A DNA stretch of 64,000 nt, taken from assembly GCF_016863435.1 (NCBI RefSeq), contig NZ_BOOW01000028.1, positions 124,001-188,000 on the forward strand. The letters run 5' to 3'. Of the stretch, positions 1 to 64,000 are shown piece by piece. The first letter of the stretch is position 1; the number at the start of each line of letters is the position of its first letter. Both the position numbers and the translations under genes were made by a program. This stretch comes from Sinosporangium siamense (GTDB taxonomy: Bacteria; Actinomycetota; Actinomycetes; Streptosporangiales; Streptosporangiaceae). The notes below the pieces were generated by a model. The model had not been told where the DNA came from, did not search any database, and saw nothing but the letters and a program-made list of their open reading frames with translations.

Positions 1-798
1 TTCGGGGTCGCCCTGGCCACCGCGGTGCGGGCTCTCGCCGTGCTCAAGGAGGAGGGCCTGGTGGAGGCCAGGCCCCGGTCGGGGACGGTGGTGGCGGCCA
101 CACTGAGCAGGCCGCGGCGACATCACGGTACGGCAGAGCTGACGCGGGAGCGGATCGTGCGCGAAGCGATCGCGATCGCCGACGCGGAAGGGCTCAGCAC
201 CGTGACCGTTCGCTCGGTGGCCGTGCGTCTCGGCGTGTCGGCCCCGGCGATCTACCGGCACGTGCGCGGCAGGGACGACCTGGTGCGGACCATGGCGGAC
301 CTCGCATACGGCGAGGAACGCTACCCGGATGCCAAGCTCGGCCGGCGGGACCGGCTGGAGATGGTCGCCCGCGTGTTGTGGCGGATCTACCGGCGACATC
401 CCTGGCTGCCTCACCTGACCCCGCTTGGGCGCCCGCTGCCGCTGCCCGGCGTGGTCGGGCACGGCGAGCAGTTGCTGCTCGCCCTTGACGGGCTCGGCCT
501 TGACCCGGCGACCATGATGACCACCGAGGTCATGCTCTACGCATATGTGCAAGGCCTTGCCGTACACCTCGAGCGGGAGGCCCAGGCGACTTCGGCCACG
601 GGCCTGTCCGAAGAGCAGTGGGTCGACACCCAGGCCGGGGCGATCAACGCCATGTTCTTCACCGGGCGAGCGCCGTTGTCCGCCAAGCTGATCAGTGACC
701 TCGGTCCGGACGGCTTCGACTTCGACCTGGACAGGATCTTCGAGTTCGGGCTTCAGACACTTCTCAACGGCCTAGGCATCGGGAAGGCCGGCTGGTAA
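1..798 (+). CDS. GntR/TetR fusion transcriptional regulator, 5' end outside window
   Basis: The reading frame is open from base 1 without a start codon, so the gene begins upstream of the window. The first 35 or so residues look like the end of a GntR winged helix (ALAVLKEEGLVEARPRSGT). A complete TetR helix-turn-helix follows (VRLGVSAPAIYRHVRGRDDL), then about 150 residues of TetR ligand-binding domain. GntR-TetR two-domain repressors are known in actinomycetes and respond to small ligands; neither ligand nor target can be told here. The last bases overlap a broken gene on the other strand. Confidence 0.85.
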   Translation, partial: FGVALATAVRALAVLKEEGLVEARPRSGTVVAATLSRPRRHHGTAELTRERIVREAIAIADAEGLSTVTVRSVAVRLGVSAPAIYRHVRGRDDLVRTMADLAYGEERYPDAKLGRRDRLEMVARVLWRIYRRHPWLPHLTPLGRPLPLPGVVGHGEQLLLALDGLGLDPATMMTTEVMLYAYVQGLAVHLEREAQATSATGLSEEQWVDTQAGAINAMFFTGRAPLSAKLISDLGPDGFDFDLDRIFEFGLQTLLNGLGIGKAGW

Positions 799-1009
799 GG
801 CGCCGACATGCCTCGACCGGCCTTCCGCGGCGGGGAGCCACGTCACCCCAGCTTTCCCGGACGGTCCACCGCACGTCCGCGTCCACCCGCTCGGCGAGCC
901 GGTCGGCCAGCTCGGCGGTGAGCCGCGCAACCACCTGGGCCGGATAGTCAGGCGGGGTCGCCACGAGTCCGACGACGATCTCCGGCCGATGCCGATCACT
1001 GGTGGCCAT
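764..1009 (-). pseudogene. Truncated conserved hypothetical gene (N-terminal piece)
   Basis: An ATG at 1009 is preceded by a strong GGGAGGAG ribosome site, and the first 60 residues look like a real protein (PEIVVGLVATPPDYPAQ, then a helical stretch). After about residue 62 the composition turns arginine-rich and the frame stops inside the neighbouring regulator gene. I read this as a gene that lost its 3' part, with the regulator abutting the break. I recall similar N-termini in actinomycete proteins of unknown function, so the family is a weak inference. Confidence 0.45.
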
Positions 1010-1473
1010 TGACGCTCCTCCCGGTAGCCGGGAGAATCCCAGGACTGACTACCCGCTGTCACGCGACACATGCGTAACGTATCGACTCATGCGCCAAATG
1101 GGGGTTCTGTTCTGCTTGGTGATGGGTCGGCGTAGCGTAGATGATCGCTCCGATGCCTCAGGGCCACGATCTTCATCGTCCGAGCAGCATCGCTCCAGAT
1201 CCTTCGCCTGCATCGAACTCTCCTTCACCTTCAGGCACGCGAATACGGCAGAAGGGATCACACGCGGGGATAGTCGCTGGTCAGCGTTGGAGGGGTGCTG
1301 CAAAGCGCCTTTGATAGCTTTGGGATGTGGAGAAGGCTGAGCAGCGGCTCGTCACCGAGCGGCCGCCGAGACCGGCGAACTGGTCGTCGGCGACGCCCTC
1401 GACGGGGCGGTCATCCATGTCGCACTGACCGGCGGCACACTCTTGGTACGCAAGGGAATCCGGAGGTCTGGCC
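1010..1473. other. Intergenic stretch with one possible gene remnant
   Basis: No convincing complete gene. From about 1360 the plus strand reads AAETGELVVGDALDGAV and continues in frame into a short stretch before the thioredoxin-like gene. It looks like the very end of a larger protein, perhaps a Clp-type chaperone tail, but this is only an impression. The rest (1010-1350) is less GC-rich and probably holds the promoter of the redox block; no clear -35/-10 pair was found. Confidence 0.3.
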
Positions 1474-1914
1474 ATGCGGTCACAGACCAAGGACGCAAGC
1501 GTCGTTCAATGCTCGAAATGCGGTCGGAGGAACCGGCCGCCCAGGGCCGCCTCGGGGATCCCGCAGTGCGGCGACTGCCACCAGCCGCTTCCCTGGGTCA
1601 CCAAGGTGGGGGACGGCGACTTTAGCGAGGTCGTCGAGGCGGCCCGGATCCCGGCGGCCGTCAACCTCTGGGCACCTTGGGGCGGCCGCCCGTGCCGCAT
1701 GGTCAGCCCGGCGCTGGAGCAGGTCGCGGCTGATCTTGCCGGTCGCCTGAAGCTGGTGAAGGTGAACGAAGCGCCCCGGCTCTCGGAACGCTTCCCCGTA
1801 CAGGCCATCTCGACCCTTGCCGTGATCGATCAGGGCCGGGTCGTCACCCGGCGATCGGGCGCGGCGCCGGCTCCCGCCCTACGCGAATGGGTGAACGATG
1901 CGCTGGCCGCCTGA
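1474..1914 (+). CDS. Thioredoxin-2-like protein with altered active site
   Basis: 146 residues. The N-terminus has a TrxC-type zinc ribbon (CSKCG, then CGDC about 20 residues later) followed by a thioredoxin fold. The active site should read WCGPCR but reads WGGRPCR: the first, nucleophilic cysteine is Gly and one residue is inserted. The loop that normally carries the cis-proline reads AISTL instead of SIPTL. It is therefore unlikely to be a normal dithiol oxidoreductase and may act as a binding or monothiol protein. Its stop codon lies 17 bases inside the next gene, which encodes a reductase-like protein, so the two are probably translated together. Confidence 0.8.
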   Translation: MRSQTKDASVVQCSKCGRRNRPPRAASGIPQCGDCHQPLPWVTKVGDGDFSEVVEAARIPAAVNLWAPWGGRPCRMVSPALEQVAADLAGRLKLVKVNEAPRLSERFPVQAISTLAVIDQGRVVTRRSGAAPAPALREWVNDALAA

Positions 1915-3568
1915 GCTTGGCGAGACGCCGGACCCGCAGGGGGCCTACCCCCGACTGAGCGACGCGCAGCTCCAGGCGCTGGCCCCGCACGGCGAGCGGC
2001 GCCGCATCCGCCAGGACGAGATCCTGTACGCGGAGGGTCTTCCGTGCACCGAATTCTTCGCGATCCTGGCCGGCGAGGTGGCGACGGTCGAGGGATTCGG
2101 AACGGATGACCAGGTGATCGGCGTCCACGGGGCAGGCCGGTTCCTGGGAGAGCTCAACGTGCTCACCGGCCAGGTGAGCTTCGTCACCGGAGTGGTGGCC
2201 AAAGACGGCGAGGTTCTCGCCGTGCCGGCGGGCGCGCTCCGCCGCTTGGTAGCCGGGGATCTGGCACTCGGCGACCTCATCCTGCGGGCCTACCTCATCC
2301 GCCGCACGATGCTCATCGGACTGGGGGCGGGCTTTCGCATCATCGGCTCCCGCTTCTCGGCCGACTCCCGGCGGCTCCGGGAGTTCGCGGCACGCAACCG
2401 GCTGCCGCACCGGTGGATCGACCTGGAGCAGGACGAGGAGGCGGAGCGGTTCCTGCGGAGCATGAGCGTCACCCCGCAGGAGACTCCGGTCGTGATCTGG
2501 CGTGGCGAGACGGTGCTCCGTAACCCGAGCAACGCGGAGCTGGCCCGGGCGATCGGGCTCTCCGCACCACAGGTACAGGAGACCCGATGCGACCTGCTCG
2601 TCATCGGGGCCGGGCCGGCGGGGCTGGCGGCGGCGGTTTACGGGGCATCGGAGGGCCTCACGACGATGGTTCTGGACGATGTCGCGACAGGTGGCCAGGC
2701 GGGCACCTCCTCGCGGATCGAGAACTACCTCGGCTTCCCGTCCGGGATCTCCGGCGGCGAACTGGCGGAGCGGGCGGCGATCCAGGCCGGCAAGTTCGGC
2801 GCGCGTTTCCACGTTCCCACACAGGCATGCGGACTGCACCTGAACGCGGGCGATCACATCGTCACCGTAGGGGAGGGCGGCACGATCCGCACGCGCACCC
2901 TGATCATCGCGACCGGCGTCCGCTACCGGAGGCTCGACGTCGGGAACCTGGAAAGGTTCGAGCCCACGAGTATCTACTACGCGGCGACCATGTTCGAAGC
3001 CCAGATGTGCGAGCGGGATCCGATCGTCGTTGTGGGCGGAGGCAACTCGGCCGGCCAGGCCGCCCTCTTCCTGGCCCGGTACGCCGCCCGCGTCCGGCTG
3101 CTCGTGCGGGAGGACGCGCTGTCCAGGAACATGTCCCGCTACCTGGCCGTCGAGATCGAACGGCACCCCCGGATCCAGATCATGCTGAACACCGAGGTCC
3201 GGGAGCTGATGGGGGAAGAGAAGCTCGCCGCGGTCGTCGCCGAGAACAACGTCACCGGCGAGCGTTCCACGATCGAGGCCCGCGCGATGTTCATCTTCAT
3301 CGGCGCGGAGCCGTACACCGCCTGGCTGGCCGACGAGATCGCGCTCGACCCGCGGGGCTACATACTGACGGGCGCGGACGCCACCCGGTCCGGTAAGGAA
3401 GGCACGCCCGACTTCGTCGGCCGGCCGTTTCCGCTGGAGACGAGCAGGGCGGGCGTGTTCGCGGCCGGGGACGTGCGGAGCGGGTCGGTCAAGCGGGTGG
3501 CAGCGGCGGTCGGTGAAGGCGCCATGGCCGTACGGCTGGTCCACGACTACCTCCAGGCCGGAGAGTGA
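1898..3568 (+). CDS. cNMP-domain / thioredoxin-fold / thioredoxin-reductase-like fusion
   Basis: 556 residues in three parts. Residues about 20-140 form a Crp-type cyclic-nucleotide-binding barrel. Residues about 145-220 look like a thioredoxin or glutaredoxin-like fold starting GSRFSADSRRLREF. From about 228 onward it is an FAD/NADPH oxidoreductase of the thioredoxin-reductase type: GAGPAGLAAAVYG for FAD, VVGGGNSAGQAALFLA for NADPH, and the C-terminal FAAGDVRSGSVKRVA. The CxxC redox motif expected between the nucleotide domains is absent (the region reads YYAATMFEAQMC). Crp-TrxR fusions lacking CxxC are known in actinobacteria. Partner and substrate are unknown; the overlapping thioredoxin-like gene is the obvious candidate. 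Confidence 0.85.
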   Translation: MRWPPELGETPDPQGAYPRLSDAQLQALAPHGERRRIRQDEILYAEGLPCTEFFAILAGEVATVEGFGTDDQVIGVHGAGRFLGELNVLTGQVSFVTGVVAKDGEVLAVPAGALRRLVAGDLALGDLILRAYLIRRTMLIGLGAGFRIIGSRFSADSRRLREFAARNRLPHRWIDLEQDEEAERFLRSMSVTPQETPVVIWRGETVLRNPSNAELARAIGLSAPQVQETRCDLLVIGAGPAGLAAAVYGASEGLTTMVLDDVATGGQAGTSSRIENYLGFPSGISGGELAERAAIQAGKFGARFHVPTQACGLHLNAGDHIVTVGEGGTIRTRTLIIATGVRYRRLDVGNLERFEPTSIYYAATMFEAQMCERDPIVVVGGGNSAGQAALFLARYAARVRLLVREDALSRNMSRYLAVEIERHPRIQIMLNTEVRELMGEEKLAAVVAENNVTGERSTIEARAMFIFIGAEPYTAWLADEIALDPRGYILTGADATRSGKEGTPDFVGRPFPLETSRAGVFAAGDVRSGSVKRVAAAVGEGAMAVRLVHDYLQAGE

Positions 3569-3595
3569 CTCCGGGCCAGAAGGAAGGAGACCTCC

Positions 3596-4045
3596 ATGGC
3601 TGTCATGGCGGTGTCGAGATTCGAACGGTTCTTCCGCAGCGCCGCAGGTGTCGATGTCGACAAGGGCGACCTTCGTCGCTACGGCGACTTCGTGAACGAC
3701 AAGGTCTACGACCTTCTGATGATCGGCCAGGCCCACGCCAAGGCGAACGGTCGCGACATCATCGAACCCTGGGATCTACCCGTCACCAAGGGCCTCCAGG
3801 AGAGCATCCACCGGTTCCGCCTCCTCGATGAGGACGTCGAGCTGAAACCCATCCTGGAGCAGCTCGCCAAACTGCCTCCGCTCGACCTGTCGATCGGCGA
3901 GGAGACCGTCGGCCGCCTGCCCGAGATCGTCGGGGGCCTGTCAGTGGCACTGGCTCAGACTTTCAAGATCGTGGATCCGGAGGTGAAGAACCCCGCGACT
4001 GAGCAGTGGGAGCGCACGATAGGTGTCTTCGACCTGCTGCTCTGA
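3596..4045 (+). CDS. DUF1931 histone-fold protein
   Basis: 149 residues, starting 8 bases after AAGGAG. The whole length matches the DUF1931 family: KVYDLLMIGQAHAKANGRDII, then PWDLPVTKGLQESI, ending in a hydrophobic tail. Structures known for this family (from Aquifex and Thermus proteins) show two histone folds in one chain, like a histone pair. The function in bacteria is not settled; binding to DNA or to protein are both possible. It follows the redox fusion gene by 27 bases and probably shares its transcript, which suggests a stress role (inference). Confidence 0.8.
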   Translation: MAVMAVSRFERFFRSAAGVDVDKGDLRRYGDFVNDKVYDLLMIGQAHAKANGRDIIEPWDLPVTKGLQESIHRFRLLDEDVELKPILEQLAKLPPLDLSIGEETVGRLPEIVGGLSVALAQTFKIVDPEVKNPATEQWERTIGVFDLLL

Positions 4046-4250
4046 GGCGGTCGGGACGGCCTCGGCGATCAGCTCTGAACAGTCCGTCCCCGGACGCCCG
4101 GTGAATCCGGTGCCGAGCCCTCCTAGGGGCACGGCCGCGATGAGCAAAGAAGGAGGAATGAACCGTTGACCTGCTGGATGGCGTAGAACCTCTCGCCCCG
4201 TCGCCGACGGGGAAGGCGATCCTGCGCAATCAACCGCATGCGAGGAAATT

Positions 4251-5411
4251 ATGAGAGCAGTCGTGTACAAGGGACCTCGACAGGTCAACGTCGAGGAAGT
4301 CCCGGAGGCGCGCATAGAGCGGCCGACCGACGTCCTGGTGCGGATCACGTCGGCGAATATCTGCGGGTCGGACCTGCACATGTACGAGGGACGGACCGAC
4401 TTCGAGCCCGGCCGCTGGTTCGGACACGAAAACCTGGGTCAGGTGATCGAGGTCGGCACCGGGGTAGACAAGGTCCGGGTGGGCGACTGGGTCGTCCTGC
4501 CGTTCAACATCTCGTGCGGGCATTGCAAGAACTGCGAGCGTCAGCTGACGAACTACTGCCTGACCGCCCAACCTGAGCCGAAAATGGCCGGCGCCGCGTA
4601 CGGCTTCGCCGACATGGGCCCGTACGGCGGCGGACAGGCCGACCTGTTGCGCGTGCCCTGGGGTGACTTCAACTGCCTGCGGCTGGGCGAGGACGCCGAG
4701 CAGCGCCAGACCGACTACGTGATGCTCGCCGACATCTTCCCGACCGGCTACCACGCCACCGAGATGGCCGGCGTGCAGCCCGGCGACCAGACGGTCATCT
4801 ACGGCGCGGGTCCGGTCGGGCTGATGGCCGCCCTCTCGGCGACCATCCGAGGAGCGAGCAAGGTGATGGTCGTCGACCGGCACCCCGACCGGCTGCGACT
4901 GGCCGAATCGATCGGCGCGATCGCCATCGACGACTCGAAGGTCGACCCGGTGCAGGCCGTTCTGGAGGAGACGATGGGGCTGGGCGCGGACAACGGCTGC
5001 GAATGCGTCGGCTATCAGGCGCACGAGCCCGACGGCCAGGAGCAGCCCAACCTGACGATGAACCGGTTGGTCGCCTCGGTACGCTTCACCGGGAAGATCG
5101 GCAATGTCGGCGTCTTCGTGCCCCAGGACCCCGGGGCCGGCGACGAGCTGGCCAAGCAAGGCAAGCTCGCCTTCGACTACGGCATGTTCTGGTTCAAGGG
5201 CCAGCACATCGGCAGCGGCCAGGCCCCGGTCAAGAGGTACAATCGGCAGCTGCGCGACCTGATCGCCGCAGGCAAGGCCGAACCGTCCTTCATCGTCAGC
5301 CACGAGCTGCCCCTCGACCGTGCGCCGGAGGCCTACGAGCACTTCGACAAGCGAGACGAGGGCTGGACGAAGGTCGTCCTGCACCCGGCGATGGCGGGGG
5401 CGGGTGTCTGA
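4251..5411 (+). CDS. Zinc alcohol dehydrogenase, glutathione-independent formaldehyde dehydrogenase type
   Basis: 386 residues of the medium-chain dehydrogenase family. Catalytic zinc ligands are seen in ICGSDLHMYEG and GHENLGQV; a structural zinc site appears as CGHCKNCERQLTNYC. The Rossmann motif is GAGPVGLMAAL. The inserted loops and the MFWFKGQHIGSGQAPVKRYN region match proteins annotated as glutathione-independent formaldehyde dehydrogenases, which oxidise or dismutate aldehydes with bound NAD. A second, diverged copy lies at 7169. The next gene starts 1 base after the stop. Confidence 0.85.
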   Translation: MRAVVYKGPRQVNVEEVPEARIERPTDVLVRITSANICGSDLHMYEGRTDFEPGRWFGHENLGQVIEVGTGVDKVRVGDWVVLPFNISCGHCKNCERQLTNYCLTAQPEPKMAGAAYGFADMGPYGGGQADLLRVPWGDFNCLRLGEDAEQRQTDYVMLADIFPTGYHATEMAGVQPGDQTVIYGAGPVGLMAALSATIRGASKVMVVDRHPDRLRLAESIGAIAIDDSKVDPVQAVLEETMGLGADNGCECVGYQAHEPDGQEQPNLTMNRLVASVRFTGKIGNVGVFVPQDPGAGDELAKQGKLAFDYGMFWFKGQHIGSGQAPVKRYNRQLRDLIAAGKAEPSFIVSHELPLDRAPEAYEHFDKRDEGWTKVVLHPAMAGAGV

Positions 5412-5412
5412 C

Positions 5413-5988
5413 ATGGCTGGAGAGCTAAACGGACGCCGGATCGCCATCCTCGCGGCCGACGGGGTGGAGCGAGTCGAGCTGGAGCGACCGCGGCAAGCGC
5501 TGGACGACGCCGGTGCCCGCACCGTCGTGGTCTCCATCACCAGCGGCGAAATCCAGGCGCGCGACCACGACCTCGAAGACGCCGGCACCTTCACGGTAAA
5601 CCAGCTGGTCGGCGAGGTGTCGGTCGACGACTACGAGGCGCTGCTCCTGCCAGGCGGGACGGTGAACCCGGACAAGTTGCGGATGGAACCCGCTGCGGTG
5701 CAGTTCGTCCGGGACTTCGTCCAGTCCGGCAAGCCGGTCGCTTCGATCTGCCACGGCCCGTGGAACTTCGTCGAGGCCGACGTCGCGCGGGGGCGCCGGC
5801 TGACCTCGTGGCCGAGTGTGCGCACCGACCTGCGCAACGCCGGGGCCGACGTGGTCGACGAGCCGGTCGTCACCGACGGCAACATCACCACGAGCCGGTC
5901 GCCCGACGACCTGCCGGCCTTTTGCGAGCGCATCGTTCAGGAGTTCGCCAAAGGCCCGGAGGTCACCACCGCTGCACGTCGGGCGTGA
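5413..5988 (+). CDS. DJ-1/PfpI-family protein (YhbO-like)
   Basis: 191 residues from an ATG one base after the preceding stop. The nucleophile elbow ASICHGPW carries the conserved Cys-His pair of PfpI-type proteins and the acidic partner lies in EALLLPGG. Members include intracellular proteases and proteins reported to repair glyoxal damage; the exact reaction is disputed. Being translated directly after an aldehyde dehydrogenase suggests a role against reactive carbonyls (inference). An upstream in-frame start at 5320 lies deep inside the dehydrogenase gene and was not chosen. Confidence 0.8.
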   Translation: MAGELNGRRIAILAADGVERVELERPRQALDDAGARTVVVSITSGEIQARDHDLEDAGTFTVNQLVGEVSVDDYEALLLPGGTVNPDKLRMEPAAVQFVRDFVQSGKPVASICHGPWNFVEADVARGRRLTSWPSVRTDLRNAGADVVDEPVVTDGNITTSRSPDDLPAFCERIVQEFAKGPEVTTAARRA

Positions 5989-6281
5989 CCTCGTCGATCA
6001 CGAACGTGCGTCCGTCGCTATCGCGCGGGCAAAACCCCCACCGGTGCCTGCTCGAGCGCCCTCGCACACCACCTGGCGATGTTCGGCCGTCAGTAGGTCT
6101 GGCGCGGGATGCGAAACCCGTCGTGGACGGCCATCCAGGCGACGTGCATCTTTCGTGCCTAAGTCCGCTGGTGTCATCCGTTTTGTCAGGGGGTAGGGGA
6201 CGGTAGACGCGGGGGGCGTCAGCAGACCGGGGCAGCCTGCGGCGTACGCACATGCCACCGCAACCTGTGTTAGGAGGCATG

Positions 6282-7172
6282 ATGACCGACAAATTCGTCC
6301 GTGCGCTCGGGTGGGCCAGCCTCGCGCTGGGGGCGGTGCAACTGGCGGCACCACGGGCCGTGACCCGCCTGTGCGGCGTCGACGACACGCCCGGGGCCAC
6401 GACCGTCGCCAGGCTCGTCGGCGGGCGCGAGCTCCTGCACGCCGCGCTGCTGCTCGGTGCCAGGAACCCCGCCCGGTGGGCGTGGACCAGGGTCGCCGGC
6501 GACACGATGGATCTCGGCGTTCTCGGCAAGGCCGCCGCCAACCGCACGGGCGCCCGCCGCATCCGCGCACTGGCCGCGCTCGGCGCGGTCGCCGGGATCA
6601 CCGCCCTCGACGTCGCCTGCGCCCGGGGCGGCACCGCCAAGGCCAGGGGCCCGCTGCAGGTGCGCGCCTCCATCGTCATCAACAAGCCGCGCGAGGAGGT
6701 CTACCGCTTCTGGCGGGACCTGGAGAACCTGCCCTCCTTCATGGTGCACCTGGACTCGGTGCGCGCCATCAACCAGCGCCGCTCCCGCTGGAAGGCCAAG
6801 GGCCCGATTGTCGACCTGGAGTGGGAGGCCGAAATCATCGAGGATCGGGCCGGCGACCTGATCGCCTGGCGGTCGGTGCCCGGCGTCGGCGTCTCCACCG
6901 ACGGCCTGGTCGGCTTCACCGACGGCCCCGGCGGGCGCGGCACCGTCGTGGACGTCTCGCTGGAGTACGGCGCGCCCGGCCGCAAGCTCGCCGCCGCCGT
7001 CGCCCGGATGTTCGGGGAGCACCCCGAGCAGCAGGTCCGCGACGACCTGCGCCGCCTCAAGCAGGTCATGGAGACCGGCGAGGTAGTCCGCTCCGAAGGC
7101 AGCCCCGAGGGCCACCGCGCCCTGCGCCAGCTCCGCCAGCGTCCCGCACAACCGATCGGAGGACGGGCATGA
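6282..7172 (+). CDS. SRPBCC (polyketide cyclase-like) membrane-anchored protein
   Basis: The start is placed at the ATG 4 bases after AGGAGG (6272-6277); an ATG three bases earlier is too close. 296 residues. The first 130 are hydrophobic and alanine-rich with likely membrane helices ([32 protein letters not shown]). The C-terminal about 150 form a START/SRPBCC domain ([20 protein letters not shown]), a fold that binds hydrophobic ligands. The stop overlaps the next start as ATGA, so it is coupled to the following dehydrogenase. The ligand is unknown. Confidence 0.8.
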
Positions 7173-8338
7173 AAGCCAACGTGTGGATGGGCCGCAACCG
7201 CCTGGAGATCCAAGACGTTCCCGACCCGCAGATCCTCAACGCGCGCGACGCGATCGTCCGCGTCACCTCCACCGCGATCTGCGGCTCCGACCTGCACCTT
7301 GTGGACGGCTACATCCCGACCGTCAAGAAGGGCGACGTGCTCGGCCACGAGTTCATGGGCGAGGTTGTCGAGGTCGGTTCGGGCGTGCGCGACCTGCACG
7401 TCGGCGACCGCGTCGTGGTGCCGTTTCCGATCGCCTGCGGCGCCTGCTTCGCCTGCGAAGAGGGCCTCTACTCCGTGTGCGAGAACTCCAACCCCAACGC
7501 CGGGATCGCCGAGAAGCTGATGGGCCACGCGCCCGCCGGCATCTTCGGCTACTCCCACATGCTGGGCGGCTTCCCCGGCGGGCAGGCCGAGTACGTGCGC
7601 GTCCCGTTCGCCGACGTCGGTCCCATCAAGGTCGAGGACGACCTGCCGGACGAGAAGGTGCTGTTCCTGTCGGACATCTTCCCCACCGGCTTCATGGGCG
7701 CGGAGATGTGCGACATCAAGCCGGGCCAGACGATCGCGATCTGGGGCGCAGGGCCGGTCGGGCAGTTCGCCGCGGCCAGCGCGTTCCTGCTCGGCGCCGA
7801 CCGGGTCATCGTCATCGACCGCTTCCCGTACCGGCTCAGGCGGGTCCAGCGGACCGGCGCCGAGGTCCTCAACTACGAGGAGGTGAACGTGCTGGACGCG
7901 CTGCGCGACATGACCGGCGGGCGCGGCCCGGACGCCTGCATCGACGCCGTCGGCATGGAGGCCCACCATCCGACTCCGGCCATATACGCCTACGACCGCA
8001 CCAAGCAGGCCGCCCGGCTGGAGACCGAGCGCCCGTACGTGCTGCGCGAGGCCATCATGGCCTGCCGCAACGGCGGCGTGGTATCCGTCATCGGCGTCTA
8101 CGGCGGATTCGTGGACAAGTTCCCGATGGGCACCGTCATGAACCGGTCGCTGACCATCCGCACCGGCCAGTGCCACGTGCAGCGCTACACGGAGCCGCTG
8201 CTGCAGCGGATCCGCGGAGGCGAGATCGATCCGAGCTTCGTCATCTCGCACCGGATGCCGCTCAGCGAGGCGCCGCACGCGTTTGAGCTGTTCAAGAACA
8301 AGCAGGACGAGTGCAACAAGGTGGTCCTCACTCCGTAA
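7169..8338 (+). CDS. Zinc-dependent alcohol/formaldehyde dehydrogenase
   Basis: 389 residues, medium-chain dehydrogenase with catalytic zinc motifs ([19 protein letters not shown]), a structural zinc loop ([15 protein letters not shown]) and Rossmann [10 protein letters not shown]. It resembles the glutathione-independent formaldehyde dehydrogenase subgroup, like the gene at 4251, but keeps the longer [21 protein letters not shown] loop. A GGAGG site precedes the ATG, which overlaps the upstream stop. Substrate inferred only from family. Confidence 0.85.
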
Positions 8339-8376
8339 CGCCGGCCTTCGCGGCCCAGAGCCAGTTCCCTGGGGCC

Positions 8377-8505
8377 GACCGTCAGCACGCTGCGCCGTTT
8401 GGGCGGTGAGTCTTTCATCGCCTTGCCGAAGCGGACGTAGCAGACTCCGAAGTCGCCGAACAGGCGGGCGTGGGGGTTGGGGCCGAAGTCGGCCAGGTCG
8501 AGCAT
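8377..8505 (-). pseudogene. Fragment of an actinobacterial tyrosine integrase
   Basis: The minus strand reads LDLADFGPNPHARLFGDFG followed by YVRFGKAMKDSPPKRRSVLTV, which I recognise as the central strand-and-loop region of actinobacterial tyrosine integrases. About 43 codons remain, flanked by unrelated sequence on both sides; no catalytic HxxR or tyrosine survives. It is a dead trace of an integrated element. Confidence 0.55.
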
Positions 8506-8506
8506 C

Positions 8507-8620
8507 CCGGAGAACCAGCTCGTCGGCATCCTGCTCACCCAGGTCGGGATGTCCACCCCGGATTCGGCACGGGTGATCCACGACTTCTGGACCACGCTCT
8601 ACCAGGCGATCGACGACTGA
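8507..8620 (+). pseudogene. C-terminal fragment of a serine beta-lactamase-like hydrolase
   Basis: 37 codons, PENQLVGILLTQVGMSTPD and onward to FWTTLYQAIDD and a stop, match the very end of class-C beta-lactamase-like esterases. The catalytic parts (SxxK, YxN) are missing. It directly abuts the integrase fragment on the other strand, so both were probably trapped by deletions. Confidence 0.55.
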
Positions 8621-8713
8621 CGCCTGTGAGGCCGGACGCAGCGATCGGGACGCCGCGGGCACCTGGCCGGACCGCCGGGTGCCCGGTCGCCGGGGCGGGA
8701 GCCGTACCGGTCG

Positions 8714-9304
8714 TCAGGCGGAGCCGCGGCCCGGGCCGGGCAGGACGCCTTCGACGAGGCCGGTCACCAGGTCGTGGATCTGCTCTTCGGGGAACACGTC
8801 GGGCAGGGTGAGCCGCTCCAGGATCAGCCAGTTGAGCGCCAGGTAGAGCGACACGACGGTATCGGCGTCGCCGGGCAGGCCCGAGACCTCGTGGTTGGCG
8901 ATGTTGCGTTCGACGTCGGCGCGGATGCGCTTGGTCAGCAGCTCGCGCAGGGCGGGGCGGCGGGTGGCCTCCAGGCGCAGCTCGACCAGCGCCAGGAAGC
9001 CCGAGCGGAAGGAAGTGACCCGTTCGACGAGTTCGTGCATGAGCTGGGTGAGGCGGTCGCGGTCGCGGGGGCCGGACAGGGCGGCGGCCATCACCTCGGG
9101 GGCGGGCTCCAGCCGCTCGTAGAAGCGGTTGCCGACCTGGGTGAGCAGGTCGTCGCGATTGGCGAAGTAGTTGGAGGCGGTGCCGACGGGCACCGCGGCC
9201 TCGGTGTCGACGGCGCGGAAGGTGAGCCCGCGGGCGCCCTCCCTGGCCAGGACCTCGATGGCCGCGTCGAGGAGGGCCGCCCGCCGTGCCGGGTTCTGCC
9301 GCAT
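8714..9304 (-). CDS. TetR-family repressor
   Basis: 196 residues with an N-terminal TetR helix-turn-helix (LLDAAIEVLAREGARGLTF, then VGTASNYFANRDDLL) and a mostly helical ligand domain. AGGAG lies 8 bases before the ATG. It is divergent from a proline-rich mini-gene and a dihydrofolate-reductase-like gene; the shared 9305-9407 region holds candidate operator sequence, so it most likely controls itself and those genes. Confidence 0.85.
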   Translation of the reverse strand: MRQNPARRAALLDAAIEVLAREGARGLTFRAVDTEAAVPVGTASNYFANRDDLLTQVGNRFYERLEPAPEVMAAALSGPRDRDRLTQLMHELVERVTSFRSGFLALVELRLEATRRPALRELLTKRIRADVERNIANHEVSGLPGDADTVVSLYLALNWLILERLTLPDVFPEEQIHDLVTGLVEGVLPGPGRGSA

Positions 9305-9328
9305 CGTTGTTCGCTCCTGGAATCTGGA

Positions 9329-9355
9329 TTGACAGCACTCTGAGTGTAGTACTAC
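9329..9355 (+). promoter_or_regulatory. Candidate promoter/operator between TetR and the mini-gene
   Basis: TTGACA (9329-9334) is followed by a short palindrome ACTCTGAGT and then the perfect palindrome GTAGTACTAC. A similar GAGTACTTAC lies further down. This is the most likely binding region for the divergent TetR protein. The spacing from TTGACA to TACTAC is only 15 bases, so the exact -10 is uncertain. Confidence 0.4.
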
Positions 9356-9407
9356 GGTCTAACCACTCCGAGCAGAGTACTTACGGCAGAGTGAAAGAGG
9401 CAACTGT

Positions 9408-9548
9408 ATGCGAATCAACATCAACTTCCCCGGCGTCCCCGCCCCGACGCACCCCCGCCCGCTTCCCAAACCGGACCGTCGCAACACCCCTCGTCCTCGC
9501 TCCCTCCCTCGCCCCCGACCACTCCCCAAACCCGGCCGCACCCGCTGA
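9408..9548 (+). CDS. 46-residue proline/arginine-rich mini-protein
   Basis: ATG preceded by AAAGAGG at a sensible distance. The product has 14 prolines and about 10 arginines in 46 residues, with the block RPLPKP occurring twice. It has no signal peptide, membrane segment or cysteine. The position, between the TetR operator and the reductase gene and about 30 bases upstream of the latter, suggests a co-transcribed peptide or a leader that affects translation. The composition resembles proline-rich antimicrobial peptides, but that is only resemblance. It could also be a chance frame in GC-rich DNA. Confidence 0.45.
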   Translation: MRININFPGVPAPTHPRPLPKPDRRNTPRPRSLPRPRPLPKPGRTR

Positions 9549-9577
9549 ACCACCCCCGCTCACCCCACAGGAGAACC

Positions 9578-10153
9578 ATGCGGAAACTCGTCTACTACAT
9601 CGGCATGACCCTCGACGGCTTCATCGCCGGCCCCGACGGCGAGACCGACTTCTTCCCCGTCACCCAGGACGTCCTCGACCACATCACCGAGCACTACCCC
9701 GAAACCCTCCCCACTCACATCCGCGGCCCCCTCGGCGCCGACGTCCCCAACCGCACCTTCGACACCGGCGTCATGGGCCTCGCCACCTACGAGCCCGCGC
9801 TCCGCGCCGGCATCACCAACCCCTACGCCCATCTGCGCCAATACCTGGTCTCCACCACCACCCCGCACAGCCCCGACCCCGACGTCACCCTCATCTCCGC
9901 CGACGTCGCCGAGGCCGTCCGCCGGCTCAAAGCCGAAGACGGCGGAGACATCTACCTCATAGGCGGCGCCCGCCTCGCCGGCAGCCTCCTCCCCGAGATC
10001 GACACTCTGATCGTCAAGCTCTACCCCGTCGTCGCCGGCCAGGGCATCCCCCTGTTCACCACCGGCTTCACGCCCACCCATCTCACCCTGCGTGACACGA
10101 CCACCCTGTCCGGCGGCACCCTCGTCCTCACCTACGACAGAAAAACGGAATGA
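9578..10153 (+). CDS. Dihydrofolate-reductase-like protein (RibD C-terminal family)
   Basis: 191 residues, start 5 bases after AGGAGA. It has the RibD_C/DHFR-like fold signature: YIGMTLDGFIAGPDGE at the start, the TGVMGLATYE loop and IYLIGGARLAGSLL with the NADPH-binding GG. Members reduce pteridine- or pyrimidine-like substrates but many have unknown substrates. It is the likely target of the divergent TetR at 8714. Two more members of the family lie at 31755 and 35635. Confidence 0.8.
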   Translation: MRKLVYYIGMTLDGFIAGPDGETDFFPVTQDVLDHITEHYPETLPTHIRGPLGADVPNRTFDTGVMGLATYEPALRAGITNPYAHLRQYLVSTTTPHSPDPDVTLISADVAEAVRRLKAEDGGDIYLIGGARLAGSLLPEIDTLIVKLYPVVAGQGIPLFTTGFTPTHLTLRDTTTLSGGTLVLTYDRKTE

Positions 10154-10372
10154 CGGGACATCCGTTGGCGGCACGGGCTGATCGAGCAGGTCAGGGGCCT
10201 TTTGTGCCCACGGAAACCGGTGGAGGGGGCGCCGGTGGTCCTGGTCCGGCCGGTGAGGATGCGGTCGACGGCCGGGCAGGATCATCTCTGCCGGGCCACG
10301 GCGCCGGCCTCATGAGTCCGCGACGCGACTGGGGAGGCAGGAGTTGGGACATTCCCCCTGTGCGATGGCCGA

Positions 10373-11578
10373 CTACGTCGGCAAGCCCGCCGAGACCGGG
10401 ATCGACCGGCCACCGGCCGCCCGGGGTTCCCGGCCCAGCCGCCTGATCGGCTTGATCAACAGCAGCGCCGCCACCACGCCGATCGTCACCAGGGCCGACA
10501 CCAGCAGGAAGGCCCGCGGTTCCACCACCGCCGCGACCGGACCGGCCAGCGCCTGCCCGACCGCCATGCCCGCGACAGACCCGGCCACCTGATAGGCGTT
10601 GACCCGGTTCACCACCTCCGGCGCGACCTGCGTCTGCACGGTGGTCGACCACATCACCGACCAGAACGCCAACGCGCACCCCCCGAGCAGGTGCCCGGCC
10701 ATGAGCAGCGGCAGCGGCAGCCCGAGCGCGACCGTCAGCGGCACCGCGACATATCCGCTCAACGCCACCGCCCCGGCCGCCAGCGGCCTGCCCGGCCTGA
10801 GCCTGATCGCCACCAGCCCGCCCAGTACGGTGCCGAGGCCGAGCGCCGCCATCACCCAGCCGTAGTCGCCCCCGATTACCTGCGAGGACAGCGGGATGTA
10901 CGGCCCGACCACCAAAACTCCCCAGAACACCCAGACCAGGATTGCCGACCACATCCAGTTCATGGCCTTGAACTCCTCCCAGCCCCTGCGCAGGTCGCTC
11001 AGCACGTCGGAGGGCCCCGGCCTGGGTACGGTGACCCGCACCAGCAGCAGGCACACCCCGCTGACCAGGAACGTCGCGGCGTCCACCATGTAGACGAAGA
11101 CCGGCCCGGCGACGACCATGAGAACTCCGGCCAGCGCGGGACCCGCCAGATGGGTGACCGCCTCGGCGATCTTCAGCGTCGCGTTGGCCCGCTGCGGATC
11201 CCTGGCGACCAGGGGGACCATGCCGTTGACGCACGGCTCGAACACCCCGGCGGCCATACCCGACAAAGACGCCGTCACCAGCAACAGAGCGTACGGCGGA
11301 GCACCGTCCAGGAACGCGACGGCCACGCCTCCCTGAGTGACGACCCTGACCACGTCCGCGCCGATCATCAAGCGCCGGGCGCCGATCCGGTCGGCGACAA
11401 CCCCGCCGAACAACATGACCAGCACAGCCGACGCGGTCCAGAGCGCGAGCACGTAGCCGACGCCCGCGATCCCATAGACTTTCCCGATCGCCAGGGCCGA
11501 GGCGACGGGCATCATCGCGTCACCGAGCAGCGAGATCGTGCGGGCGCCGAAGTAGAGGGTGAAGTTCCTTGTCCACAT
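10373..11578 (-). CDS. MFS transporter (drug-exporter type)
   Basis: 401 residues with about 12 hydrophobic helices and the MFS A-like loop GGVVADRIGARRLMI. It starts MWTRNFTLYFGARTISLLGD, as in actinomycete multidrug or macrolide exporters. The start was set at 11578 because the N-terminal motif begins there; the ribosome site is weak. It is divergent from a GlxA-type regulator that starts 72 bases away and probably controls it. Confidence 0.85.
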   Translation of the reverse strand: MWTRNFTLYFGARTISLLGDAMMPVASALAIGKVYGIAGVGYVLALWTASAVLVMLFGGVVADRIGARRLMIGADVVRVVTQGGVAVAFLDGAPPYALLLVTASLSGMAAGVFEPCVNGMVPLVARDPQRANATLKIAEAVTHLAGPALAGVLMVVAGPVFVYMVDAATFLVSGVCLLLVRVTVPRPGPSDVLSDLRRGWEEFKAMNWMWSAILVWVFWGVLVVGPYIPLSSQVIGGDYGWVMAALGLGTVLGGLVAIRLRPGRPLAAGAVALSGYVAVPLTVALGLPLPLLMAGHLLGGCALAFWSVMWSTTVQTQVAPEVVNRVNAYQVAGSVAGMAVGQALAGPVAAVVEPRAFLLVSALVTIGVVAALLLIKPIRRLGREPRAAGGRSIPVSAGLPT

Positions 11579-11650
11579 GAGCCCCAATTCTGGATTTCTC
11601 CAGATCAGAGCACCGGTGTCCCACCTGACATCATTAGGTACATTTGCGCC

Positions 11651-12622
11651 ATGCCCCTGGATTTCCCGGTAACGCCCCCGACGCCCCCCAGCCCACACCG
11701 CGTGGTCGCCTTGGTCGCCCCGAACCAGGAGCTCTACCCGGTCACCTCCGCCTCCGCCGTCTTCGGCTACCACGGCCCCGACATCCCCCAGCACTACAGC
11801 TTCAGCCTGTGCGCCGAGCACCCCGGCTCCCTCCCCTCCACCCTCGGCGTCTCCTTCCGGGTGGACAGCGGTCTTGAAGCCCTCAACGACGCCGGCACCG
11901 TGGTCATCGCGAGCTGGACCCTCACTCCCTCGCCCGCCGTACTCCACGCGGTGTCCCAAGCCCACGCCCGAGGCGCCCGCATCGTCGCCGTCAGCGCAGG
12001 AGTCTTCATCCCCGCCGCCCTGGGCCTCCTGGACGGCCGCCGCGCCTCCGTCCACTGGGAACTCTCCGGCGAACTCGCCGCCCGCCACCCCCGCGTCATC
12101 CTCGACGACACCGTCATCTACGTCGACCACGGCGACGTCGCCACCGCCGGAGCCTCGGCCGCCACCCTCGACCTGTGCCTTCACCAGGTCTTCCGGGAAT
12201 ACGGCGCGGCCCACGCCATGCGCATCGGCCGCCAGCTCGCCGCCGGTCCGCACCGCGAGGGCTGCCAGCGCCAGTACCCTCCCCTCCCCACCACCGGGCC
12301 CATGCCGGACTCCCTGGCCCCCCTGCTCGAATGGCTCCTCTCACGCCTGCCCAACCAGATCACCGTCGAGGACATGGCCGCCTACTCGGGCGTCTCCGCC
12401 CGCACCCTCACCCGCCAGTTCGCCGACCAGCTCGGCGTCCCGCCCGCCCGCTGGCTGCTGGAACGCCGCCTGGCCGCCACGCGCGCCCTGCTGGAGGAGA
12501 CCGACCTGCCCGTCGAGACCATCGCCACCCGCGTCGGCCTCTCCTCGGCGGTCAACCTCCGCCGCCGCTTCCACACCGCCCTGCACACCACCCCGGCCGC
12601 CTACCGCCGCGCCTTCCGCTGA
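11651..12622 (+). CDS. GlxA-type transcriptional regulator (DJ-1 domain plus AraC helix-turn-helix)
   Basis: 323 residues. Residues about 15-185 form a DJ-1/PfpI-like domain (VVALVAPNQELYPVTS at its start); the C-terminal 100 form an AraC double helix-turn-helix (ITVEDMAAYSGVSARTLTRQF, then IATRVGLSSAVNLRRRFH). The elbow has Ser rather than Cys (AVSAGVFI), usual for regulators of this group that do not catalyse. Divergent to the MFS exporter; a repressor or activator of that gene is the simple reading. Confidence 0.85.
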   Translation: MPLDFPVTPPTPPSPHRVVALVAPNQELYPVTSASAVFGYHGPDIPQHYSFSLCAEHPGSLPSTLGVSFRVDSGLEALNDAGTVVIASWTLTPSPAVLHAVSQAHARGARIVAVSAGVFIPAALGLLDGRRASVHWELSGELAARHPRVILDDTVIYVDHGDVATAGASAATLDLCLHQVFREYGAAHAMRIGRQLAAGPHREGCQRQYPPLPTTGPMPDSLAPLLEWLLSRLPNQITVEDMAAYSGVSARTLTRQFADQLGVPPARWLLERRLAATRALLEETDLPVETIATRVGLSSAVNLRRRFHTALHTTPAAYRRAFR

Positions 12623-13019
12623 AGGCCCCGATCACTAATCCGGCACATGCCGTACGGCACAGCCCGGCAACCGGCCCGGCGTCCGTCTACCCGCAATCAC
12701 TCCTGCGGCCCCGACCCCATGCCGGCCACCCGGGGATGGCCCGCCTCCGCGGAGCTGTCGGCCAAGATTCCGAGTTGGCTACGCTTGACGCCGCAAGCCG
12801 GAGGGGGCCAGCGATCACTATGGGCGATGGGCACGGGCCCGGGCGGTCTGAGCAGGAGGACGCGCTTGGAGCCGCAAGGATCACCGGCGGGCTTCTCCGC
12901 GCCTGACGGAATACGCCTCAGCCGCCACCAGAGGCGGATCACCGTGTGCACGTGGCCGGTGGCGCCGCGGTCGGCCCGGGGGTCGAGCAGGGCGCCGCGC
13001 TGCTCTGAATCCACACGCC
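12623..13019. other. No gene recognised
   Basis: About 400 bases between the GlxA-type gene and an epoxide-hydrolase remnant. Short frames exist on both strands but none has a ribosome site, a known motif or protein-like composition. Probably eroded coding sequence. Confidence 0.5.
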
Positions 13020-13383
13020 CGGCCCGTACCGCTCGCGCATCTCCAAGAGTTCGCCCGGTACTGGCGGCACTACTACGACTGGCGTGCCGCCGAGGCCCGG
13101 CTCAACGAATGACCGCTCCTCGGCACGCATCTACTATGAGCGAGCGCACGCGGACTACTGGGGCACACCGCCTGAACTTTCCACAGCACCGACTGCCGTC
13201 GCCCGCTTCCCGCACGACAATTTCGTGCTGCTGAAGCACATCGCGCAGGAGACGAACAACATCGTCCAGTGGAGGGACCACGACCGCGGCGGCCATTTCC
13301 CCGCGCTGGAGGAGCCCGACCTGCTCGTCGACGATATCCGGAGGTTCTTCTGTACCCTCCGCCTCGGAGCGGATCACAACTGA
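13020..13383 (+). pseudogene. Epoxide hydrolase remnant with internal deletion
   Basis: Two pieces of one alpha/beta epoxide hydrolase are joined out of frame. 13032-13109 gives LAHLQEFARYWRHYYDW, the end of the EHN domain, then stops. 13132-13383 gives the C-terminus with RFPHDNFV and the catalytic histidine region RGGHFPALEEPDLLVDDI. Everything between, including the nucleophile aspartate, is gone. The intact relative at 15153 shows the same N-terminal pattern (LVAYWRDGYDWREAE). Confidence 0.7.
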
Positions 13384-13580
13384 GCGTCGGTGCGCCTCGC
13401 CGCGCACGAACAGGGAGTGCCGGACATATCGGTCCATCGACAGGTGAGCGCCGGCCTGCCGCATCGGCTGGACCGCTGCCAGGAGTCGCGTGCGGCGTAC
13501 GGCAAAGCCATCGAGCCGGTGGGCAACACTACCGAGTCCGGCTCGGGTAGTGCACGAGGGCAGTCCCGAAAGCGGCGTGC

Positions 13581-14438
13581 TCAGCGGGCTCCTGGTTTGT
13601 CTGGCAATCGCACGACGGCGGTGCCGGCCTGGGACTCGCCGAATCCCCAGCCTGCAACAAGGGAACAGCCGACCGCTTCGAGGACATCGGTCCACGGCCA
13701 GTGGTCGGCGCCGCAGTAGAAGCCGCCCTTGCTGCGCGCGTCGTCCTCGGTGAGGCAGAGCATGCGGAGATGGTCGCGGAGCGCGGGATGCGTGACCGCG
13801 CTTAGCCTTTCTTCCCAGGGCTCGGCGGCATCCATGGCGTGAATCGACACCAGGTGTTCGGGGCCACGCTCGGTGAACGTGGCGCCCCGCATCGCATCGG
13901 TAAGAGTGCCATCGGTGGCGACGCGCAGCAGCACGGTCAGCCAGCCGTTCAGCTTCTCGGATTTCTTGTCGGTCAGGTCGAGGCCATGGCGGCCCAGAAG
14001 CGGTCCCAACTCCGCGCCGCGCACGATCACTTCACCGGCTTCACCGACAGAGGAGACGGTCCACAGGTCAGCGATGAAGGTGTCGTCGAACGGCCGGGGG
14101 CCCTTGTGCCCGCCGTCGCCCCACGGTCCCGTTCCCGCCAGGAGTTCGGCGTCGAAGCGGAACAGCGACTCGCTCAGGTTGAACTGCCATGTCCAGGGGG
14201 AGAAGGGGTACTCACCGTCCGGATCCGGAAGGTGCCTCGGCTCCCGGCCTGACAGCGCGTCAGGGGTGGCCCAGGGATTCGGGAACAGGAACTCGTCCAG
14301 GGGGTCCGAAGCGTAATACACCCCGTATCTGGCGGCGGGGCCGCCGGTCGGCTTTCCGCCGAGCAGTATCTCGAAGGCACTGGCCAGCGCGGCATTCCAC
14401 TCGCTGAGGTCGGTCGCCGGGTCCGTCTCGGGGGTCAC
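13581..14438 (-). CDS. Hypothetical protein
   Basis: 285 residues from a GTG at 14438 that sits 8 bases after GAAGGAG; a longer frame upstream has no such site. The protein is soluble, acidic and tryptophan-rich (NPWATPDAL, FSPWTWQFNLSESLFRFDAELL, DHWPWTDVLEAVG). I do not recognise a domain. It stands alone and converges with an epoxide-hydrolase remnant. Confidence 0.65.
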   Translation of the reverse strand: MTPETDPATDLSEWNAALASAFEILLGGKPTGGPAARYGVYYASDPLDEFLFPNPWATPDALSGREPRHLPDPDGEYPFSPWTWQFNLSESLFRFDAELLAGTGPWGDGGHKGPRPFDDTFIADLWTVSSVGEAGEVIVRGAELGPLLGRHGLDLTDKKSEKLNGWLTVLLRVATDGTLTDAMRGATFTERGPEHLVSIHAMDAAEPWEERLSAVTHPALRDHLRMLCLTEDDARSKGGFYCGADHWPWTDVLEAVGCSLVAGWGFGESQAGTAVVRLPDKPGAR

Positions 14439-14612
14439 GATGAGCACTCCTTCATGTCGTGTCGCGTGGGTTGACGCGAGGCGTCGGCCGCCAATGGCGA
14501 AGCCCGCCGCAAAGTCGGACGTGATACTTCCAGACTCGTTGCTTTTCGGCATCGGGCTGCGTTCATCGTCTTTCGTGGTGGGGGGTCTCCCTGCGGGGTC
14601 AGGTGGGGTTGA

Positions 14613-14906
14613 GTGAGGTCAGATAAGCGCCAGCGGGGACATGAGGGGATGGAGCGATTTCTGGCCGTTTTCAGGGAGATCTGGGAGTCGATGGAGTTCC
14701 TGGAACAAGAACACTGGGGCGACGCGAACACCGTCGTCGTGCGGAATCGGGTGTGTTTTCGGGCCCGCGCCTCCGGCAAGCAAGTCGATACCTTGATCAT
14801 GCAGCTGATCACTGTGCGGGACGGACGCATGCCGGAATGTCGTCCGTTCTATTGGGATCCCCAAGCCGTCGCCGAGGCTTGTGGGCCCGGTACGGATGAC
14901 GCGTGA
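14613..14906 (+). pseudogene. SnoaL/NTF2-like protein lacking its N-terminal part
   Basis: The frame starts at a GTG right after an in-frame TGA. From residue 9 it matches the second half of a SnoaL-like domain (GHEGMERFLAVFREIWES, then VVVRNRVCFRARA and a closing FYWDP). Intact members have about 40 more residues before this point, so the cone-shaped NTF2 fold is incomplete. A short functional product cannot be excluded. Confidence 0.55.
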
Positions 14907-15152
14907 TTACGGACAGGCCGCGCTGACGCGCGGGGTGTAGGCCTGGCCGTGTCGTACGGTCACACCGTGGCGAATGTGATTGGATTGGCGACGCACCTTC
15001 GCACCGGGATGTCCTGGTTCGCTGGGCGCTCGCCGTACCTGTCGTCATTCGATTGTCTGCCGGCGGGCCGGGCGGCCGGAGAATCCTGGCGGAACGCCAT
15101 CACGGCTCGCCGTCCAACAGGCCGACGGCACACCCCAGTAAGGAATCACGCG

Positions 15153-16388
15153 TTGAGCACCCCGCGCCCCTTCCCCTTGAAGCCCGTTCCGATCCACGTG
15201 TCCGACGAGGTCCTCGATGACCTGCGCACGCGGCTCGCGCTAACCCGGCCGCCGCTGGACGAGGGGAACGAGGACTGGTCCTACGGCGTCCCGGACAGCT
15301 ATCTCCGTGATTTGGTCGCCTACTGGCGGGACGGCTATGACTGGCGCGAGGCCGAGGCCGCCATCAACGTCTACGAGCACTACGAGGTGAGCGTCGCCGG
15401 GGTTCCGGTGCACTTCATGCGCAAGCCCGGCCGCGGACCCCGTCCGATCCCGTTGATTCTCACCCACGGCTGGCCGTGGACGTTCTGGCACTGGTCGAAG
15501 GTGATCGACCCGCTCGCCGACCCGGCCGCGTTCGGCGGTGACCCCGCCGACGCCTTCGACGTCATCGTGCCGTCTCTGCCCGGCTTCGGTTTCCCCGGCC
15601 CGCTCACCGGCTTTCCTGACGTCAACTTCTGGAAGGTCGCCGACCTCTGGCACACCCTGATGACCGAGACCCTGGGGTATGAGAAGTACGCGGCCGGGGG
15701 CTGCGACATCGGCGGGATCGTCTCCAGCCAGCTCGGCCACAAGTACGCAGGCGAGCTGTACGGCATCCACATCGGCTCCGGGCTGCCGCTCGACTTCTTC
15801 ACCGGCCCCCGGGCCTGGGACTTCGCCCGGAATCGGCCCCTCACCGATGACCAGCCCGCCGATATCCGCGCCCGGATCATCGAGTTGGACCAGCGTTGGG
15901 CGTCCCACCTCACCGTGCACATGCTCGACGGCGCCACTCTGGCCCACGGGCTGAGCGACTCACCCGCCGGACTGCTCGCCTGGCTGCTGGAGCGCTGGAA
16001 GGCGTGGAGCGACAACGGTGGCGACGTCGAATCCGTCTTCACCAAGGACGACCTGCTCACCCACGCCACGATCTACTGGGTGAACAACTCCATCGCCACG
16101 TCGATGCGCTACTACGCCAACGCCAACCGCTATCCCTGGGCCCCCGCCCACGACCGCACCCCGGTTGTGGAGGCCCCGGTGGGCCTCACCTTCGTCACAT
16201 ACGAGAACCCGCCCGGCATCCACACCGCCGACGAGCGCGTCCAGGCGTTCAAGGCCGGCCCGCTGGGCGACTTGTTCAACCACGTCAACGTCAACGCCCA
16301 CGAACACGGCGGCCACTTCATCCCCTGGGAGAACCCCGGCGCCTGGGTGAACGACCTGCGCCGCACTTTCCACGGCCGCAGGCCCTAA
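15153..16388 (+). CDS. Epoxide hydrolase (EHN-domain type)
   Basis: 411 residues from a TTG preceded by AAGGAA at 8 bases; the open frame extends 68 codons further upstream but without protein-like sequence. The N-terminal EHN domain (VSDEVLDDLRTRLALTRPP) precedes an alpha/beta hydrolase with oxyanion HGWPWTFWHW, nucleophile Asp in GGCDIGGIV and catalytic His in NAHEHGGHFIPWE. The family opens epoxides to diols. It stands alone, with a strong hairpin downstream. Confidence 0.85.
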   Translation: MSTPRPFPLKPVPIHVSDEVLDDLRTRLALTRPPLDEGNEDWSYGVPDSYLRDLVAYWRDGYDWREAEAAINVYEHYEVSVAGVPVHFMRKPGRGPRPIPLILTHGWPWTFWHWSKVIDPLADPAAFGGDPADAFDVIVPSLPGFGFPGPLTGFPDVNFWKVADLWHTLMTETLGYEKYAAGGCDIGGIVSSQLGHKYAGELYGIHIGSGLPLDFFTGPRAWDFARNRPLTDDQPADIRARIIELDQRWASHLTVHMLDGATLAHGLSDSPAGLLAWLLERWKAWSDNGGDVESVFTKDDLLTHATIYWVNNSIATSMRYYANANRYPWAPAHDRTPVVEAPVGLTFVTYENPPGIHTADERVQAFKAGPLGDLFNHVNVNAHEHGGHFIPWENPGAWVNDLRRTFHGRRP

Positions 16389-16506
16389 GCGACCTCCGCG
16401 GGCGCCTGCGGGCGTCGGTGGCTCCCGCCGTACGTTCTCGTTTAGCGGTGCGGGGCACGGCGAGGCCCGTGGTCGGAGAACCAGGGGCGCGCCGGTGGCC
16501 GTTTCG

Positions 16507-16536
16507 GGTGTTGTCTGGTTAAGACCAGACAACACC
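16507..16536. terminator. Perfect 13-bp hairpin, probable bidirectional terminator
   Basis: GGTGTTGTCTGGT, loop TAAG, then its exact reverse complement. It lies between the convergent epoxide hydrolase (+) and MerR (-) genes. There is no T run, as is common for terminators in this group. An operator function is possible but no start is near. Confidence 0.6.
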
Positions 16537-16646
16537 GTCCGAAGGTGTTCGGCTTCGACGACACGCCCTTGGGCGTGAACACCACCCAGTACAACGCGAT
16601 CTTCGGCAACGAGGGAACCGGCGGGCGCGACTTCGAGCGGGTGTAG
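16536..16646 (+). pseudogene. C-terminal remnant of an unidentified protein
   Basis: Directly after the hairpin, one frame reads PKVFGFDDTPLGVNTTQYNA and on to GGRDFERV and a stop, 36 codons of protein-like sequence without a start. The family was not recognised. The rest of 16389-16716 shows nothing else. Confidence 0.3.
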
Positions 16647-16716
16647 CGCAGGCCGCGCCCGTGGACCGGGCCGGCAGCGTGCGGCAGGCAGGCCGCCGCG
16701 CCGAAGCCAGGGCCGA

Positions 16717-17082
16717 CTAGCTGTCCGCGAAGGCCTTGCCGGCGCTGATGATTCCCGTCAGCGCCGATCGTCCGTCGTGCAGTTCGGCGATTTGAGTGTC
16801 GATGCGGCGCCGTTTCCGCTCGAACTCGGCGATGAGATCCTCGCATCCGGGCGCGAGGAACTCTCCGTCGTCGACCATGCAGGACATGATCTCGCTGACC
16901 ATGTCGCTGTTGAGGCCCGCCGCGAGCAGGATCCGGATGCGGCGCACCGTTTCAACGTGCTCTTCGGTGTAGACGCGGTATCCGCCGGCCGTCCGCCCGG
17001 GGACCAACAGCCCCTTCTCCTCGTAATAGCGCAACGCGCGAGGGCTCACCCCTGCGCGCCGTGCCAGAGCACCGATCTGCAC
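16717..17082 (-). CDS. MerR-family regulator
   Basis: 121 residues from a GTG placed 8 bases after GAGAGG; the frame extends upstream but through the operator. The N-terminal winged helix is canonical (IGALARRAGVSPRALRYYEEKGLL, GGYRVYTEEHVETVRRI). The C-terminal helix (FERKRRRIDTQIAELHDGR) is the dimerising coil. One cysteine pair region (MSCMV, APGCEDL) is present but is not a clear metal site. It probably regulates the divergent imine-reductase-like gene. Confidence 0.8.
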   Translation of the reverse strand: MQIGALARRAGVSPRALRYYEEKGLLVPGRTAGGYRVYTEEHVETVRRIRILLAAGLNSDMVSEIMSCMVDDGEFLAPGCEDLIAEFERKRRRIDTQIAELHDGRSALTGIISAGKAFADS

Positions 17083-17101
17083 CCGTCGCTGCCTCTCAGC
17101 C

Positions 17102-17130
17102 TTGACCTTCACGTCAACGTGAACCTTTCG
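17102..17130 (+). promoter_or_regulatory. MerR-type operator in the divergent promoter
   Basis: TTGACC (17102-17107) is followed at once by the perfect palindrome TTCACGT-CA-ACGTGAA (17108-17123). MerR proteins bind such dyads lying in the long spacer between -35 and -10. The -10 is not clear. It lies between the MerR gene and the reductase gene at 17187. Confidence 0.6.
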
Positions 17131-17186
17131 CGTATCGGACACGCGCCGGGAACACCGGCGACCTCGAACGACGGGAGAACGCGACA

Positions 17187-18116
17187 GTGACTCAGCGGCT
17201 CTCGCCCGCACAGGTGACCGCGCTGGGGATGGGGCCAATGGGGCGGGCCATCGCCGCGGCGTTCCTCGCCGCCGGTCACCCGACCACGGTGTGGAACCGG
17301 ACCGCAGGCAAAGCCGACGAGCTCCTCGCCCGGGGCGCCGTATGGGCCGACAGCCCGTTGGCCGCGCTCGACGCCGCCGAGGTGGTCAACGTCTGCGTCA
17401 TCGACGCGAACGCGGTGGACGCCGTCCTCGACCGGGCGCTGGCGGAGTCGGGCCGGTCACGGCTGCCCGCCACCACACTGGTGAATCTCACATCCGAAGG
17501 GCCGGGGCGCACGCGCGAGCTGGCCGCCAGGGCGGATGGCTTGGGCGTGCACTACCTCGACGGCTCGATCATGACCCCGGCGGCGGTCATCGGTACGGAG
17601 GCGACCCGCATTCTCTACAGCGGGCCCGCCGCCCTCTTCGACCGCCACCGCCACACGCTGGCGGCGCTGGGCGGTGCGGCGGTCCATCTCGGGGACGACC
17701 CCGGCAGAGCGGCGAGCTTCGACGTCGCCCTGCTGAACTTGTTCTGGACCTCGATCGCCGGTCTGATGCACTCCTTCGCGCTCGCGGCGCGGCAGAACGT
17801 GCCTGCGACCGCGCTCGCGCCGCATGCTCAGCAAATGGCGGGATTGGTCGCCGACCTGCTGCCCGGACTCGCGGCCGACATCGACGCCGGGCGTTTCTCA
17901 GGGGCGGAGTCGGCCTCGCTGACCTCGGTCACCGCGAGCCTGGACCACATCGTTCACGCGTTGGAGGAGACCGGGGTCTCTTCGGCTGTCACCCGTGCCG
18001 CCAAGAATGCCGTCGACACCGCGGTGTCGGCCGGCCACGGAGGCGACTCCGCCGCCCGCCTCGCCGAGTTCCTCAGCCGCGGCCACACGAACAGAGGTCC
18101 GCAGGCGGCGGGCTGA
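17187..18116 (+). CDS. NADPH-dependent imine-reductase-like / beta-hydroxyacid-dehydrogenase-fold oxidoreductase
   Basis: 309 residues from a GTG. The N-terminus is a Rossmann fold with ALGMGPMGRAIAAAFLAAGH and the NADPH-type WNRTAGKADEL loop; the C-terminal half is all helical with NLFWTSIAGLMHSFALA, the pattern of imine reductases and their relatives. These reduce cyclic imines, but many actinobacterial members have unknown substrates. Likely induced through the divergent MerR protein. Confidence 0.75.
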   Translation: MTQRLSPAQVTALGMGPMGRAIAAAFLAAGHPTTVWNRTAGKADELLARGAVWADSPLAALDAAEVVNVCVIDANAVDAVLDRALAESGRSRLPATTLVNLTSEGPGRTRELAARADGLGVHYLDGSIMTPAAVIGTEATRILYSGPAALFDRHRHTLAALGGAAVHLGDDPGRAASFDVALLNLFWTSIAGLMHSFALAARQNVPATALAPHAQQMAGLVADLLPGLAADIDAGRFSGAESASLTSVTASLDHIVHALEETGVSSAVTRAAKNAVDTAVSAGHGGDSAARLAEFLSRGHTNRGPQAAG

Positions 18117-18363
18117 CCGCCTGGGGCGCGGCGATCGCAAACCAGCCCGTCATATTCGCGGTTCCGGCCGCTTTGACCGCTCGCCCTGCACCATGCCCCG
18201 GTAGGTGAACCCCGGTGTCGGCACGGCCTTCCTCAAGAGCGATCTGGCCTCGCGTGATCGCGGTTCTTGTCGGCCGAGGTGTCGGCGGCTCCGGGCAGGG
18301 TGAGGTGGTCTGGGATGACGACGCGTTCGTACTTGGCCTCTACACCCGGCCGGGTTGAAAGGT

Positions 18364-18690
18364 TCAAAGTCCCGTCTCTTCCCGCGTATCGAAGGCGCCG
18401 CGCGCGCGTTCGATGGCGGGCATGTGTTCCGAGGCCCACGCCAGCAATACGTCAATGGGCTGCCGCAGCGTCTTGCCGAGCGGCGTGATCCGGTATCTGA
18501 CCGCTACAGGACGTGTGGAGACCACCTCGCGTTCGATCACCCCGTTGCGCTCAAGCCGGCGTAGAGTCGCGGTCAGCGACTTCTGCGTGACCGCGGGTAT
18601 GGCCCGGCGCAGCTCGTTGAAGCGAGCCGGACGTGCTCGTCGAGGTCGAAGCGACCGCACTCCTCGACTGATTCGGCACACCTGGTGGGC
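18364..18690 (-). pseudogene. HxlR-family regulator, frameshifted
   Basis: The C-terminal two thirds match HxlR winged-helix regulators (RFNELRRAIPAVTQKSLTATL, then RYRITPLGKTLRQPIDVL). Just upstream the matching residues (CGRFDLDEHVR) lie in another frame, so a frameshift separates them, and the first part of the domain is missing. A downstream stretch (18233-18350, minus strand, GVEAKYERVVIPDHLTLP) is the end of another unidentified gene. Confidence 0.65.
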
Positions 18691-18695
18691 CCCAC

Positions 18696-19345
18696 TCACC
18701 GGCGGACCGTATGACGCGATCCGGTTCGTCTAGTGCTACCAATCCGAGCGCCGGACCGCCCGTGCCGCAGGGCATGGGCGGCGGTGACGGCGAGGTAGCC
18801 GTGGGCGATCACGGCCACAGTGATGTGGCGGTGTCGAGCGCCGAGGCGCGCTACTCGTCGATCCAGCCGTTCTCGACTGCCACCGTGCATCACGGCTTCG
18901 GCCGCGGGCAATGTGACGAATGAAACGGCGTACAGAACAACGAGGAGCCCGATCGTGGCGGCCCATGCGCGAGGACGCCATTCCGTCCGGCCGGCCCCAT
19001 CCTGTCCAGCGCCGGCAGGACGGTCCCGGCGGAGCCGCGTCTCCGAGCGCCGGCGGTCGGCGGGCCGCAGCGACCACGACGTGATGGCGCACATCCCGAA
19101 CACCAGCGGTACCGACCACGAGTTGGGACCGTCACCGAGCATCAGATGCGACGCCACGGCCCCCGACCATAGGAAGATGCACCCCACATGTGCCCATTCC
19201 TTGATCAGCGGGAACCCGGGCACGATGATCGCGACGGCCGCAGCGGCCTGCCACACCCCCAGAACATACGCGAGGTAGTCCGGGTATCCCAGGTGGCGCA
19301 ACTGGACTTCGATCCATCAGCTCATCGGGGGCGCCGTCAGCAAAC
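18696..19345 (-). pseudogene. DoxX-like membrane protein, frameshifted near the start
   Basis: The body reads HLGYPDYLAYVLGVWQ, then membrane helices AAAAVAIIVPGFPLI, CIFLWSGAVASHL and later TIGLLVVLYAVSFVTLP, typical of DoxX-like quinone-related membrane proteins. Its beginning (FADGAPDELMDR) lies in another frame and joins by two missing bases at about 19308. No ATG serves the long frame. Confidence 0.6.
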
Positions 19346-19365
19346 AACCCCCGTCCCCGGACATA

Positions 19366-20268
19366 TCACTTACCGGGGTCGGCTGTCTGGGCTGGAGCGG
19401 CTACTTCATAGACGACGTCCGCATAAAGCCGGAACAGGCGTGGTGCGGAGGCAAGGGCGGCCTGTTGGAGAAGGCGCAGCCAGCATTGCGCGACCAGTTC
19501 CCGTGCCTGAGCGCCCGGCCAGGGGTGGGGCAGCAGTTCGGGAGGCAAGAGCGGGTCGGCCTCCATGGCGCGGGTGAATTCGGAGGCCAGCTCGACCGCG
19601 ATGGTCAGCAGCTGCGGTTGATCAAGCGAGGTCGAGTGCTGCAGCCGGTCCAAGCGGTCGCGGGCGATGCGGGCGAGCCGTCGATGAGCGTCCGCGAGGT
19701 CGCCCAGCGGCCACAACCGGTTGGCCAGCTCTCGAGGGTCGCGGACGTTGCCTACACGCAGGTCGGTGCTGGTGAGGTGGGTGACGTAGTCCTCGGCGCC
19801 GAGCCGGGAGACCTCGGCGCCGACAAGGTCCTCCCAGGGATTGGCCGACACGTATAGGCCGCCCTGGAGGGGCGCTCCGCCCATGTGGACGATGTGCTCG
19901 CGCAACGCGTCGCGGGTGGCCCGTGCCGACTCGGGTACGGCGAAGGCCACCAGATGCCAGCTGCCGTCCCAGGGCGCCTCACCGCGATCTTGGGCATACA
20001 TGAAGCGGACGAACTCCACGTCGGGGTAGAGGGCGCGGCGGGCGTCGGCCGTGGCGTGCAGCACCGCGCGCTGACCGCGGCCGGACTGAACGAACTGGCC
20101 CTCGGCGACCAGCCGTTTGATGCACAGCCGCACCTGCAGGTCAGTCATGCCCAGAGTCCGGGCGACCGCGTACAGCTCACGGGCGTCCACGGTCTGATCC
20201 TCGCGGACCAGGCTCTCCACCAGCACCCGGGTGGAGATCTCCACGTGATCGTCCTGCGTAGGCGACAT
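19366..20268 (-). CDS. PaaX-family transcriptional regulator
   Basis: 300 residues; ATG chosen 7 bases after AGGAGG, 14 codons inside the longest frame. N-terminal winged helix (DARELYAVARTLGMTDLQVRLCIKRLV), then PaaX core (WHLVAFAVPESARATRDALRE) and the C-terminal PaaX domain. PaaX represses phenylacetyl-CoA catabolism in E. coli; actinobacterial relatives control varied catabolic genes. It is divergent from a hydrolase and the monooxygenase gene beyond it, and is the likely controller of both. Confidence 0.85.
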   Translation of the reverse strand: MSPTQDDHVEISTRVLVESLVREDQTVDARELYAVARTLGMTDLQVRLCIKRLVAEGQFVQSGRGQRAVLHATADARRALYPDVEFVRFMYAQDRGEAPWDGSWHLVAFAVPESARATRDALREHIVHMGGAPLQGGLYVSANPWEDLVGAEVSRLGAEDYVTHLTSTDLRVGNVRDPRELANRLWPLGDLADAHRRLARIARDRLDRLQHSTSLDQPQLLTIAVELASEFTRAMEADPLLPPELLPHPWPGAQARELVAQCWLRLLQQAALASAPRLFRLYADVVYEVAAPAQTADPGK

Positions 20269-20296
20269 GCCCTCACCTCCTGTAGCACAACTATAG

Positions 20297-20322
20297 TACG
20301 GTCGATTCAAATACGATCGTTC
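20297..20322. promoter_or_regulatory. Candidate operator upstream of the hydrolase gene
   Basis: TACGGTCG (20297) and ATACGATCGTTC (20311-20322) lie in an AT-rich stretch between PaaX and the hydrolase. A near copy, ATACGGTCGTTT, lies at 21525-21536 directly in front of the monooxygenase gene. The repetition points to a shared regulator, most simply PaaX. Confidence 0.5.
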
Positions 20323-20347
20323 TCAAAACGAACGAAAGGAAGGGTCG

Positions 20348-21376
20348 ATGGTTGCGATCAAACGGCGCTGGGTGCGCTGGATTCTGCGCTCGCTGCTGGC
20401 CATGGCCGTGCTGGTCGCCGCAGGTGGCGGCTGGGTGCTCTATCAGCACGACTACGAGTTACGCCAGGAGCAAGTGACGATCATCGGCGGCAAGCAGCCG
20501 CTGAAGGGGGTGCTGGCCTGGCCCACCACGGGCAAGGGCCCGTACGGACTGGTGGTGTTCGTGCACGGGGATGGGCCGATCGACGCCACCAACAAAGAGG
20601 GCTACCTGCCGCTATGGGAGGCATTCGCCCAGGCCGGCTACGCCTCCTTGTCTTGGAACAAGCCCGGGGTGGACGGCGCCCCCGGCAACTGGCTGGATCA
20701 GAGCATGGCCGACCGGGCCGCGGAGACCGTCGCGGCGATCACCTGGGCGAAAGGCAGGCCGGGGATCGATCCGAGCCGGATCGGGCTCTGGGGAGCCAGC
20801 CAGGCGGGCTGGGTTATGCCCAAGGTGGCCGTCCGTCTACCCGAGCTGCGTTTCGTCATTGCGGCCGCAACCGCTATCAACTGGCAACAGCAAGGCCGCT
20901 ACTGGCTGACGGCCAAACTCCGAGACGAGCACGCCTCGGCGGACCGGATGCGGGCCGAACTGGCCCGGCAGGAGAAGATGCTGGCGCTGCTGCGTGCGGG
21001 AGCCCCCTACGAGCAGTACAAGGCCGCGGTCGGGAACACCACCATGACCGCGGAACGCTGGACCTTTGCCTCCAAGAACTACACCAGCGACGCCTCGCAG
21101 GATCTGGCGGCCATGCGGGTGCCGGTGCTGCTGCTCCTGCCCGGGCATGACCGCAACGTCGACGTCGCCGACTCCGAAGCCGGCTACCGCCGCCACCTGC
21201 GTGCGCCCGGCCTGCTGCAGGTCCGGCACCTTCCCGACGCCACCCACTCCCTGATCCGTAAGGAGATTGAGGACTCGAAGCTGAAGACGTATTTTCTCTC
21301 CTTTGCGGCGCCACGCTCGCTGTTCCCCGACGGCTTTCTGGACGATCAGCGCAGATACCTGGAGCAGATCTCCTGA
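20348..21376 (+). CDS. Membrane-anchored alpha/beta hydrolase
   Basis: 342 residues. An N-terminal basic stretch and one membrane helix (ILRSLLAMAVLVAAGGGWVLY) place the enzyme outside the membrane. The hydrolase core shows VVFVHGDGP for the oxyanion hole, nucleophile Ser in GLWGASQAGW, acid in LLPGHDRNVD and His in PDATHSL. A peptidase- or esterase-like enzyme; substrate unknown. Start after GAAAGGAAGGG. Confidence 0.8.
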   Translation: MVAIKRRWVRWILRSLLAMAVLVAAGGGWVLYQHDYELRQEQVTIIGGKQPLKGVLAWPTTGKGPYGLVVFVHGDGPIDATNKEGYLPLWEAFAQAGYASLSWNKPGVDGAPGNWLDQSMADRAAETVAAITWAKGRPGIDPSRIGLWGASQAGWVMPKVAVRLPELRFVIAAATAINWQQQGRYWLTAKLRDEHASADRMRAELARQEKMLALLRAGAPYEQYKAAVGNTTMTAERWTFASKNYTSDASQDLAAMRVPVLLLLPGHDRNVDVADSEAGYRRHLRAPGLLQVRHLPDATHSLIRKEIEDSKLKTYFLSFAAPRSLFPDGFLDDQRRYLEQIS

Positions 21377-21524
21377 GCCGTCCGCGCGTGACCTGCGCGA
21401 CCGGCGTTGTGACCGAGCGGCGCAGCGGCGCCCGGCTCCTCCGCCGGGCGCTCTCTTTCCAGGGCCTGGCGGATTGCGCCGCTCGTCCAGCGAGGCTCAA
21501 GAATCGGCAATCCGTTCATAAGTG

Positions 21525-21536
21525 ATACGGTCGTTT
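21525..21536. promoter_or_regulatory. Second copy of the ATACGRTCGTTY operator-like motif
   Basis: ATACGGTCGTTT ends two bases before the monooxygenase ATG; a GGCGACC further in makes an imperfect dyad with its GGTCG. No ribosome site is visible, so this mRNA may be leaderless. Confidence 0.45.
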
Positions 21537-21538
21537 GT

Positions 21539-23014
21539 ATGGCGACCGTTTCTAATGCGAACGAGAGTGGCCGTGGCTCACCGAGACACGTCGACGTGCT
21601 GATCATCGGGGCGGGTCTCTCCGGCATCGGGGCCGCCTGGCACCTCCAGCGCGAACGCGAATGGACGTACGCGGTGCTCGAAGCCCGCGACCGCCCCGGT
21701 GGCACGTGGGACCTGTTTCGATACCCCGGCGTCCGCTCGGACTCGGACATGTTCACCCTCAGCTACGCCTTCCAGCCGTGGAAGGGGAAGAAATCGATGG
21801 CCGACGGCGACAGCATCCGCCGCTACATCGAGGACACCGCCCGCGAGCACGGCATCGACCGGCACGTCCGCTACGGCTGCAAGGTGACGGCCGCCGAGTG
21901 GTCCCGGGAGCACAACCGCTGGCTGGTCCAGACCGAGCAGGGCGGACGCTCCGGCACGTGGACGTGCTCGTTCCTCTACATCTGCGCCGGCTACTACGAC
22001 TACGAACAGGGTCATCAGCCGGACTTCGAGGGCGTGGAGGCCTTCAGCGGTCGCTTCGCTCACCCCCAGTTCTGGCCGGACGACCTCGACGTGACCGGCA
22101 AACGGGTCGTGGTGATCGGCAGCGGAGCCACCGCGGTCACGCTCGTCCCGGCGCTGGCCAGGACGGCGGCGCACGTCACGATGCTCCAGCGCTCGCCGAC
22201 CTACCTCAGCTCGCAGCCCGACGTCGACAAGACGGCCGACGCGCTGCGCCGGATGCTTCCCGCCCGGCTCGCGCACGGCCTGGTGCGCGCCAGGAACGTG
22301 CTGAGCAGCCAGATGACCTACTGGCTCAGCAGGCGTTATCCGGAGCAGACCAAGCGGCATCTCCGCGGGGCCATCCTCCGCTACCTGCCGGACGCGGCCT
22401 ACGTGGACCGGCACTTCGCACCCCGCTACCAGCCCTGGGACCAGCGGCTGTGCGTCGTGACCAACGGCGACTTCTTCCGCGACGTGGCCGCCGGGCGGGC
22501 ATCGGTGGTCACCGACCGCATCGCCCGGTTCGTGAAGCACGGGATCGTGCTGGAGTCCGGCGACGAGTTACACGCCGACGTGGTCGTCTCCGCGACAGGG
22601 CTGTCGCTGGTCCCCCTCGGCGCGATCAGGCTGTCGATGGACGGGGAGGCGATCGACCTGGCCGATACCACCGCCTACCGCGGGCTGATGCTCAGCGGCG
22701 TGCCCAACCTGGCCTTCTGTGTCGGCTACACCAACGCCTCCTGGACGCTGCGGGCCGACCTGTCCTCCCGCTACGTCGTCCGGCTGCTTCGGCACCTGAG
22801 GCGCCACGGCCTGAAGACCGCGATGCCGGCCCGCCCGCGGGAGAGCGCCCGCCGCCCACTGCTCGGCTTGACCTCCACCTATATCCAGCGCGACGCACAT
22901 CTGTTCCCTCAGCAGGGCGAACGCGACCCGTGGGCGATCACTGAGAACTATGTGATCGACCGGATGCGCTTCGCGTTCCTCGACATCGGCAAGGAGATGA
23001 TCTTCGATGGGTAG
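21539..23014 (+). CDS. Flavin monooxygenase, Baeyer-Villiger type
   Basis: 491 residues. FAD motif GAGLSGIGAAWHL, the Baeyer-Villiger fingerprint FSGRFAHPQFWPD (consensus FxGxxxHxxxWP), and NADPH motif GSGATAVTLVPAL. Enzymes of this type insert oxygen next to a ketone, giving esters or lactones. The esterase two genes downstream would hydrolyse such a product. The stop is overlapped by the next start. Confidence 0.85.
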   Translation: MATVSNANESGRGSPRHVDVLIIGAGLSGIGAAWHLQREREWTYAVLEARDRPGGTWDLFRYPGVRSDSDMFTLSYAFQPWKGKKSMADGDSIRRYIEDTAREHGIDRHVRYGCKVTAAEWSREHNRWLVQTEQGGRSGTWTCSFLYICAGYYDYEQGHQPDFEGVEAFSGRFAHPQFWPDDLDVTGKRVVVIGSGATAVTLVPALARTAAHVTMLQRSPTYLSSQPDVDKTADALRRMLPARLAHGLVRARNVLSSQMTYWLSRRYPEQTKRHLRGAILRYLPDAAYVDRHFAPRYQPWDQRLCVVTNGDFFRDVAAGRASVVTDRIARFVKHGIVLESGDELHADVVVSATGLSLVPLGAIRLSMDGEAIDLADTTAYRGLMLSGVPNLAFCVGYTNASWTLRADLSSRYVVRLLRHLRRHGLKTAMPARPRESARRPLLGLTSTYIQRDAHLFPQQGERDPWAITENYVIDRMRFAFLDIGKEMIFDG

Positions 23015-23210
23015 CGGCAACCGCGTGATCTCCTTGAGCGGCGCCGCGGTGGGCCCGCCGGTGGTCGCGACGCTCACCGGACGCGCGGTCCCGGGCCGGC
23101 CGGCGATCAACGGCCTCGACCAGGCCGCCTGCTTCGGCCCGCCTCGGATCGGTCTCGCCGAGGGCGCCGGGGTGGATCACGCTCCCATCGACACGAGGGT
23201 GACCCCGTGA
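23007..23210 (+). CDS. 67-residue coupled protein of unknown function
   Basis: Its ATG lies 8 bases inside the end of the monooxygenase gene and its TGA overlaps the next start as GTGA, so it is embedded between two coupled genes, good evidence of coding. The product (GPPRIGLAEGAGVDHAPIDT near its end) shows no known domain. It may be a short remnant of a longer gene removed by an in-frame deletion that preserved coupling. Confidence 0.5.
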   Translation: MGSGNRVISLSGAAVGPPVVATLTGRAVPGRPAINGLDQAACFGPPRIGLAEGAGVDHAPIDTRVTP

Positions 23211-24325
23211 TCCGCGGCGAGGTCGCCCCCGGCTGGCAACCGGTTTACGACGCCTTCGCCAAGGTCATGAGCCGACCGGGGGAGATCGGCGCGGGGCTGC
23301 ACATCATCCACCGGGGCTCGACCGTCGTCGACCTCTACGGCGGCAGTCACGGCCCGGACATCCGGCAGGTGCTCTTCTCCGCCTCCAAAGGCGTCGCCTC
23401 CGTCTGCTTGGCGGTGCTCGCCGACCGCGGAGAGCTAGACGTCGAGGCGCCCGTGGCTAGGTACTGGCCCGAGTTCGGCCGCCGCGGCAAGTCCGGGATC
23501 ACGGTCGCGCAGATGCTGAGCCATCAGGCCGGGCTCATCGCGCCCAAGCGGGGTGCCACCCTCACCGAGGTGCTCGAAGGGCGACCGCTCGCCGATGCCC
23601 TGGCGGCCGAGTCCCCACGATGGCCCTCGCGGCCTGCGGGCCGGCCCGGGTATCACGCGGTCACCTGGGGCACGCTCGCCGACGAGCTGGTCCGCCGCGT
23701 CACCGGCGGGCGGCTCGGCGACGTGCTCCACGAGCTGGTGTGCCGGCCGCAGGACCTGGCGATCAGCATTGGTGGCGGGCAGGCGGGCCGACCCCCCGTG
23801 CCTGTGCGCGCCGCGGCCCGGATCCCGCTCACGGTCAGGATGACCACCGCCGTGTTCGCGCGGGCCGGAACGCCGCTGTGGCAGGCGATGACCGTGGGAG
23901 GAGCGCTCACCGAACCTCCCCACGTGTGGATGAGCCTGCCGGAGACCCTTGCCGCGCATCTTCCCGCCGCCAACGGCCTGGCCACCGCCCCGGCGCTGGC
24001 CAGGATGTACGCGCTGCTCCTTGCGGGCGCACTGGTGCGCGAGGGAACCTGGCGCACCGCCGTACGCCCGCAAACCGCCGGCTGGGATCGGGTCCTTGGC
24101 CTGCCCGCGGCTTACGGGTGCGGCTTCGCCCTGCCCAGCCCCGCCTGGCGGCTGGGTTCGCCCACGGCTTTCGGGCATCCGGGAATCGGCGGCGCGCTCG
24201 GCCTCGGCGATCCACGTCGTGAGCTGGCGCTGGCCTTCCTCCCGCGGACCATGCCCGCCGATGCCCTGCGCGACGCGCGTCACCGAGTCCTGCTGGACGC
24301 GGTGACCAGCGTCATCGGCGCATGA
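23207..24325 (+). CDS. Serine beta-lactamase-like esterase
   Basis: 372 residues with the class-C/EstB pattern: SxxK motif SASK in LFSASKGVASVCLA, a tyrosine motif in PGYHAVTWG, and HPGIGG near the C-terminus. Such enzymes are usually esterases rather than beta-lactamases. Following a Baeyer-Villiger-type enzyme in one coupled operon, it probably opens the ester product (inference). GTG start. Confidence 0.85.
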   Translation: MIRGEVAPGWQPVYDAFAKVMSRPGEIGAGLHIIHRGSTVVDLYGGSHGPDIRQVLFSASKGVASVCLAVLADRGELDVEAPVARYWPEFGRRGKSGITVAQMLSHQAGLIAPKRGATLTEVLEGRPLADALAAESPRWPSRPAGRPGYHAVTWGTLADELVRRVTGGRLGDVLHELVCRPQDLAISIGGGQAGRPPVPVRAAARIPLTVRMTTAVFARAGTPLWQAMTVGGALTEPPHVWMSLPETLAAHLPAANGLATAPALARMYALLLAGALVREGTWRTAVRPQTAGWDRVLGLPAAYGCGFALPSPAWRLGSPTAFGHPGIGGALGLGDPRRELALAFLPRTMPADALRDARHRVLLDAVTSVIGA

Positions 24326-24433
24326 TCCGACAGCCCCAAGTACGGCAGGCGCGCTGCTCAAGGCGGTGCCGTACCGGCCTGATCGAAGCAGTATCTTGTA
24401 AATGGATTCGCGCGTCTATTAAGCTATTGGACT

Positions 24434-25069
24434 ATGAGATCTAGTAAGCATGGAACACCTCAGGATCGGGTTACCCGAGTGCTGAGTGCCGGTGCGACCT
24501 GCTTCGGCAAGAAGGGTTTCTTCGAGACGACGTTCGACGATGTCGTGCGTGAATCCGGCCTTAGCCGAGGCAGCCTGTACTGGTATTTCGACTCCAAGGA
24601 CTCCCTCTACAACGCAGTGCTCGAGCATTGCGTGGCACGGTTGCAGGCGACGTTCGACGCGGGCGTAGCCGGTCTCGACAGCCAGGACCCCCTCGTGCCC
24701 GGATTCCTCAATGCCGTGGCCGCCGATACGGCACAGCAGCAAGACGTCTACCGCGTGCTCTACCTGGCACCGCGCTCGGAGTCCGCAGCGGCGACGCTGG
24801 AGCGGATGACGCTCTCCTTCGTCGGCTACGTCGGCCTCGTCGTGGACGCGGCAGGTCAACGCGGAGAGATCGACATCCGGCGCCACTCTCGCGACGCGCT
24901 GGCCGACATCCTCCACGCGCTGGCTGAAGGCCTCATCATCCGGCAACTGTGTGATCCCGGCTTTGACGTAGATCGATATGTCGCCACTGCGGCCGATCTG
25001 CTCCAGTGCGGCGGCAGCCGGCCGAGCACGACCGACAACAGGCAGGAGAACCGGTCCGATGACCTCTGA
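24434..25069 (+). CDS. TetR-family regulator
   Basis: 211 residues; helix-turn-helix VLSAGATCFGKKGFFETTFDDV, GLSRGSLYWYFDSKDSLY, then a helical ligand domain. It is the first gene of an operon: its end overlaps the amine oxidase start by 11 bases. No ribosome site is clear before the ATG, and the AT-rich 24395-24433 stretch is the probable promoter and operator. Confidence 0.85.
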   Translation: MRSSKHGTPQDRVTRVLSAGATCFGKKGFFETTFDDVVRESGLSRGSLYWYFDSKDSLYNAVLEHCVARLQATFDAGVAGLDSQDPLVPGFLNAVAADTAQQQDVYRVLYLAPRSESAAATLERMTLSFVGYVGLVVDAAGQRGEIDIRRHSRDALADILHALAEGLIIRQLCDPGFDVDRYVATAADLLQCGGSRPSTTDNRQENRSDDL

Positions 25070-26369
25070 GCAGGTTGATGTCGTCATCGTGGGGGGCGGG
25101 GCCGCAGGGTTGGCCGCGGCCTACCGGCTACGTGGCCGCCGGGTAGTGGTGCTGGAGGCCGACGAGCGTATCGGCGGGCGTGTGCGCACGGGCGAACACA
25201 ACGGCGCGCCGTACCACCTCGGGGCTCAATTCCTCGCCGGGGCGACGAGCGCCGAGCTTTTCGATCAGCTCGGCGTGAAGCAGATAGGCCTGCCCAAGGA
25301 GAACGACCTGTTTCTTCGCGGCCGGCTGCGGCAGGGAACGGCCACCTCACTCATGCGCGCTCTCCGTGTCGGCCCGGGTGGGCTGGCCGACATCGCGGCG
25401 ATCGAGCGGGAATCTGCGAGGGTGTCGCGCCTTGTCGCGGCTTTGGCAGACCCGTCAGCCTCCATCACGGATCTGCCCGCCCAAGCGGCGCTGTTGGATG
25501 AACGGTCCTTCGCAGAAGCGATCGCGCAACGTCGTCCAGAAGTACAGTCGTTCTACTCGACCTTGATCCGTTCGCTGGCGTGTAAGAAGCCTGCGGATCT
25601 TTCGGCCCTGTACGCCTACGTGATGCTCGGCTCGGAGAAGGAGGAGGGGTTCGGCGGCGCCTACCGGGCGCGCGGCGGGATGCGGGACGTGCTGGAGGCT
25701 TTCACCCGTGCACTGGACGGGCGTATCCGGCTCGGCTCCCGGGTAACCGCTATCGAAGAGGGCCCCTCGGGGGTCGAGATCGACTACCGGCAGGGGAGCG
25801 AACGACACCGGTTGACGGCACGGGCGTGCGTGGTGGCGGTGCCGGCACCAGTGGTCTCACAGATCGTGGCGGCTCTTCCCGATCTCCGCCGTGAGGCACT
25901 GCAGCGCATTCGCTATGGCAGATTCCTGGCCGTCGCCCTCTTCCTGCGTGAGCCGATCTGGGAAGGGGGATGGGCCGTCTCCTGCGATCTTCCCGTGGTC
26001 TCCACACTGCTCAACCCCGCAGTGCTGACAGGATCCGGGGATGGACGGGTGCTGTCCTCCTATGCCAGCGAGGACGGCTGCCGTGAGGTCTGGCACCTGG
26101 ACGACGCCCAGGTGGTCCAGCGTTTCACGGCCGAGATCTCCCAGGTATTCCCGCGGCTACCCGACGTGCTCAGCGGCTCCCACGTCCAGCGATGGGATCC
26201 AGGCTATCCGGCATGGGAGCCCGGCCATCTGGCGCTCATGCCCCTGCTCTCGACCCCGCTCGACAAGATCGCGTTCTGCGGCGACTATCTGTCCATCCCC
26301 TCGATCGAAGGCGCGATCGTGAGCGGGCTGCGCGCAGCCTCCCAAGTACAAGCCATGGAAGCGACCTGA
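25059..26369 (+). CDS. FAD-dependent amine oxidase
   Basis: 436 residues; ATG follows CAGGAGAA and lies inside the end of the TetR gene. FAD motif VVIVGGGAAGLAAAYRL with the amine-oxidase GGRVRTGEHNGAPYHLGAQF region, and the C-terminal FAD contact (FCGDYLSIPSIEGAIVSGL). Family members oxidise primary or polyamine substrates or desaturate ring compounds. The neighbour at 26542 suggests amino-acid-like chemistry, unproven. Confidence 0.8.
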   Translation: MTSEQVDVVIVGGGAAGLAAAYRLRGRRVVVLEADERIGGRVRTGEHNGAPYHLGAQFLAGATSAELFDQLGVKQIGLPKENDLFLRGRLRQGTATSLMRALRVGPGGLADIAAIERESARVSRLVAALADPSASITDLPAQAALLDERSFAEAIAQRRPEVQSFYSTLIRSLACKKPADLSALYAYVMLGSEKEEGFGGAYRARGGMRDVLEAFTRALDGRIRLGSRVTAIEEGPSGVEIDYRQGSERHRLTARACVVAVPAPVVSQIVAALPDLRREALQRIRYGRFLAVALFLREPIWEGGWAVSCDLPVVSTLLNPAVLTGSGDGRVLSSYASEDGCREVWHLDDAQVVQRFTAEISQVFPRLPDVLSGSHVQRWDPGYPAWEPGHLALMPLLSTPLDKIAFCGDYLSIPSIEGAIVSGLRAASQVQAMEAT

Positions 26370-26541
26370 GGTCGGGGGAAGGGCGGCTGCGGCAGGACAG
26401 CTGCCGCCCCGCCGCGGAAGCGGCCTGCACCCGAGACGCATCCCGCATGACCTCGCCTGTCCATCCGGCGCACCTGCCTGACACCTGCCGAGCGTTGGCA
26501 CCCAAGCGGTCTGTTCTGCATAAATAAAGGGAGCTACATCC

Positions 26542-27750
26542 ATGAATGTTGTCATCCTAGGCGCCGGTCACATGGGTCGATATGCGGCCATCCAGCTCGC
26601 CGCATTGCCCTTCGTCCAGGACTTGGTGATCGGCGATCTCGACGAGGAGGCAGCCAGGAACGCGGCCGAGCCCCTCGGGCAGAAGGCCAGGCTGGCCCAC
26701 GTCGACGTAACGAATCGTGACCAGCTGAAGGCCGTTCTGGAGGAAGCCGACGTCGTGGTCTCGACCGTGGGGCCCTTCTTCCGGCTCGGGGCCGCCGTTC
26801 TCGATGCCGCAGTGGAGATGGGATGCCACTACGTGGACATCTGCGATGACCCGGCCCCGACCCTGGAGCTTCTCTCCCGCGACGCTGCCGCACGCGAGGC
26901 CAAGATCACGGCCATTGTGGGTGCCGGAGCAAGCCCCGGCATCAGTAACCTTCTCGCGCTCAAGGCGATCGAGGGACTGGAGGAGATCGACACGCTTATC
27001 ACCGGCTGGGGCACAGGCGGCCAGGAGGAGGACCCGGAAGAAGCCGAATCCTCTCACCATGGAGCATCGGCCGCGGTCGAGCACTGGGTCTCCCAACTTG
27101 TCGGCCCCATCCCGATCCAGGACGACGGCCGGCAGGTCGAGGGAAAGCCCATGGCACCCACCTCGATACGCCTGCCCGGCTCGGCGCCCATCACCGCCTA
27201 CACCGTGGGGCACCCCGAACCGGTGACCTTGCCGCTCTACTTCCCGGCGATCCGCCACTCGGTCAACGTCTTCGACATGCCCGGCGCGGTCATGGTGCTG
27301 CTGGAGGAGACCGTCAGTTCCGTCAATTCAGGTCGCCTCTCGGTGCCTGAGGCCTCGCGACTGCTGGCCGGGTCGTTGTATGAGGACCGGATCGGCCCCG
27401 GAGGCCTGTGGGGTGCCGTTCGTGCCGGTGCCGCCGCAGCACGTGAACGGGTCACGGGGAAGGACTACCTCCCGCAGATCTTCGCCCTGGCGACCGGGAG
27501 GCGTGCAGGCCGCCGTGAAACCAGAGCCACCGCCCTCAATGGGTATATCCCCGGAGGAATGGCTGGGGCCACCTGCATCCCGACCACGATCATGCTGACG
27601 ATGCTGGCCGAGGGTGAGATCGATCGACTGGGAGTGTTCGCACCTGAGGCGGGTGTCGACCCCGACAGCTTCTTCGCACGCCTGGCACCCCACGTGGTGC
27701 GTGATGCGACCTCCGATGGCGAAGGCCCCGTTCGCTTCCTCATCGAGTGA
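26542..27750 (+). CDS. Saccharopine-dehydrogenase-like oxidoreductase
   Basis: 402 residues, AGGGAG 9 bases before ATG. N-terminal NADP Rossmann fold (VVILGAGHMGRYAAIQLA, VGPFFRLGAAVLDAAVEMGCHYVDICDD) and the catalytic-domain segment GASPGISNLLALKA typical of the saccharopine dehydrogenase/reductase superfamily. True lysine-pathway function cannot be assumed. Co-directional with the amine oxidase, so possibly one pathway acting on an amine. Confidence 0.8.
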   Translation: MNVVILGAGHMGRYAAIQLAALPFVQDLVIGDLDEEAARNAAEPLGQKARLAHVDVTNRDQLKAVLEEADVVVSTVGPFFRLGAAVLDAAVEMGCHYVDICDDPAPTLELLSRDAAAREAKITAIVGAGASPGISNLLALKAIEGLEEIDTLITGWGTGGQEEDPEEAESSHHGASAAVEHWVSQLVGPIPIQDDGRQVEGKPMAPTSIRLPGSAPITAYTVGHPEPVTLPLYFPAIRHSVNVFDMPGAVMVLLEETVSSVNSGRLSVPEASRLLAGSLYEDRIGPGGLWGAVRAGAAAARERVTGKDYLPQIFALATGRRAGRRETRATALNGYIPGGMAGATCIPTTIMLTMLAEGEIDRLGVFAPEAGVDPDSFFARLAPHVVRDATSDGEGPVRFLIE

Positions 27751-27865
27751 CAGAGCCCGGTCTTGCAACGCCGTACCTAAGGTCCGTGGATTTCGCGAGG
27801 CTCGCTGCCGCGCGCCCGGCGTACGCACAAGCCGGTCAACGGCAAGACCGCCGATCGCTCGGCGC

Positions 27866-28768
27866 CTACATCAAACCGCCTTTCAGAACACGATCGAGTG
27901 CTGCCCGGCCTGCGGGTCCCCATGCCGGCTTGCCGCCGGGAAGGCCCCGGTCGCCGTTCTGGCCCATGAGCATGAGGAACAGGCTCTTCAGGGCGGCCAG
28001 CCCGCGGGCGCGCCGGATCGTCCCCTCATCTGCCTGCGCGTATGCGTCGAAGAAGGGTGAGGCGGCGTCGGCGGGAAGGACGACCCATGCGGCCGCCAGG
28101 TCCCAGGCCGGATCGCCGGCGAACATGTCGCCGAAGTCGATCACGCCTGTGAGCGTCCCGTCCGAGACGACGACGTTCGCGGGATGAAGGTCGCCGTGCA
28201 CCCAGAGCGGCGGGCCATCCCACCCGGGTGCCGCGACGGCGTCGTCCCAGACGGCCCGGACCTCGTCCGCGAGGTCGTCGGGGACGACGGCGTGAACGAA
28301 GTGGTCGAATCCGTCCGTGTACGTCTTGGGGTGGTCGCCGCGGTCCTCACTGATCGGCGCGTCTTCTGGCGCCTCCACGTGGAGTGCCTTGAGGAAGCCT
28401 GCCAGAGTGTCGGCCGCGTGGTCGCCGCGGCTGATGGAGGTGTAGTCCAGTGGCTCGCCGGGGACCCACGTCATGATGGTCCAGGGCTTCGGGAAACGCG
28501 CGGACGGTTCACCGATCCGTACGGGGTTGGGGACCGGAAGCGGCAGGCGCGGGGCCAGGACGGGCAGCCATCGGCACTCCTTGCGCAGGAGGTCCGGGGC
28601 ACCTTCTGTACGCGGCATGCGCACAGAAAGGTCGTCCCCAAGGCGCCACATTTGGTTGCCCCACCCACCCGCCACTTCGCGGATGGCCAGCCCCGCGAGG
28701 TCCGGATGCTGCTCCTGCAGCAGATCATGGACCAGGTCTGCGGTGATCTCAATCTCGGAGTCGGTCAT
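27866..28768 (-). CDS. Aminoglycoside-phosphotransferase-family kinase
   Basis: 300 residues from ATG 28768. Kinase features: WGNQMWRLGDDLSVRMPR (ATP lobe), catalytic loop WVHGDLHPANVVV and metal site VIDFGDMFAGDPAWDLA. Family members phosphorylate antibiotics or metabolites; the chromosomal location says nothing of the substrate. Confidence 0.85.
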   Translation of the reverse strand: MTDSEIEITADLVHDLLQEQHPDLAGLAIREVAGGWGNQMWRLGDDLSVRMPRTEGAPDLLRKECRWLPVLAPRLPLPVPNPVRIGEPSARFPKPWTIMTWVPGEPLDYTSISRGDHAADTLAGFLKALHVEAPEDAPISEDRGDHPKTYTDGFDHFVHAVVPDDLADEVRAVWDDAVAAPGWDGPPLWVHGDLHPANVVVSDGTLTGVIDFGDMFAGDPAWDLAAAWVVLPADAASPFFDAYAQADEGTIRRARGLAALKSLFLMLMGQNGDRGLPGGKPAWGPAGRAALDRVLKGGLM

Positions 28769-28779
28769 GCGAAGCCACA

Positions 28780-29022
28780 CTACTGGGGCCAGGATTCTGG
28801 GCCGAGCACCCGCCGAAACAGAGCCTCCCGGACATCGTCCGGGGACAGGACCCGCAACGGGATACCCAGACCGAGGAGATACCGGGCCAGCTCGTCGGCG
28901 TCGTTGGCGCCGATCTCCACGACGGTGGCATCGGTGGCGGCTGCTCCTCTGGCCCCGATCGAACAGAGATTCACACACCGCCCAACGACTCGAAGAGCTT
29001 CAGGCGACACGAACCGGATCAC
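28780..29022 (-). pseudogene. C-terminal fragment of a WYL-domain regulator
   Basis: 80 codons ending DADELARYLLGLGIPLRVLSPDDVREAL, the usual end of WYL-domain proteins. The helix-turn-helix and the WYL core are missing. It lies back to back with a hydrolase and close to another damaged WYL gene (30157), but belongs to a different copy because that gene keeps its own C-terminus. Confidence 0.6.
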
Positions 29023-29028
29023 GAGACG

Positions 29029-29973
29029 CTACATGGCATCCTGCCGCTCCAGCCATTTCAAAATGGCTTGGTTTGTTTCTTCCGGCATTTCTTCCTGGAT
29101 CCAATGACCGCAATCCAGACTGACCACTTCCACATTGGGCACGAACTCTGCCAGCTTTTCAGACCTCGCGACCACATCCCGGTCGCCATAGATCATGAGT
29201 GCCGGCTGCTGGATGATCGGGTCCACGTCCGCCAGCAGGTGCCAGTTGCGGTCGAGGTTCCTGTACCAGTTGATGCTGCCCGTGAATCCCGACGATTCGA
29301 ATGCGGAGACGAGGACGGCCAGTTCGCTGTCGCTCATGACGGGCTCACCGAGTGGTGTTTCCGCTCTGGCGAGATCGATCAGCGCCATGCCTGGCTGAGG
29401 CTCTCTGGGGGGCTCGTTCTTCCGGTACAGGTTGCGAAGGAACTGGAATGTGTTTTCCGCGAATACGGCGTCCGCGACGCCTGGCTGCCGATTGAAGTGG
29501 ACAAAATAGAAGTCGCCGCCAAGCACCGCTTCCATGAACTCGATCCAGGGCACTTCTCCGCGCTCCTGGTAAGGCAGGCTCAGGTTGATCACCTTGTTCA
29601 CACGGCTAGGGTGCAGCAGGGTCAGTCCCCAGACGACGAACGCACCCCAGTCATGGCCAACGAAGGTGGCGTCTTCGTATCCATAGTGGTCGAGGAGTGC
29701 GACGAGGTCACCCGACAGGTGTTCAATATCGTAGTCCGTCACTTCGGTCGGACGGGATGAGTTGCCGTAACCCCGCTGGTTCGGGACGATGGCGTGGTAG
29801 CCCGCTGCGACAAGGGCGGGCACCTGATAGCGCCAGGAAAAGGCGTGCTCCGGCCAGCCGTGACAGAGCACAATGGGTTTTCCCGCATTTTCCCGGCCCG
29901 CTTCGAAGACCTCGAGCTCCACACCGTTGACCGGAATAAGGGCGGGCTTGGGAAAATCGGCTGGATTAAACAT
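29029..29973 (-). CDS. Alpha/beta hydrolase, soluble epoxide hydrolase/dehalogenase type
   Basis: 314 residues, strong GAGAGGAAATGA before ATG. HGWPEHAFSWRYQ oxyanion motif, nucleophile Asp in VGHDWGAFVVWG, acid in YGDRDVV and His in CGHWIQEE: the soluble epoxide hydrolase pattern. Divergent from the broken WYL regulator, with a palindrome between them, so it may now be uncontrolled. Confidence 0.85.
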   Translation of the reverse strand: MFNPADFPKPALIPVNGVELEVFEAGRENAGKPIVLCHGWPEHAFSWRYQVPALVAAGYHAIVPNQRGYGNSSRPTEVTDYDIEHLSGDLVALLDHYGYEDATFVGHDWGAFVVWGLTLLHPSRVNKVINLSLPYQERGEVPWIEFMEAVLGGDFYFVHFNRQPGVADAVFAENTFQFLRNLYRKNEPPREPQPGMALIDLARAETPLGEPVMSDSELAVLVSAFESSGFTGSINWYRNLDRNWHLLADVDPIIQQPALMIYGDRDVVARSEKLAEFVPNVEVVSLDCGHWIQEEMPEETNQAILKWLERQDAM

Positions 29974-30111
29974 TTCATTTCCTCTCTATCTTTTCGGGCG
30001 ATCAGGCGACCAAGGTTCCCGAAGACAGCGTCGGCGCACCCCTGACAGGCCGAGGGGCGCTCGCTTGCGATCGACCTCGTCGGTGAGGTCATGTCGCCAT
30101 CTTGCCTGGCG

Positions 30112-30136
30112 AAACCGGTCACCTCATGACCGGTTT
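30112..30136. promoter_or_regulatory. Perfect palindrome between hydrolase and WYL genes
   Basis: AAACCGGTCA, five bases CCTCA, then TGACCGGTTT. It sits 20 bases before the WYL regulator start and 140 bases before the divergent hydrolase. Size and position suit an operator, perhaps of the WYL protein itself. Confidence 0.6.
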
Positions 30137-30156
30137 TCTGTGAAAGTGTGGTCGGC

Positions 30157-31104
30157 ATGCGAACCGACCGGCTGGTGGCCATCCTCCTCCTGCTGCAACG
30201 GCGCGAGCAGGTGACTGCACCAGAGGTCGCCCGAGAGCTGGAGGTCTCCGAGCGCACCGCCCGCCGCGACCTCGACGCACTGGCCATGGCCGGGGTGCCC
30301 GTGTACTCCGTGCAGGGCCGAGGCGGCGGCTGGCGCCTCGTGGGCGGCGCCCGCACCGACCTGTCCGGGTTGACCGCGAGTGAGGCCCGCGCCCTGTTCC
30401 TGGTCGCCGGCCAGGCCTCGGCTGCGACGCCGGCCGTGAAAGCAGCTCTGCGAAAGCTCGTCCATGCCCTGCCGGAGCCCTTCCGGATGCAGGCCGAGGC
30501 GGCGGCGTCATCGTTGGTCATGGACCCGCAACGATGGGGGGCGAGTCGGATCGAGCACCGACCACCTCGCTTCCTCGACGAACTCCAAGACGCGGTGATC
30601 CGCGGCGTCCAGGTGCGGCTCGGCTACGTCGACAGCAAAGGCGCCGAAACCGAGAGAACCGTCCACCCGCTGGGCATCGTCGCCAAAGGTCCGTCGTGGT
30701 AGCTCGTCTCCAACACCGAGGCCGGCCGGCGGACCTTCCGGATCGACCGCGTGTCATGCGTCGAGCCGACCGGCGATCCCGTGCACCGGCCCGAGGGGTT
30801 CGACCTTGCCGAGAGCTGGAGGGAGATCGCCGACGAGGTCGACCGCAGGCGAACGCCCCTCGAGATCCAGGCGATATGCGTGCCCCACGGGATAGGCCTG
30901 CTCCGGATGGGGCTCGGCGATCGGCTCGAGGTGGGAGGTTCCACGGCCGACGGCCGCATCGAGGTCGTGATCCGCGGTTACAACGAGCACACGCTCGCCG
31001 GCGAGCTTGCCGGGCTGATCGAATGGCTCGAGGTGACCGGCCCTCCGGGTGTGCGAGACCATCTGGCCTCGATCGGCAACGCGCTCGTCGAGCGATACGG
31101 CTGA
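30157..31104 (+). pseudogene. HTH-WYL regulator interrupted by an amber codon at the WYL tyrosine
   Basis: One frame gives a full-length regulator of 315 codons: N-terminal helix-turn-helix (RTDRLVAILLLLQRREQVTA), WYL core and C-terminal extension. At 30700-30702 a TAG stop replaces the tyrosine of the family motif: the frame reads KGPSW, stop, LVSNTEAGRRTFRIDRV. The rest of the frame is intact to 31104, so this is a single recent nonsense change. The truncated 182-residue product would keep only the helix-turn-helix and part of the core. Confidence 0.8.
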
Positions 31105-31754
31105 GACCGTCCCATAGTGTCGAAGTGCGGATCAGCAGCACTGTCACGAAGGGGTGACGCTTCCCGCGCCGGCACGGCGGGCGAGACGCCGTTTGCGGCT
31201 GGCGACACGGTTCCAGCACTCCAGCAGAAGCGGGGCCAAGAACGCCGCCCCAGCCACCCCTACTACTGAGTACGGAAACTCATGCGCTGCGCCGGACCAC
31301 GCCGGCAGCCTTTGGGCGTATGAGCGTGAGCGCAAGCTTGGGGGGCTGGGCAAAGGAGTACGACGGGCCGGTGGCGTTTCTGGTCGCAGTCGGGGACCTG
31401 GTCGCTGTCCGATGTCCTGTTGTGGTCGGCGATCGCGTCCGGGATCATGTTCGGCGCACCGAACGACGGAGAGCAGGCGGCCATGCAGCAGGCTCAGGAC
31501 GCTCTCCCCAATGGCCAGCAGGCGCTGAACCAGGAGGCAGCATCAGCTCGGGCCGGCGGTCGTGGTCGGCGTACCTCCACCACGCCAGGGTGCCCATCAC
31601 GCCGGCCGCGCCGGTGGTCAGGACGAGCAGGATGCTGAGGGGGCCCGGAGAGGCAGTGGCCGGGACCGGCGATGCCCGCGCACAGGCCCGGGACCGAGTC
31701 TTCTTCGCCACCCGGGAGGGCAGAGTGCGCGCCCCGATGGACCTGCAACTCTGG
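31105..31754. other. Degenerate stretch with membrane-protein traces
   Basis: No intact gene. On the minus strand two pieces read like membrane segments: FPYSVVGVAGAAFLAPLLLE (about 31230-31290) and PLSILLVLTTGAAGVMGTLAWW (about 31575-31640). No start, ribosome site or family could be assigned. It looks like eroded coding sequence. Confidence 0.4.
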
Positions 31755-32297
31755 CTAACGGAGGACTCGGTAGCGAAGATGAGCCTCACTCGCGAAGGCT
31801 GATGTATCGAGGCGCTCAAGCTCGATGTGCCGCCCAAGGCCTGCGAACAGCGAGATGCCGTCGCCGAGCAGGACCGGCGCAACGTCCAGGTGGAGCTCGT
31901 CGACGAGACCGAGCCGCAGGCACTGTCGTGAGATGGTTCCTCCAAGCAGGCTGACCCAGCCGTCCCCGGCCGCTTGCGTGGCCAGCCTGACGGCCTCGTT
32001 GATGTCGTCGACGACGAAGTTGTACGTGGTGCCGTCGCGCTCGATCGGCTCATGGGCGCTGTGGGTCATCAGGTAGACCGGGACCTTCAGCATGCCGCCA
32101 TACGGGATCTCGCCGTCCTCGATGGTCTGGGTCTTGTTCGCGCCGCCGACCACCGCGCCGATCCGGCTCATCACTGTCCCGACGACGGCGTCATCCTCGG
32201 GAGCGGAGGGTCGGCCGAACATCCAGTCGACCCCGCCGTCCTCCTTTGCCATGAACCCGTCAAGAGTGATGGTCGCGTGGACGATCACGGTAGCCAT
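31755..32297 (-). CDS. Dihydrofolate-reductase-like protein (RibD C-terminal family)
   Basis: 180 residues, AGGAG before ATG. VIVHATITLDGFMAKEDGGVDW, GAVVGGANKTQTIE and WVSLLGGTISRQCL show the RibD_C/DHFR-like fold. Divergent from a TetR gene with two palindromic operators between, so it is the likely regulated target. Confidence 0.8.
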   Translation of the reverse strand: MATVIVHATITLDGFMAKEDGGVDWMFGRPSAPEDDAVVGTVMSRIGAVVGGANKTQTIEDGEIPYGGMLKVPVYLMTHSAHEPIERDGTTYNFVVDDINEAVRLATQAAGDGWVSLLGGTISRQCLRLGLVDELHLDVAPVLLGDGISLFAGLGRHIELERLDTSAFASEAHLRYRVLR

Positions 32298-32315
32298 AAG
32301 CCGCTCCTATCTCCA

Positions 32316-32341
32316 AGAGGTGAGTCGATCGACTCACCTCT
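32316..32341. promoter_or_regulatory. Perfect 26-bp palindromic TetR operator
   Basis: AGAGGTGAGTCGA followed directly by its exact reverse complement. It lies 18 bases before the reductase gene start and would cover its promoter. A related imperfect dyad follows at 32366. The pair is the likely binding site of the divergent TetR protein. Confidence 0.8.
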
Positions 32342-32365
32342 ATTAACCTACATCGTGTTCGTAAT

Positions 32366-32385
32366 GGTGAGTCAATGAACTCGCC
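32366..32385. promoter_or_regulatory. Second, imperfect TetR operator copy
   Basis: GGTGAGTCAATGAACTCGCC repeats the GGTGAGT half-site of the perfect palindrome with a partly conserved mirror half. It is 20 bases before the TetR ATG, suited to autorepression. Confidence 0.65.
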
Positions 32386-32404
32386 TCGATGAGATAGTGA
32401 ACGG

Positions 32405-33028
32405 ATGACACGTGGACGCTCCTCGTACCACCGTGCGGTGGCCGCGACCAATCGCGAGGCGATCCTCGGTGCCGCCGCGCAGCTCTTCCTGGAGTTCGGG
32501 TACGACCGCACGCCACTGGCACGTGTCGCCGAGCGCGCAGGGGTGTCCAAGGCGACGCTCTTCAAGCAGTTCCCGACCAAGGCCGAGCTCTTCGAGGCAA
32601 CGGTGCTCGCGGCAGGCGGATCGCCGGCTCCGGAACGGGTCGAGATCCCGACCGGCGACCTCTACGCGGGCTTGGTGGTGCTAGGTCGCGCGTATTCGGA
32701 ACTGTTGACTCGTCCTCGCATGGTCGCCCTGATGCGAACGGTGATCGCCGAATCGCACCACTTCCCCGAACTGCGCGAGCGGACCTTCGACTTCGGCACG
32801 CTGCCTGTGCTGCAGGCGCTGGGGCGCTATCTGCGGGAGGCGCACTCCGCAGGAAGCGCCGACATCGATGATCCGGATCTGGCATCCGCACAGTTCCTCG
32901 GCATGATCGCGTCCGCGATCTTCTGGCCGCGCCTCACGCACGGTACGTGGTCGATCACCAAGGAAGAGCAGTCGCGAGCGGTCGACGAAGCAGCCCGAAC
33001 GATCGCCGCGCGCTTCGCAACTCCCTGA
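32405..33028 (+). CDS. TetR-family repressor
   Basis: 207 residues with helix-turn-helix REAILGAAAQLFLEFGYDRTPL and GVSKATLFKQFPTKAELFEA, and an AefR-like C-terminal ligand domain. It is flanked by its two presumed operators and faces the RibD_C reductase gene. Confidence 0.85.
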   Translation: MTRGRSSYHRAVAATNREAILGAAAQLFLEFGYDRTPLARVAERAGVSKATLFKQFPTKAELFEATVLAAGGSPAPERVEIPTGDLYAGLVVLGRAYSELLTRPRMVALMRTVIAESHHFPELRERTFDFGTLPVLQALGRYLREAHSAGSADIDDPDLASAQFLGMIASAIFWPRLTHGTWSITKEEQSRAVDEAARTIAARFATP

Positions 33029-33212
33029 CGTGATCATCCGCGTTCGGGGTAGTGCCCAACCTTAGGCGTACAGCCCCTCCTCGCCCGGCACCGCGCCATG
33101 CTGGAGCAAAGTGCTGCCGCCGCCGACAGCGCCGGCCCGGCTGAGCGCAAGGCGCACCGGGTGTACGCCGCTCGCGTCGCAGCCGCCGAGGCCATCCGGC
33201 CGCATAGGCCGT

Positions 33213-33326
33213 GACCTGCGAAAACCCTTCGGCGAGACACATGCGAACGGAAAGTCACGGCAAGCCGCTCCACTCCGCGCTGCTAGCCGGAATTTTCGTT
33301 CGGATGCTCGTCATGCCCCGTGTCCG
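33213..33326 (+). repeat. Tn3-end repeat, copy A
   Basis: Contains TGCGAAAAC, 18 bases, CGAACGGAAAGTCACG, then about 40 bases, then a complete Tn3-type terminal repeat ending TCGTCATGCCCC (outer end at 33326). The same arrangement forms the right end of the transposon at 62121-62228, and an inverted decayed copy lies at 37770-37862. Copy A is a solo end with no matching left end or GACAA-type duplication found. Confidence 0.75.
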
Positions 33327-33375
33327 GCCTGGCTGCGCGATCCTGTCCCCTTGGCCGATCTTTCTTGATGCGCGG

Positions 33376-33603
33376 ATGGCTGAGGAGATGCACCCGGCGT
33401 GGGAGGAGGTCGTCGACGACCTGGACGAGGAGGGGGCGGGATCCTCATCGTCGAAGAACGCGACGGCCCGCCTCGGCGCCGGTGGATGCGCTACCGCATG
33501 CCGGTGACGGTGGAGGTCGATCCCGACACCGACCGGACCACCCGGGTGGTGGGGGAGCCACCGGAATACGGCCGGCATGGGCCTCCGAGTGGCAGGACCT
33601 TTC
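33376..33603 (+). pseudogene. Possible short hypothetical gene with frameshift
   Basis: MAEEMHPAWEEVVDDLDEEG in one frame continues as GILIVEERDGPPRRRWMRYR and VEVDPDTDRTTRVV in the next, with the switch at a run of G bases near 33433. Protein-like but not recognised. The rest of 33605-33810 shows nothing. Confidence 0.3.
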
Positions 33604-33810
33604 AGACACAGGTTTCCGGACGGCATTCGTGCAGGCGGGCTCGCCGTCCGAGAACGTCTACCTTTCCGGACAGCGAGCGGCAACCCGGCAACGCCGCAGC
33701 TCAGAGGCTCGGCGGCCCGAATCTGCCAGTGTGGCACCCGTGGTGCACGGGATGCGGTGTGGCCTGGTCAGCGCAGTCGGAGACCAGGCCGCAGGGTGCG
33801 GCGCCGGCCG

Positions 33811-34197
33811 CTAGGTTCCGGCGGTGCGCTCGCGTTCGTATTCGGCGTTGATCCGCAGCGCCTCGGCGAGCTGGTCTTCCAGGATGATGATCCGGCAGGC
33901 TGCTTCCACGGGAGTGCCCTGATCGACGAGCTCTCGGGCACGCGTGGCCAGGCGCAGTTGGTAACGGGAGTAGCGGCGGTGGCCGCCGCCGGAGCGTTTC
34001 GGCTCGATCAGGTGGGCGGCGCCCAGGGCCCGCAGGAATGTGGGGGTGACGCCGAGCATTTCGGCGGCCGCGCCCATGCTGTAGGCGGGGTAGTCCTCAT
34101 CGTCGAACCGGTCTTCGGCCGTGCGTTCGGCCGTCGTTTCCGGAATCCTGCCGCGAGCCAGTGTGTCACCCTCGGCAGCCGAGCGACGTTGATCCAT
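33811..34197 (-). CDS. MerR-type helix-turn-helix regulator
   Basis: 128 residues from ATG 34197, after AGAAGGGA. The helix-turn-helix reads YSMGAAAEMLGVTPTFLRALG and the wing GGHRRYSRYQLRLATRARELV, followed by a C-terminal helix (ILEDQLAEAL). Short actinobacterial MerR-like proteins of this type often sit near cold-shock genes, but none is visible here. Target unknown. Confidence 0.8.
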   Translation of the reverse strand: MDQRRSAAEGDTLARGRIPETTAERTAEDRFDDEDYPAYSMGAAAEMLGVTPTFLRALGAAHLIEPKRSGGGHRRYSRYQLRLATRARELVDQGTPVEAACRIIILEDQLAEALRINAEYERERTAGT

Positions 34198-34220
34198 ACA
34201 TTCCCTTCTCGTCACGTGCA

Positions 34221-34251
34221 GGGGCCCCGGCGCCTGTTGCGCCGGGGCCCC
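34221..34251. terminator. Very strong GC hairpin (13-bp stem)
   Basis: GGGGCCCCGGCGC, loop CTGTT, then the exact reverse complement. It lies 24 bases upstream of the MerR start on the minus strand, so it either ends transcription of a lost upstream gene or acts as an attenuator in the MerR leader. Confidence 0.6.
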
Positions 34252-34655
34252 GAAAGAGTTCAACACCATCTACCGGCCATCCGGCCGGCCTACTGTTGTG
34301 CGCATCCGCCGCGGAGAGCGGCAGTGATGCGCGGATCGCGGATGCGTGACCGTAGACCACCTTCCAATCCCGTGGAACTGCGGTACCCGAGCGGCGGAAC
34401 TTCAGCCGGCAACGGGCGATCCCGATGGCGTCAACACTCCCTTCTTCTTACTCTTTCGGACCACTTATCAACTTCACCTTCGGCAGCGCGTCCACGATCA
34501 GGGCCCTTATCCACTGCACTGGCCCGTCACGTCCGACCTTCTGCCGTCAACCTTTGACTTCATCTTGCTGCGGGCAGTTCGTCGTGATGCCAAAAAACTA
34601 CTTCGCTGCCCGGTGGATCCGTTTCTTGCGATGTCAGAAATCATAATGCCCACAC
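34252..34655. other. AT-richer stretch without a gene
   Basis: Visibly lower GC than the surroundings from about 34430 to 34690. Frames on both strands lack ribosome sites and protein-like composition. Probably foreign or intergenic DNA. Confidence 0.4.
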
Positions 34656-34916
34656 TCACGAATGTCTACCATCGCCACTATAGATTTTCAGCTCCGGGCA
34701 TGGCAGCCTTCCGCCCGGCAGCTGCGCGGCTGGCGTCTGGCGTCTGGCGTCTGGCGTCTGGCGTCTGGCGGCGAGGGCATACCAGTGCAGGTGTCGCCAT
34801 ACCCGGGTGAGTTCCAGCGGGCGAGCGGGCGTGGCGCGCACGGCGGCCCGGTACGGGCCGGTGCCGTGCTGTTTGGCGAAGGCGTGCGCGTGGACAAGGG
34901 CCGCCGCCCCGAGCAT
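34656..34916 (-). pseudogene. C-terminal gene fragment, family not recognised
   Basis: The minus strand from 34916 reads LGAAALVHAHAFAKQHGTGP and TRVWRHLHWYALAA, clearly protein-like, then runs into the seven-base repeat array. No good start exists. What precedes it upstream is frameshifted. Confidence 0.35.
34730..34771. repeat. Tandem array of the 7-base unit CTGGCGT
   Basis: Five exact units and a sixth ending GG. A seven-base unit shifts the reading frame with each gain or loss. It lies in the end of a gene fragment on the minus strand. Confidence 0.85.
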
Positions 34917-35189
34917 GTCCCGGGCCCCAAGGTAATCCGGCGTAACCGGGGGCTCCCGGACGGCTTGACATAAAGGGACTCAGCTCGACCTGCGGAAACG
35001 TCCGATACGCCGATCCCCAGTGACGGTCCGCCCTTGGCCCGGGGGCTCACCGGCGGCCCTGACCTGGCCCCTGTCCGAACGGCCCGTTTCCCAGGCGTAC
35101 GGCGGGGGTGGCGGACGGCGACCCGCCGCTCACCGACCCCATCGCCGCCACCGGCGCGGTCCGCGACTTCCGCCGCCACCTCAAAACGA

Positions 35190-35345
35190 CGCCGCTCCTC
35201 GGTCCGTACGGCCGGCCACGCTGTCTGTGAAACGGCGGCGCCCCGGAGTTCCTCGCCCACACCGAATGGGGGTTCCCATCACCGACGACAACCGCCTGTT
35301 CGAGAAGCTCAGTTTGGAGGGTTTCCAATCCGGGCTCGGCCGGCG
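35190..35345 (+). pseudogene. Fragment of 3-methyladenine DNA glycosylase I (tag)
   Basis: GAPEFLAHTEWGF in one frame continues as VPITDDNRLFEKLSLEGFQSGL in another, matching the N-terminal third of Tag proteins, then breaks off. The intact tag gene at 58693 has the same block (SLEGFQAGLSW). Beyond it (35346-35560, minus strand) a different gene scrap reads ADLADTRLWRANTSATYGTL, not recognised. Confidence 0.65.
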
Positions 35346-35634
35346 CGCCATGTGCTCCAGCGTCCCGTAGGTGGCGCTGGTGTTGGCGCGCCACAGCCGG
35401 GTGTCGGCCAGGTCGGCCGAGGCGATGCGCCCGCTGCCCAAGTGCCGGACGATGTCGATGCCGGGTCCGCCGGAGCGGGGTTCGGACGGTTGACCACGGC
35501 CATCACATGCCTCCTCAAGGCGAGGCTCTCCCTGTGCAGCGCGGGGATCACCGTGGTCATGCGGTTCGGGTGAGCCTTGTCCGGCTCCTGCAAGTCGTGG
35601 CCATGGGGAGCCCGTCGTGCCGGGGCACGAGCTT

Positions 35635-36234
35635 CTAGCGGATCACCCGGTATCTCAGGTGGGTGACGAGTCCGGAGCCCGAGGGGTCGCCGATGGGGTC
35701 AAGGGTGATGTCCCCGACGTTGTCGAACAGCCGCTCGCCTCTGCCGAGGATCACGGGCGCGACGTGCACGCGCAGTTCGTCGATGAGCCCTGCCGCCCGG
35801 TACTGGTTCACCGTCTCCGCGCCGCCGGCGATGGCGACGTCGCGGTCGCCGGCGGCTTCGCGCGCCTGGGCCAGTGCCGCCTCGATCCCCTCGGTGACGA
35901 ACGTGAAGGTCGTGCCGCCTTTCATCGTCAACTGCCCACGCGCGTGGTGAGTGAGGACGAAGACCGGCGCGTGGTACGGCGGTTCGTCGCCCCACCAGCC
36001 CTTCCAGTCCAGGTCCCAGGCGCCGCGGCCGGGGGTGAACATGTTGCGGCCCATGATGAAGGCTCCGGCTGCGGTGATGCCCTCGATCGCCGCGGTGTGC
36101 TTCTCGGATTCGTCGAACATCCACCGGTGCAGGCGGTCCTCCGCGCCTTCGCCGATCGGGTTCTCCAGGCTCTGGTTCGGTCCTGCCGCGAAGCCGTCGA
36201 GGGACGCCGACATATCACAAGTGACCTTGCTCAT
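35635..36234 (-). CDS. Dihydrofolate-reductase-like protein (RibD C-terminal family)
   Basis: 199 residues. VTCDMSASLDGFAAGPNQSL, FIMGRNMFTPGRG, and VAIAGGAETVNQYRAAGLIDEL are diagnostic of the RibD_C family subgroup with the long tryptophan loop (WDLDWKGWWGDEPPYH). Third such gene in this window. No regulator is adjacent. Confidence 0.8.
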   Translation of the reverse strand: MSKVTCDMSASLDGFAAGPNQSLENPIGEGAEDRLHRWMFDESEKHTAAIEGITAAGAFIMGRNMFTPGRGAWDLDWKGWWGDEPPYHAPVFVLTHHARGQLTMKGGTTFTFVTEGIEAALAQAREAAGDRDVAIAGGAETVNQYRAAGLIDELRVHVAPVILGRGERLFDNVGDITLDPIGDPSGSGLVTHLRYRVIR

Positions 36235-36454
36235 CTCACTGGCTTCCGTGTAGTCCGACGCTCGTCTGGCGCCGCGTTCAAACAGGGGTCGGAGCCGTCC
36301 ATCTGTTCTCTACATGCCGGTGGGAAATCTTCGCAGGGTGCGCCGAACGGTGTGCGGGGACGGTGCGTGGCCTCACATTCCGGGGGGCTGTGTCGTCAGA
36401 CAGGTCAGGACGCCCCTACTTCACCGGCGCCGAGGCACCCAAAGGAGAAACCAT

Positions 36455-36892
36455 ATGTCAACGGCTCAGGCAGCGATCAACAAAGCGACGTATAGCCGCT
36501 TTCACGATGCCGTGAACACTCGCGATCTGGAGATCATCTCGAAGGCGATCGACGAGGTCGTCGCGCCGGACGTGCGGTTCCACACGCCGGCGCCGATCGA
36601 TGCGACGGGGATCCAGGCGTTCAAGCGGGTGTGGGCGGTGCTCCTGCCCGCGTTCCCCGACATTCACGTCGCGGTGGAGGATCTGATCGCGGAAGGGGAC
36701 AAGGTCGTCTCCAGGAACACCGTGACCGGGACCCACCAGGGCGAGTACAGGGGCCTTGCGCCAACCGGCAAGTCCGTCGTGTACCAGGAGATCTTCGTCT
36801 TCCGTTTCTCCGACGGCCGGATCGCTGAGGTCTGGGGCGTCGTCGACCTCTACTCACAGCTGCGGCAACTCGGCGCCATTCCAGGCCCGTAG
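36455..36892 (+). CDS. SnoaL-like ester-cyclase-family protein
   Basis: 145 residues after a clear AAAGGAG. NTF2/SnoaL fold: YSRFHDAVNTRDLEIISKAID, LPAFPDIHVAVEDLIAEGDKV, VFRFSDGRIAEVWGVVD. Family members include polyketide cyclases and many small uncharacterised proteins. Similar to the transposon-borne gene at 60370 in fold but clearly diverged. Confidence 0.8.
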   Translation: MSTAQAAINKATYSRFHDAVNTRDLEIISKAIDEVVAPDVRFHTPAPIDATGIQAFKRVWAVLLPAFPDIHVAVEDLIAEGDKVVSRNTVTGTHQGEYRGLAPTGKSVVYQEIFVFRFSDGRIAEVWGVVDLYSQLRQLGAIPGP

Positions 36893-37005
36893 GCGGCCGT
36901 CACGGTGATGCCGGCATCGACGACTTGGTATGGATCGCACCACTTGGAGAGTCACAGCGGCGCTCAAGCGGGAGGGGCCAGACGACGCTGCAGGCGGCAG
37001 AGACG

Positions 37006-37179
37006 TTCACGGATCGAGTCGAGCAAGCTCAGCAACCCGTGGTGGACCGCGACCGCACTCCGGCGCTCGCCGACGCGGACCGGGAGCTGCTAGGCGAGAC
37101 GTTGAGCGGCCTGAGACGAGTGATCGGCGAGCGCGGCGGCGCCGAGCAGCTGCTGCACGGCGAGCCGCACTCGGGCAAC
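37006..37179 (+). pseudogene. Phosphotransferase fragment
   Basis: FTDRVEQAQQPVVDRDRTPA onward to EQLLHGEPHSGN resembles the middle of aminoglycoside-phosphotransferase-like kinases up to the catalytic loop; the metal-binding half is absent. No start or ribosome site. Confidence 0.45.
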
Positions 37180-37276
37180 GCTCACCGACGATCAAAGTCC
37201 CTGGATCGGACTGCAGAGATCAGCCGAGCGTGAACGTCCTGGCGCGGATACGGCGCCGGCTGGGAGGGTGGACCTC

Positions 37277-37639
37277 ATGATGGAAGACTTGCGAGACGCC
37301 GAGCGCCGACTCCAGGCCGCGCAGCTCGCTGGAGATGTCGAGGCGCTGGATCGACTGCTGGATGACCGGCTGATCTTTACCTTCGGTGCGAACGTTGCGA
37401 CCAAGGCGGACGACCTGGAGCTGCACCGCACTCGGACGCAGGTGGTGACGAAGGTGGCCGAGGAGGAGTTGACCGTGCTCGCCGATGGGCGCACTGGGGT
37501 GACATGGTTTCTCGGCACCCTCGAAGGGACCGTCTCCGGTGCGCCGTTCGCGGCCAGGATGCGCTACACCCGCACTTGGCTATACGACGAGACGCACGGC
37601 TGGCGAATCATCGCCGTGCACGCCGGCACAGCCGATTGA
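37277..37639 (+). CDS. NTF2-like (DUF4440-type) protein
   Basis: 120 residues; ATG chosen 8 bases after GGGAGGG. LRDAERRLQAAQLAGDVEAL, LLDDRLIFTFG and WRIIAVHAG are typical of small NTF2-like proteins. Function unknown; stands alone. Confidence 0.75.
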   Translation: MMEDLRDAERRLQAAQLAGDVEALDRLLDDRLIFTFGANVATKADDLELHRTRTQVVTKVAEEELTVLADGRTGVTWFLGTLEGTVSGAPFAARMRYTRTWLYDETHGWRIIAVHAGTAD

Positions 37640-37769
37640 CATAGCCGACACGTTGTCCGACGACCGGCCGGATGGTCGCCGGCGAGGTTCGACCGCCCCC
37701 GGGGGGGGCCGACGCTGGAAGCCGGGCTATCCCGGCAAGATCAAGGACTGGATCTTGGTATCCCGGCTC

Positions 37770-37862
37770 CGGCCCATGCACGTTAGCAGAGCTGAGTCGA
37801 GCGGCTTACCGTGACTTTCCGTTCGGATGCGTCCGGTGAGAGCGTTTTCGCAGGTCACGAAT
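37770..37862 (-). repeat. Tn3-end repeat, copy B (decayed, inverted)
   Basis: On the minus strand: TGCGAAAAC, 18 bases, CGAACGGAAAGTCACGGTAAG, then a shortened outer end in which most of the 38-bp terminal repeat is deleted. Same inner sequence as copies A and C. Confidence 0.65.
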
Positions 37863-38188
37863 TTGCGTGTGGGCTGGCGGGATTGTGATGTGAGGTCCAC
37901 CGGGCTGCAGTCTGAGTCGGCCGCTAGCGATTGCTGTTGTCGTGAACGCGCCGCGCGACCGATCAGGGGCGCCGGTAAGAACGCTGTCATAGGCCCCAAA
38001 CGGCGTTGATCTGGGCCCGGCGCTCGGGTCGGTGTCACCAGACGCAAAGTAGAGCGTCCGAGCTGGTCGGAGGGCCCGGACTGCGGGTGGCCGCAGGAGT
38101 GGCTACGGCTGTGGACAACCGGGGCGGGGCAGTGGCCGAATCATGGCGAGGGGATGATCTCGGTCACGCCGTCCACGATCTCACGCCG
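37863..38188. other. No gene recognised
   Basis: Sequence between the decayed transposon end and the palindrome at 38189. No frame with a ribosome site or known motif; probably intergenic debris. Confidence 0.45.
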
Positions 38189-38216
38189 ATCTCACATAAT
38201 TAGCATTATGTGAGAT
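38189..38216. promoter_or_regulatory. AT-rich palindrome, operator-like
   Basis: ATCTCACATAAT, loop TAGC, then the exact reverse complement. Its AT-rich arms suit a regulator binding site rather than a terminator. The genes it once served are gone: the flanking transporter and transposase are fragments. Confidence 0.55.
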
Positions 38217-38389
38217 GAAAATTCGGCTGGAGGAGTCCGAAGCTCGCGATGGAGAGCGACCGAGAGCACCACGAGCCCGACTCCGGCGAGCTCGGCGAGT
38301 GAGGGGACCTGCCGGAGCACCACGATGCCGATCACCGTTGCCGTGGCGGGGAGTAGCGCCACCAGCAGCGCGTACGTGGAGCGGGCCAT
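38192..38389 (-). pseudogene. EamA-type transporter, C-terminal fragment
   Basis: STYALLVALLPATATVIGIV and VPSLAELAGVGLVVLSVALH are the last two helices of an EamA/DMT-superfamily exporter. The preceding eight helices are missing. Confidence 0.6.
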
Positions 38390-38489
38390 GCACGACCAGG
38401 CCGACGCGTCGGCGCGAGGAAGCCGCAGCGGACGCGCCGGCCTGCTCGGTATGAGGAAGTGCCGTCACGCCGAGCGCGGGGCGATCATC

Positions 38490-38673
38490 GCGAGGAACTC
38501 GGCAAGCTCTACCTGGCCACCGTCGGGGATTGTTCTCCCACCGGCTGCTCGGCTACGCCATGTCCGAACACCACGATGCCGCGCTGCCCTGCGCCTCACT
38601 GCAGATGGCGGCGGCCACCTGCGGTGCCGAGGTGTATGGGGTGATCTTCCACTCGGAAAGCGGATTCAACTGA
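38490..38673 (+). pseudogene. IS3-type transposase fragment
   Basis: GKLYLATV, then in another frame RLLGYAMSEHHDAALPCASL and GVIFHSESGFN, match the rve integrase core of IS3-family OrfB around the second catalytic aspartate, then stop. Frameshifted and truncated. Confidence 0.6.
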
Positions 38674-39280
38674 TCGTCGCAACACCCGCGCCTGCCTGAG
38701 CTTCGGCGTCGATGCTGCCGACGGTCAGGTCGGTCAGCGCCGCGATGGCCTCGGCGACGGTGGCCCGCCCCCGGTTCAGCTCCGCGGCGATCGCCTCTGC
38801 CGCACCCAGCGCGCCGACGCAGCGCAGCCGGAGGGCTTCCTGCGTGAGCCCGGAGTACGGCCGCAGGGCGGTGGCCATCAGGTCCGTGTAGCCGTCGAGC
38901 AGTTTGCGCTCGATCGCCTCCATCTCCTGGTTCCCCTTGAGCGCGGCCGAGATAGCGGTCCACTCGGGCATATCGGTGGCGCACGCGAAGTAGGCGGCGC
39001 TCAGGACGCGGGCGATCTCACGGGGGACGGCCGGGGCATCACGCAGGGCCTCCTCCGAGGCGGCCCGGTGCCGCTCGTCGAGCCTCCGGTAGAGCGCGAT
39101 CAGCAGTCCGGGGCGGGTGCCGAAGTGGTCGTAGACGATCGGCCTGCTCACTCCTGCGGCCTCCGCCAGGCTGAGCAGCGTGAGGCTGTCGGTGCCGTGG
39201 GCGCGCACGATCGCCATGGCGGTGTCGAGCAGTTGCTCCCGCCTGGCCGACTTGGACAGGCGAGTCGATCCCGTGGTCAT
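38666..39280 (-). CDS. TetR-family repressor
   Basis: 204 residues; GGGAGGACG precedes the ATG. Helix-turn-helix REQLLDTAMAIVRAHGTDSL and GVSRPIVYDHFGTRPGLL. Divergent from a Rossmann oxidoreductase gene with a repeated operator between, so this is a classic regulator-target pair. Confidence 0.85.
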   Translation of the reverse strand: MTTGSTRLSKSARREQLLDTAMAIVRAHGTDSLTLLSLAEAAGVSRPIVYDHFGTRPGLLIALYRRLDERHRAASEEALRDAPAVPREIARVLSAAYFACATDMPEWTAISAALKGNQEMEAIERKLLDGYTDLMATALRPYSGLTQEALRLRCVGALGAAEAIAAELNRGRATVAEAIAALTDLTVGSIDAEAQAGAGVATIS

Positions 39281-39312
39281 CGTCCTCCCTTGCGTTGCCT
39301 CCCAGCATAAGC

Positions 39313-39341
39313 TACAAAATGTAAGTTACAGAATGTAAGTT
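39313..39341. promoter_or_regulatory. Operator with direct and inverted repeats
   Basis: TACAAAATGTAAGT is followed directly by TACAGAATGTAAGT, and the join forms the palindrome TGTAA-G-TTACA (39320-39330). It lies between the divergent TetR and reductase starts and is AT-rich, as expected for the TetR binding site. Confidence 0.7.
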
Positions 39342-39358
39342 AACGAAAGGGCATCACC

Positions 39359-40384
39359 GTGGAGCACTCCGTACTGATCATGGGCGGATCCGGCCAGGCG
39401 GGCGCGGGGACCGCAGCCCTCCTGCGCCGGTGGTACCCGGAGCTGCCGCTGACGATCGCGGGCCGCGATCTCGACCGCGCCCGGCGGGTCGCCGACGAGC
39501 TCGGCGGCGCGACAGCCGTGACCATCGATCTGCGGCGAGGCGACCTCGGCCTCCAGGAGACCGACGGCTACTCGGCGGTCGTGGCAACGGTGTGGGACAG
39601 CCACCTGAACGGACTGCGTTACGCACAGGACCGCGGCCTGCCGTACGTCAGCATCTCCAGCGGCCTGGTCGACATCGGCCCCGAGGTTGTCGCCGCCGGC
39701 TTGCGAGCCGGCGCGGCGCCGATCCTGCTGGCCAGCCACTGGTACGCCGGGCTCGTCGTCCTCGCGGTGCTCGGCCTCGCCAGGGAGTTCGACCGGATCG
39801 ACACCATCGAGGTCAGCGGCGTGCTGGACGAACAGGACAGCGGCGGGCCCGCGGCCACGGTGGACATGGCACGTCTGCTGGCCGCCACCTCGGCGGGGCA
39901 CGTCCGCCGCGACGGCGTCTTCAGCTGGGTCAGCGGCCCCGACGCACAGGTGGAGGTCACCAGCGTGGACGGCGCCGTGCTGCCCGGCCAGATCGTCCCC
40001 ATCCTCGACGTGCCGAGCCTGGCCATCGCGACGGGCGCCCCCAACGTCCGCTTCGCGTTCGCGATCGGTGAATCGGCGGGCAGGCGGCGCGGAGGGCCCG
40101 CGTCCACGGAGGTCAAGATCGACCTTGAGGGCGTGGACCGCGCGGGCGCACCACTCAGGACGAGCCGCTACCTCCTCCACCCGGAGGGGCAGCGCCCCCT
40201 GACGGCGCTCGGGCTCGCCCTCGGCGTCGAACGGCTGCTCGGCCTGCGCGGCGACCCCGTGCCGCCCGGCCTCCACACCCCCGAGGCGTTGATCGACCCC
40301 GCCTACGCGGCCGAGCGGATGGCGGAAATCGGCGCCACCTTCACCGACTCCGCCGATCGAGAATCGCGGGCGGCGCGCCCGTGA
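39359..40384 (+). CDS. Saccharopine-dehydrogenase-like NAD(P)-binding protein
   Basis: 341 residues from GTG after AAAGGG. VLIMGGSGQAGAGTAALLRR is the Rossmann motif; the layout (AGRDLDRARRVADELGG, then LPYVSISSGLVDIGPEVV) follows the saccharopine-dehydrogenase-like family. Target of the divergent TetR at 38666. Substrate unknown. Confidence 0.75.
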   Translation: MEHSVLIMGGSGQAGAGTAALLRRWYPELPLTIAGRDLDRARRVADELGGATAVTIDLRRGDLGLQETDGYSAVVATVWDSHLNGLRYAQDRGLPYVSISSGLVDIGPEVVAAGLRAGAAPILLASHWYAGLVVLAVLGLAREFDRIDTIEVSGVLDEQDSGGPAATVDMARLLAATSAGHVRRDGVFSWVSGPDAQVEVTSVDGAVLPGQIVPILDVPSLAIATGAPNVRFAFAIGESAGRRRGGPASTEVKIDLEGVDRAGAPLRTSRYLLHPEGQRPLTALGLALGVERLLGLRGDPVPPGLHTPEALIDPAYAAERMAEIGATFTDSADRESRAARP

Positions 40385-40508
40385 GACGACCTGATTCATG
40401 ATGGCGCTGTCAGGCACGGGTCGCCCCGCCGAGCTCGCGGGTGCGGACGTCACTTGAACCGGCCTCGGGGAACATCGGTACAGCGGTTATCGGTGAGAAC
40501 GATCATGG

Positions 40509-40875
40509 TCAGGGCGTCAGGGTGCTGACCCGGGTCTCGTACTCGCGTCGGGCCTTGCGCTGGGAAGGAACCGCAGGGCCCCGGCCGCCGTCGAGCGACT
40601 GGCAGCGGGCGAGGAGCCGGCGGTGTACGGCGGAGGCGGCGGTGTACGGCGGAGGCGGCGGTAACGCGCAGGGTGTAACCCTGGCCGCGTCGTACGGTGA
40701 CGCCCTGGTCGAGTGCGGCCCGTTCGGCGGGCTCCAGTTCGGTGGTGCGGAGGAAGTCTGCGATCTTGCCCGGCATGTCGAGGGTGACCGGTAGCTCCAG
40801 GGCTTGGGTGCCCTCCTCGGCGGCGGTACGGTCGGGCAGGAGGTCGGCGACGGCGCTGGCCCACCGTCCGGCCAT
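40509..40875 (-). pseudogene. Hypothetical gene frameshifted by a 19-bp tandem duplication
   Basis: The first 75 residues (LELPVTLDMPGKIADFLRTT, ALDQGVTVRRGQGYTLRV) are protein-like. After TAASAVHRRL the frame turns arginine/proline-rich. Removing one copy of the 19-bp repeat at 40621-40658 restores LLARCQSLDGGRGPA and ARREYETRVSTLTP to a stop at 40509, about 115 residues. Function unknown. Confidence 0.6.
40621..40658. repeat. 19-bp perfect tandem duplication
   Basis: The unit CGGTGTACGGCGGAGGCGG occurs twice in a row. As 19 is not a multiple of three it breaks the gene on the minus strand. Confidence 0.9.
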
Positions 40876-40955
40876 GCGTGACGGTGTTTCTACAGGCAGT
40901 CACCCTGCTGCCTGGGCGCGGGCGACCGCGCCACCCCCGTCACTTGGAGGATGAG

Positions 40956-41078
40956 ATGGATCACCCCACGCCGTCCGGGTATGAGGCCCCGCAGCTGAGC
41001 CGCGTCGGCTCGTTCGCGAGCAGCTACAGCAAGGACACCAGCGACGACTCCGACGCCGGCCACTACTACACCAGCTGA
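40956..41078 (+). CDS. Lasso-type RiPP leader peptide (orphan precursor)
   Basis: 40 residues; ATG 5 bases after GGAGG. The leader YEAPQLSRVGSF fits the lasso precursor pattern YxxPxLxxxGxF that the RRE protein recognises. The tail SKDTSDDSDAGHYYTS is very acidic and lacks the usual threonine two residues before a Gly core, so the core is unclear. Directly after it lies the beginning of a cyclase-like gene that soon stops. No peptidase or RRE gene is nearby, so the cluster is a remnant. Confidence 0.55.
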   Translation: MDHPTPSGYEAPQLSRVGSFASSYSKDTSDDSDAGHYYTS

Positions 41079-41081
41079 ACC

Positions 41082-41213
41082 ATGGACACCGCCGAGCAGA
41101 GCGCCTGGTTCGTGTCCCTGCCCGATGCGGCCACCACGCGGGCGGCTGGTGACCTGCCGGCCCCGCCTAATGTCCGAACTGATCATGACCGTCTAGCCCG
41201 GCGATCACATTAA
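41082..41213 (+). pseudogene. Start of a lasso cyclase (asparagine-synthase-like), truncated
   Basis: ATG 4 bases after the precursor stop. EQSAWFVSLPDAATTRAAG resembles the N-terminus of lasso-peptide asparagine-synthase homologues (typically WFVVLPD). It ends after 43 residues; the rest of the enzyme is missing. The call rests on a short match plus the position. Confidence 0.4.
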
Positions 41214-41539
41214 CCCGGGCCTTCTGAGCGTGATCGAGCACGGCGGAACTCCCACACCCGAAAACCGCCTCTCCACTTGCCAAGTGGTTCCTCGCGGAGC
41301 AACTGGACCAGAAAACGGTCACCAGGAATCGCGCCGTGGATTCAGGGCTAAGGGTGCGATCTAGAAGGTTCCGCCTCAGTTGCCTCCGCACTTGAGTAAC
41401 TTGTGACCACACTCGTGATCTTCAGCCAGCGGGCGGTCTCGGTTCAATGCCGGGGCTGCCAGTTGGAGTCCTACTCGCAATCATCCTGTCGGTGAAGCCG
41501 GAAGTCCTCGGCGAGATCAGGAAGGGAGTGAGTTCGACT

Positions 41540-41647
41540 ATGAAGATCGCCAAGAAGGTGCACGCTCTCATTTCGATCCGCGCCATCCTGGCGGCTGGAG
41601 CGATCGGTAGCTCGCCCGCCTCTAATGATCACGGGCGCTCCTCATAG
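41540..41647 (+). pseudogene. 35-residue signal-peptide-like N-terminus
   Basis: GGGAG upstream of ATG; the product MKIAKKVHALISIRAILAAG is a typical Sec signal (basic start, hydrophobic core), followed by SSPASNDHGRSS and a stop. Probably the start of a secreted-protein gene whose body is lost. The surrounding 41214-41795 is AT-richer and holds nothing else recognisable. Confidence 0.4.
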
Positions 41648-41795
41648 GTTCCCGGAATCTTCACCCAGTGAGCCGATGTGCCCACGCGGGCACACCAACC
41701 TGGTGGGACTCGAGCCACTGTAGAAAGCTTCACGCTAGACCACACGGTTCCTGCTGTCGGCAGGAGCTCAACCAAGCCCGTCAGGCGCGAATCGG

Positions 41796-42584
41796 TCAGC
41801 GGCAGGTCACCATGAGCGCGCCCAGGTGGGCGAACTCGGCGGCGACCGGGCGGCCGGGTTCCAGCGGGACAGCGTCGGTCATCCCGCCGGTGAGGACGAT
41901 CCAGCCCTCCTCCAGGGCCAGCCCTCGCTCGGCGAGGGAGTTCGCGGCGAGCGCGAGCGCCCGCGCCGGATGGCCCTGCATGGCCGCGCCCGTCGCGGTG
42001 TCCACCACCGTCCCCGCCACACTCAGCACGCACGCCTCGAGCGCGAGGTCGAGGCCGGCCGGGTCCACTTCCACGTCACCCACCACGAACTGGGCCGACG
42101 ACGCGTTGTCGGCGACCACGTCGAGGAGGGTGAACCGGAAGTCGCGGTAGCGGCTGTCGATCACTCCGAGGCCCGCGGACACGCTCCGCACCGCCGCCAT
42201 CGCCGAGGCAGGGGTGACCCCGGGACCCTCCAACCGCCGACCGAGCGTGAAGACGATCTCGGGCTCCACCCGCGGGTGGATGAGGCGCTCGGTCCGCACG
42301 TGCGCGCCGGCGTCGAGCACCATGCCGTCGGTGAGCCAGCCGGTCAGCGGGGCGTCCACGCCCATCCGCCGCTGCTTGGCACGCGAAGTGAGTCCCAGCT
42401 TTACGCCGACGATCCTCTCGCCTCCGGCGATTCTGGCCGCCACCAGCTCCGACTGCACCTGGTAGGCGGTGCCGAGGTCCAGGCCGGGCCAGTCCTCGGT
42501 GATGGGGTGGCGCGCCGTACGGGTCGACTCCGCCGCGCGCAACTCTTCGACGGCCCGAACGACCGTCCATGTGTTCGTCGTCAT
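41796..42584 (-). CDS. 2-keto-4-pentenoate hydratase / 4-oxalocrotonate decarboxylase family enzyme
   Basis: 262 residues from ATG 42584. IVGVKLGLTSRAKQRRMGVD, the metal-binding HPRVEPEIVF, and FRFTLLDVVADNASSAQFVV are signature blocks of the hydratase/decarboxylase family in meta-cleavage pathways of aromatic degradation (decarboxylase is the better match by GLGVIDSRYRDFRF). No other meta-pathway gene survives nearby. It lies divergent to a truncated organic-acid transporter. Confidence 0.8.
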   Translation of the reverse strand: MTTNTWTVVRAVEELRAAESTRTARHPITEDWPGLDLGTAYQVQSELVAARIAGGERIVGVKLGLTSRAKQRRMGVDAPLTGWLTDGMVLDAGAHVRTERLIHPRVEPEIVFTLGRRLEGPGVTPASAMAAVRSVSAGLGVIDSRYRDFRFTLLDVVADNASSAQFVVGDVEVDPAGLDLALEACVLSVAGTVVDTATGAAMQGHPARALALAANSLAERGLALEEGWIVLTGGMTDAVPLEPGRPVAAEFAHLGALMVTCR

Positions 42585-42743
42585 GGTGACCAAGGTGGAC
42601 CGGGACGGCCACGGCTTCGACCTGACGTTCCCGCATACCGGAAATCCGGATAGTTGCGTCCGTCACTATCGGTCCTACGGTCACTCCAACCCGCCGTCGT
42701 GCCTTGAGGCGGGAGAAACATCCCAGGCTGGAGGAATCCGTCG

Positions 42744-43349
42744 ATGAACAGACAGGAACTCAAGGTCGTCGGCGCGTCGGCCGTCGGCACGGTGTTCGAG
42801 TGGTACGACTTCTTCCTCTACGGCGCGCTCGTCCCCGTGATCGGCAGCAGGTTCTTCAGCGACTACGGCACGGCGGCGCAGACCGTGTTCGCGCTGTTGA
42901 CCTTCGCCGCCGGGTTCATCGTCCGCCCGATCGGCGCGCTGGTGTTCGCCCGGATCACCGACCTGGTCGGCCGCAAGATCGTGTTCCTGATGACGCTCGT
43001 GCTGATGGGCGCCTCGACGGTCGCGGTCGGCTTGCTGCCCACCGCGGACGAGATCGGCATCCTGGCCCCCATCCTGCTGGTGACCTGCCGCATCCTGCAG
43101 GGACTCGCGGTCAGCGGCGAGTTCGGCGCGGCGATCACCCACGTCTCGGAGTACGCCCCCGCGCGGCAGCGCGCGTACTTCGTCGGCTGGCTCACCGGCA
43201 CCACGCAGGCCGGCGAGCGCGTGCGCGAGCGTGGACTTGCCCGAACCCGACTCGCCGACCACCGCCACGATGCGCCCGGCCTCCACCGTCAGGTCGGCGC
43301 CGTCCACGGCGGGCCGGCCGCGCCCGTACGGCCCGTAGCGGACGCTTAG
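42744..43349 (+). pseudogene. MHS-type MFS transporter, truncated after about 155 residues
   Basis: ATG after [26 protein letters not shown] and [20 protein letters not shown] are hallmarks of metabolite:H+ symporters for organic acids. The match ends at LTGTTQAG (about 43206); the rest of the frame is antisense to an ABC ATPase fragment. So only four or five of twelve helices remain. Confidence 0.75.
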
Positions 43350-43376
43350 GCCACGTACGGCCAGCAGGGGTGTCAT
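43207..43376 (-). pseudogene. ABC ATPase (peptide/nickel type), N-terminal fragment
   Basis: From ATG 43376: [20 protein letters not shown] and the Walker A motif [16 protein letters not shown], then fused to the transporter fragment on the other strand. No Walker B or signature. Confidence 0.7.
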
Positions 43377-43524
43377 CGTGTCTCCGATCGCGTACGCAGT
43401 ACGTGGCCGAGGTGGTTGACCGCGAGCGCCACCGCGGTGACGACGAGACCGGGCACGGTCGTCAGCCACCAGGCCGAGGCGAGGAAGGGGCGTCCCGCGG
43501 CGACCAGCGAGCCCATTCGGGCGC
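43373..43524 (-). pseudogene. DppC-like ABC permease, C-terminal fragment
   Basis: [19 protein letters not shown] then [20 protein letters not shown] to a stop that overlaps the ATPase start as ATGA, the natural order of a peptide ABC operon. The first 80 percent is missing. Confidence 0.65.
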
Positions 43525-43544
43525 CGGGGACGGGGGCTCCTAGA

Positions 43545-43781
43545 CGGCACCGCCAGGGTCACGGTCGGCAGCACCAGACCGGCGAGCCCGTCCTCGGCCC
43601 TGGCGGGGAACAGCGGCAACCTGAACGAGAACGCCGGCAACAGCACCAGCTTGAGCCAGAAGGTCGTGACGGACAGCGACAGGCCGGGCAATGCGCCGAG
43701 CGAACGGCGCAGCCACATCCACCGGGTGTGCGCGGCCCACCAGGCGATCAAGAAGCCGAGCGGGAGCGCTGGCGGCAGCGC
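43545..43781 (-). pseudogene. DppB-like ABC permease, internal fragment
   Basis: [36 protein letters not shown], ending [12 protein letters not shown], matches the middle of DppB-type permeases. Its front is fused to an unrelated gene and its end to the DppC scrap. Confidence 0.6.
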
Positions 43782-44151
43782 GCCCGCTCGGGCGGCGTTG
43801 AAGCGCAGCATCGCGATGTCGCCGAGCGGGCTGGCCCCGAGCGGGTGGGTCGCACCAGTTGCGCAGGCTCTGCCGAGCCTGCTCGGGATGGGCAGCCAGC
43901 AGGGCCTGCAGCCGGGTCAGGTCGCGTTGGTTGAGGATGTCGCGCCGCTCGACTTCGGCCTTCAGCTTCGCCCAGTTGGTGAAACCGTAGTCGCGGGCGA
44001 TCGCCGGCTGGGCGGCGTTCAGCGTCGGATGCTCGGTGATGGCGGCGAGGCGGGAGGTCGCGGCGTCCTCGCCGGCCTGGGCTGCGCGCAGGAGCTCTGT
44101 GGCCTGGCGGCGCAGCTGGGCGAGGTCGGGGCGGTCGGGAAGCTGGGGCAT
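43782..44151 (-). pseudogene. Ankyrin-type protein, N-terminal part, fused to the permease scrap
   Basis: From ATG 44151 with upstream AGGGAG: MPQLPDRPDLAQLRRQATEL and LNAAQPAIARDYGFTNWAKL is the usual N-terminus of short ankyrin-repeat proteins of actinobacteria. A frameshift near WCDPP leads to [13 protein letters not shown] and then the permease fragment. Confidence 0.55.
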
Positions 44152-44528
44152 GACATCTCCCTGGCGAGCCGGTGGTCCGCATACCAGGCCGAAAGGAGAT
44201 CGCCTGTGTGCTGATGGCTGTGCTGCGGTGAGGTGGACTCTGTCCTGCCCGCGGACCCGGAGGCGCCCTCCTGCGCCGTGGGCTCCACCCTAGCCGGGAG
44301 CGGCCTGCGGCGCAGGGCGTCAGGCGTGAGGTCGTAGTCGGTGCCGGGCAGGCGGGCGAACTCCGCGGCGACCTCCTGCTCGCTCCACCCGCGTGCGACC
44401 TCCGCCGCGATGTACCGGATAACGTGCCGGAGTCGCGCAGCGTTCCGGCGGGACTTTGTCCTGGTCGGCGTGCCGCCATGATCGCTTATACGTGAAAATA
44501 GACGATTATCACGTACATGCCTTGCCAT
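44019..44528 (-). CDS. Small protein related to the recombinase-linked leader ORF
   Basis: From ATG 44528 the product reads through a recombination-site-like palindrome, then SDHGGTPTRTKSRRNAARLR and HVIRYIAAEVARGWSEQEVA. The SDHG...RxAARLRHVIxYIA block matches the 36-residue ORF in front of the recombinase at 61120, at protein and DNA level. Here it is longer, but the last third overlaps the ankyrin gene and may not be real. In the transposon copy the start is ATG at the serine block; here it is ATA. Probably a leftover of an older related transposon. Confidence 0.4.
   Translation of the reverse strand: MARHVRDNRLFSRISDHGGTPTRTKSRRNAARLRHVIRYIAAEVARGWSEQEVAAEFARLPGTDYDLTPDALRRRPLPARVEPTAQEGASGSAGRTESTSPQHSHQHTGDLLSAWYADHRLAREMSCPSFPTAPTSPSCAARPQSSCAQPRPARTPRPPASPPSPSIRR
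44489..44515. other. Second copy of the recombination-core-like palindrome
   Basis: TACGTGAAAA, seven bases, TTATCACGTA: the same arms as at 60984-61012, with one mismatch, and followed (minus strand) by the same short coding block. It lies outside the current transposon, 3.8 kb left of its left end. Confidence 0.65.
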
Positions 44529-44550
44529 CGTGGAGCCCTTCGAGCTCATA

Positions 44551-45960
44551 TCACCGGCTCGTGCCGGTGCGGATGATTTCGCGTGGAATGAGACGTAGGG
44601 CGGTCGCGGCTGCCATCAGGCACATGCCGATGGCGATGGCGATGGCTGCGAGGGTGCCCCTGTCGGGGTCTGTCGCGACGACCGCTCCGAGTAGTGCGAC
44701 CCCGATGACGCCGCCTGTCTGCCGGGCCGTGTTCAGGGCACTCGATCCCATGTTCTGGTGCCGGTCGGGGGCGAACGTCATGACGGCGAGCGTCTGGGAG
44801 GGTGCGGAGAGCCCCATGCCGATGGAGAAGACGCAGAAGCCGGCTGCGATGAGTGGATACGGTGCGGAGGCGACGGTGAGAGGCGCGAGTCCGATGGCCG
44901 AGAGGGTCATTCCGGTGGCCAAGCCGGTACGCGGGCCGAACGCGGTGATGAAACGGGCACCGAGAAAGGTCGAGGCGAGGGTGGCGGCCACGGTCAAGGG
45001 GAGGAAGGCCAACCCGGTCTGCAAGGCCGAGTAGCCACGTAGCTGCTGGAAGTTGAACGTGTAGACGATCAGCATCCCGTAGAGCGTGAAGTTGTACGTC
45101 GCACCACCGAGCAGGCCGGCGAGCACGGGACGCGCGGCGATGATGGCGGGGGGCAGGAGGACCTGTCGCCCGTCTCGCGCCCAGGAATACTGCGCGGCGA
45201 CGAACACGACGAGGGCCGCGGTGCCGCCCACGAGAGCCGTGAGCACGGCGGGGTTGAGCCAGCCTGCGACGCTCGACTCCACCAGCGCCCACACCACGGC
45301 GGCGAGGCCGACGATCACGAGGGCCTGCCCGCGGATGTCGAACGACACGCGTTGCAGCGGAACCTCAGCCACGTGTCGGGCGACAAGCCAGCCGGTGACG
45401 GCGGCGACCGGGATGTTGAGCAGGAAGATGCTCCGCCAGCCGAGAGTGTCGACCAGCAGTCCACCGACGAACGGGCCGATCACGAAGCCGATACCGCCTA
45501 CGCTCACCCAGACCGAGACCGCTCTGGTGCGTTCGGCCGGCACGGTGAAGATGCGGGTGATCAGGGTCAGCGGTGCCGGGGCAAGGAGCGCTGCTCCCAG
45601 ACCTTGGCAGGCGCGGCCGAGGACGAGCAGGCCCGTGTTGGGAGCGACAGCGCAGGCGATCGAGGCAACGGCGAACAACCCCAGTCCGGTCAGGTAGGCG
45701 CGTCGGGCACCGATCCGATCTCCGAGCCGGCCTGCGGACAGCAGCAGGGCGGCGAATATGAGCGTGTAGGCGTCGATGGCCCACAGTCCGCCGGCCAGGC
45801 TTGCGTGCAGGTCAGTACGTATCACTGGGATCGCGACGTTGATGACGTTCGCTTCCATGATGATCAGAGCGGTGCCGAGACAGAGTCCGGTGAGGCCCAG
45901 TGTCCGGCTGGTGGCATAAGCAGGTGGTGGTAGCCGATTTTGGGCAGCGTCAGGTGACAC
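44551..45960 (-). CDS. MFS transporter, 14-helix drug-resistance type (EmrB/QacA-like)
   Basis: 469 residues from a GTG 5 bases after GGAG (an alternative GTG lies 30 bases upstream). TALIIMEANVINVAIPVI, LSAGRLGDRIGARRAYLTGL and the motif-C region GGIGFVIGPFVGGLLVDTLGW mark the DHA2 proton antiporters. Probably paired with the TetR at 46236. Confidence 0.85.
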   Translation of the reverse strand: MSPDAAQNRLPPPAYATSRTLGLTGLCLGTALIIMEANVINVAIPVIRTDLHASLAGGLWAIDAYTLIFAALLLSAGRLGDRIGARRAYLTGLGLFAVASIACAVAPNTGLLVLGRACQGLGAALLAPAPLTLITRIFTVPAERTRAVSVWVSVGGIGFVIGPFVGGLLVDTLGWRSIFLLNIPVAAVTGWLVARHVAEVPLQRVSFDIRGQALVIVGLAAVVWALVESSVAGWLNPAVLTALVGGTAALVVFVAAQYSWARDGRQVLLPPAIIAARPVLAGLLGGATYNFTLYGMLIVYTFNFQQLRGYSALQTGLAFLPLTVAATLASTFLGARFITAFGPRTGLATGMTLSAIGLAPLTVASAPYPLIAAGFCVFSIGMGLSAPSQTLAVMTFAPDRHQNMGSSALNTARQTGGVIGVALLGAVVATDPDRGTLAAIAIAIGMCLMAAATALRLIPREIIRTGTSR

Positions 45961-46235
45961 GGTCACTCCGATGGAGGTATGGGAAAGCACGCCTTCGTCG
46001 GGAGACGACGGCTGTGGCAGGTGCCGGGGTGCTCGGCCGCGCGCCGAAGCCGCCGAAGGTTAATGGGCAGAGAAGGTTCCCGGTGCCTGTGGTGTCGCTA
46101 GCCGATGGGGCTATGGCCGAGCCAGTAGCGGCTGGGGCCCCGAGTGCCTACGCCAGCCGGCGTCTTGCGGGCATGGGAAGAGAAGGGCCTTCGAGCTCGT
46201 CGAGGGCCCTGGTCGATGGGTGGTGGTGCTTGGGT

Positions 46236-46814
46236 TCAGTTCGCGCGCGGAGCGCTCGCCCGCAGAAGTGAGAGCACTCCTCTGATGGCGCGGTCGAAGG
46301 GCTCCACCGCCTGCGCCGCGCGGGCCAGGGCGTAACCGCCCTGGATGACGGCGGCGATGGCGGAAGCGATCTCGTCGATGTCCAGATCGCCGGCGAATTC
46401 ACCGGCCGCCACACCTTCGGCGATCGTGCGCCGGAGGTGTTCGTGCAGCACCTCGAAGGCCTCCCGGATCGGTGCGCGCAAGGTGTCGTCGGCCATGACC
46501 TCCGGGTCGGCGGTGAGCCGTCCCACGCTGCACCCACGCAACACATCGCGTTCGCGCCCTAGATATCCCGTGATGCGTTCGAGCGCAGTGCCTTCCACGG
46601 CGAACGCTTCGGCGATCTGTTGTTGCATCAGTTCCGCACTGCGCTGCTCGGCCGCCAACACCAGGTCCGGCTTGCCATCGAAGTGGTGGTACATGCTGCC
46701 CTGACCGACGCCGGAGCGTGCCAGGATCGCGGTCGGACTGGTGCCGACGTATCCACGCTCCCACAGCAGTTGCCGCGTGCCCTCGATCAAGCGCTCCCGA
46801 GCGTTCGGTTTCAT
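46236..46814 (-). CDS. TetR-family repressor
   Basis: 192 residues, ATG after GGGAGGCACC, chosen over an upstream in-frame start. ERLIEGTRQLLWERGYVGTS and GVGQGSMYHHFDGKPDLV form the helix-turn-helix. It lies between the exporter (45960) and the amidase (48291), all on the minus strand; the palindrome before the amidase is a likely site. Confidence 0.85.
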   Translation of the reverse strand: MKPNARERLIEGTRQLLWERGYVGTSPTAILARSGVGQGSMYHHFDGKPDLVLAAEQRSAELMQQQIAEAFAVEGTALERITGYLGRERDVLRGCSVGRLTADPEVMADDTLRAPIREAFEVLHEHLRRTIAEGVAAGEFAGDLDIDEIASAIAAVIQGGYALARAAQAVEPFDRAIRGVLSLLRASAPRAN

Positions 46815-46857
46815 GGTGCCTCCCAGCAATGCAGTGCGGTGCCTGTCGCGGCCCGTA

Positions 46858-48291
46858 TTACAGGGCCGGATGCCGCAGGTGCCAGTCCGTCTCACGCTGG
46901 TAGGCGTGGCCGAGCTGAATCAGTAGTTGTTCCTCGAACGGCCGGCCGACGAACTGGAACCCCAGCGGCATGTCATCCTCGCCGAAACCGCCCGGCAGGG
47001 TGATGGTCGGGGCGCCGGCCATGTTGAACGGGGTGACGAAGCGGAGGAAGTCCGTCAGGGCTTCGGGGTCGGCATAGAGCGCCTCCTTCTGCGCAAGCGT
47101 GAGGCTCGTGGTCGGCTGCACCGGAGCCAGCAGGACATCCACGTCGCACAGGGTACGCGCCAGTCCGCCGGTGAACGCGAGCCGCTCATGGTGCGCGTGC
47201 ATCAGCTCGATCGCGGAGACGGTGTGGCCGTGCGTGATGAGCCCGGCGATCGAGCCGGGTGTGTCGGCCGAGCCGTATTCCGAGGCGCGCGAGGGATAGG
47301 TCGCCTGGTGGGCGATCGCGGTCTCCACACCGGCGTACCGGGGCCACATGGCATTGATGGTGCTGGTATCAGGAAGGGTGACCTCGACGATCGTCGCGCC
47401 GAGGCGGCGCAGTACGGCGATGACATCATCGAGCATGTCGATGGTCGCCTGGTCGACACGGGTCTCGTTGTAGGCGCGGTCCACTCCGATGCGTACCGGC
47501 CCGATCGGGGCGCCGAGGCCGGCCAGGTAGTCGGGCACCGGTATGGCGGCCGCGGTCGGGTCATGCGGGTCTGCTCCGGCGATCGCTCCCAGGATTGCGG
47601 CCGCGTCCTGCGCTGAGCGTGCCATCGGGCCGACGTGGTCGAGGCTCGCGGCGAGCGCGAAGACGCCGTGCCTGCTTACCCGTCCCCATGTGGGTTTGAT
47701 GCCGGTGATGCCGTTGGCCGCGGAGGGGTACCGGATCGACCCGCCGGTGTCGGTGCCGAGGGAACCGAAGGCGAGGCCGGCCCCCACCGCGACGCCGGAA
47801 CCGCTCGAGGAGGCGCCGGACCAGTACTCCGGGTTCCACGGGTTGAGGGGTGGTGTGACGGACGGGTGGTGCTCGGCGAATGCACCTTCGGTGAGCTGCA
47901 GCTTGCCGAGCAGAATGGCCCCGGCTTGCGAAAGACGCTGGACCACTGTCGCATCGTAGGTGGGCACATGGCCGGAGTGGATCGTGGTGCCGGCCGCGGT
48001 CACGATGCCGGCGGTGAAGCAGAGGTCTTTCACAGCGATCGGCACGCCGTGCAGGGGGCCTCGGTACCGGCCTGCTGCCAGCTCGGCTTCGGCCCTCCTG
48101 GCTTGAGCGAGGGCGACGTCCGCCGTCACCGTGGCGTAGCTGCGCAGCACCGGATCGACCTGGTCGATCCGTGCCAGCAGTGCCTCGGTCAACTCCACTG
48201 GCGTGAGTTCGCGTGCGCGTAGCTTCGTGGCGACTTCCAGCAGGCTCGCATAGTGCACACGGGGCTCGTGTGCGGTGGAGGTGAGGGTCAT
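46858..48291 (-). CDS. Amidase-signature hydrolase
   Basis: 477 residues from ATG 48291, chosen because an in-frame ATG 15 bases upstream lies inside the operator palindrome. Ser-cisSer-Lys triad: Lys in IAVKDLCF, Ser in SGASSSGSGVAVGAGLA, and Ser in GTDTGGSIRYPSAANG. Hydrolyses amides or acts like GatA; substrate unknown. The transposon inserted 55 bases upstream of this start. Confidence 0.85.
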   Translation of the reverse strand: MTLTSTAHEPRVHYASLLEVATKLRARELTPVELTEALLARIDQVDPVLRSYATVTADVALAQARRAEAELAAGRYRGPLHGVPIAVKDLCFTAGIVTAAGTTIHSGHVPTYDATVVQRLSQAGAILLGKLQLTEGAFAEHHPSVTPPLNPWNPEYWSGASSSGSGVAVGAGLAFGSLGTDTGGSIRYPSAANGITGIKPTWGRVSRHGVFALAASLDHVGPMARSAQDAAAILGAIAGADPHDPTAAAIPVPDYLAGLGAPIGPVRIGVDRAYNETRVDQATIDMLDDVIAVLRRLGATIVEVTLPDTSTINAMWPRYAGVETAIAHQATYPSRASEYGSADTPGSIAGLITHGHTVSAIELMHAHHERLAFTGGLARTLCDVDVLLAPVQPTTSLTLAQKEALYADPEALTDFLRFVTPFNMAGAPTITLPGGFGEDDMPLGFQFVGRPFEEQLLIQLGHAYQRETDWHLRHPAL

Positions 48292-48297
48292 GAAGAC

Positions 48298-48321
48298 ACC
48301 ATACATACTAGTATGTACGGT
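48298..48321. promoter_or_regulatory. Near-perfect 24-bp operator before the amidase
   Basis: The core TACATACTAGTATGTA is a perfect palindrome; including flanks, 11 of 12 pairs match (ACC...GGT). It overlaps the presumed transcription start of the amidase gene and suits the TetR protein at 46236. Confidence 0.7.
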
Positions 48322-48341
48322 GTCGAGTGCCGATAGCGCTG

Positions 48342-48346
48342 GACAA
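48342..48346. repeat. Target-site duplication, left (GACAA)
   Basis: Identical to 62229-62233 on the other side of the transposon. Confidence 0.85.
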
Positions 48347-48384
48347 GGGGCATGACGAGCATCGGATCGGAAAGTCCCGTTAAC
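48347..48384. repeat. Left 38-bp terminal inverted repeat
   Basis: Starts GGGGCATGACGAGCATC and ends CCCGTTAAC. The layout (GGGG at the tip, a GGAAA block, then GTTAA near the inner edge) is that of Tn3 ends. It differs from the right repeat at five positions. Confidence 0.9.
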
Positions 48385-48453
48385 GACCTCGCCAGCTAAC
48401 TATTTGATCTTCTGCTCGCCCATACCACCGCGGCTGCCCTACTTTCGGCGGCT

Positions 48454-51400
48454 ATGCCAGTTGAGTTCCTCAGTGATGGCGAGGCGGCCGTGTACGGCCG
48501 GTTCTCGGGTGCTCCCTCCCAGGCGGAGTTGGAGCGGTTCTTCTTCCTTGATGACGTGGACAGGGCGCTGGTCGCCGAACGGCGCGGATCACACCACCGG
48601 CTCGGCTTCGCTCTTCAGGTAACGACGGCTCGGTTCGTCGGCCGGTTCCTCCCCGACCCGCTGGACGTGCCCAGCGAGGTGCTGCATTACCTCGCCGACC
48701 AGCTCGGGATCGAGGACGTCACGCAGATCGCCCGCTACACCGAGCGGCGCAGCACGCCGTTTGAGCACCAGGAGGTCATCCGCGACGCCTACGCGTTGAA
48801 GGACTTCGCCGAGGCGGAAACGGACTTCGTCGCCTGGGCAGATGCCCGCGCCTGGAACACCGGCGACGGCAAGAAGACGATCTTCTATGACGGGGTGACG
48901 TGGCTGCGCACCAAGAAGGTCCTGCTCCCAGGCGTGACCACCCTGACCCGGCTGGTAGCCAGGGTGCGCGATGCGGCTACCGACCGGCTCTATGAGACCC
49001 TGCATGACGTGCTGTCCCCACGTCAGCGGACGATCCTGCAGATGCTGCTGGAAGTGCCGGACGGCAGGCGTGCCTCCGACCTGGAACGCTGGCGCAAAGG
49101 CCCGGCCGTCACCTCGGGCAAGAACCTGGAGAAGGTGCTGGAGCGCGCGGCTGAGATCCTCGGCGTGGGCCTGGGTGCGATGCCGCTGCCGCTGGAGGTG
49201 CCGCACCGGCGGATGGTGGATCTGGCCCGCTACGGGATGCAGGCCACGGCCACGACGTTGCGCCGCCACGGTCCGTCCCGCCAGCTCGCCACGCTGCTGG
49301 CCACGGGGATCTTCTTGGAGGGCAAGGCGGTCGACGACTGCCTGGAGATGCTGGATCTGCTGGTCACCACCGAGCTGCTGGGCAAGGCCGATACCGCCGC
49401 GGGCAAGGAGCGGGCGCGCCAGCATCCCAAGCTGGCCAAGCACTCGGCCACCCTCGCCGCGGCGGTGGAGATGCTGTTGGAGGTCACCGAATACGGCGAG
49501 GAGTTGCGGCTGGATCAGGTGTGGGAGGCGATCGACGCCATCGTGCCGCGGCGGGAGCTGCGCGAGGCGGTCGCCGCGGTGACCGAGATGGTGCCGCCGC
49601 CCGACGGTGACGCCGACGGCGAGATGCGGGCGCTGCTGGCCTCGCGGATCGCCACCGTGTCCGGGTTTCTCAAGACGCTGACCACGGTGATCGACTTCGG
49701 CGCCAACGCCGAGGGCGCGCGGGCGCTGGCGGCGATGAAGCAGTTGCCCCGACTGCTGGACGGCCGCAAGAAGAAGGTCACAGAGGCCGACATCGATCCC
49801 GCGCTGGTGAGCGGTTCCTGGAAGCGGCTGGTGTTCAAGAACCTGCCGAACGGCAGCACCGTGGACAAGAACGCCTACAGCATGTGCGTGCTCACGCAGT
49901 TCCACCGCCACCTCAAGCGCCGCGACGTCTACGCCGAGACCTCGGCCCGCTGGCGAGACCCGCGCGGCCAGCTCCTGGACGGCGCGCGCTGGCAAGCGGC
50001 CAAGGGGCCTGCCCTGGTCGACCTGCAGCTTCCGGAGGATCCCGGCCAGATGCTCGCCGAGCACGCGCTGGTGCTGCACCTGGCGCTCAACGACGTCGCC
50101 GGCCGGGCCGGGCGCGACGGGGTGGACGTCAGCGTGGACGCCGAAGGACGGCTGCATGTGGCCAAGCTGACGGCCCTGCCGGAGCCGCCGTCGCTGATCG
50201 ATTTGCGCAAGCGGGTGCTGGCGATGCTTCCGCGGGTCGACCTGCCGGAGGTGCTGCTGGAGGTGATGGGCCGGGTTCCGGCGTTCGAGGCCGCGTTCAC
50301 CTCGGCCGCCGGCGGGGTGAGCAAGCTGGCCGACTTCCGCGTTTCGGTCGCGGCCTGTTTGACGGCCCAGGCGCTGAACATCGGCTACGCGCCGGTGGTC
50401 AAGGCCGGGACGCCCGTGCTGGAGCGCGGCCGGCTCTCGCATGTGGCGCAGAACTACCTCTCAGCCGAGACCTACACCCTGGCCAACGCCCCGCTCATCG
50501 ACGAGCAGGGACAGCTCGGCTTCGCCCAGGCGCTCGGCGGCGGGCTGGTCGCGGCGATCGATGGGATGCGGTTCGTGGTCCCGGTGCCCTCCATCTACAC
50601 CCGGCCGAACAAGAAGTACTTCGGCCGCTCGCGCGGGGTCACCTGGCTCAACATGATCAACGACCGTGGTGTGGGGCTCGGCGCGAAGGTGGTCACCGGC
50701 ACCGTGCGCGACTCCCTGCACATGATCGACGTGGCGTTCCGGCGTGATGGCGGGCCGCGCCCGGAGGTCCTGGTGACCGACACCGGCTCCTACAGCGACG
50801 TCGTCTTCGGGCTGGTCCACCTGCTGGGCATGCAGTACCGGCCGGCGCTGGCCGACATTCCCGACCAGAAGGGCTGGCGCATCCAGGACGCCGACTATGG
50901 CAGCCTGTCCCGCTTCGCGCGCGGGAAGATCGACCTGGACAAGATCAGGCGGCATTGGGGCGACATCCTGCGCGTCGTGGTGTCGATCTACACCGGCGAG
51001 ATCCGCGCCTACGACCTGATGCGCATGATCCAGCGCGACGGCAACCCCACCCCGCTGGGCGAGGCGATCGCGCACTACGGCCGCATCTTCAAGACGCTGC
51101 ACATCCTCACCTACGCGGTGGAGGAGCCCTACCGGCGCGACATCAAGGGTGTGCGCAATCTGCAGGAGTCCCGGCACGCCCTGGCCGGGAAGATCTTCCA
51201 CGGCAAGAAGGGTGAGTTGTATCAGCGCTACCACAAGGGCATGGAAGACCAGCTTGGGGCGCTTGGCCTGGTGCTCAACTGCGTCACGCTGTGGAACACC
51301 TTCTACATCGACCGGGCCCTCGACCAGCTCAAAGCCGACGACTACCCCCTGGCTGAGGAGAATGTGGCGCGGTTGTCGCCGTTCGTGCGCCAGCATCTCA

Positions 51401-51504
51401 ACGTGATCGGCACGTACTCCTTCGCCCAGCCCGACCTCGGACCCGCCGGTGTCCGCCGGCTCCGTAACCCCGATGAACCGGACTGGGAGGACGAGGGCCT
51501 GTAG
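48454..51504 (+). CDS. tnpA: Tn3-family transposase
   Basis: 1016 residues, the normal length for TnpA. The N-terminal DUF4158-type DNA-binding region (VYGRFSGAPSQAELERFFFLDD) recognises the inverted repeats; the C-terminal part is the Tn3 DDE catalytic domain, with YFGRSRGVTWLNMINDRGVG, LVTDTGSYSDVVFGLVHLLG (catalytic Asp region) and RDIKGVRNLQESRHALAGKI. Frame and motifs are intact, so it is probably active. It starts 70 bases inside the left repeat and is transcribed inward. Confidence 0.95.
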   Translation: MPVEFLSDGEAAVYGRFSGAPSQAELERFFFLDDVDRALVAERRGSHHRLGFALQVTTARFVGRFLPDPLDVPSEVLHYLADQLGIEDVTQIARYTERRSTPFEHQEVIRDAYALKDFAEAETDFVAWADARAWNTGDGKKTIFYDGVTWLRTKKVLLPGVTTLTRLVARVRDAATDRLYETLHDVLSPRQRTILQMLLEVPDGRRASDLERWRKGPAVTSGKNLEKVLERAAEILGVGLGAMPLPLEVPHRRMVDLARYGMQATATTLRRHGPSRQLATLLATGIFLEGKAVDDCLEMLDLLVTTELLGKADTAAGKERARQHPKLAKHSATLAAAVEMLLEVTEYGEELRLDQVWEAIDAIVPRRELREAVAAVTEMVPPPDGDADGEMRALLASRIATVSGFLKTLTTVIDFGANAEGARALAAMKQLPRLLDGRKKKVTEADIDPALVSGSWKRLVFKNLPNGSTVDKNAYSMCVLTQFHRHLKRRDVYAETSARWRDPRGQLLDGARWQAAKGPALVDLQLPEDPGQMLAEHALVLHLALNDVAGRAGRDGVDVSVDAEGRLHVAKLTALPEPPSLIDLRKRVLAMLPRVDLPEVLLEVMGRVPAFEAAFTSAAGGVSKLADFRVSVAACLTAQALNIGYAPVVKAGTPVLERGRLSHVAQNYLSAETYTLANAPLIDEQGQLGFAQALGGGLVAAIDGMRFVVPVPSIYTRPNKKYFGRSRGVTWLNMINDRGVGLGAKVVTGTVRDSLHMIDVAFRRDGGPRPEVLVTDTGSYSDVVFGLVHLLGMQYRPALADIPDQKGWRIQDADYGSLSRFARGKIDLDKIRRHWGDILRVVVSIYTGEIRAYDLMRMIQRDGNPTPLGEAIAHYGRIFKTLHILTYAVEEPYRRDIKGVRNLQESRHALAGKIFHGKKGELYQRYHKGMEDQLGALGLVLNCVTLWNTFYIDRALDQLKADDYPLAEENVARLSPFVRQHLNVIGTYSFAQPDLGPAGVRRLRNPDEPDWEDEGL

Positions 51505-51579
51505 GCATCGGCTCTCTCGCCCGACCGCAGCCCCGACCATGAGCCCCTCCGCCACGAGCGCCGGAGGCAGGGCCGATGG

Positions 51580-51813
51580 TCACTCGGTGGCGTGCCGAAC
51601 TTGGGCGCTGCTCGTAGCCCGGGCGGCGAGAAAGTGCAGGCGGTCGCCGGACGGGGTGACCGGTGCAGCGGAGTAGGCCAGCAAGGTGAGCGGCGTCTCG
51701 GCGGGCAATTTGAAGACCTCGTAGTCGAGCTCGAGGACGCCGACAGCGGGGCGGTGAAAACGTCTGGTGCCGTGACCCGCATGAGCCGATTCGTCACCTG
51801 GCGAAGATCGCAT
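51580..51813 (-). pseudogene. MmyB-type XRE regulator, C-terminal fragment
   Basis: HGTRRFHRPAVGVLELDYEV and LTLLAYSAAPVTPSGDRL are the last 60 residues of Xre regulators with an MmyB ligand domain; upstream the match shifts frame and ends. Residual cargo or capture. Confidence 0.6.
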
Positions 51814-51839
51814 CTCACGATTCCTTCCGCCCCGGCGTC
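51812..51839 (+). promoter_or_regulatory. ECF-type promoter 1 (before acetyltransferase-like gene)
   Basis: ATCTCAC (51812-51818), 17 bases, CGTC (51836-51839). One of seven copies inside the transposon. Predicted start about 100 bases before the gene at 51947. Confidence 0.7.
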
Positions 51840-51946
51840 TTCTCGATGCCGGGGCTCGAACGCCCGGCTCAGCGTGCCCGCGGCCGCCCGCGCCCGGCGG
51901 TCGCGGGCATCCTTATCCCGACGACGGGCGCGTGGAAATTGTGCGA

Positions 51947-52426
51947 ATGAGCAGCCGACGAGACCGGCGTTATAGCCTGATCGACTTCGGCCCTGACTCG
52001 TACGGGGTTCTCCGGCAGCGAGCGGCCGCCGCCGGTTACCGCTTCCCGAATCTCGCGATCCGTGACACGAGGCTCGCCATGGCGGTCGGAGACCTCCTCC
52101 AATCCGCCATGGTCTGCGGCGGAATCGACGTAATGCCGTTCACCATCCGCGACGAGAGCCTCGTCGTGGTGGCCTGCGAAGGCGACGAGCCCGCCGGCAT
52201 TTCGGCTATTGACCCCACCGGAGACATCCCACGCGACGTCGTGACCTGGGTAGACCCCACCCACGAGCCGTGGGTGGAGCAGGTTCTCAAGATCGAACTG
52301 CTGCGCGAGGCCCGGACGGCGGGCATCGACCGGGTGAGTGTCGTGCGTGGCACGGCGACCGAGGCCGTCTATGAGTCCCTCGGCCTGCATGGCGTCCGGG
52401 AGATCTCTTCCGATGCGCCGCAGTAG
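51947..52426 (+). CDS. Hypothetical protein, possibly acetyltransferase-like
   Basis: 159 residues from ATG 51947 (a GTG 15 bases earlier is possible). The C-terminal part, EQVLKIELLREARTAGIDRV then ATEAVYESLGLHGVREI, resembles the end of GNAT acetyltransferases, in which a substrate loop precedes YESLGF. The acetyl-CoA binding loop is not evident, so the call is weak. It is the first cargo gene under a putative ECF promoter. Confidence 0.45.
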   Translation: MSSRRDRRYSLIDFGPDSYGVLRQRAAAAGYRFPNLAIRDTRLAMAVGDLLQSAMVCGGIDVMPFTIRDESLVVVACEGDEPAGISAIDPTGDIPRDVVTWVDPTHEPWVEQVLKIELLREARTAGIDRVSVVRGTATEAVYESLGLHGVREISSDAPQ

Positions 52427-52726
52427 ATCACACGTGAGGTTCCCGGGTTGGGTCATGCCGGAGCGCCCTGCTGCGACTGCTCACGGCTGGTTCACGGCAC
52501 GCCCGCCGCACCCGACCGGCGTGCGCGGTGCCGCGCAGCGGGCGCTCCACGTACCGGGACGGACGGGCACGACAGCTGGGCGCCGTGAATCGCGGTTCGC
52601 CGAGCGCGGCGTGCGGGCCGTCCCCATCTCTACCCCGAGGACATGTCGTGCACGCTCTTGTGTGAACATCCGCGCGGGCTTGCTGCGTCTGGCGTGAGCG
52701 TCGCGTGCCACGTCGAGTTCTGCCGG

Positions 52727-52754
52727 ATCTCACGTGTCGTCTCGACCGAGCGTC
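52727..52754 (+). promoter_or_regulatory. ECF-type promoter 2 (before the decayed ogt)
   Basis: ATCTCAC, 17 bases, CGTC, then TTCG. It precedes the broken ogt gene at 52783 by about 30 bases. Confidence 0.75.
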
Positions 52755-52782
52755 TTCGCACCACCATGAGGGAGGGACTCAG

Positions 52783-53010
52783 ATGAACAGTCGACATGTC
52801 ATGGCCGACACCGGCTTCGGGTCGATCACCGTGCCCGCCAAGGACGAGGCGATCAAGCGGCTGTCCGTCTGGGACCACATCCGCCGGCCCGAGCAGGACA
52901 CGTTCGGTCCGGAAACGGTCGCCTCTACCGACATGCCCCGAACGACGCGGCCGAGCAGTTGCGGGACCACCTCGCTGGCAAGCACGCGCGAGAGCCGGTG
53001 TGTCCGGGCA
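52783..53010 (+). pseudogene. Decayed ogt copy
   Basis: ATG after GAGGGAGG. MNSRHVMADTGFGSITVPAK and DHIRRPEQDTFGP parallel the start of the intact ogt at 54820 (MNTRHAVIETYLGPITVVAK, HHVRRPSQEMFGP). A frameshift near 52935 moves the match to NDAAEQLRDHLAGK, after which it ends. The catalytic domain with PCHR is absent. Confidence 0.8.
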
Positions 53011-53036
53011 CCCGCCTCGCCAGGCGGTGACGTCCG

Positions 53037-53064
53037 ATCTCACGATCATGGGATCGCGAGCGTC
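53037..53064 (+). promoter_or_regulatory. ECF-type promoter 3 (before a small hypothetical gene)
   Basis: ATCTCAC, 17 bases, CGTC. About 50 bases before the start at 53115. Confidence 0.75.
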
Positions 53065-53114
53065 TGCCTGAGCGCAGACAAAGAGCAGACCTGCATGCAG
53101 ATGGGGCAAATGCG

Positions 53115-53405
53115 ATGAACCAGGAACGAGACCAGCAAGATCCAGAATCGGCGTCGTGGCTTGATGAACACTATTCGTTGTCGGCGGACCGGATGTTTGC
53201 CCTCGACGAAGTGGCGGCCGCAGCACTGATTCCTACGGCTCCCGGCGTCGTGTGGAGGGCGGCTGTCGTCGCTACGTTCGGGACCGACGCCACTGGGAAG
53301 GCCGTCACGTACCTGCAGTATCTCCAGGATGTCGAGGGGCGAGTAGCGGAACGCGACATCATGCGGACCTTGATCCGCATGATGCGTAGCCGCATCGGAA
53401 TCTAG
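53115..53405 (+). CDS. 96-residue hypothetical protein of the alkylation island
   Basis: The middle reads SLSADRMFALDEVAAAALIP and VAERDIMRTLIRMMRSRIGI at the end. Predicted soluble and helical; no family recognised. The promoter in front suggests it belongs to the sigma factor's regulon. Confidence 0.5.
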   Translation: MNQERDQQDPESASWLDEHYSLSADRMFALDEVAAAALIPTAPGVVWRAAVVATFGTDATGKAVTYLQYLQDVEGRVAERDIMRTLIRMMRSRIGI

Positions 53406-53469
53406 GTGTGATGCCCGTTCAAAGATCGCCTGCCTTATGGATCTTCGGCGGCCGTGGATCACGCGGTCG

Positions 53470-53723
53470 GAATGCTGTCCAGCTGCTGGATACCGCGAGG
53501 CCGTCGTCGAGGTGGAATTTCTCGACGATCTGGCCGTCCATGACCTGGAGAATGGGTCATGTCCGTGAAGCGCATGGTCTTGCCGGACGCTGCCGGGGCG
53601 GAGGCGATGGGCAGGGTCGGTGAAGTCGGAATGGCCGGTGTGCGTATCGCCGCTCTCCCACCGGCCCTCGACGAAATCGACCTCGGCGGTCAGGCCGGTG
53701 GTGTGAGAGAGGTAAGGCGACAA
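53470..53723 (-). pseudogene. Decayed ester-cyclase copy
   Basis: LTAEVDFVEGRWESGDTHTG parallels DLIAEGDYVVGQWEGGGTHTG of the intact gene at 60370; after a frameshift, PAASGKTMRFTDM-like and VMDGQIVEKFHLDDGLAV follow. N-terminus missing. Confidence 0.65.
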
Positions 53724-53734
53724 GAGGTATTGCC

Positions 53735-53925
53735 CCGTGGGGTTGGGGACGCGGCTGGCCCTTCAGCGCGGTGTGCCCGCGATGGTGGCTGCAGGGTGTT
53801 AGCCCCATACCGAAGGCGTCGCGTCGTTCGTGCTCGGTGCGATTGGGCCGGGCGTATGCCCGTTCGTCGAACAGGGTTTGGTTGAAGCGTCCGTTTTCCC
53901 GTTGGTTGGGGGCTCGGCGGGTGGT
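53735..53925 (-). pseudogene. IS481-type transposase fragment
   Basis: GRFNQTLFDERAYARPNRTE and HHRGHTALKGQP match the C-terminal part of IS481-like transposases (the usual NGKVERFNQTL with catalytic Glu). Here the Glu position reads Gly (NGRFNQTL lacks VE), and the frame is broken. Confidence 0.55.
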
Positions 53926-54343
53926 GAAGCGGAGGTTGACCAGCTCCAGCTCGTCGATGATCGGCCTCAACGTGGCCAGGGCAGCGTGGTCCCGCCCGCC
54001 TCGGCCCGGTCCCGATGCCGCCGGGACCGGTGATCCCCAGCCGGGCCGAGGCGGGCGGGGTTCTGTCCGACGATCAGTCCGCCGAGGTCGGGGAGGACCT
54101 GCTCCATGGTGCTCCCGCGTCCTGGCCGGCGACCGACTGCGCGTCTTGGACGCCGGACACGCCACACTGGCCCGGGCATCGCCGGGCGGTCAGAAGACGC
54201 GCCATGCCCGCGGTCTATGCCGGGTGCCTGCATGAGACGTGGGAAGGGGCTGCGGATGTCGATGAGAATGGTGTGGCTCATGCGGCCAGAGGCCGGAAGC
54301 GGCCGAGGCGGCGTCGACGCGCTTACGGGCCATCTTCGGTGCC
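53926..54343. other. No intact gene
   Basis: A minus-strand frame (to about 54281) contains EQVLPDLGGLIVGQNPARLG, protein-like but not assignable; another stretch reads LRPIIDELELVNLRF. Probably eroded cargo. Confidence 0.4.
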
Positions 54344-54595
54344 TCAGGCCTCGCGGGGAGGTGGATGATCTGTCTTGGCCGCAGTCGCGTCGTCGCCCGG
54401 GTCCGCGCCGCGATAGGGGATGTCGGTGCCGTAGTAGGTGATGCCTTCGGCCGGCATGAGGAACCAGTGGCGCTCGACGCAGCGCAGCTTGAGAAGCAGA
54501 ACCTCATCGACAGGGCTCTCCCACTCGATGGAAGCCATATTGCCGCATTCCGGGCAGGTGAGAAGTGTGAGCCCGCTGTCGGACGGCCACGTCAT
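54344..54595 (-). CDS. 83-residue protein with a CPECG motif
   Basis: ATG 8 bases after GAGGGG. LTLLTCPECGNMASIEWESP carries one CxxC; a further Cys lies in LKLRCVERHWF, so a small zinc ribbon is possible but incomplete. It has its own ECF-type promoter on the minus strand, back to back with that of ogt. Function unknown. Confidence 0.6.
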   Translation of the reverse strand: MTWPSDSGLTLLTCPECGNMASIEWESPVDEVLLLKLRCVERHWFLMPAEGITYYGTDIPYRGADPGDDATAAKTDHPPPREA

Positions 54596-54639
54596 GATGT
54601 GCACCCCTCAGACGAGCTCGGGCGGCTGGTCGATGAGCA

Positions 54640-54667
54640 AACGCATCCCGGCGGCCCGATGTGAGAT
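54640..54667 (-). promoter_or_regulatory. ECF-type promoter 4 (minus strand)
   Basis: On the minus strand: ATCTCAC (54667-54661), 17 bases, CGTT (54643-54640), then TGCT. The predicted start is about 38 bases before the ATG at 54595. The -10 has CGTT, as in promoter 5. Confidence 0.7.
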
Positions 54668-54755
54668 CCGTGCCCGGCTGGGTCAGATCGTGCGGGTCAG
54701 GTGCGGGAGCCGCAGCGGGAACGGCCGCACCGACCACGGCCCGGTGGCGGAGCGG

Positions 54756-54783
54756 ATCTCACGTTCTGCGGACGACGTCCGTT
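54756..54783 (+). promoter_or_regulatory. ECF-type promoter 5 (before ogt)
   Basis: ATCTCAC, 17 bases, CGTT, then TACC. It ends 36 bases before the ogt start. Confidence 0.75.
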
Positions 54784-54819
54784 TACCGGGTGAGAGATGT
54801 CAGGAGAGGGGAGACGCAG

Positions 54820-55332
54820 ATGAATACCCGACATGCCGTGATCGAGACATACCTGGGCCCGATCACGGTCGTCGCCAAGGCCGCGGCGATCAGCGGGCTG
54901 TACTACGAGCATCATGTCCGCCGCCCCTCGCAGGAGATGTTCGGCCCCGAGGTCGGTGACGGGACGGATCCGCTGCTGAACGAGGCTGTGGGCCAGCTGT
55001 GCGACTACCTGGCGGGGCGGCGCAGGGACTTCGATCTCCCGTTGGAGGCCGAGGGTGACGCGTTCCAGCGGGCCGTGTGGGACCTCGTGAAGAGCATCCA
55101 GTGCGGGGACACCACCACCTACGGCCGAATCGCGGAGCAGGTCGGAGACCGTGCTCTCGCGCAGAAGGTCGGGCAGGCCGTGGGTGCGAACCCGCTGTGC
55201 ATCTTCGTCCCGTGCCACCGCGTCGTCGGCTCCACCGGCGCTCTGACCGGGTACGCCGGCGGGCTCAACCGCAAGCAGGTGCTGCTGGCACTCGAGGAGC
55301 CGTCCGCGGGCGAGACCGGGAGGTTGTTTTGA
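54820..55332 (+). CDS. ogt: Methylated-DNA-protein-cysteine methyltransferase
   Basis: 170 residues, AGGAGAGGGGAG before ATG. The N-terminal domain is followed by the DNA-binding helix-turn-helix and active site FVPCHRVVGSTGALTGYAGG. It removes methyl groups from O6-methylguanine by irreversible self-methylation. The recognition helix reads AQKVGQAVG where relatives, including the copy at 55870, have an arginine (RAVRAVG) that flips the damaged base; this may weaken or alter its activity. Confidence 0.9.
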   Translation: MNTRHAVIETYLGPITVVAKAAAISGLYYEHHVRRPSQEMFGPEVGDGTDPLLNEAVGQLCDYLAGRRRDFDLPLEAEGDAFQRAVWDLVKSIQCGDTTTYGRIAEQVGDRALAQKVGQAVGANPLCIFVPCHRVVGSTGALTGYAGGLNRKQVLLALEEPSAGETGRLF

Positions 55333-55338
55333 CCGGGA

Positions 55339-55366
55339 ATCTCACGTTTGCCGCCGCATATACGTC
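55339..55366 (+). promoter_or_regulatory. ECF-type promoter 6 (before the sigma factor operon)
   Basis: ATCTCAC, 17 bases, CGTC, then TTCC. The predicted start falls at or just before the ATG at 55376, so the message is probably leaderless. If the sigma factor reads this promoter, it activates itself. Confidence 0.8.
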
Positions 55367-55375
55367 TTCCATGGG

Positions 55376-55873
55376 ATGGGCATGAAACAACCGTTCGAGA
55401 GCGTGGTGGCACAGCATGGCGCCACCGTGCTGCGCGTCTGCCGGGTCATTCTCGGCCCGCATGACGCCGAAGACGCGTGGTCGGAGACCTTCCTGGCCGC
55501 CATGCGCGCCTATCCCGATCTGCCGGAGATGGCGAATGTGGAGGCGTGGCTGGTGACGATCGCGCATCGCAAGGCGATCGACGTGCTGCGGGCCGCGAAG
55601 CGGAACCCCCTGCCCGTCGACGAGGTACCGCAAGCGCCGGGGCAGGACGACGCGGTGGATGTCGAGGCCGTCGGCCTGTGGTCGGTGGTGAAGGAACTGC
55701 CCAGCAAGCAGCGCCAGGCCATCGCCTACCGATACGTGGCGGGGCTGGCCTACGCCGAGATCGCGGAGATCCTCGGCGGCACCGCCGACGCGGCCAGGAG
55801 AGCCGCCGCCGACGGGCTGAAGAATCTCAGGAGACACTATCCGGGCGCCATCTCGAAAGGAGCATCGTCGTGA
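55376..55873 (+). CDS. ECF-type RNA polymerase sigma factor
   Basis: 165 residues, only regions 2 and 4. Region 2 (about 30-75): PHDAEDAWSETFLAAMRAYP, WLVTIAHRKAIDVLRAAKR. Region 4 (about 105-155): LPSKQRQAIAYRYVAGLAYA, then EIAEILGGTADAARRAAADG. No anti-sigma gene follows; instead the next, overlapping (GTGA) gene encodes an Ogt methyltransferase with an N-terminal extension. That suggests alkylation sensing through Ogt (inference). Start could also be ATG 55382. Confidence 0.85.
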   Translation: MGMKQPFESVVAQHGATVLRVCRVILGPHDAEDAWSETFLAAMRAYPDLPEMANVEAWLVTIAHRKAIDVLRAAKRNPLPVDEVPQAPGQDDAVDVEAVGLWSVVKELPSKQRQAIAYRYVAGLAYAEIAEILGGTADAARRAAADGLKNLRRHYPGAISKGASS

Positions 55874-56487
55874 GCGACGTGCGCAACGATGACGACCTGG
55901 CCGTCCTGCTGTCGACTGCCGTGGACGCCGATACCCTCAGCCGTCTCCACCGCCGTCTGGAGCAGGCCGCGGAGCGGGCGGACCTGATCGATGTCGCGTA
56001 CACGACCATCGACTCACCCGTCGGCAGGCTGCTGCTCGCCGCCACCCCGAAGGGATTGGTCCGGGTCGCCTTCGACGGCGAGGACCACGACCGGGTTCTG
56101 GAAACCCTCAGCCAGAAGATCAGCCCGCGGATCCTGCGTGCGCCTCAGCGGCTGGAGGAGACGGCTCGCGAGATCGACGAATACTTCGCCCGCCGCCGTC
56201 AGGTCTTCGACGTGCCACTGGATTTGTCCCTGTCGCACGGGTTCCGGCGGCTGGTGCAGACACACCTGCCCGAGATCGCCTACGGGCAGACCCGCAGCTA
56301 CCGGGACATGGCCGAGCTCGTCGGCAACCCCAGGGCCGTCCGCGCCGTGGGCACCGCCTGCGCGACCAACCCGCTGCCGATCGTCGTCCCCTGCCACCGC
56401 GTGCTGCGCACCGACGGCACCCTCGGCGGCTACATCGGCGGACTCGACGCCAAGACCACGCTGCTGGACCTGGAGGCCGCCGCATGA
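55870..56487 (+). CDS. ogt: Ogt methyltransferase with N-terminal extension, coupled to the sigma factor
   Basis: 205 residues from a GTG overlapping the sigma stop. About 40 residues (VLLSTAVDADTLSRLHRRLE) precede the Ogt fold, which begins AYTTIDSPVGRLLLAATPKG. The helix-turn-helix arginine (RAVRAVG) and active site VVPCHRVLRTDGTLGGYIGG are intact. The extension is helical and could contact the sigma factor. Reads directly into the oxygenase gene (ATGA). Confidence 0.85.
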   Translation: MSDVRNDDDLAVLLSTAVDADTLSRLHRRLEQAAERADLIDVAYTTIDSPVGRLLLAATPKGLVRVAFDGEDHDRVLETLSQKISPRILRAPQRLEETAREIDEYFARRRQVFDVPLDLSLSHGFRRLVQTHLPEIAYGQTRSYRDMAELVGNPRAVRAVGTACATNPLPIVVPCHRVLRTDGTLGGYIGGLDAKTTLLDLEAAA

Positions 56488-57221
56488 GCACGACAGCAAC
56501 GGGGAAGGCGACGGACCGCTGGCACCGGCGGGTCGCCTCCGGCGACTGGGAGGCGATCACCGTGGAGGTCAACGAGTACGGCGGCGCGCTGCTGCCGCAG
56601 CTGCTGACCCCCCAGGAGAGCGCGGAGATCAGGGAACTGTACGAGCAGGACCACCTTTTCCGCAGCACCGTCGACATGGGCCGCCACCGCTTCGGCGCGG
56701 GCCAGTACCGCTACTTCAACACGCCCTACCCCGAGCCTGTCGAGCAGCTCAAGCAGGCGCTCTACCCCCGGCTGCTGCCCATCGCCCGCGACTGGTGGGC
56801 CAAGCTCGGCCGGCCCGCGCCGTGGCCCGACTCCCTGCAGGAGTGGCTGCAGATGTGCCACGACGCCGGCCAGACGAAGTCCACCGCGATCCTGCTGCGC
56901 TACGCCGAGAAGGACTGGAACGCCCTGCACCGTGACCTGTACGGCGACCTGGTGTTCCCGCTCCAGGTCGTGATCAACCTCAACGAGCCCGGCGTGGATC
57001 ACACGGGCGGCGAGTTCCTGCTCCTGGAGCAGCGCCCGCGCGCCCAGTCCAGGGGCACCTCCACCCTGCTGCCGCACGGTCACGGCTACCTGTTCACCAC
57101 CCGCGACCGGCCCGTTCGCTCGGCCCGCGGATGGTCGGCCGCACCGGTACGGCACGGCGTGTCCGCCATCCGGTCCGGCGAACGCCACACCCTGGCCCTC
57201 GTCTTCCACGACGCCGCATGA
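56484..57221 (+). CDS. 2-oxoglutarate/Fe(II) oxygenase
   Basis: 245 residues. The iron-binding HxD is HRD in DWNALHRDLYGDLVFPLQV; the distal His and 2-oxoglutarate Arg appear in VRHGVSAIRSGERHTLALVF. Related to AlkB-like and prolyl-hydroxylase-like oxygenases found beside alkylation-repair genes. The substrate may be alkylated DNA or protein. ATGA overlaps on both sides. Confidence 0.8.
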   Translation: MSTTATGKATDRWHRRVASGDWEAITVEVNEYGGALLPQLLTPQESAEIRELYEQDHLFRSTVDMGRHRFGAGQYRYFNTPYPEPVEQLKQALYPRLLPIARDWWAKLGRPAPWPDSLQEWLQMCHDAGQTKSTAILLRYAEKDWNALHRDLYGDLVFPLQVVINLNEPGVDHTGGEFLLLEQRPRAQSRGTSTLLPHGHGYLFTTRDRPVRSARGWSAAPVRHGVSAIRSGERHTLALVFHDAA

Positions 57222-57508
57222 GTGACGCGACCAGGACGTACACCCTGCTGGGAGCGGACGGCCTCCCCTACCAGTCAGCGGTCAAGGGACTGTGGGGCGG
57301 CCACCGCTGCTCGAAGATCTACGGCCGGCTCGACTGCCCCGCCGCCCTGCGCGCCATCGCCGACGGCGGCTACGTGCGGCACCGGGTCTTCTTCGCCGAC
57401 GAGGCCACCGCGATCGCGGCCGGGTTCCGTCCCTGCGGGGCCTGCTGCCGCGACCGCTTCCAGCAATGGAAGAGCTCCCAGCAGGAGGACCGGCCATCGA
57501 CTTCCTGA
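57218..57508 (+). CDS. Stand-alone Ada metal-binding domain protein
   Basis: 96 residues. Matches only the N-terminal zinc domain of Ada: KIYGRLDCPAALRAIADGGY, then HRVFFADEATAIAAGFRPCGAC. In E. coli Ada the four cysteines bind zinc and Cys38 accepts methyl from phosphotriesters. Here the position of that first cysteine is Gly (IYGRLDC versus the FCxxxC pattern), though a Cys lies five residues earlier (HRCSK). No AraC or Ogt part is attached. Coupled to both neighbours. Confidence 0.8.
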   Translation: MSDATRTYTLLGADGLPYQSAVKGLWGGHRCSKIYGRLDCPAALRAIADGGYVRHRVFFADEATAIAAGFRPCGACCRDRFQQWKSSQQEDRPSTS

Positions 57509-58020
57509 CCAGCCCCCTGTTGAAGAGGCCTGCCGGCCACGACGCCGACGTCATGATCACGGACGCCGAGACCGAGGCCCTTATCCGGCTGGCCCGCGAC
57601 CGCCGCGCCCAAACCATCGCGATCGGCTCCGGCCGTACCCCGCGCGCGCTGGAGAGCGCCCGGCTGATCGAAGCGGTCTGGGAGCGTACGGGAGGCACCA
57701 TCCTCACCATGATCACCTGGCCCGAGATCGGCGCTTCCTGGCTGCGCCACGCCTCCCGGTTCGCCGACGCCGACCCTGACCTGTGGGTGATGACGGGCGC
57801 CGCGACCGGCTGGGCGCAGATGACCCGCCGCCTGCTGTGGTCGACACCGTGGCGCCCCGAGCGCACCCTGGCGACCGCCGCGATAGGCGATCCGCGCACC
57901 CTCGCGCTCGTCGGCCTGATCAACCTGAACGGCTTGGCCGGCACGACCGCCCACGGCACGACCTGGCGCGTCGAGGACGACACCTTCCACTATCCCGCCC
58001 GCACGCAGGAGGGACCGTGA
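57466..58020 (+). CDS. Hypothetical protein of the alkylation operon
   Basis: 184 residues if started at ATG 57466, which has no ribosome site and overlaps the Ada gene by 43 bases. A perfect AGGAGG (57483-57488) points instead to ATC at 57496, a very rare start. The body is protein-like (TDAETEALIRLARDRRAQTI, PEIGASWLRHASRFADADPD, GWAQMTRRLLWSTPWRPE) with no recognised domain. Stop overlaps alkB as GTGA. Confidence 0.6.
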   Translation: MEELPAGGPAIDFLTSPLLKRPAGHDADVMITDAETEALIRLARDRRAQTIAIGSGRTPRALESARLIEAVWERTGGTILTMITWPEIGASWLRHASRFADADPDLWVMTGAATGWAQMTRRLLWSTPWRPERTLATAAIGDPRTLALVGLINLNGLAGTTAHGTTWRVEDDTFHYPARTQEGP

Positions 58021-58688
58021 CAGCACTGTTCACCGCGCAGTTCCCCGGCCGCGACGCCAGGGAGATCATGCCCGGCGCCGTCCATGTCCCGGACTGGCTG
58101 ACCCTGCGGCAGCAGCGATGGATCACCGGCCAGTTCCACACGTGGGCGCAGGGCCCGGTGCCCCTGCGTGCCGCGATGGTCCGAGGCCACCGGATGTCCG
58201 TGCGCACCGTGTGTCTGGGCTGGCACTGGCAGCCCTACCGGTACACACGAGCGGCCACCGACGTCAACGGGGCCCGCGTGCTGCCGTTCCCCGATTGGAT
58301 GATCCGTCTGGGACGCGATGCCCTCCAGGCCACCGGCCACGCCCCGGACGTCGTTCGCGCCTACGATCCGGACACCGCTCTGGTGAACTTCTACGACACC
58401 GACGCCCGCCTGGGGATGCACCAGGACAAGGACGAGAACTCCCGAGCCCCGGTCGTCTCGCTGTCCATCGGCGACACCTGCACCTTCCGCTTCGGCAACA
58501 CCGAAAGCCGCGGCCGGCCGTACACCGACCTGATGCTGGCCTCCGGCGACCTGTTCGTCTTCGGCGGGCCCGCCCGCCTGGCCTACCACGGTGTCACCAA
58601 GGTGCATCCAGATACCGCCCCCGCGGGGTGCGGTATCAGCAACGGCCGGATCAACATCACGATGCGCATGACAGGGCTGGACGGGTGA
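58017..58688 (+). CDS. alkB: AlkB-type DNA repair dioxygenase
   Basis: 223 residues from GTG. The core has NFYDTDARLGMHQDKDE (His and Asp iron ligands), LAYHGVTKV (distal His) and RINITMRMTG (two Arg for 2-oxoglutarate and substrate). AlkB repairs 1-methyladenine and 3-methylcytosine by oxidative demethylation. It ends 4 bases before tag. Confidence 0.9.
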   Translation: MTALFTAQFPGRDAREIMPGAVHVPDWLTLRQQRWITGQFHTWAQGPVPLRAAMVRGHRMSVRTVCLGWHWQPYRYTRAATDVNGARVLPFPDWMIRLGRDALQATGHAPDVVRAYDPDTALVNFYDTDARLGMHQDKDENSRAPVVSLSIGDTCTFRFGNTESRGRPYTDLMLASGDLFVFGGPARLAYHGVTKVHPDTAPAGCGISNGRINITMRMTGLDG

Positions 58689-58692
58689 CCAC

Positions 58693-59316
58693 ATGACGCA
58701 ACAAGCCGGCCCCACGCTCTCCGACCCTGGGGTGGTCGTCGGAGAGGACGGACTCGCCCGGCCCGCCTGGGCCGCCGTCGACCCCCTGCTGCGCGACTAC
58801 TACGACTGCGAGTGGGGCATGCCGGTCACCGACGAGCGCGGCGTCTACGAACGCGTCAGCCTCGAAGGGTTCCAGGCGGGCTTGTCCTGGGCGACGATCC
58901 TGCGCAAACGGCCCGCGTTCCGGGTGGCGTTCGACGACTTCGACCCGAACGTGATCGCCACCTACACCGACGCGGATGTCGAACGGCTGATGGCCGACGC
59001 CGGTATCGTGCGCAACCGGCGCAAGATCCTGGCCACCATCGCCAACGCCCGCGCCACCATCAGGCTGCGCGAGAACGAGGGGCTGCCCGGCCTGGTGTGG
59101 TCCTTCCAGCCCGAGAGCACCCCCCGCCCCCGGACCTTCGCGGAGATCCCCACGAAGTCCGCGGAGTCCATCGCGCTGTCGAAGGAACTGCGCCGGCGCG
59201 GCTTCGCCTTCGTCGGCCCGACCACCATGTACGCCCTCATGGAGGCGATCGGTATCGTCGACACCCACCTGCTGGACTCGCACCGGCGCGGCAGCTCGGG
59301 CATCTGGCCCTCGTGA
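58693..59316 (+). CDS. tag: 3-methyladenine DNA glycosylase I (Tag), zinc ligands lost
   Basis: 207 residues. EWGMPVTDERGVYERVSLEG then FQAGLSWATILRKRPAFRVA, and DAGIVRNRRKILATIANARA are signature blocks of Tag. In E. coli Tag four residues bind structural zinc; here RPAWA replaces RCxW, YYDCEW replaces YHDxEW and HLLDSHRR has Ser for Cys, so only the histidine in VDTHLL remains. A zinc-free variant is inferred. Last gene of the coupled operon. Confidence 0.85.
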   Translation: MTQQAGPTLSDPGVVVGEDGLARPAWAAVDPLLRDYYDCEWGMPVTDERGVYERVSLEGFQAGLSWATILRKRPAFRVAFDDFDPNVIATYTDADVERLMADAGIVRNRRKILATIANARATIRLRENEGLPGLVWSFQPESTPRPRTFAEIPTKSAESIALSKELRRRGFAFVGPTTMYALMEAIGIVDTHLLDSHRRGSSGIWPS

Positions 59317-59339
59317 CCCTCCTCCTCCGCCGGGCCCCA

Positions 59340-59476
59340 AAGGGAACATCTGCTGCGAGGCCGCGTTGCGGATGCTGGCCGCCCAAGCAATCCCGCGAGC
59401 CGAACACGTCGACGTCCCGGGCCGCAGCCACACCCGGCTGCTGCACCACGCCGGCGCACCCGTACGGGAGAGGTGA
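59340..59476 (+). pseudogene. Alpha/beta hydrolase C-terminal fragment
   Basis: ICCEAALRMLAAQAIPRAEH, VPGRSHTRLLHHAGAPV. The catalytic His region of a hydrolase remains, nothing before it. Its stop overlaps the start of the decayed alkA (GTGA). Confidence 0.45.
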
Positions 59477-59990
59477 CCTTCGCCGAGGACGTGGTCGCCG
59501 CCGAATCCCGTGACCAGACGCCTCACCCCGACGGCATGGCGGCCGCGATCCGCCGGTGGCCGGACCTCGACTCCGACATCGCCCGGATCGAGGGCGAACT
59601 CGCCGCCGACCCGCTGATCCGCCCGCTGGTCGAACGCCGGCCGGCGTCCGGCTCCTCGGCTACCCCCGACGAATGCGAAGCGGTCATCGCGACGGTCGCC
59701 GGCCAGCAAGCCTCCCTCGCCGCGGCCCGCACCTGTAAGGCCAGACGTGTCGCCGCCGACGGAAGGACGGCAGCCGGGCTGAGGGCCCTGCCCGCACCGT
59801 GAGAACTCGCGGCGGTCCCCGACACCGAACTCCAGGCGACCGTCGGGCTCACCGGTGCACGCACCCGCACCCTCCGCGCCGTCGCCGAGCGGTGGGCGGA
59901 CGGGTTCACCCTCGCGCACCTCACCACCGACCAGGCCCGCGGAGCCCCACTCTCGCGCTCCCCGGCATCGACATTCCTGCGTAATGCCCC
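59473..59990 (+). pseudogene. 3-methyladenine DNA glycosylase II (AlkA), decayed
   Basis: ARIEGELAADPLIRPLVERR and ATVAGQQASLAAART belong to AlkA. In-frame TGA at 59800 follows ALPAP, and the match continues ELAAVPDTELQATVGLTGAR, TLRAVAERWADGF. A frameshift near ARGAPL leads to ALPGIDIPA and a stop before the catalytic Asp. A small compensated shift also lies near 59645. Confidence 0.7.
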
Positions 59991-60283
59991 GCGCGCAGGG
60001 CACCGACCCATGATCGTCCAAGCGGCACCACGACACAGACCAACGAGGAACCGCTCGGCCTGAACCCCGTCGAGACAGCCGCCCGGCCGAAGCCCGGCCC
60101 CGCGTGCGGGCTTCTCCCCTCCCTTCTCTGCCGGACGGCCCGGCGGTCCTGCTGCGGGCGCCTCCCGACCGCGACAGGAACCAGTCCCGGCATGCCCCCA
60201 GCAGTAGTGCGCCTTGAACCCGAAGAACAAGCGCACGCCCGCACGGCCGGCCTTCGGTTCGATCCCGGAAGGCTCTATCTCCC
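59991..60283. other. Spacer before the ester-cyclase promoter
   Basis: No gene recognised; a short frame near 60192 (VVRLEPEEQAHARTAGLRFD) is protein-like but runs through the promoter and was not called. Confidence 0.4.
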
Positions 60284-60311
60284 ATCTCACATTTCGAACC
60301 CGGCGAACGTC
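60284..60311 (+). promoter_or_regulatory. ECF-type promoter 7 (before the ester cyclase)
   Basis: ATCTCAC, 17 bases, CGTC, then TTCGG. About 60 bases before the gene start. Confidence 0.75.
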
Positions 60312-60369
60312 TTCGGAACGTCATCACGCCGCAGGCGAACCGCTGACAACAACAGAAAGAGACAGACCC

Positions 60370-60819
60370 ATGTCGCTTGAAGAGAACAAGGCCATCGTCG
60401 GCCGCTGGTTCACCGAGTTCTGGGGCAAGGACTTCAACCCCGGCATCATCGACGAGCTCGCCGCACCGGACATCCGCTTCGAGTACTCACTGCACAAGCC
60501 GATGAGCGGGCGCGAGGAGGTTCGCGCCTTTGCGACCAACTTCCGCACCGCGTTCCCGGACCTCAACTTCTGGGGCACCGCCGACCTCATCGCCGAGGGC
60601 GACTACGTCGTCGGACAGTGGGAGGGCGGCGGCACGCACACCGGACCGATCGTCTTCGACGACCTGCCCATCGGCTCCGTCCCGGCAGCGTCGGGCAAGA
60701 CGCTCCGTTTCACCGGTAAGACGGTCCTCAAGGTCCAGAACGGCCTCATCGTCGAAGAACTCGGACTCGACGACGGCGTGACGGTCCTCCAGCAGCTCGG
60801 CATCATTCCCACCGCCTGA
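60370..60819 (+). CDS. SnoaL-like ester-cyclase-family protein
   Basis: 149 residues. ENKAIVGRWFTEFWGKDFNP, FPDLNFWGTADLIAEGDYVV, LKVQNGLIVEELGLDDGVTV: the SnoaL/ester cyclase fold. A decayed copy lies at 53470, so this gene is a regular part of the island. A link to alkylation is not obvious; it might detoxify an alkylating metabolite (speculative). Confidence 0.8.
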   Translation: MSLEENKAIVGRWFTEFWGKDFNPGIIDELAAPDIRFEYSLHKPMSGREEVRAFATNFRTAFPDLNFWGTADLIAEGDYVVGQWEGGGTHTGPIVFDDLPIGSVPAASGKTLRFTGKTVLKVQNGLIVEELGLDDGVTVLQQLGIIPTA

Positions 60820-60910
60820 GCTGAACAGCCACGGTGAGCCACCTCGGCGTCGAGGCCACCGGCGACGTAGTAGCCGACCCCCTTGATCGCCCTGCTGGTC
60901 GCTGAAATAG

Positions 60911-60937
60911 GGTCGGCGGCTCATTGAGCCGCCGACC
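60911..60937 (+). terminator. Hairpin terminator after the ester cyclase
   Basis: GGTCGGCGGCTC, loop ATT, exact reverse complement (12-bp stem). It separates the cargo from the recombination module. Confidence 0.75.
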
Positions 60938-60983
60938 TTACCGAGACCAGGACGTGGCTACCGCCCGAAGGCCTCCGGCTGAA

Positions 60984-61012
60984 GTACGTGATAACAGCCT
61001 ATTATCACGTAC
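60984..61012. other. Putative recombinase core site (11-7-11 inverted repeat)
   Basis: GTACGTGATAA, spacer CAGCCTA, TTATCACGTAC: perfect 11-base arms around 7 bases, the architecture of tyrosine-recombinase core sites such as dif or the TnpI sites of Tn4430. It is immediately upstream of the leader ORF and recombinase, as expected for the internal resolution site. A similar site lies at 44489. Confidence 0.75.
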
Positions 61013-61123
61013 ATGAGCGACCACGGCACCGCGGCGACCAGGCGAACGCCTTGCCGGGACGCTGCGCGACTCCGGCACGTTATCCAGTACATCGCCGACG
61101 GCGCAACGCGGCGGCCGGCATGA
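61013..61123 (+). CDS. 36-residue leader ORF coupled to the recombinase
   Basis: Starts one base after the core site and its TGA overlaps the recombinase ATG. The arginine-rich product (RDAARLRHVIQYIADGATRR) matches the longer minus-strand frame at 44528. No ribosome site is visible, so it may be leaderless or serve only to couple translation. Confidence 0.5.
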   Translation: MSDHGTAATRRTPCRDAARLRHVIQYIADGATRRPA

Positions 61124-62061
61124 GCGCCGCGCCGAAGGTGACCGCCCTGCGCGGCGGGAACGTCTCGCTCGCCGCGGCCGCCGACGCCTTCCTGGCCACC
61201 CCGCGCGCCGCCAACGCCAACACCCACCGCGCCTACGCCTCGGCCATCGACCGCGTCATCGTCCTGCTCGTCCGAGATCGGACCCTCGCCGACGTCGCCG
61301 ACGCCGAGATCGGCGCCGCGCTCGCCGAGCTGTGGGGCCGATGCGCGCCGGCGACCTGGAACCGCAACCGCGCCGCCATCGCCTCCTGGCTGACCTGGTG
61401 CCAGACCAGGAAACACTGGGCCGCCCCGTCGGTCCCGGCCGAGGCCGAACGCCGCAAGGAGAACGCCGACGAGACCCGCGCGGTCGCCAAGACCACCGTC
61501 CACCGGCTACTGTCACGCCGCGACATCCCCCTGCGCGAGAAGACGCTGTGGCGGATGCTCTACGAAACGGCGGCCAGAGCGGCTGAGATCCTGGCGCTGA
61601 ACGTCGAGGACCTCGACCTTGAGCATCGCCGCGCCCCGGTTCGGTCCAAGGGCGGCTCGATCGAGTGGGTGTACTGGGACAGCGGCACCGCCCACCTGCT
61701 GCCCCGTCTGCTCCGGCTCCCGGACGGCAGCGCGCGCACGCGCGGCCCGCTGTTCCTGTCCGAACGCCGCCCCGTCCCCGCCCGCCGCCCGGCGGCTGCC
61801 GACATCTGCCCGCACACGGGCCGCGCCCGCCTGGGCTACGACCGCGCCCGCGTCCTTCTGGAGAAGTACGCCGGGCTCGATCTGCACCAGCTGCGCCACA
61901 GCGCCGCCACCCACCTCGGCGAGGCCGAGGTCCCGCTGCAGCTCATTATGGGCAAGACCCGGCACAAGAACCCCCGCACCGCCATGCGCTACGTCAAACC
62001 CGGCGCCGAGGCCATCGCCAAGGTCACCGAAGTTCTGGCGCCCCGCCGTCGTACGCACTGA
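61120..62061 (+). CDS. tnpI: Tyrosine recombinase, TnpI-like
   Basis: 313 residues. N-terminal SAM-like DNA-binding domain (AADAFLATPRAANANTHRAY), catalytic domain with Arg in YETAARAAEILALNVEDLDL, HxxR in DLHQLRHSAATHL and nucleophile Tyr in RTAMRYVKPG. The second histidine box reads MGKTRH rather than LGH. In Tn4430-type elements such an enzyme resolves cointegrates at a site upstream of its gene, which fits this layout. Intact and close to the right end. Confidence 0.85.
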   Translation: MSAAPKVTALRGGNVSLAAAADAFLATPRAANANTHRAYASAIDRVIVLLVRDRTLADVADAEIGAALAELWGRCAPATWNRNRAAIASWLTWCQTRKHWAAPSVPAEAERRKENADETRAVAKTTVHRLLSRRDIPLREKTLWRMLYETAARAAEILALNVEDLDLEHRRAPVRSKGGSIEWVYWDSGTAHLLPRLLRLPDGSARTRGPLFLSERRPVPARRPAAADICPHTGRARLGYDRARVLLEKYAGLDLHQLRHSAATHLGEAEVPLQLIMGKTRHKNPRTAMRYVKPGAEAIAKVTEVLAPRRRTH

Positions 62062-62120
62062 TCAACTCTTGCACTCAGCCTTCCCGAAGGCATGGTCGCT
62101 CTTCGTGGTGCCCGACACTC

Positions 62121-62228
62121 CTACATGCGAAAACACGATCGCGAGGGACATCCGAACGGAAAGTCACGCTAAGTCGTCCGCTGGCGCTCCACTAACGGGA
62201 TTTTCCGTTCGGATGCTCGTCATGCCCC
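62121..62228 (+). repeat. Tn3-end repeat, copy C, containing the right terminal inverted repeat
   Basis: Inner part: TGCGAAAAC, 18 bases, CGAACGGAAAGTCACG; outer part: the 38-bp right repeat (62191-62228) ending TCATGCCCC. The inner block itself resembles a Tn3 end pointing the other way, giving an inverted pair CATCCGAACGGAAA/TTTCCGTTCGGATG. Confidence 0.85.
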
Positions 62229-62233
62229 GACAA
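62229..62233. repeat. Target-site duplication, right (GACAA)
   Basis: Same five bases as 48342-48346. Confidence 0.85.
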
Positions 62234-62565
62234 GGAAAGGCCGGCACGTCGTCCCGCCGGTCCAAGACGGCGACCGCACCGCCCCCGGGCTTCAGGCCAA
62301 GTCCCGCCATCAAGACCTTGGCCGCCTCGGCCATGTTGCGGGCGAACCGGTCGAACTTCGGCCACGGTAAAACACACTGTCGGGCCACACCGCCGCCCAC
62401 GCCTGATCGGCCCGGCACGGTTGCGGTGCGTGGTGCCGGAAAGAAACCCCGGTCGATGTAGATCCGGCCCTCGGACGCGCCGAGCGCCACCGACTGCCCG
62501 GTCTGGATGGTCGGTGGAGCAGCGCCGGCAGGCATGGTCTCCTCGTCGGCCGGGGCTGTACGGGG
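62234..62565. other. Right flank of the transposon, possible minus-strand gene scrap
   Basis: A minus-strand frame from about 62535 contains DRFARNMAEAAKVLMAGLGL and AVAVLDRRDDVPAFP, running up to the insertion point. Protein-like but not recognised; it may be the gene end cut off by the transposon. No ribosome site. Confidence 0.35.
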
Positions 62566-63744
62566 TCAGCCGGTCTTGGCGGCGAAGGGGCCGTTGTTCT
62601 CGAACACGAGCCTGGCGAAGTTCTCGCCGATGCGGCGGTGTCCTTCGGGGCTGGGATGGATCGCGTCCGGCAGCGGGAACTCGGCGTGGTCGCTCTCGCC
62701 GTAGAGGTCGAGTCCGTCGAGGTAGTGGAGGTTCGGGTCCTCGACGGCCCTCTGCTTGCCGATGCCGGCGAGTACGTCGCGGATGATCGTGAGCGTCAGC
62801 CGTCCGGCGGCGGTTTCAGCCTGATCACCGGTGGCCTTGAACCGGAGGGTTCCGCTTTCGAGGTCCGGCATAAGAGGGCCGGGGGTGTTTTCGTGGGTCG
62901 GGCACAGGAGCGGCGACACGAGGAGCAGGGGTGTCGTCGGGTGGTCCTCGCGGATGGTGTCGAGGAAGCCGTGGATGGCGGGGGAGAAGGCTCGCAGGCG
63001 CATGGCGTCGCTGTTGACGACGTTGATGCCGAGCTTGACGCTGATCAGGTCGGCTGGGGTGTCCCGCATCGCACGCGCGGTGAACGGGTCCACCAGTGCG
63101 CTGCCGCCGAATCCGAGGTTGATCAGTTCCACGCCGCCCGTGGACGCGGCCAGGGCGGGCCAGATGGTGCTCGGGAAGACGGCGTTCGAGCCGTGGCTGA
63201 TGGAACTGCCGTGGTGCAGCCACACCCGGCGTCCGTTGTCCGGGGCCGGCTCGACGGGGGCGTCGGTGCGCAGGGCGATCACCTCGGTGATCTCCGAGTG
63301 CGGAAGCCAGATCTCGATGTCCTTCTCGCCCGCGGGGAGGTCGGTGAAGTGGGCGGTGCCCGCCGGTCCCTCGGTGAACTCCGCGGTCTGCGTTTGCATG
63401 TCGGTGATCGTGCGGAGGTTTCCGCCGTTCACGGTGGCCTGGGCGGTGAGCCGGCCGTCGACCAGCAGGTCGTACACGCCGTCCGGCGGGGGCGGGAAGC
63501 CCAGGTAGACACGCTTGGTGGGCAGCGTGTCCAGTTCGACGACGGTGGCGCGGGTGCGGAAGGCCAGCCGGACACCGGAGGGCTGGGCCTCGGCCACGGC
63601 CAGCCGGTCGTCCGGGATCTGGCGGCGCGCCCAGGCGGGCAGCCGGTGCGGCAGCAGACCGTGCGCGGTCTCTTCCACTTCAAGATGTCCGCGCAGGAAG
63701 CCCGCGGTGACGGGGGTGGTGATCCACTTCTGTTCGGTGCTCAT
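62566..63744 (-). CDS. SGNH/GDSL-family hydrolase
   Basis: 392 residues. An N-terminal beta-rich domain (about 1-165) is followed by an SGNH hydrolase: nucleophile Ser in HHGSSISHGS, Gly in NLGFGGSAL, Asn in LGINVVNSD and the Asp-His pair in LPDAIHPSPEGH. Probably a carbohydrate or lipid esterase acting on acyl groups. No signal peptide seen, so intracellular. Confidence 0.85.
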   Translation of the reverse strand: MSTEQKWITTPVTAGFLRGHLEVEETAHGLLPHRLPAWARRQIPDDRLAVAEAQPSGVRLAFRTRATVVELDTLPTKRVYLGFPPPPDGVYDLLVDGRLTAQATVNGGNLRTITDMQTQTAEFTEGPAGTAHFTDLPAGEKDIEIWLPHSEITEVIALRTDAPVEPAPDNGRRVWLHHGSSISHGSNAVFPSTIWPALAASTGGVELINLGFGGSALVDPFTARAMRDTPADLISVKLGINVVNSDAMRLRAFSPAIHGFLDTIREDHPTTPLLLVSPLLCPTHENTPGPLMPDLESGTLRFKATGDQAETAAGRLTLTIIRDVLAGIGKQRAVEDPNLHYLDGLDLYGESDHAEFPLPDAIHPSPEGHRRIGENFARLVFENNGPFAAKTG

Positions 63745-63827
63745 TGCCTCAAGCCGTTGGTTCTGGGTGGAGGTTGGGGGAGTCGGGGCGCTACGCGGGA
63801 ACCGTTCGAAGAGTGGCGCACCCCTGG

Positions 63828-64000
63828 TCAGGGGGTGGCCCGCCTCCGCAGCGCGGCGTCGAGGGAGTCCAGGGTCCAGGCCCAGGAATCCTGCGAGGCG
63901 ACGTCCGTGTGACTGAAGCCGCCGGCCGCTTCCAGGCTGACGTAACCGTGGAAGACGCTGCCCAGCATGCGGACCGCGTGTGTCTGGTCCGGTTCTGCCA
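63828..64000 (-). CDS. TetR-family regulator, C-terminal part (start outside window)
   Basis: The last 56 residues: HAVRMLGSVFHGYVSLEAAG, then DVASQDSWAWTLDSLDAALR. The FHGYVSLE and tail are typical of WHG-domain TetR regulators. It precedes the SGNH hydrolase on the same strand by about 80 bases and probably controls it. Confidence 0.7.
   Translation of the reverse strand, partial: AEPDQTHAVRMLGSVFHGYVSLEAAGGFSHTDVASQDSWAWTLDSLDAALRRRATP

Follow-up and report, generated by a model that had tools for sequence, protein, structure and literature searches.

A Tn3-family transposon with DNA alkylation repair genes and seven putative promoters for its own ECF122-like sigma factor

ECF122 is a group of ECF sigma factors without a recognised anti-sigma factor, encoded beside a 6-O-methylguanine DNA methyltransferase (PMC8999054). 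The description of the group in that source gives its mechanism as unknown, mentions no promoter or regulon, and offers WP_057211282.1 from Cellulomonas sp. Root930 as an example. In a literature search that covered papers outside subscription, PMC8999054 alone named ECF122, and none of the matches listed dealt with the promoter or regulon of this sigma group. Members of ECF41 have a C-terminal regulatory extension and a target promoter described as TGTCACA-n16-CGTC (PMC3426412). In the Ada adaptive response of E. coli (reviewed in PMC4437013), metal-binding, helix-turn-helix (HTH) and methyltransferase functions sit in one activator.

We analysed a 64-kb stretch (the window) of the 8.86-Mb Sinosporangium siamense genome. 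Tn3-family transposons have a Tn3 transposase, terminal repeats of about 38 bp and a 5-bp duplication, and one kind within the family carries a tyrosine recombinase. An element of this type occupies positions 48347-62228. Its 36-nt terminal inverted repeats (48347-48382, plus strand; 62193-62228, minus strand) are 92% complementary and start with GGGG, and direct copies of GACAA flank them at 48342-48346 and 62229-62233. An ORF at 48454-51504 (plus strand) encodes the 1,016-aa transposase, whose plasmid DNA matches are annotated "Tn3 family transposase"; the recombinase gene (61120-62061, plus strand) gives XerA/XerC-type matches below cut-offs. In transposase, ends, duplication and XerC-type recombinase the element resembles Tn3-family transposons with a tyrosine recombinase, but its cargo, an apparent autoregulated sigma regulon, sets it apart. 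A search of 99 other genomes for similar ends, with at most 3 mismatches allowed, gave matches in 5. A Nonomuraea gerenzanensis sequence that carries no annotation also matches the right end.

The sigma factor of the element (55376-55873, plus strand; 165 aa) matches PF04542, PF08281 and TIGR02937 (sigma70-ECF) above cut-off. It consists of sigma70 regions 2 and 4 only, as in group 4 (ECF) sigma factors. The region 4 match ends at residues 151-152, which leaves no extension of the kind that ECF41 carries (PMC3426412). At E <= 1e-20, 58 of 297 genomes of the family encode a relative, and at E <= 1e-30 so do 46 of 394 genomes of the class; both counts include the genome studied here. Directly downstream of the sigma gene lies a methyltransferase gene, ogt2, at 161 of 163 distinct actinobacterial loci, overlapping it by 4 nt at 130 of the 161; one sigma copy without Ogt2 is L189. 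The sigma factor shares with ECF122 both the lack of a recognised anti-sigma factor and the conserved methyltransferase neighbour (PMC8999054), and we regard it as ECF122-like. A locus of Cellulomonas sp. Root930 encodes a protein 61% identical over the best segment, with Ogt2 downstream, although its identity with WP_057211282.1 is not established. To what is published on the group we add a proposed target motif, likely members of the regulon and a copy carried by a transposon.

Six further genes follow the sigma gene on the plus strand. These encode Ogt2 (55870-56487, its start overlapping the sigma stop by 4 nt), a PF09859 Oxygenase-NA protein (56484-57221), a small protein with an Ada_Zn_binding domain (57218-57508), a protein without Pfam or NCBIfam matches (57466-58020), an AlkB-like 2OG-Fe(II) dioxygenase (58017-58688) and a Tag-like 3-methyladenine DNA glycosylase, PF03352 (58693-59316). 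The predicted structure of the 57466 protein resembles one lobe of the type-1 periplasmic-binding fold; its model was built from 16 of 19 matches, with the window's own sequence counted in and rows that had stops or short matches dropped. No HTH match was found among the operon proteins scanned with Pfam profiles. The output here would be a sigma factor with its own -35 and -10 elements, not an HTH activator as in the Ada response. The activities that Ada unites are also divided, between the small Ada_Zn protein and Ogt2, and an Ada-AlkA-like protein is encoded elsewhere, on the host chromosome.

The first-pass annotation had proposed that seven copies of ATCTCAC-N17-CGTY lie within one transposon, each 5' of a cargo gene or pseudogene, and act as ECF promoters for the element's sigma factor. 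An exact-pattern search of the 64 kb returned exactly seven matches, whereas 100 dinucleotide shuffles of the window averaged 0.05 and never gave more than 1. All seven fall between the terminal repeats. Each also shares two invariant bases beyond the core, giving CGTYTNC, a feature that the first-pass annotation had not mentioned. Site 1 (51812-51842, plus strand; 29.2 bits by the motif described below) precedes a gene at 51947-52426 (plus strand) that had been named acetyltransferase-like and has no NCBIfam match. Its relatives were found at three other loci (L009, L013 and L024), two of them with an upstream site. Site 2 (52727-52757, plus strand; 23.5 bits) precedes a decayed 5' part of an ogt1-like gene (52784-52980, plus strand), of which 52768-52979 is a 71% DNA match to the ogt1 region of L011, and the ORF list contains no full-length ogt ORF at 52784. 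Sites 3 (53037-53067, plus strand; 27.9 bits) and 4 (54637-54667, core 54640-54667, minus strand; 18.8 bits, the weakest) precede genes for a 96-aa protein (53115-53405, plus strand) and an 86-aa CPECG protein (54344-54604, minus strand), site 4 facing its minus-strand gene as had been described. Neither protein has relatives in 199 other family genomes or the plasmid collection, so the motif is itself the evidence for these two sites. Site 5 (54756-54786, plus strand; 25.1 bits) precedes ogt1 (54820-55332, plus strand), which encodes an O6-methylguanine-DNA methyltransferase without an N-terminal extension; its first base is where DNA similarity to eight other loci begins. Site 6 (55339-55369, plus strand; 27.3 bits) stands before the sigma gene itself, with 9 nt between the end of CGTC and the start codon, a placement that fits the proposed autoregulation. 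Site 7 (60284-60314, plus strand; 31.4 bits) precedes a gene for a SnoaL-like protein, or "ester cyclase" (60370-60819, plus strand). A decayed inverted copy of part of this gene lies at 53459-53703 (minus strand; 75.6% DNA identity to 60576-60819).

Is the motif tied to this sigma group in other bacteria? De novo motif discovery in the DNA upstream of sigma genes from other genomes (80 non-redundant sequences) yielded ATCTCACGTT-N13-GCGTCTAC. In the window, this learned motif ranks exactly the seven element sites first; the next best match scores 10.9 bits and those after it below 0. Across 1.31 Mb (95 other loci and the window, its own sites included), 145 matches reached 15 bits, compared with 1 in the reversed control; 65 of the 145 lie 5' of the sigma cluster and 58 5' of the ogt1 cluster, whose promoters were absent from the training windows. 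A site of at least 12 bits lies within 150 nt of the sigma gene at 116 of 163 loci (reversed control, 0), including 51 of 67 sigma genes at loci fetched after training. Within 1 kb upstream the motif is found at 150 of 163 loci (reversed control, 0); at the other 13 no site of at least 12 bits was found in that interval, and 2 of the 13 hold less than 1 kb of upstream DNA. On the shuffles, the learned-motif ranking and the reversed control we reject a chance origin of the seven sites. From the end of CGTY to the first in-frame start codon the distance is 6, 8 or 9 nt at 97 of the 116 loci, which fits the -10 element of a leaderless transcript. Relative to ECF41, the -35 core TCAC is related and the -10 is the same, but the -35 here is ATCTCAC, 17 bp before CGTY (PMC3426412). 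The learned motif, the start-codon spacing and the sigma linkage all argue that the sites are, as first suggested, ECF promoters for the element's own sigma factor.

Could the sites instead be operators of an Ada-like or LexA-like DNA-binding regulator? The host chromosome does encode an Ada-AlkA-like protein of 482 aa, and the cargo is the kind of genes that Ada controls elsewhere. However, the motif lacks symmetry, its two parts stand a fixed 17 bp apart, its occurrence follows that of the sigma-Ogt pair, and CGTY at the leaderless -10 position in 97 of 116 loci leaves little space for another promoter downstream. We consider operators very unlikely indeed.

The SnoaL gene offers a view of the motif away from the sigma operon. 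Orthologues were found in 8 of 199 other family genomes, all 8 sigma-positive (hypergeometric P = 1e-6 with 58 of 297 genomes sigma-positive; P = 9e-6 if 49 of the 199, as counted by hand, are taken to be sigma-positive). In 7 of the 8, a site stands 56-62 nt ahead of the start codon; those of L224 and L225 score only 11.6 and 12.6 bits. Three site-bearing orthologues lie on other contigs than the sigma gene, in draft genomes. The SnoaL genes of L227, L029, L017 and L051 gave no site, the last two being distant relatives.

These data bear on the idea that the element's tyrosine recombinase moves gene cassettes and that the seven sites are where it recombines them. In favour of it, the element encodes a XerC/integron-integrase-like recombinase, and each of the seven sites goes with one gene. 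Yet the same sites precede sigma, ogt1 and SnoaL genes in other genomes, at near-constant distances from the sigma and SnoaL start codons. Neither the transposase nor the integrase of the element has a relative at 95 other distinct loci, many of which span only about 3.5 kb (the named ones at most 8 kb per side). Comparison of the flanks of the seven sites also showed no invariant column outside the motif. The missing integrase relatives and the variable flanks led us to reject cassette recombination, which we find scarcely credible.

We think it highly probable that the seven sites are promoters read by the element's sigma factor, forming a positive-loop regulon that responds to DNA alkylation. 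The promoters, the autoregulation and the repair content are well supported by sequence comparison. We infer that RNA polymerase with the element's sigma factor uses the motif and that DNA methylation is the inducer; with less support, Ogt2 may be the sensor. In the proposed mechanism, the sigma factor (55376-55873) would read -35 ATCTCAC and -10 CGTYTNC at the seven sites. It would thereby turn on its own operon (sigma, ogt2, the 2OG-oxygenase, the Ada-like Zn protein, the binding-protein-fold protein, alkB and tag), as well as the element's six other site-bearing units, of which one is decayed. The loop would be positive, with DNA alkylation as its trigger. Ogt2 would keep hold of the sigma factor through its 40-residue N-terminal extension and let it go once Cys175 had been irreversibly methylated by transfer from damaged DNA. 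Spent Ogt2 would in this way report damage directly.

What singles out Ogt2? It has the PCHR active site and the MGMT fold of an O6-methylguanine-DNA methyltransferase, and Cys175-His-Arg is invariant (161/161). Extension residues L26, L30 and D41 are each kept in 158 of 161 sequences, and a structure model, built from 69 of the 161, places two helices in the extension at residues 7-15 and 20-36. The host's four other Ogt-like proteins align to Ogt2 only from residue 40 or later. Alignment starts at residue 37 or later for 42 of the 46 solved sequences, and the four that align earlier (from 12, 23, 34 and 35) are engineered fusions; structure searches made with the complete model bear on residues 40-205. 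A Pfam profile search recognised no anti-sigma domain in Ogt2, and the 161 pairs include no natural sigma-Ogt fusion. Cys164 of Ogt2 had been a candidate special residue and was dropped, since the Ogt encoded close to the host's Ada shares it. We regard Ogt2 as the best candidate sensor or anti-sigma factor. Tentatively, we suggest that it may act as an anti-sigma factor through its N-terminal extension, with methyl transfer from damaged DNA releasing the sigma factor, and that the entire self-amplifying response travels on a transposon able to set it up, dedicated promoters included, in a new host.

Perhaps Ogt2 is simply a co-expressed repair enzyme with no part in controlling the sigma factor, which would be governed instead by transcription or by direct alkylation of its own Cys22? 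Cys22 is the sole cysteine of the window's sigma factor and is present in 157 of 163 sigma proteins, and the Ogt2 active site is complete. Covariation between sigma and Ogt2 gave no usable signal: the best inter-protein pair ranks 6th overall and the others are scattered, from 161 pairs with an effective number of 103. Against this, Ogt2 is the one partner kept at 161 of 163 loci, mostly with the 4-nt overlap, and its extension is missing from the host's other Ogts. We regard control without Ogt2 as possible but rather doubtful. Sensing might also fall to the small protein with the Ada_Zn_binding domain (57218), in the manner of a split Ada, given that the operon encodes an Ada-type metal-binding domain. 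This protein was found at only 33 of 96 distinct loci, a minimum since many of the loci are short, and its match spans profile positions 18-63 only; we think it very unlikely to be the sensor.

If our reading of Ogt2 as an anti-sigma factor is true, repair and signalling would be one chemical event. ECF122, named but uncharacterised in the account we cite (PMC8999054), would gain a precise target promoter and a testable sensor, together with likely regulon members, some away from the sigma operon. The regulon, if real, would give Actinobacteria another route than Ada to an adaptive response to alkylation. It is a widespread system that here rides on a transposon, and not one that a transposon invented. 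As a unit complete with its own control, the response to DNA-methylating chemicals can probably pass between bacteria. This suggests that, along with genes, a transposon can bring the dedicated machinery for their transcription, and its cargo would then not have to be fitted into the host network.

Does the regulon extend beyond the transposon in this host? The first-pass annotation had suggested a whole private regulon. A genome-wide scan, which covered exact-core matches only, found 14, of which 7 lie in the element and 7 elsewhere. All 7 element sites carry the TNC extension, compared with 0 of the 7 others; by the learned motif, the element sites score 18.8-31.4 bits and the others at most 6.1. 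Confinement to the element holds for the extended exact-core sites of this genome, but not for the bare core. Judging by the relatives of the sigma factor in other genomes, and by the 95 other loci at which the element's transposase and integrase had no relative, a regulon of this kind is not special to transposons. The bare core ATCTCAC-N17-CGTY is only moderately specific. Outside the element its density (7 in 8.8 Mb, 0.79 per Mb) is somewhat above that of 57 sigma-positive relatives (258 in about 459 Mb, 0.56 per Mb) and 20 sigma-negative relatives (54 in about 141 Mb, 0.38 per Mb), the sums for the relatives being hand-made. Judged against mechanically called ORFs, four of the seven outside matches (L001, L003, L005 and L007) lie within or antisense to long ORFs and three (L002, L004 and L006) between ORFs, L004 being 5' of an ORF that by eye is LysR-like. 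The sigma factor may also have degenerate chromosomal targets, at sites with mismatches. A weak eighth candidate at 36370, 57 nt 5' of a SnoaL-like gene at 36455, lies in the window but outside the element and scores 10.9 bits.

The first-pass annotation had read seven copies of ATCTCAC-N17-CGTY, at 51812, 52727, 53037, 54667 (minus strand), 54756, 55339 and 60284, as promoters of a regulon belonging to the ECF sigma factor of a single transposon. We found exactly these seven matches in the window, versus 0.05 in shuffled sequence. All lie within one Tn3-family element, which has a transposase gene (48454-51504), 36-bp terminal repeats (48347-48382 and 62193-62228) and a GACAA direct repeat on both sides. 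When the seven sites were aligned, invariant columns fell only in ATCTCAC and CGTYTNC; the flanks held no invariant column common to all. Is the core specific to the element? The whole genome (8,855,038 bases) contains seven further core matches outside it (8.8 Mb). All of these lack the TNC extension, and their scores with the matrix described below reach 6.1 bits at most, versus 18.8 to 31.4 bits for the sites of the element. Among relatives, we counted 258 copies of the bare core in 57 sigma-positive genomes (about 459 Mb) and 54 in the 20 sigma-negative genomes listed individually in our family-genome sigma survey (about 141 Mb), with counts summed by hand from tables and genome sizes rounded. 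By itself, the bare core is not very specific.

Sigma relatives came from three sources: named genomes (the best 80 of 386 loci), family genomes and, later, class genomes. From 95 distinct other loci we took 80 non-redundant stretches upstream of sigma genes as a training set. An expectation-maximisation search, given no prior motif, returned ATCTCACGTT-N13-GCGTCTAC. On both strands of the window, this matrix placed the original seven sites at ranks 1 to 7; rank 8 was a site at 36370 (10.9 bits), and rank 9 scored below zero. In 1,312,647 bases of loci, window included, there were 145 matches of at least 15 bits versus 1 in a reversed control, and 147 of at least 12 bits versus 3. The 145, which take in the window's own seven, comprise 65 upstream of the sigma cluster, 58 upstream of the ogt1 cluster (promoters outside the training windows), 9 upstream of a mixed SnoaL/acetyltransferase-like cluster, 2 before a PF09859 oxygenase, 2 before a small protein, 8 single cases and 1 with no ORF downstream.

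At the sigma genes themselves, 116 of 163 distinct loci have a site of at least 12 bits no more than 150 nt from the start; among the 67 loci collected after training, 51 do. Widening the limit to 1 kb raises the count to 150 of 163. The reversed control gave none near sigma starts. When ogt1 directly precedes the sigma gene, the site is often in front of ogt1. In 97 of the 116 loci, 6, 8 or 9 nt separate the end of CGTY from the first in-frame ATG or GTG; at the sigma gene of the window (55376-55873) it is 9 nt. This spacing is the one expected of a -10 element when transcription begins at the start codon, and Actinobacteria make many such leaderless mRNAs.

The sigma factor has 165 aa and consists of regions 2 and 4 only. 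Directly downstream lies ogt2 (55870-56487 in the window) in 161 of 163 distinct loci, overlapping the sigma gene by 4 nt in 130 of the 161. The two exceptions are a locus truncated by the end of its contig (L195) and an extra sigma copy within one genome (L189). The review PMC8999054 lists the group ECF122 with its mechanism as unknown and a 6-O-methylguanine DNA methyltransferase as conserved neighbour, and gives an example from Cellulomonas sp. Root930, the source of one of our sigma relatives (L083). On the strength of this neighbour and this example we call the sigma factor ECF122-like. Among the literature matches listed, none described a promoter, a regulon or a signal for it; the supplement to the ECF classification may contain a predicted motif. 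Relatives also occur in a second mobile context, on plasmid records of Tsukamurella (NZ_LR134464.1, 72%; with a methyltransferase annotated under the match), Arthrobacter (NZ_AP024649.1, 61%) and Rhodococcus antarcticus (NZ_CP110616.1, 58%).

Of 199 other family genomes, 8 encode relatives of the SnoaL protein of 60370-60819 (E of 1e-30 or better). Every one of the eight is sigma-positive, as are 58 of 297 family genomes (hypergeometric P 1e-6, or 9e-6 with 49 sigma-positives among the 199, counted by hand). Seven of the eight genes have a site, its CGTY end 56 to 62 nt before the start (11.6 bits at L224, 12.6 at L225, 16.8 to 25.2 at the other five); the gene at L227 has none upstream. In three of seven (G038, G115 and G152), SnoaL and sigma lie on different contigs; these being draft genomes, this shows separation but no distance. 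Among the named loci, SnoaL has a site at L009, L016 and L024 and lacks one at L029, L017 and L051 (L017 and L051 being 51% and 73% identical). This pattern argues for genuine regulation and against common inheritance of a single block. In Microtetraspora glauca, a SnoaL-type promoter sequence (L013:13051, 25.1 bits) stands in a locus in which we found no SnoaL match. Within the window, the weak eighth site at 36370 (GCCTCAC-N17-CGTC, lacking the TNC extension) precedes another SnoaL-like gene (region 36370-36892), both outside the element. From the end of this site to the ATG at 36455 there are 57 nt, compared with 56 to 62 nt at SnoaL genes of other genomes. A decayed, inverted duplicate of a SnoaL gene segment (53459-53703) has no above-threshold site in front.

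The first-pass observation stands, and comparison across genomes upheld its main interpretation. We consider the predicted promoter and regulon well supported; that Ogt2 might act as the sensor is a hypothesis. Besides the sigma factor, the operon codes for Ogt2, a PF09859-family oxygenase, a small Ada_Zn-binding protein (57218-57508, matching profile positions 18-63 only), a family-less protein, AlkB and a 3-methyladenine glycosylase, and the plain reading is an alkylation-repair regulon. Other loci carry varying subsets: as lower bounds among 96 loci, our own included, 52 have the oxygenase, 33 the Ada-like protein, 29 AlkB, 20 Tag and 18 the family-less protein. The host chromosome already encodes an Ada-AlkA-like protein (482 aa, L217) and further Ogts, which makes the system brought by the element a second and independent one. 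We see in it a new mobile form of a type of sigma system that is known, though uncharacterised.

Where did the cargo come from? Among the best 80 of 386 named loci and the family genomes, the closest sigma relative is from Streptomyces (L008, 89%), closer than the same-genus copy (G004, 81%). DNA similarity to L008, L009, L010, L013-L016 and L092 starts at the first base of the site at 54756 and extends into the operon, so this predicted promoter is the edge of the conserved DNA there. Another Streptomyces locus, L009, has the same set with sites, from ogt1 to tag plus the acetyltransferase-like and SnoaL genes, and no relative of the transposase in the stretch examined. Thus, the element seems to have acquired an entire regulon that is known from ordinary loci of other genomes. 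For two targets, the 96-aa protein and the CPECG protein, we found no relatives in 199 other family genomes or in the plasmid collection, so their genes, whose sites are backed solely by motif score, may have been recruited inside the element or may be fortuitous neighbours. The terminal repeat also has a third copy at 33284-33319, oriented like the right end and more diverged than the other two, which may mark where an older element of related type ended.
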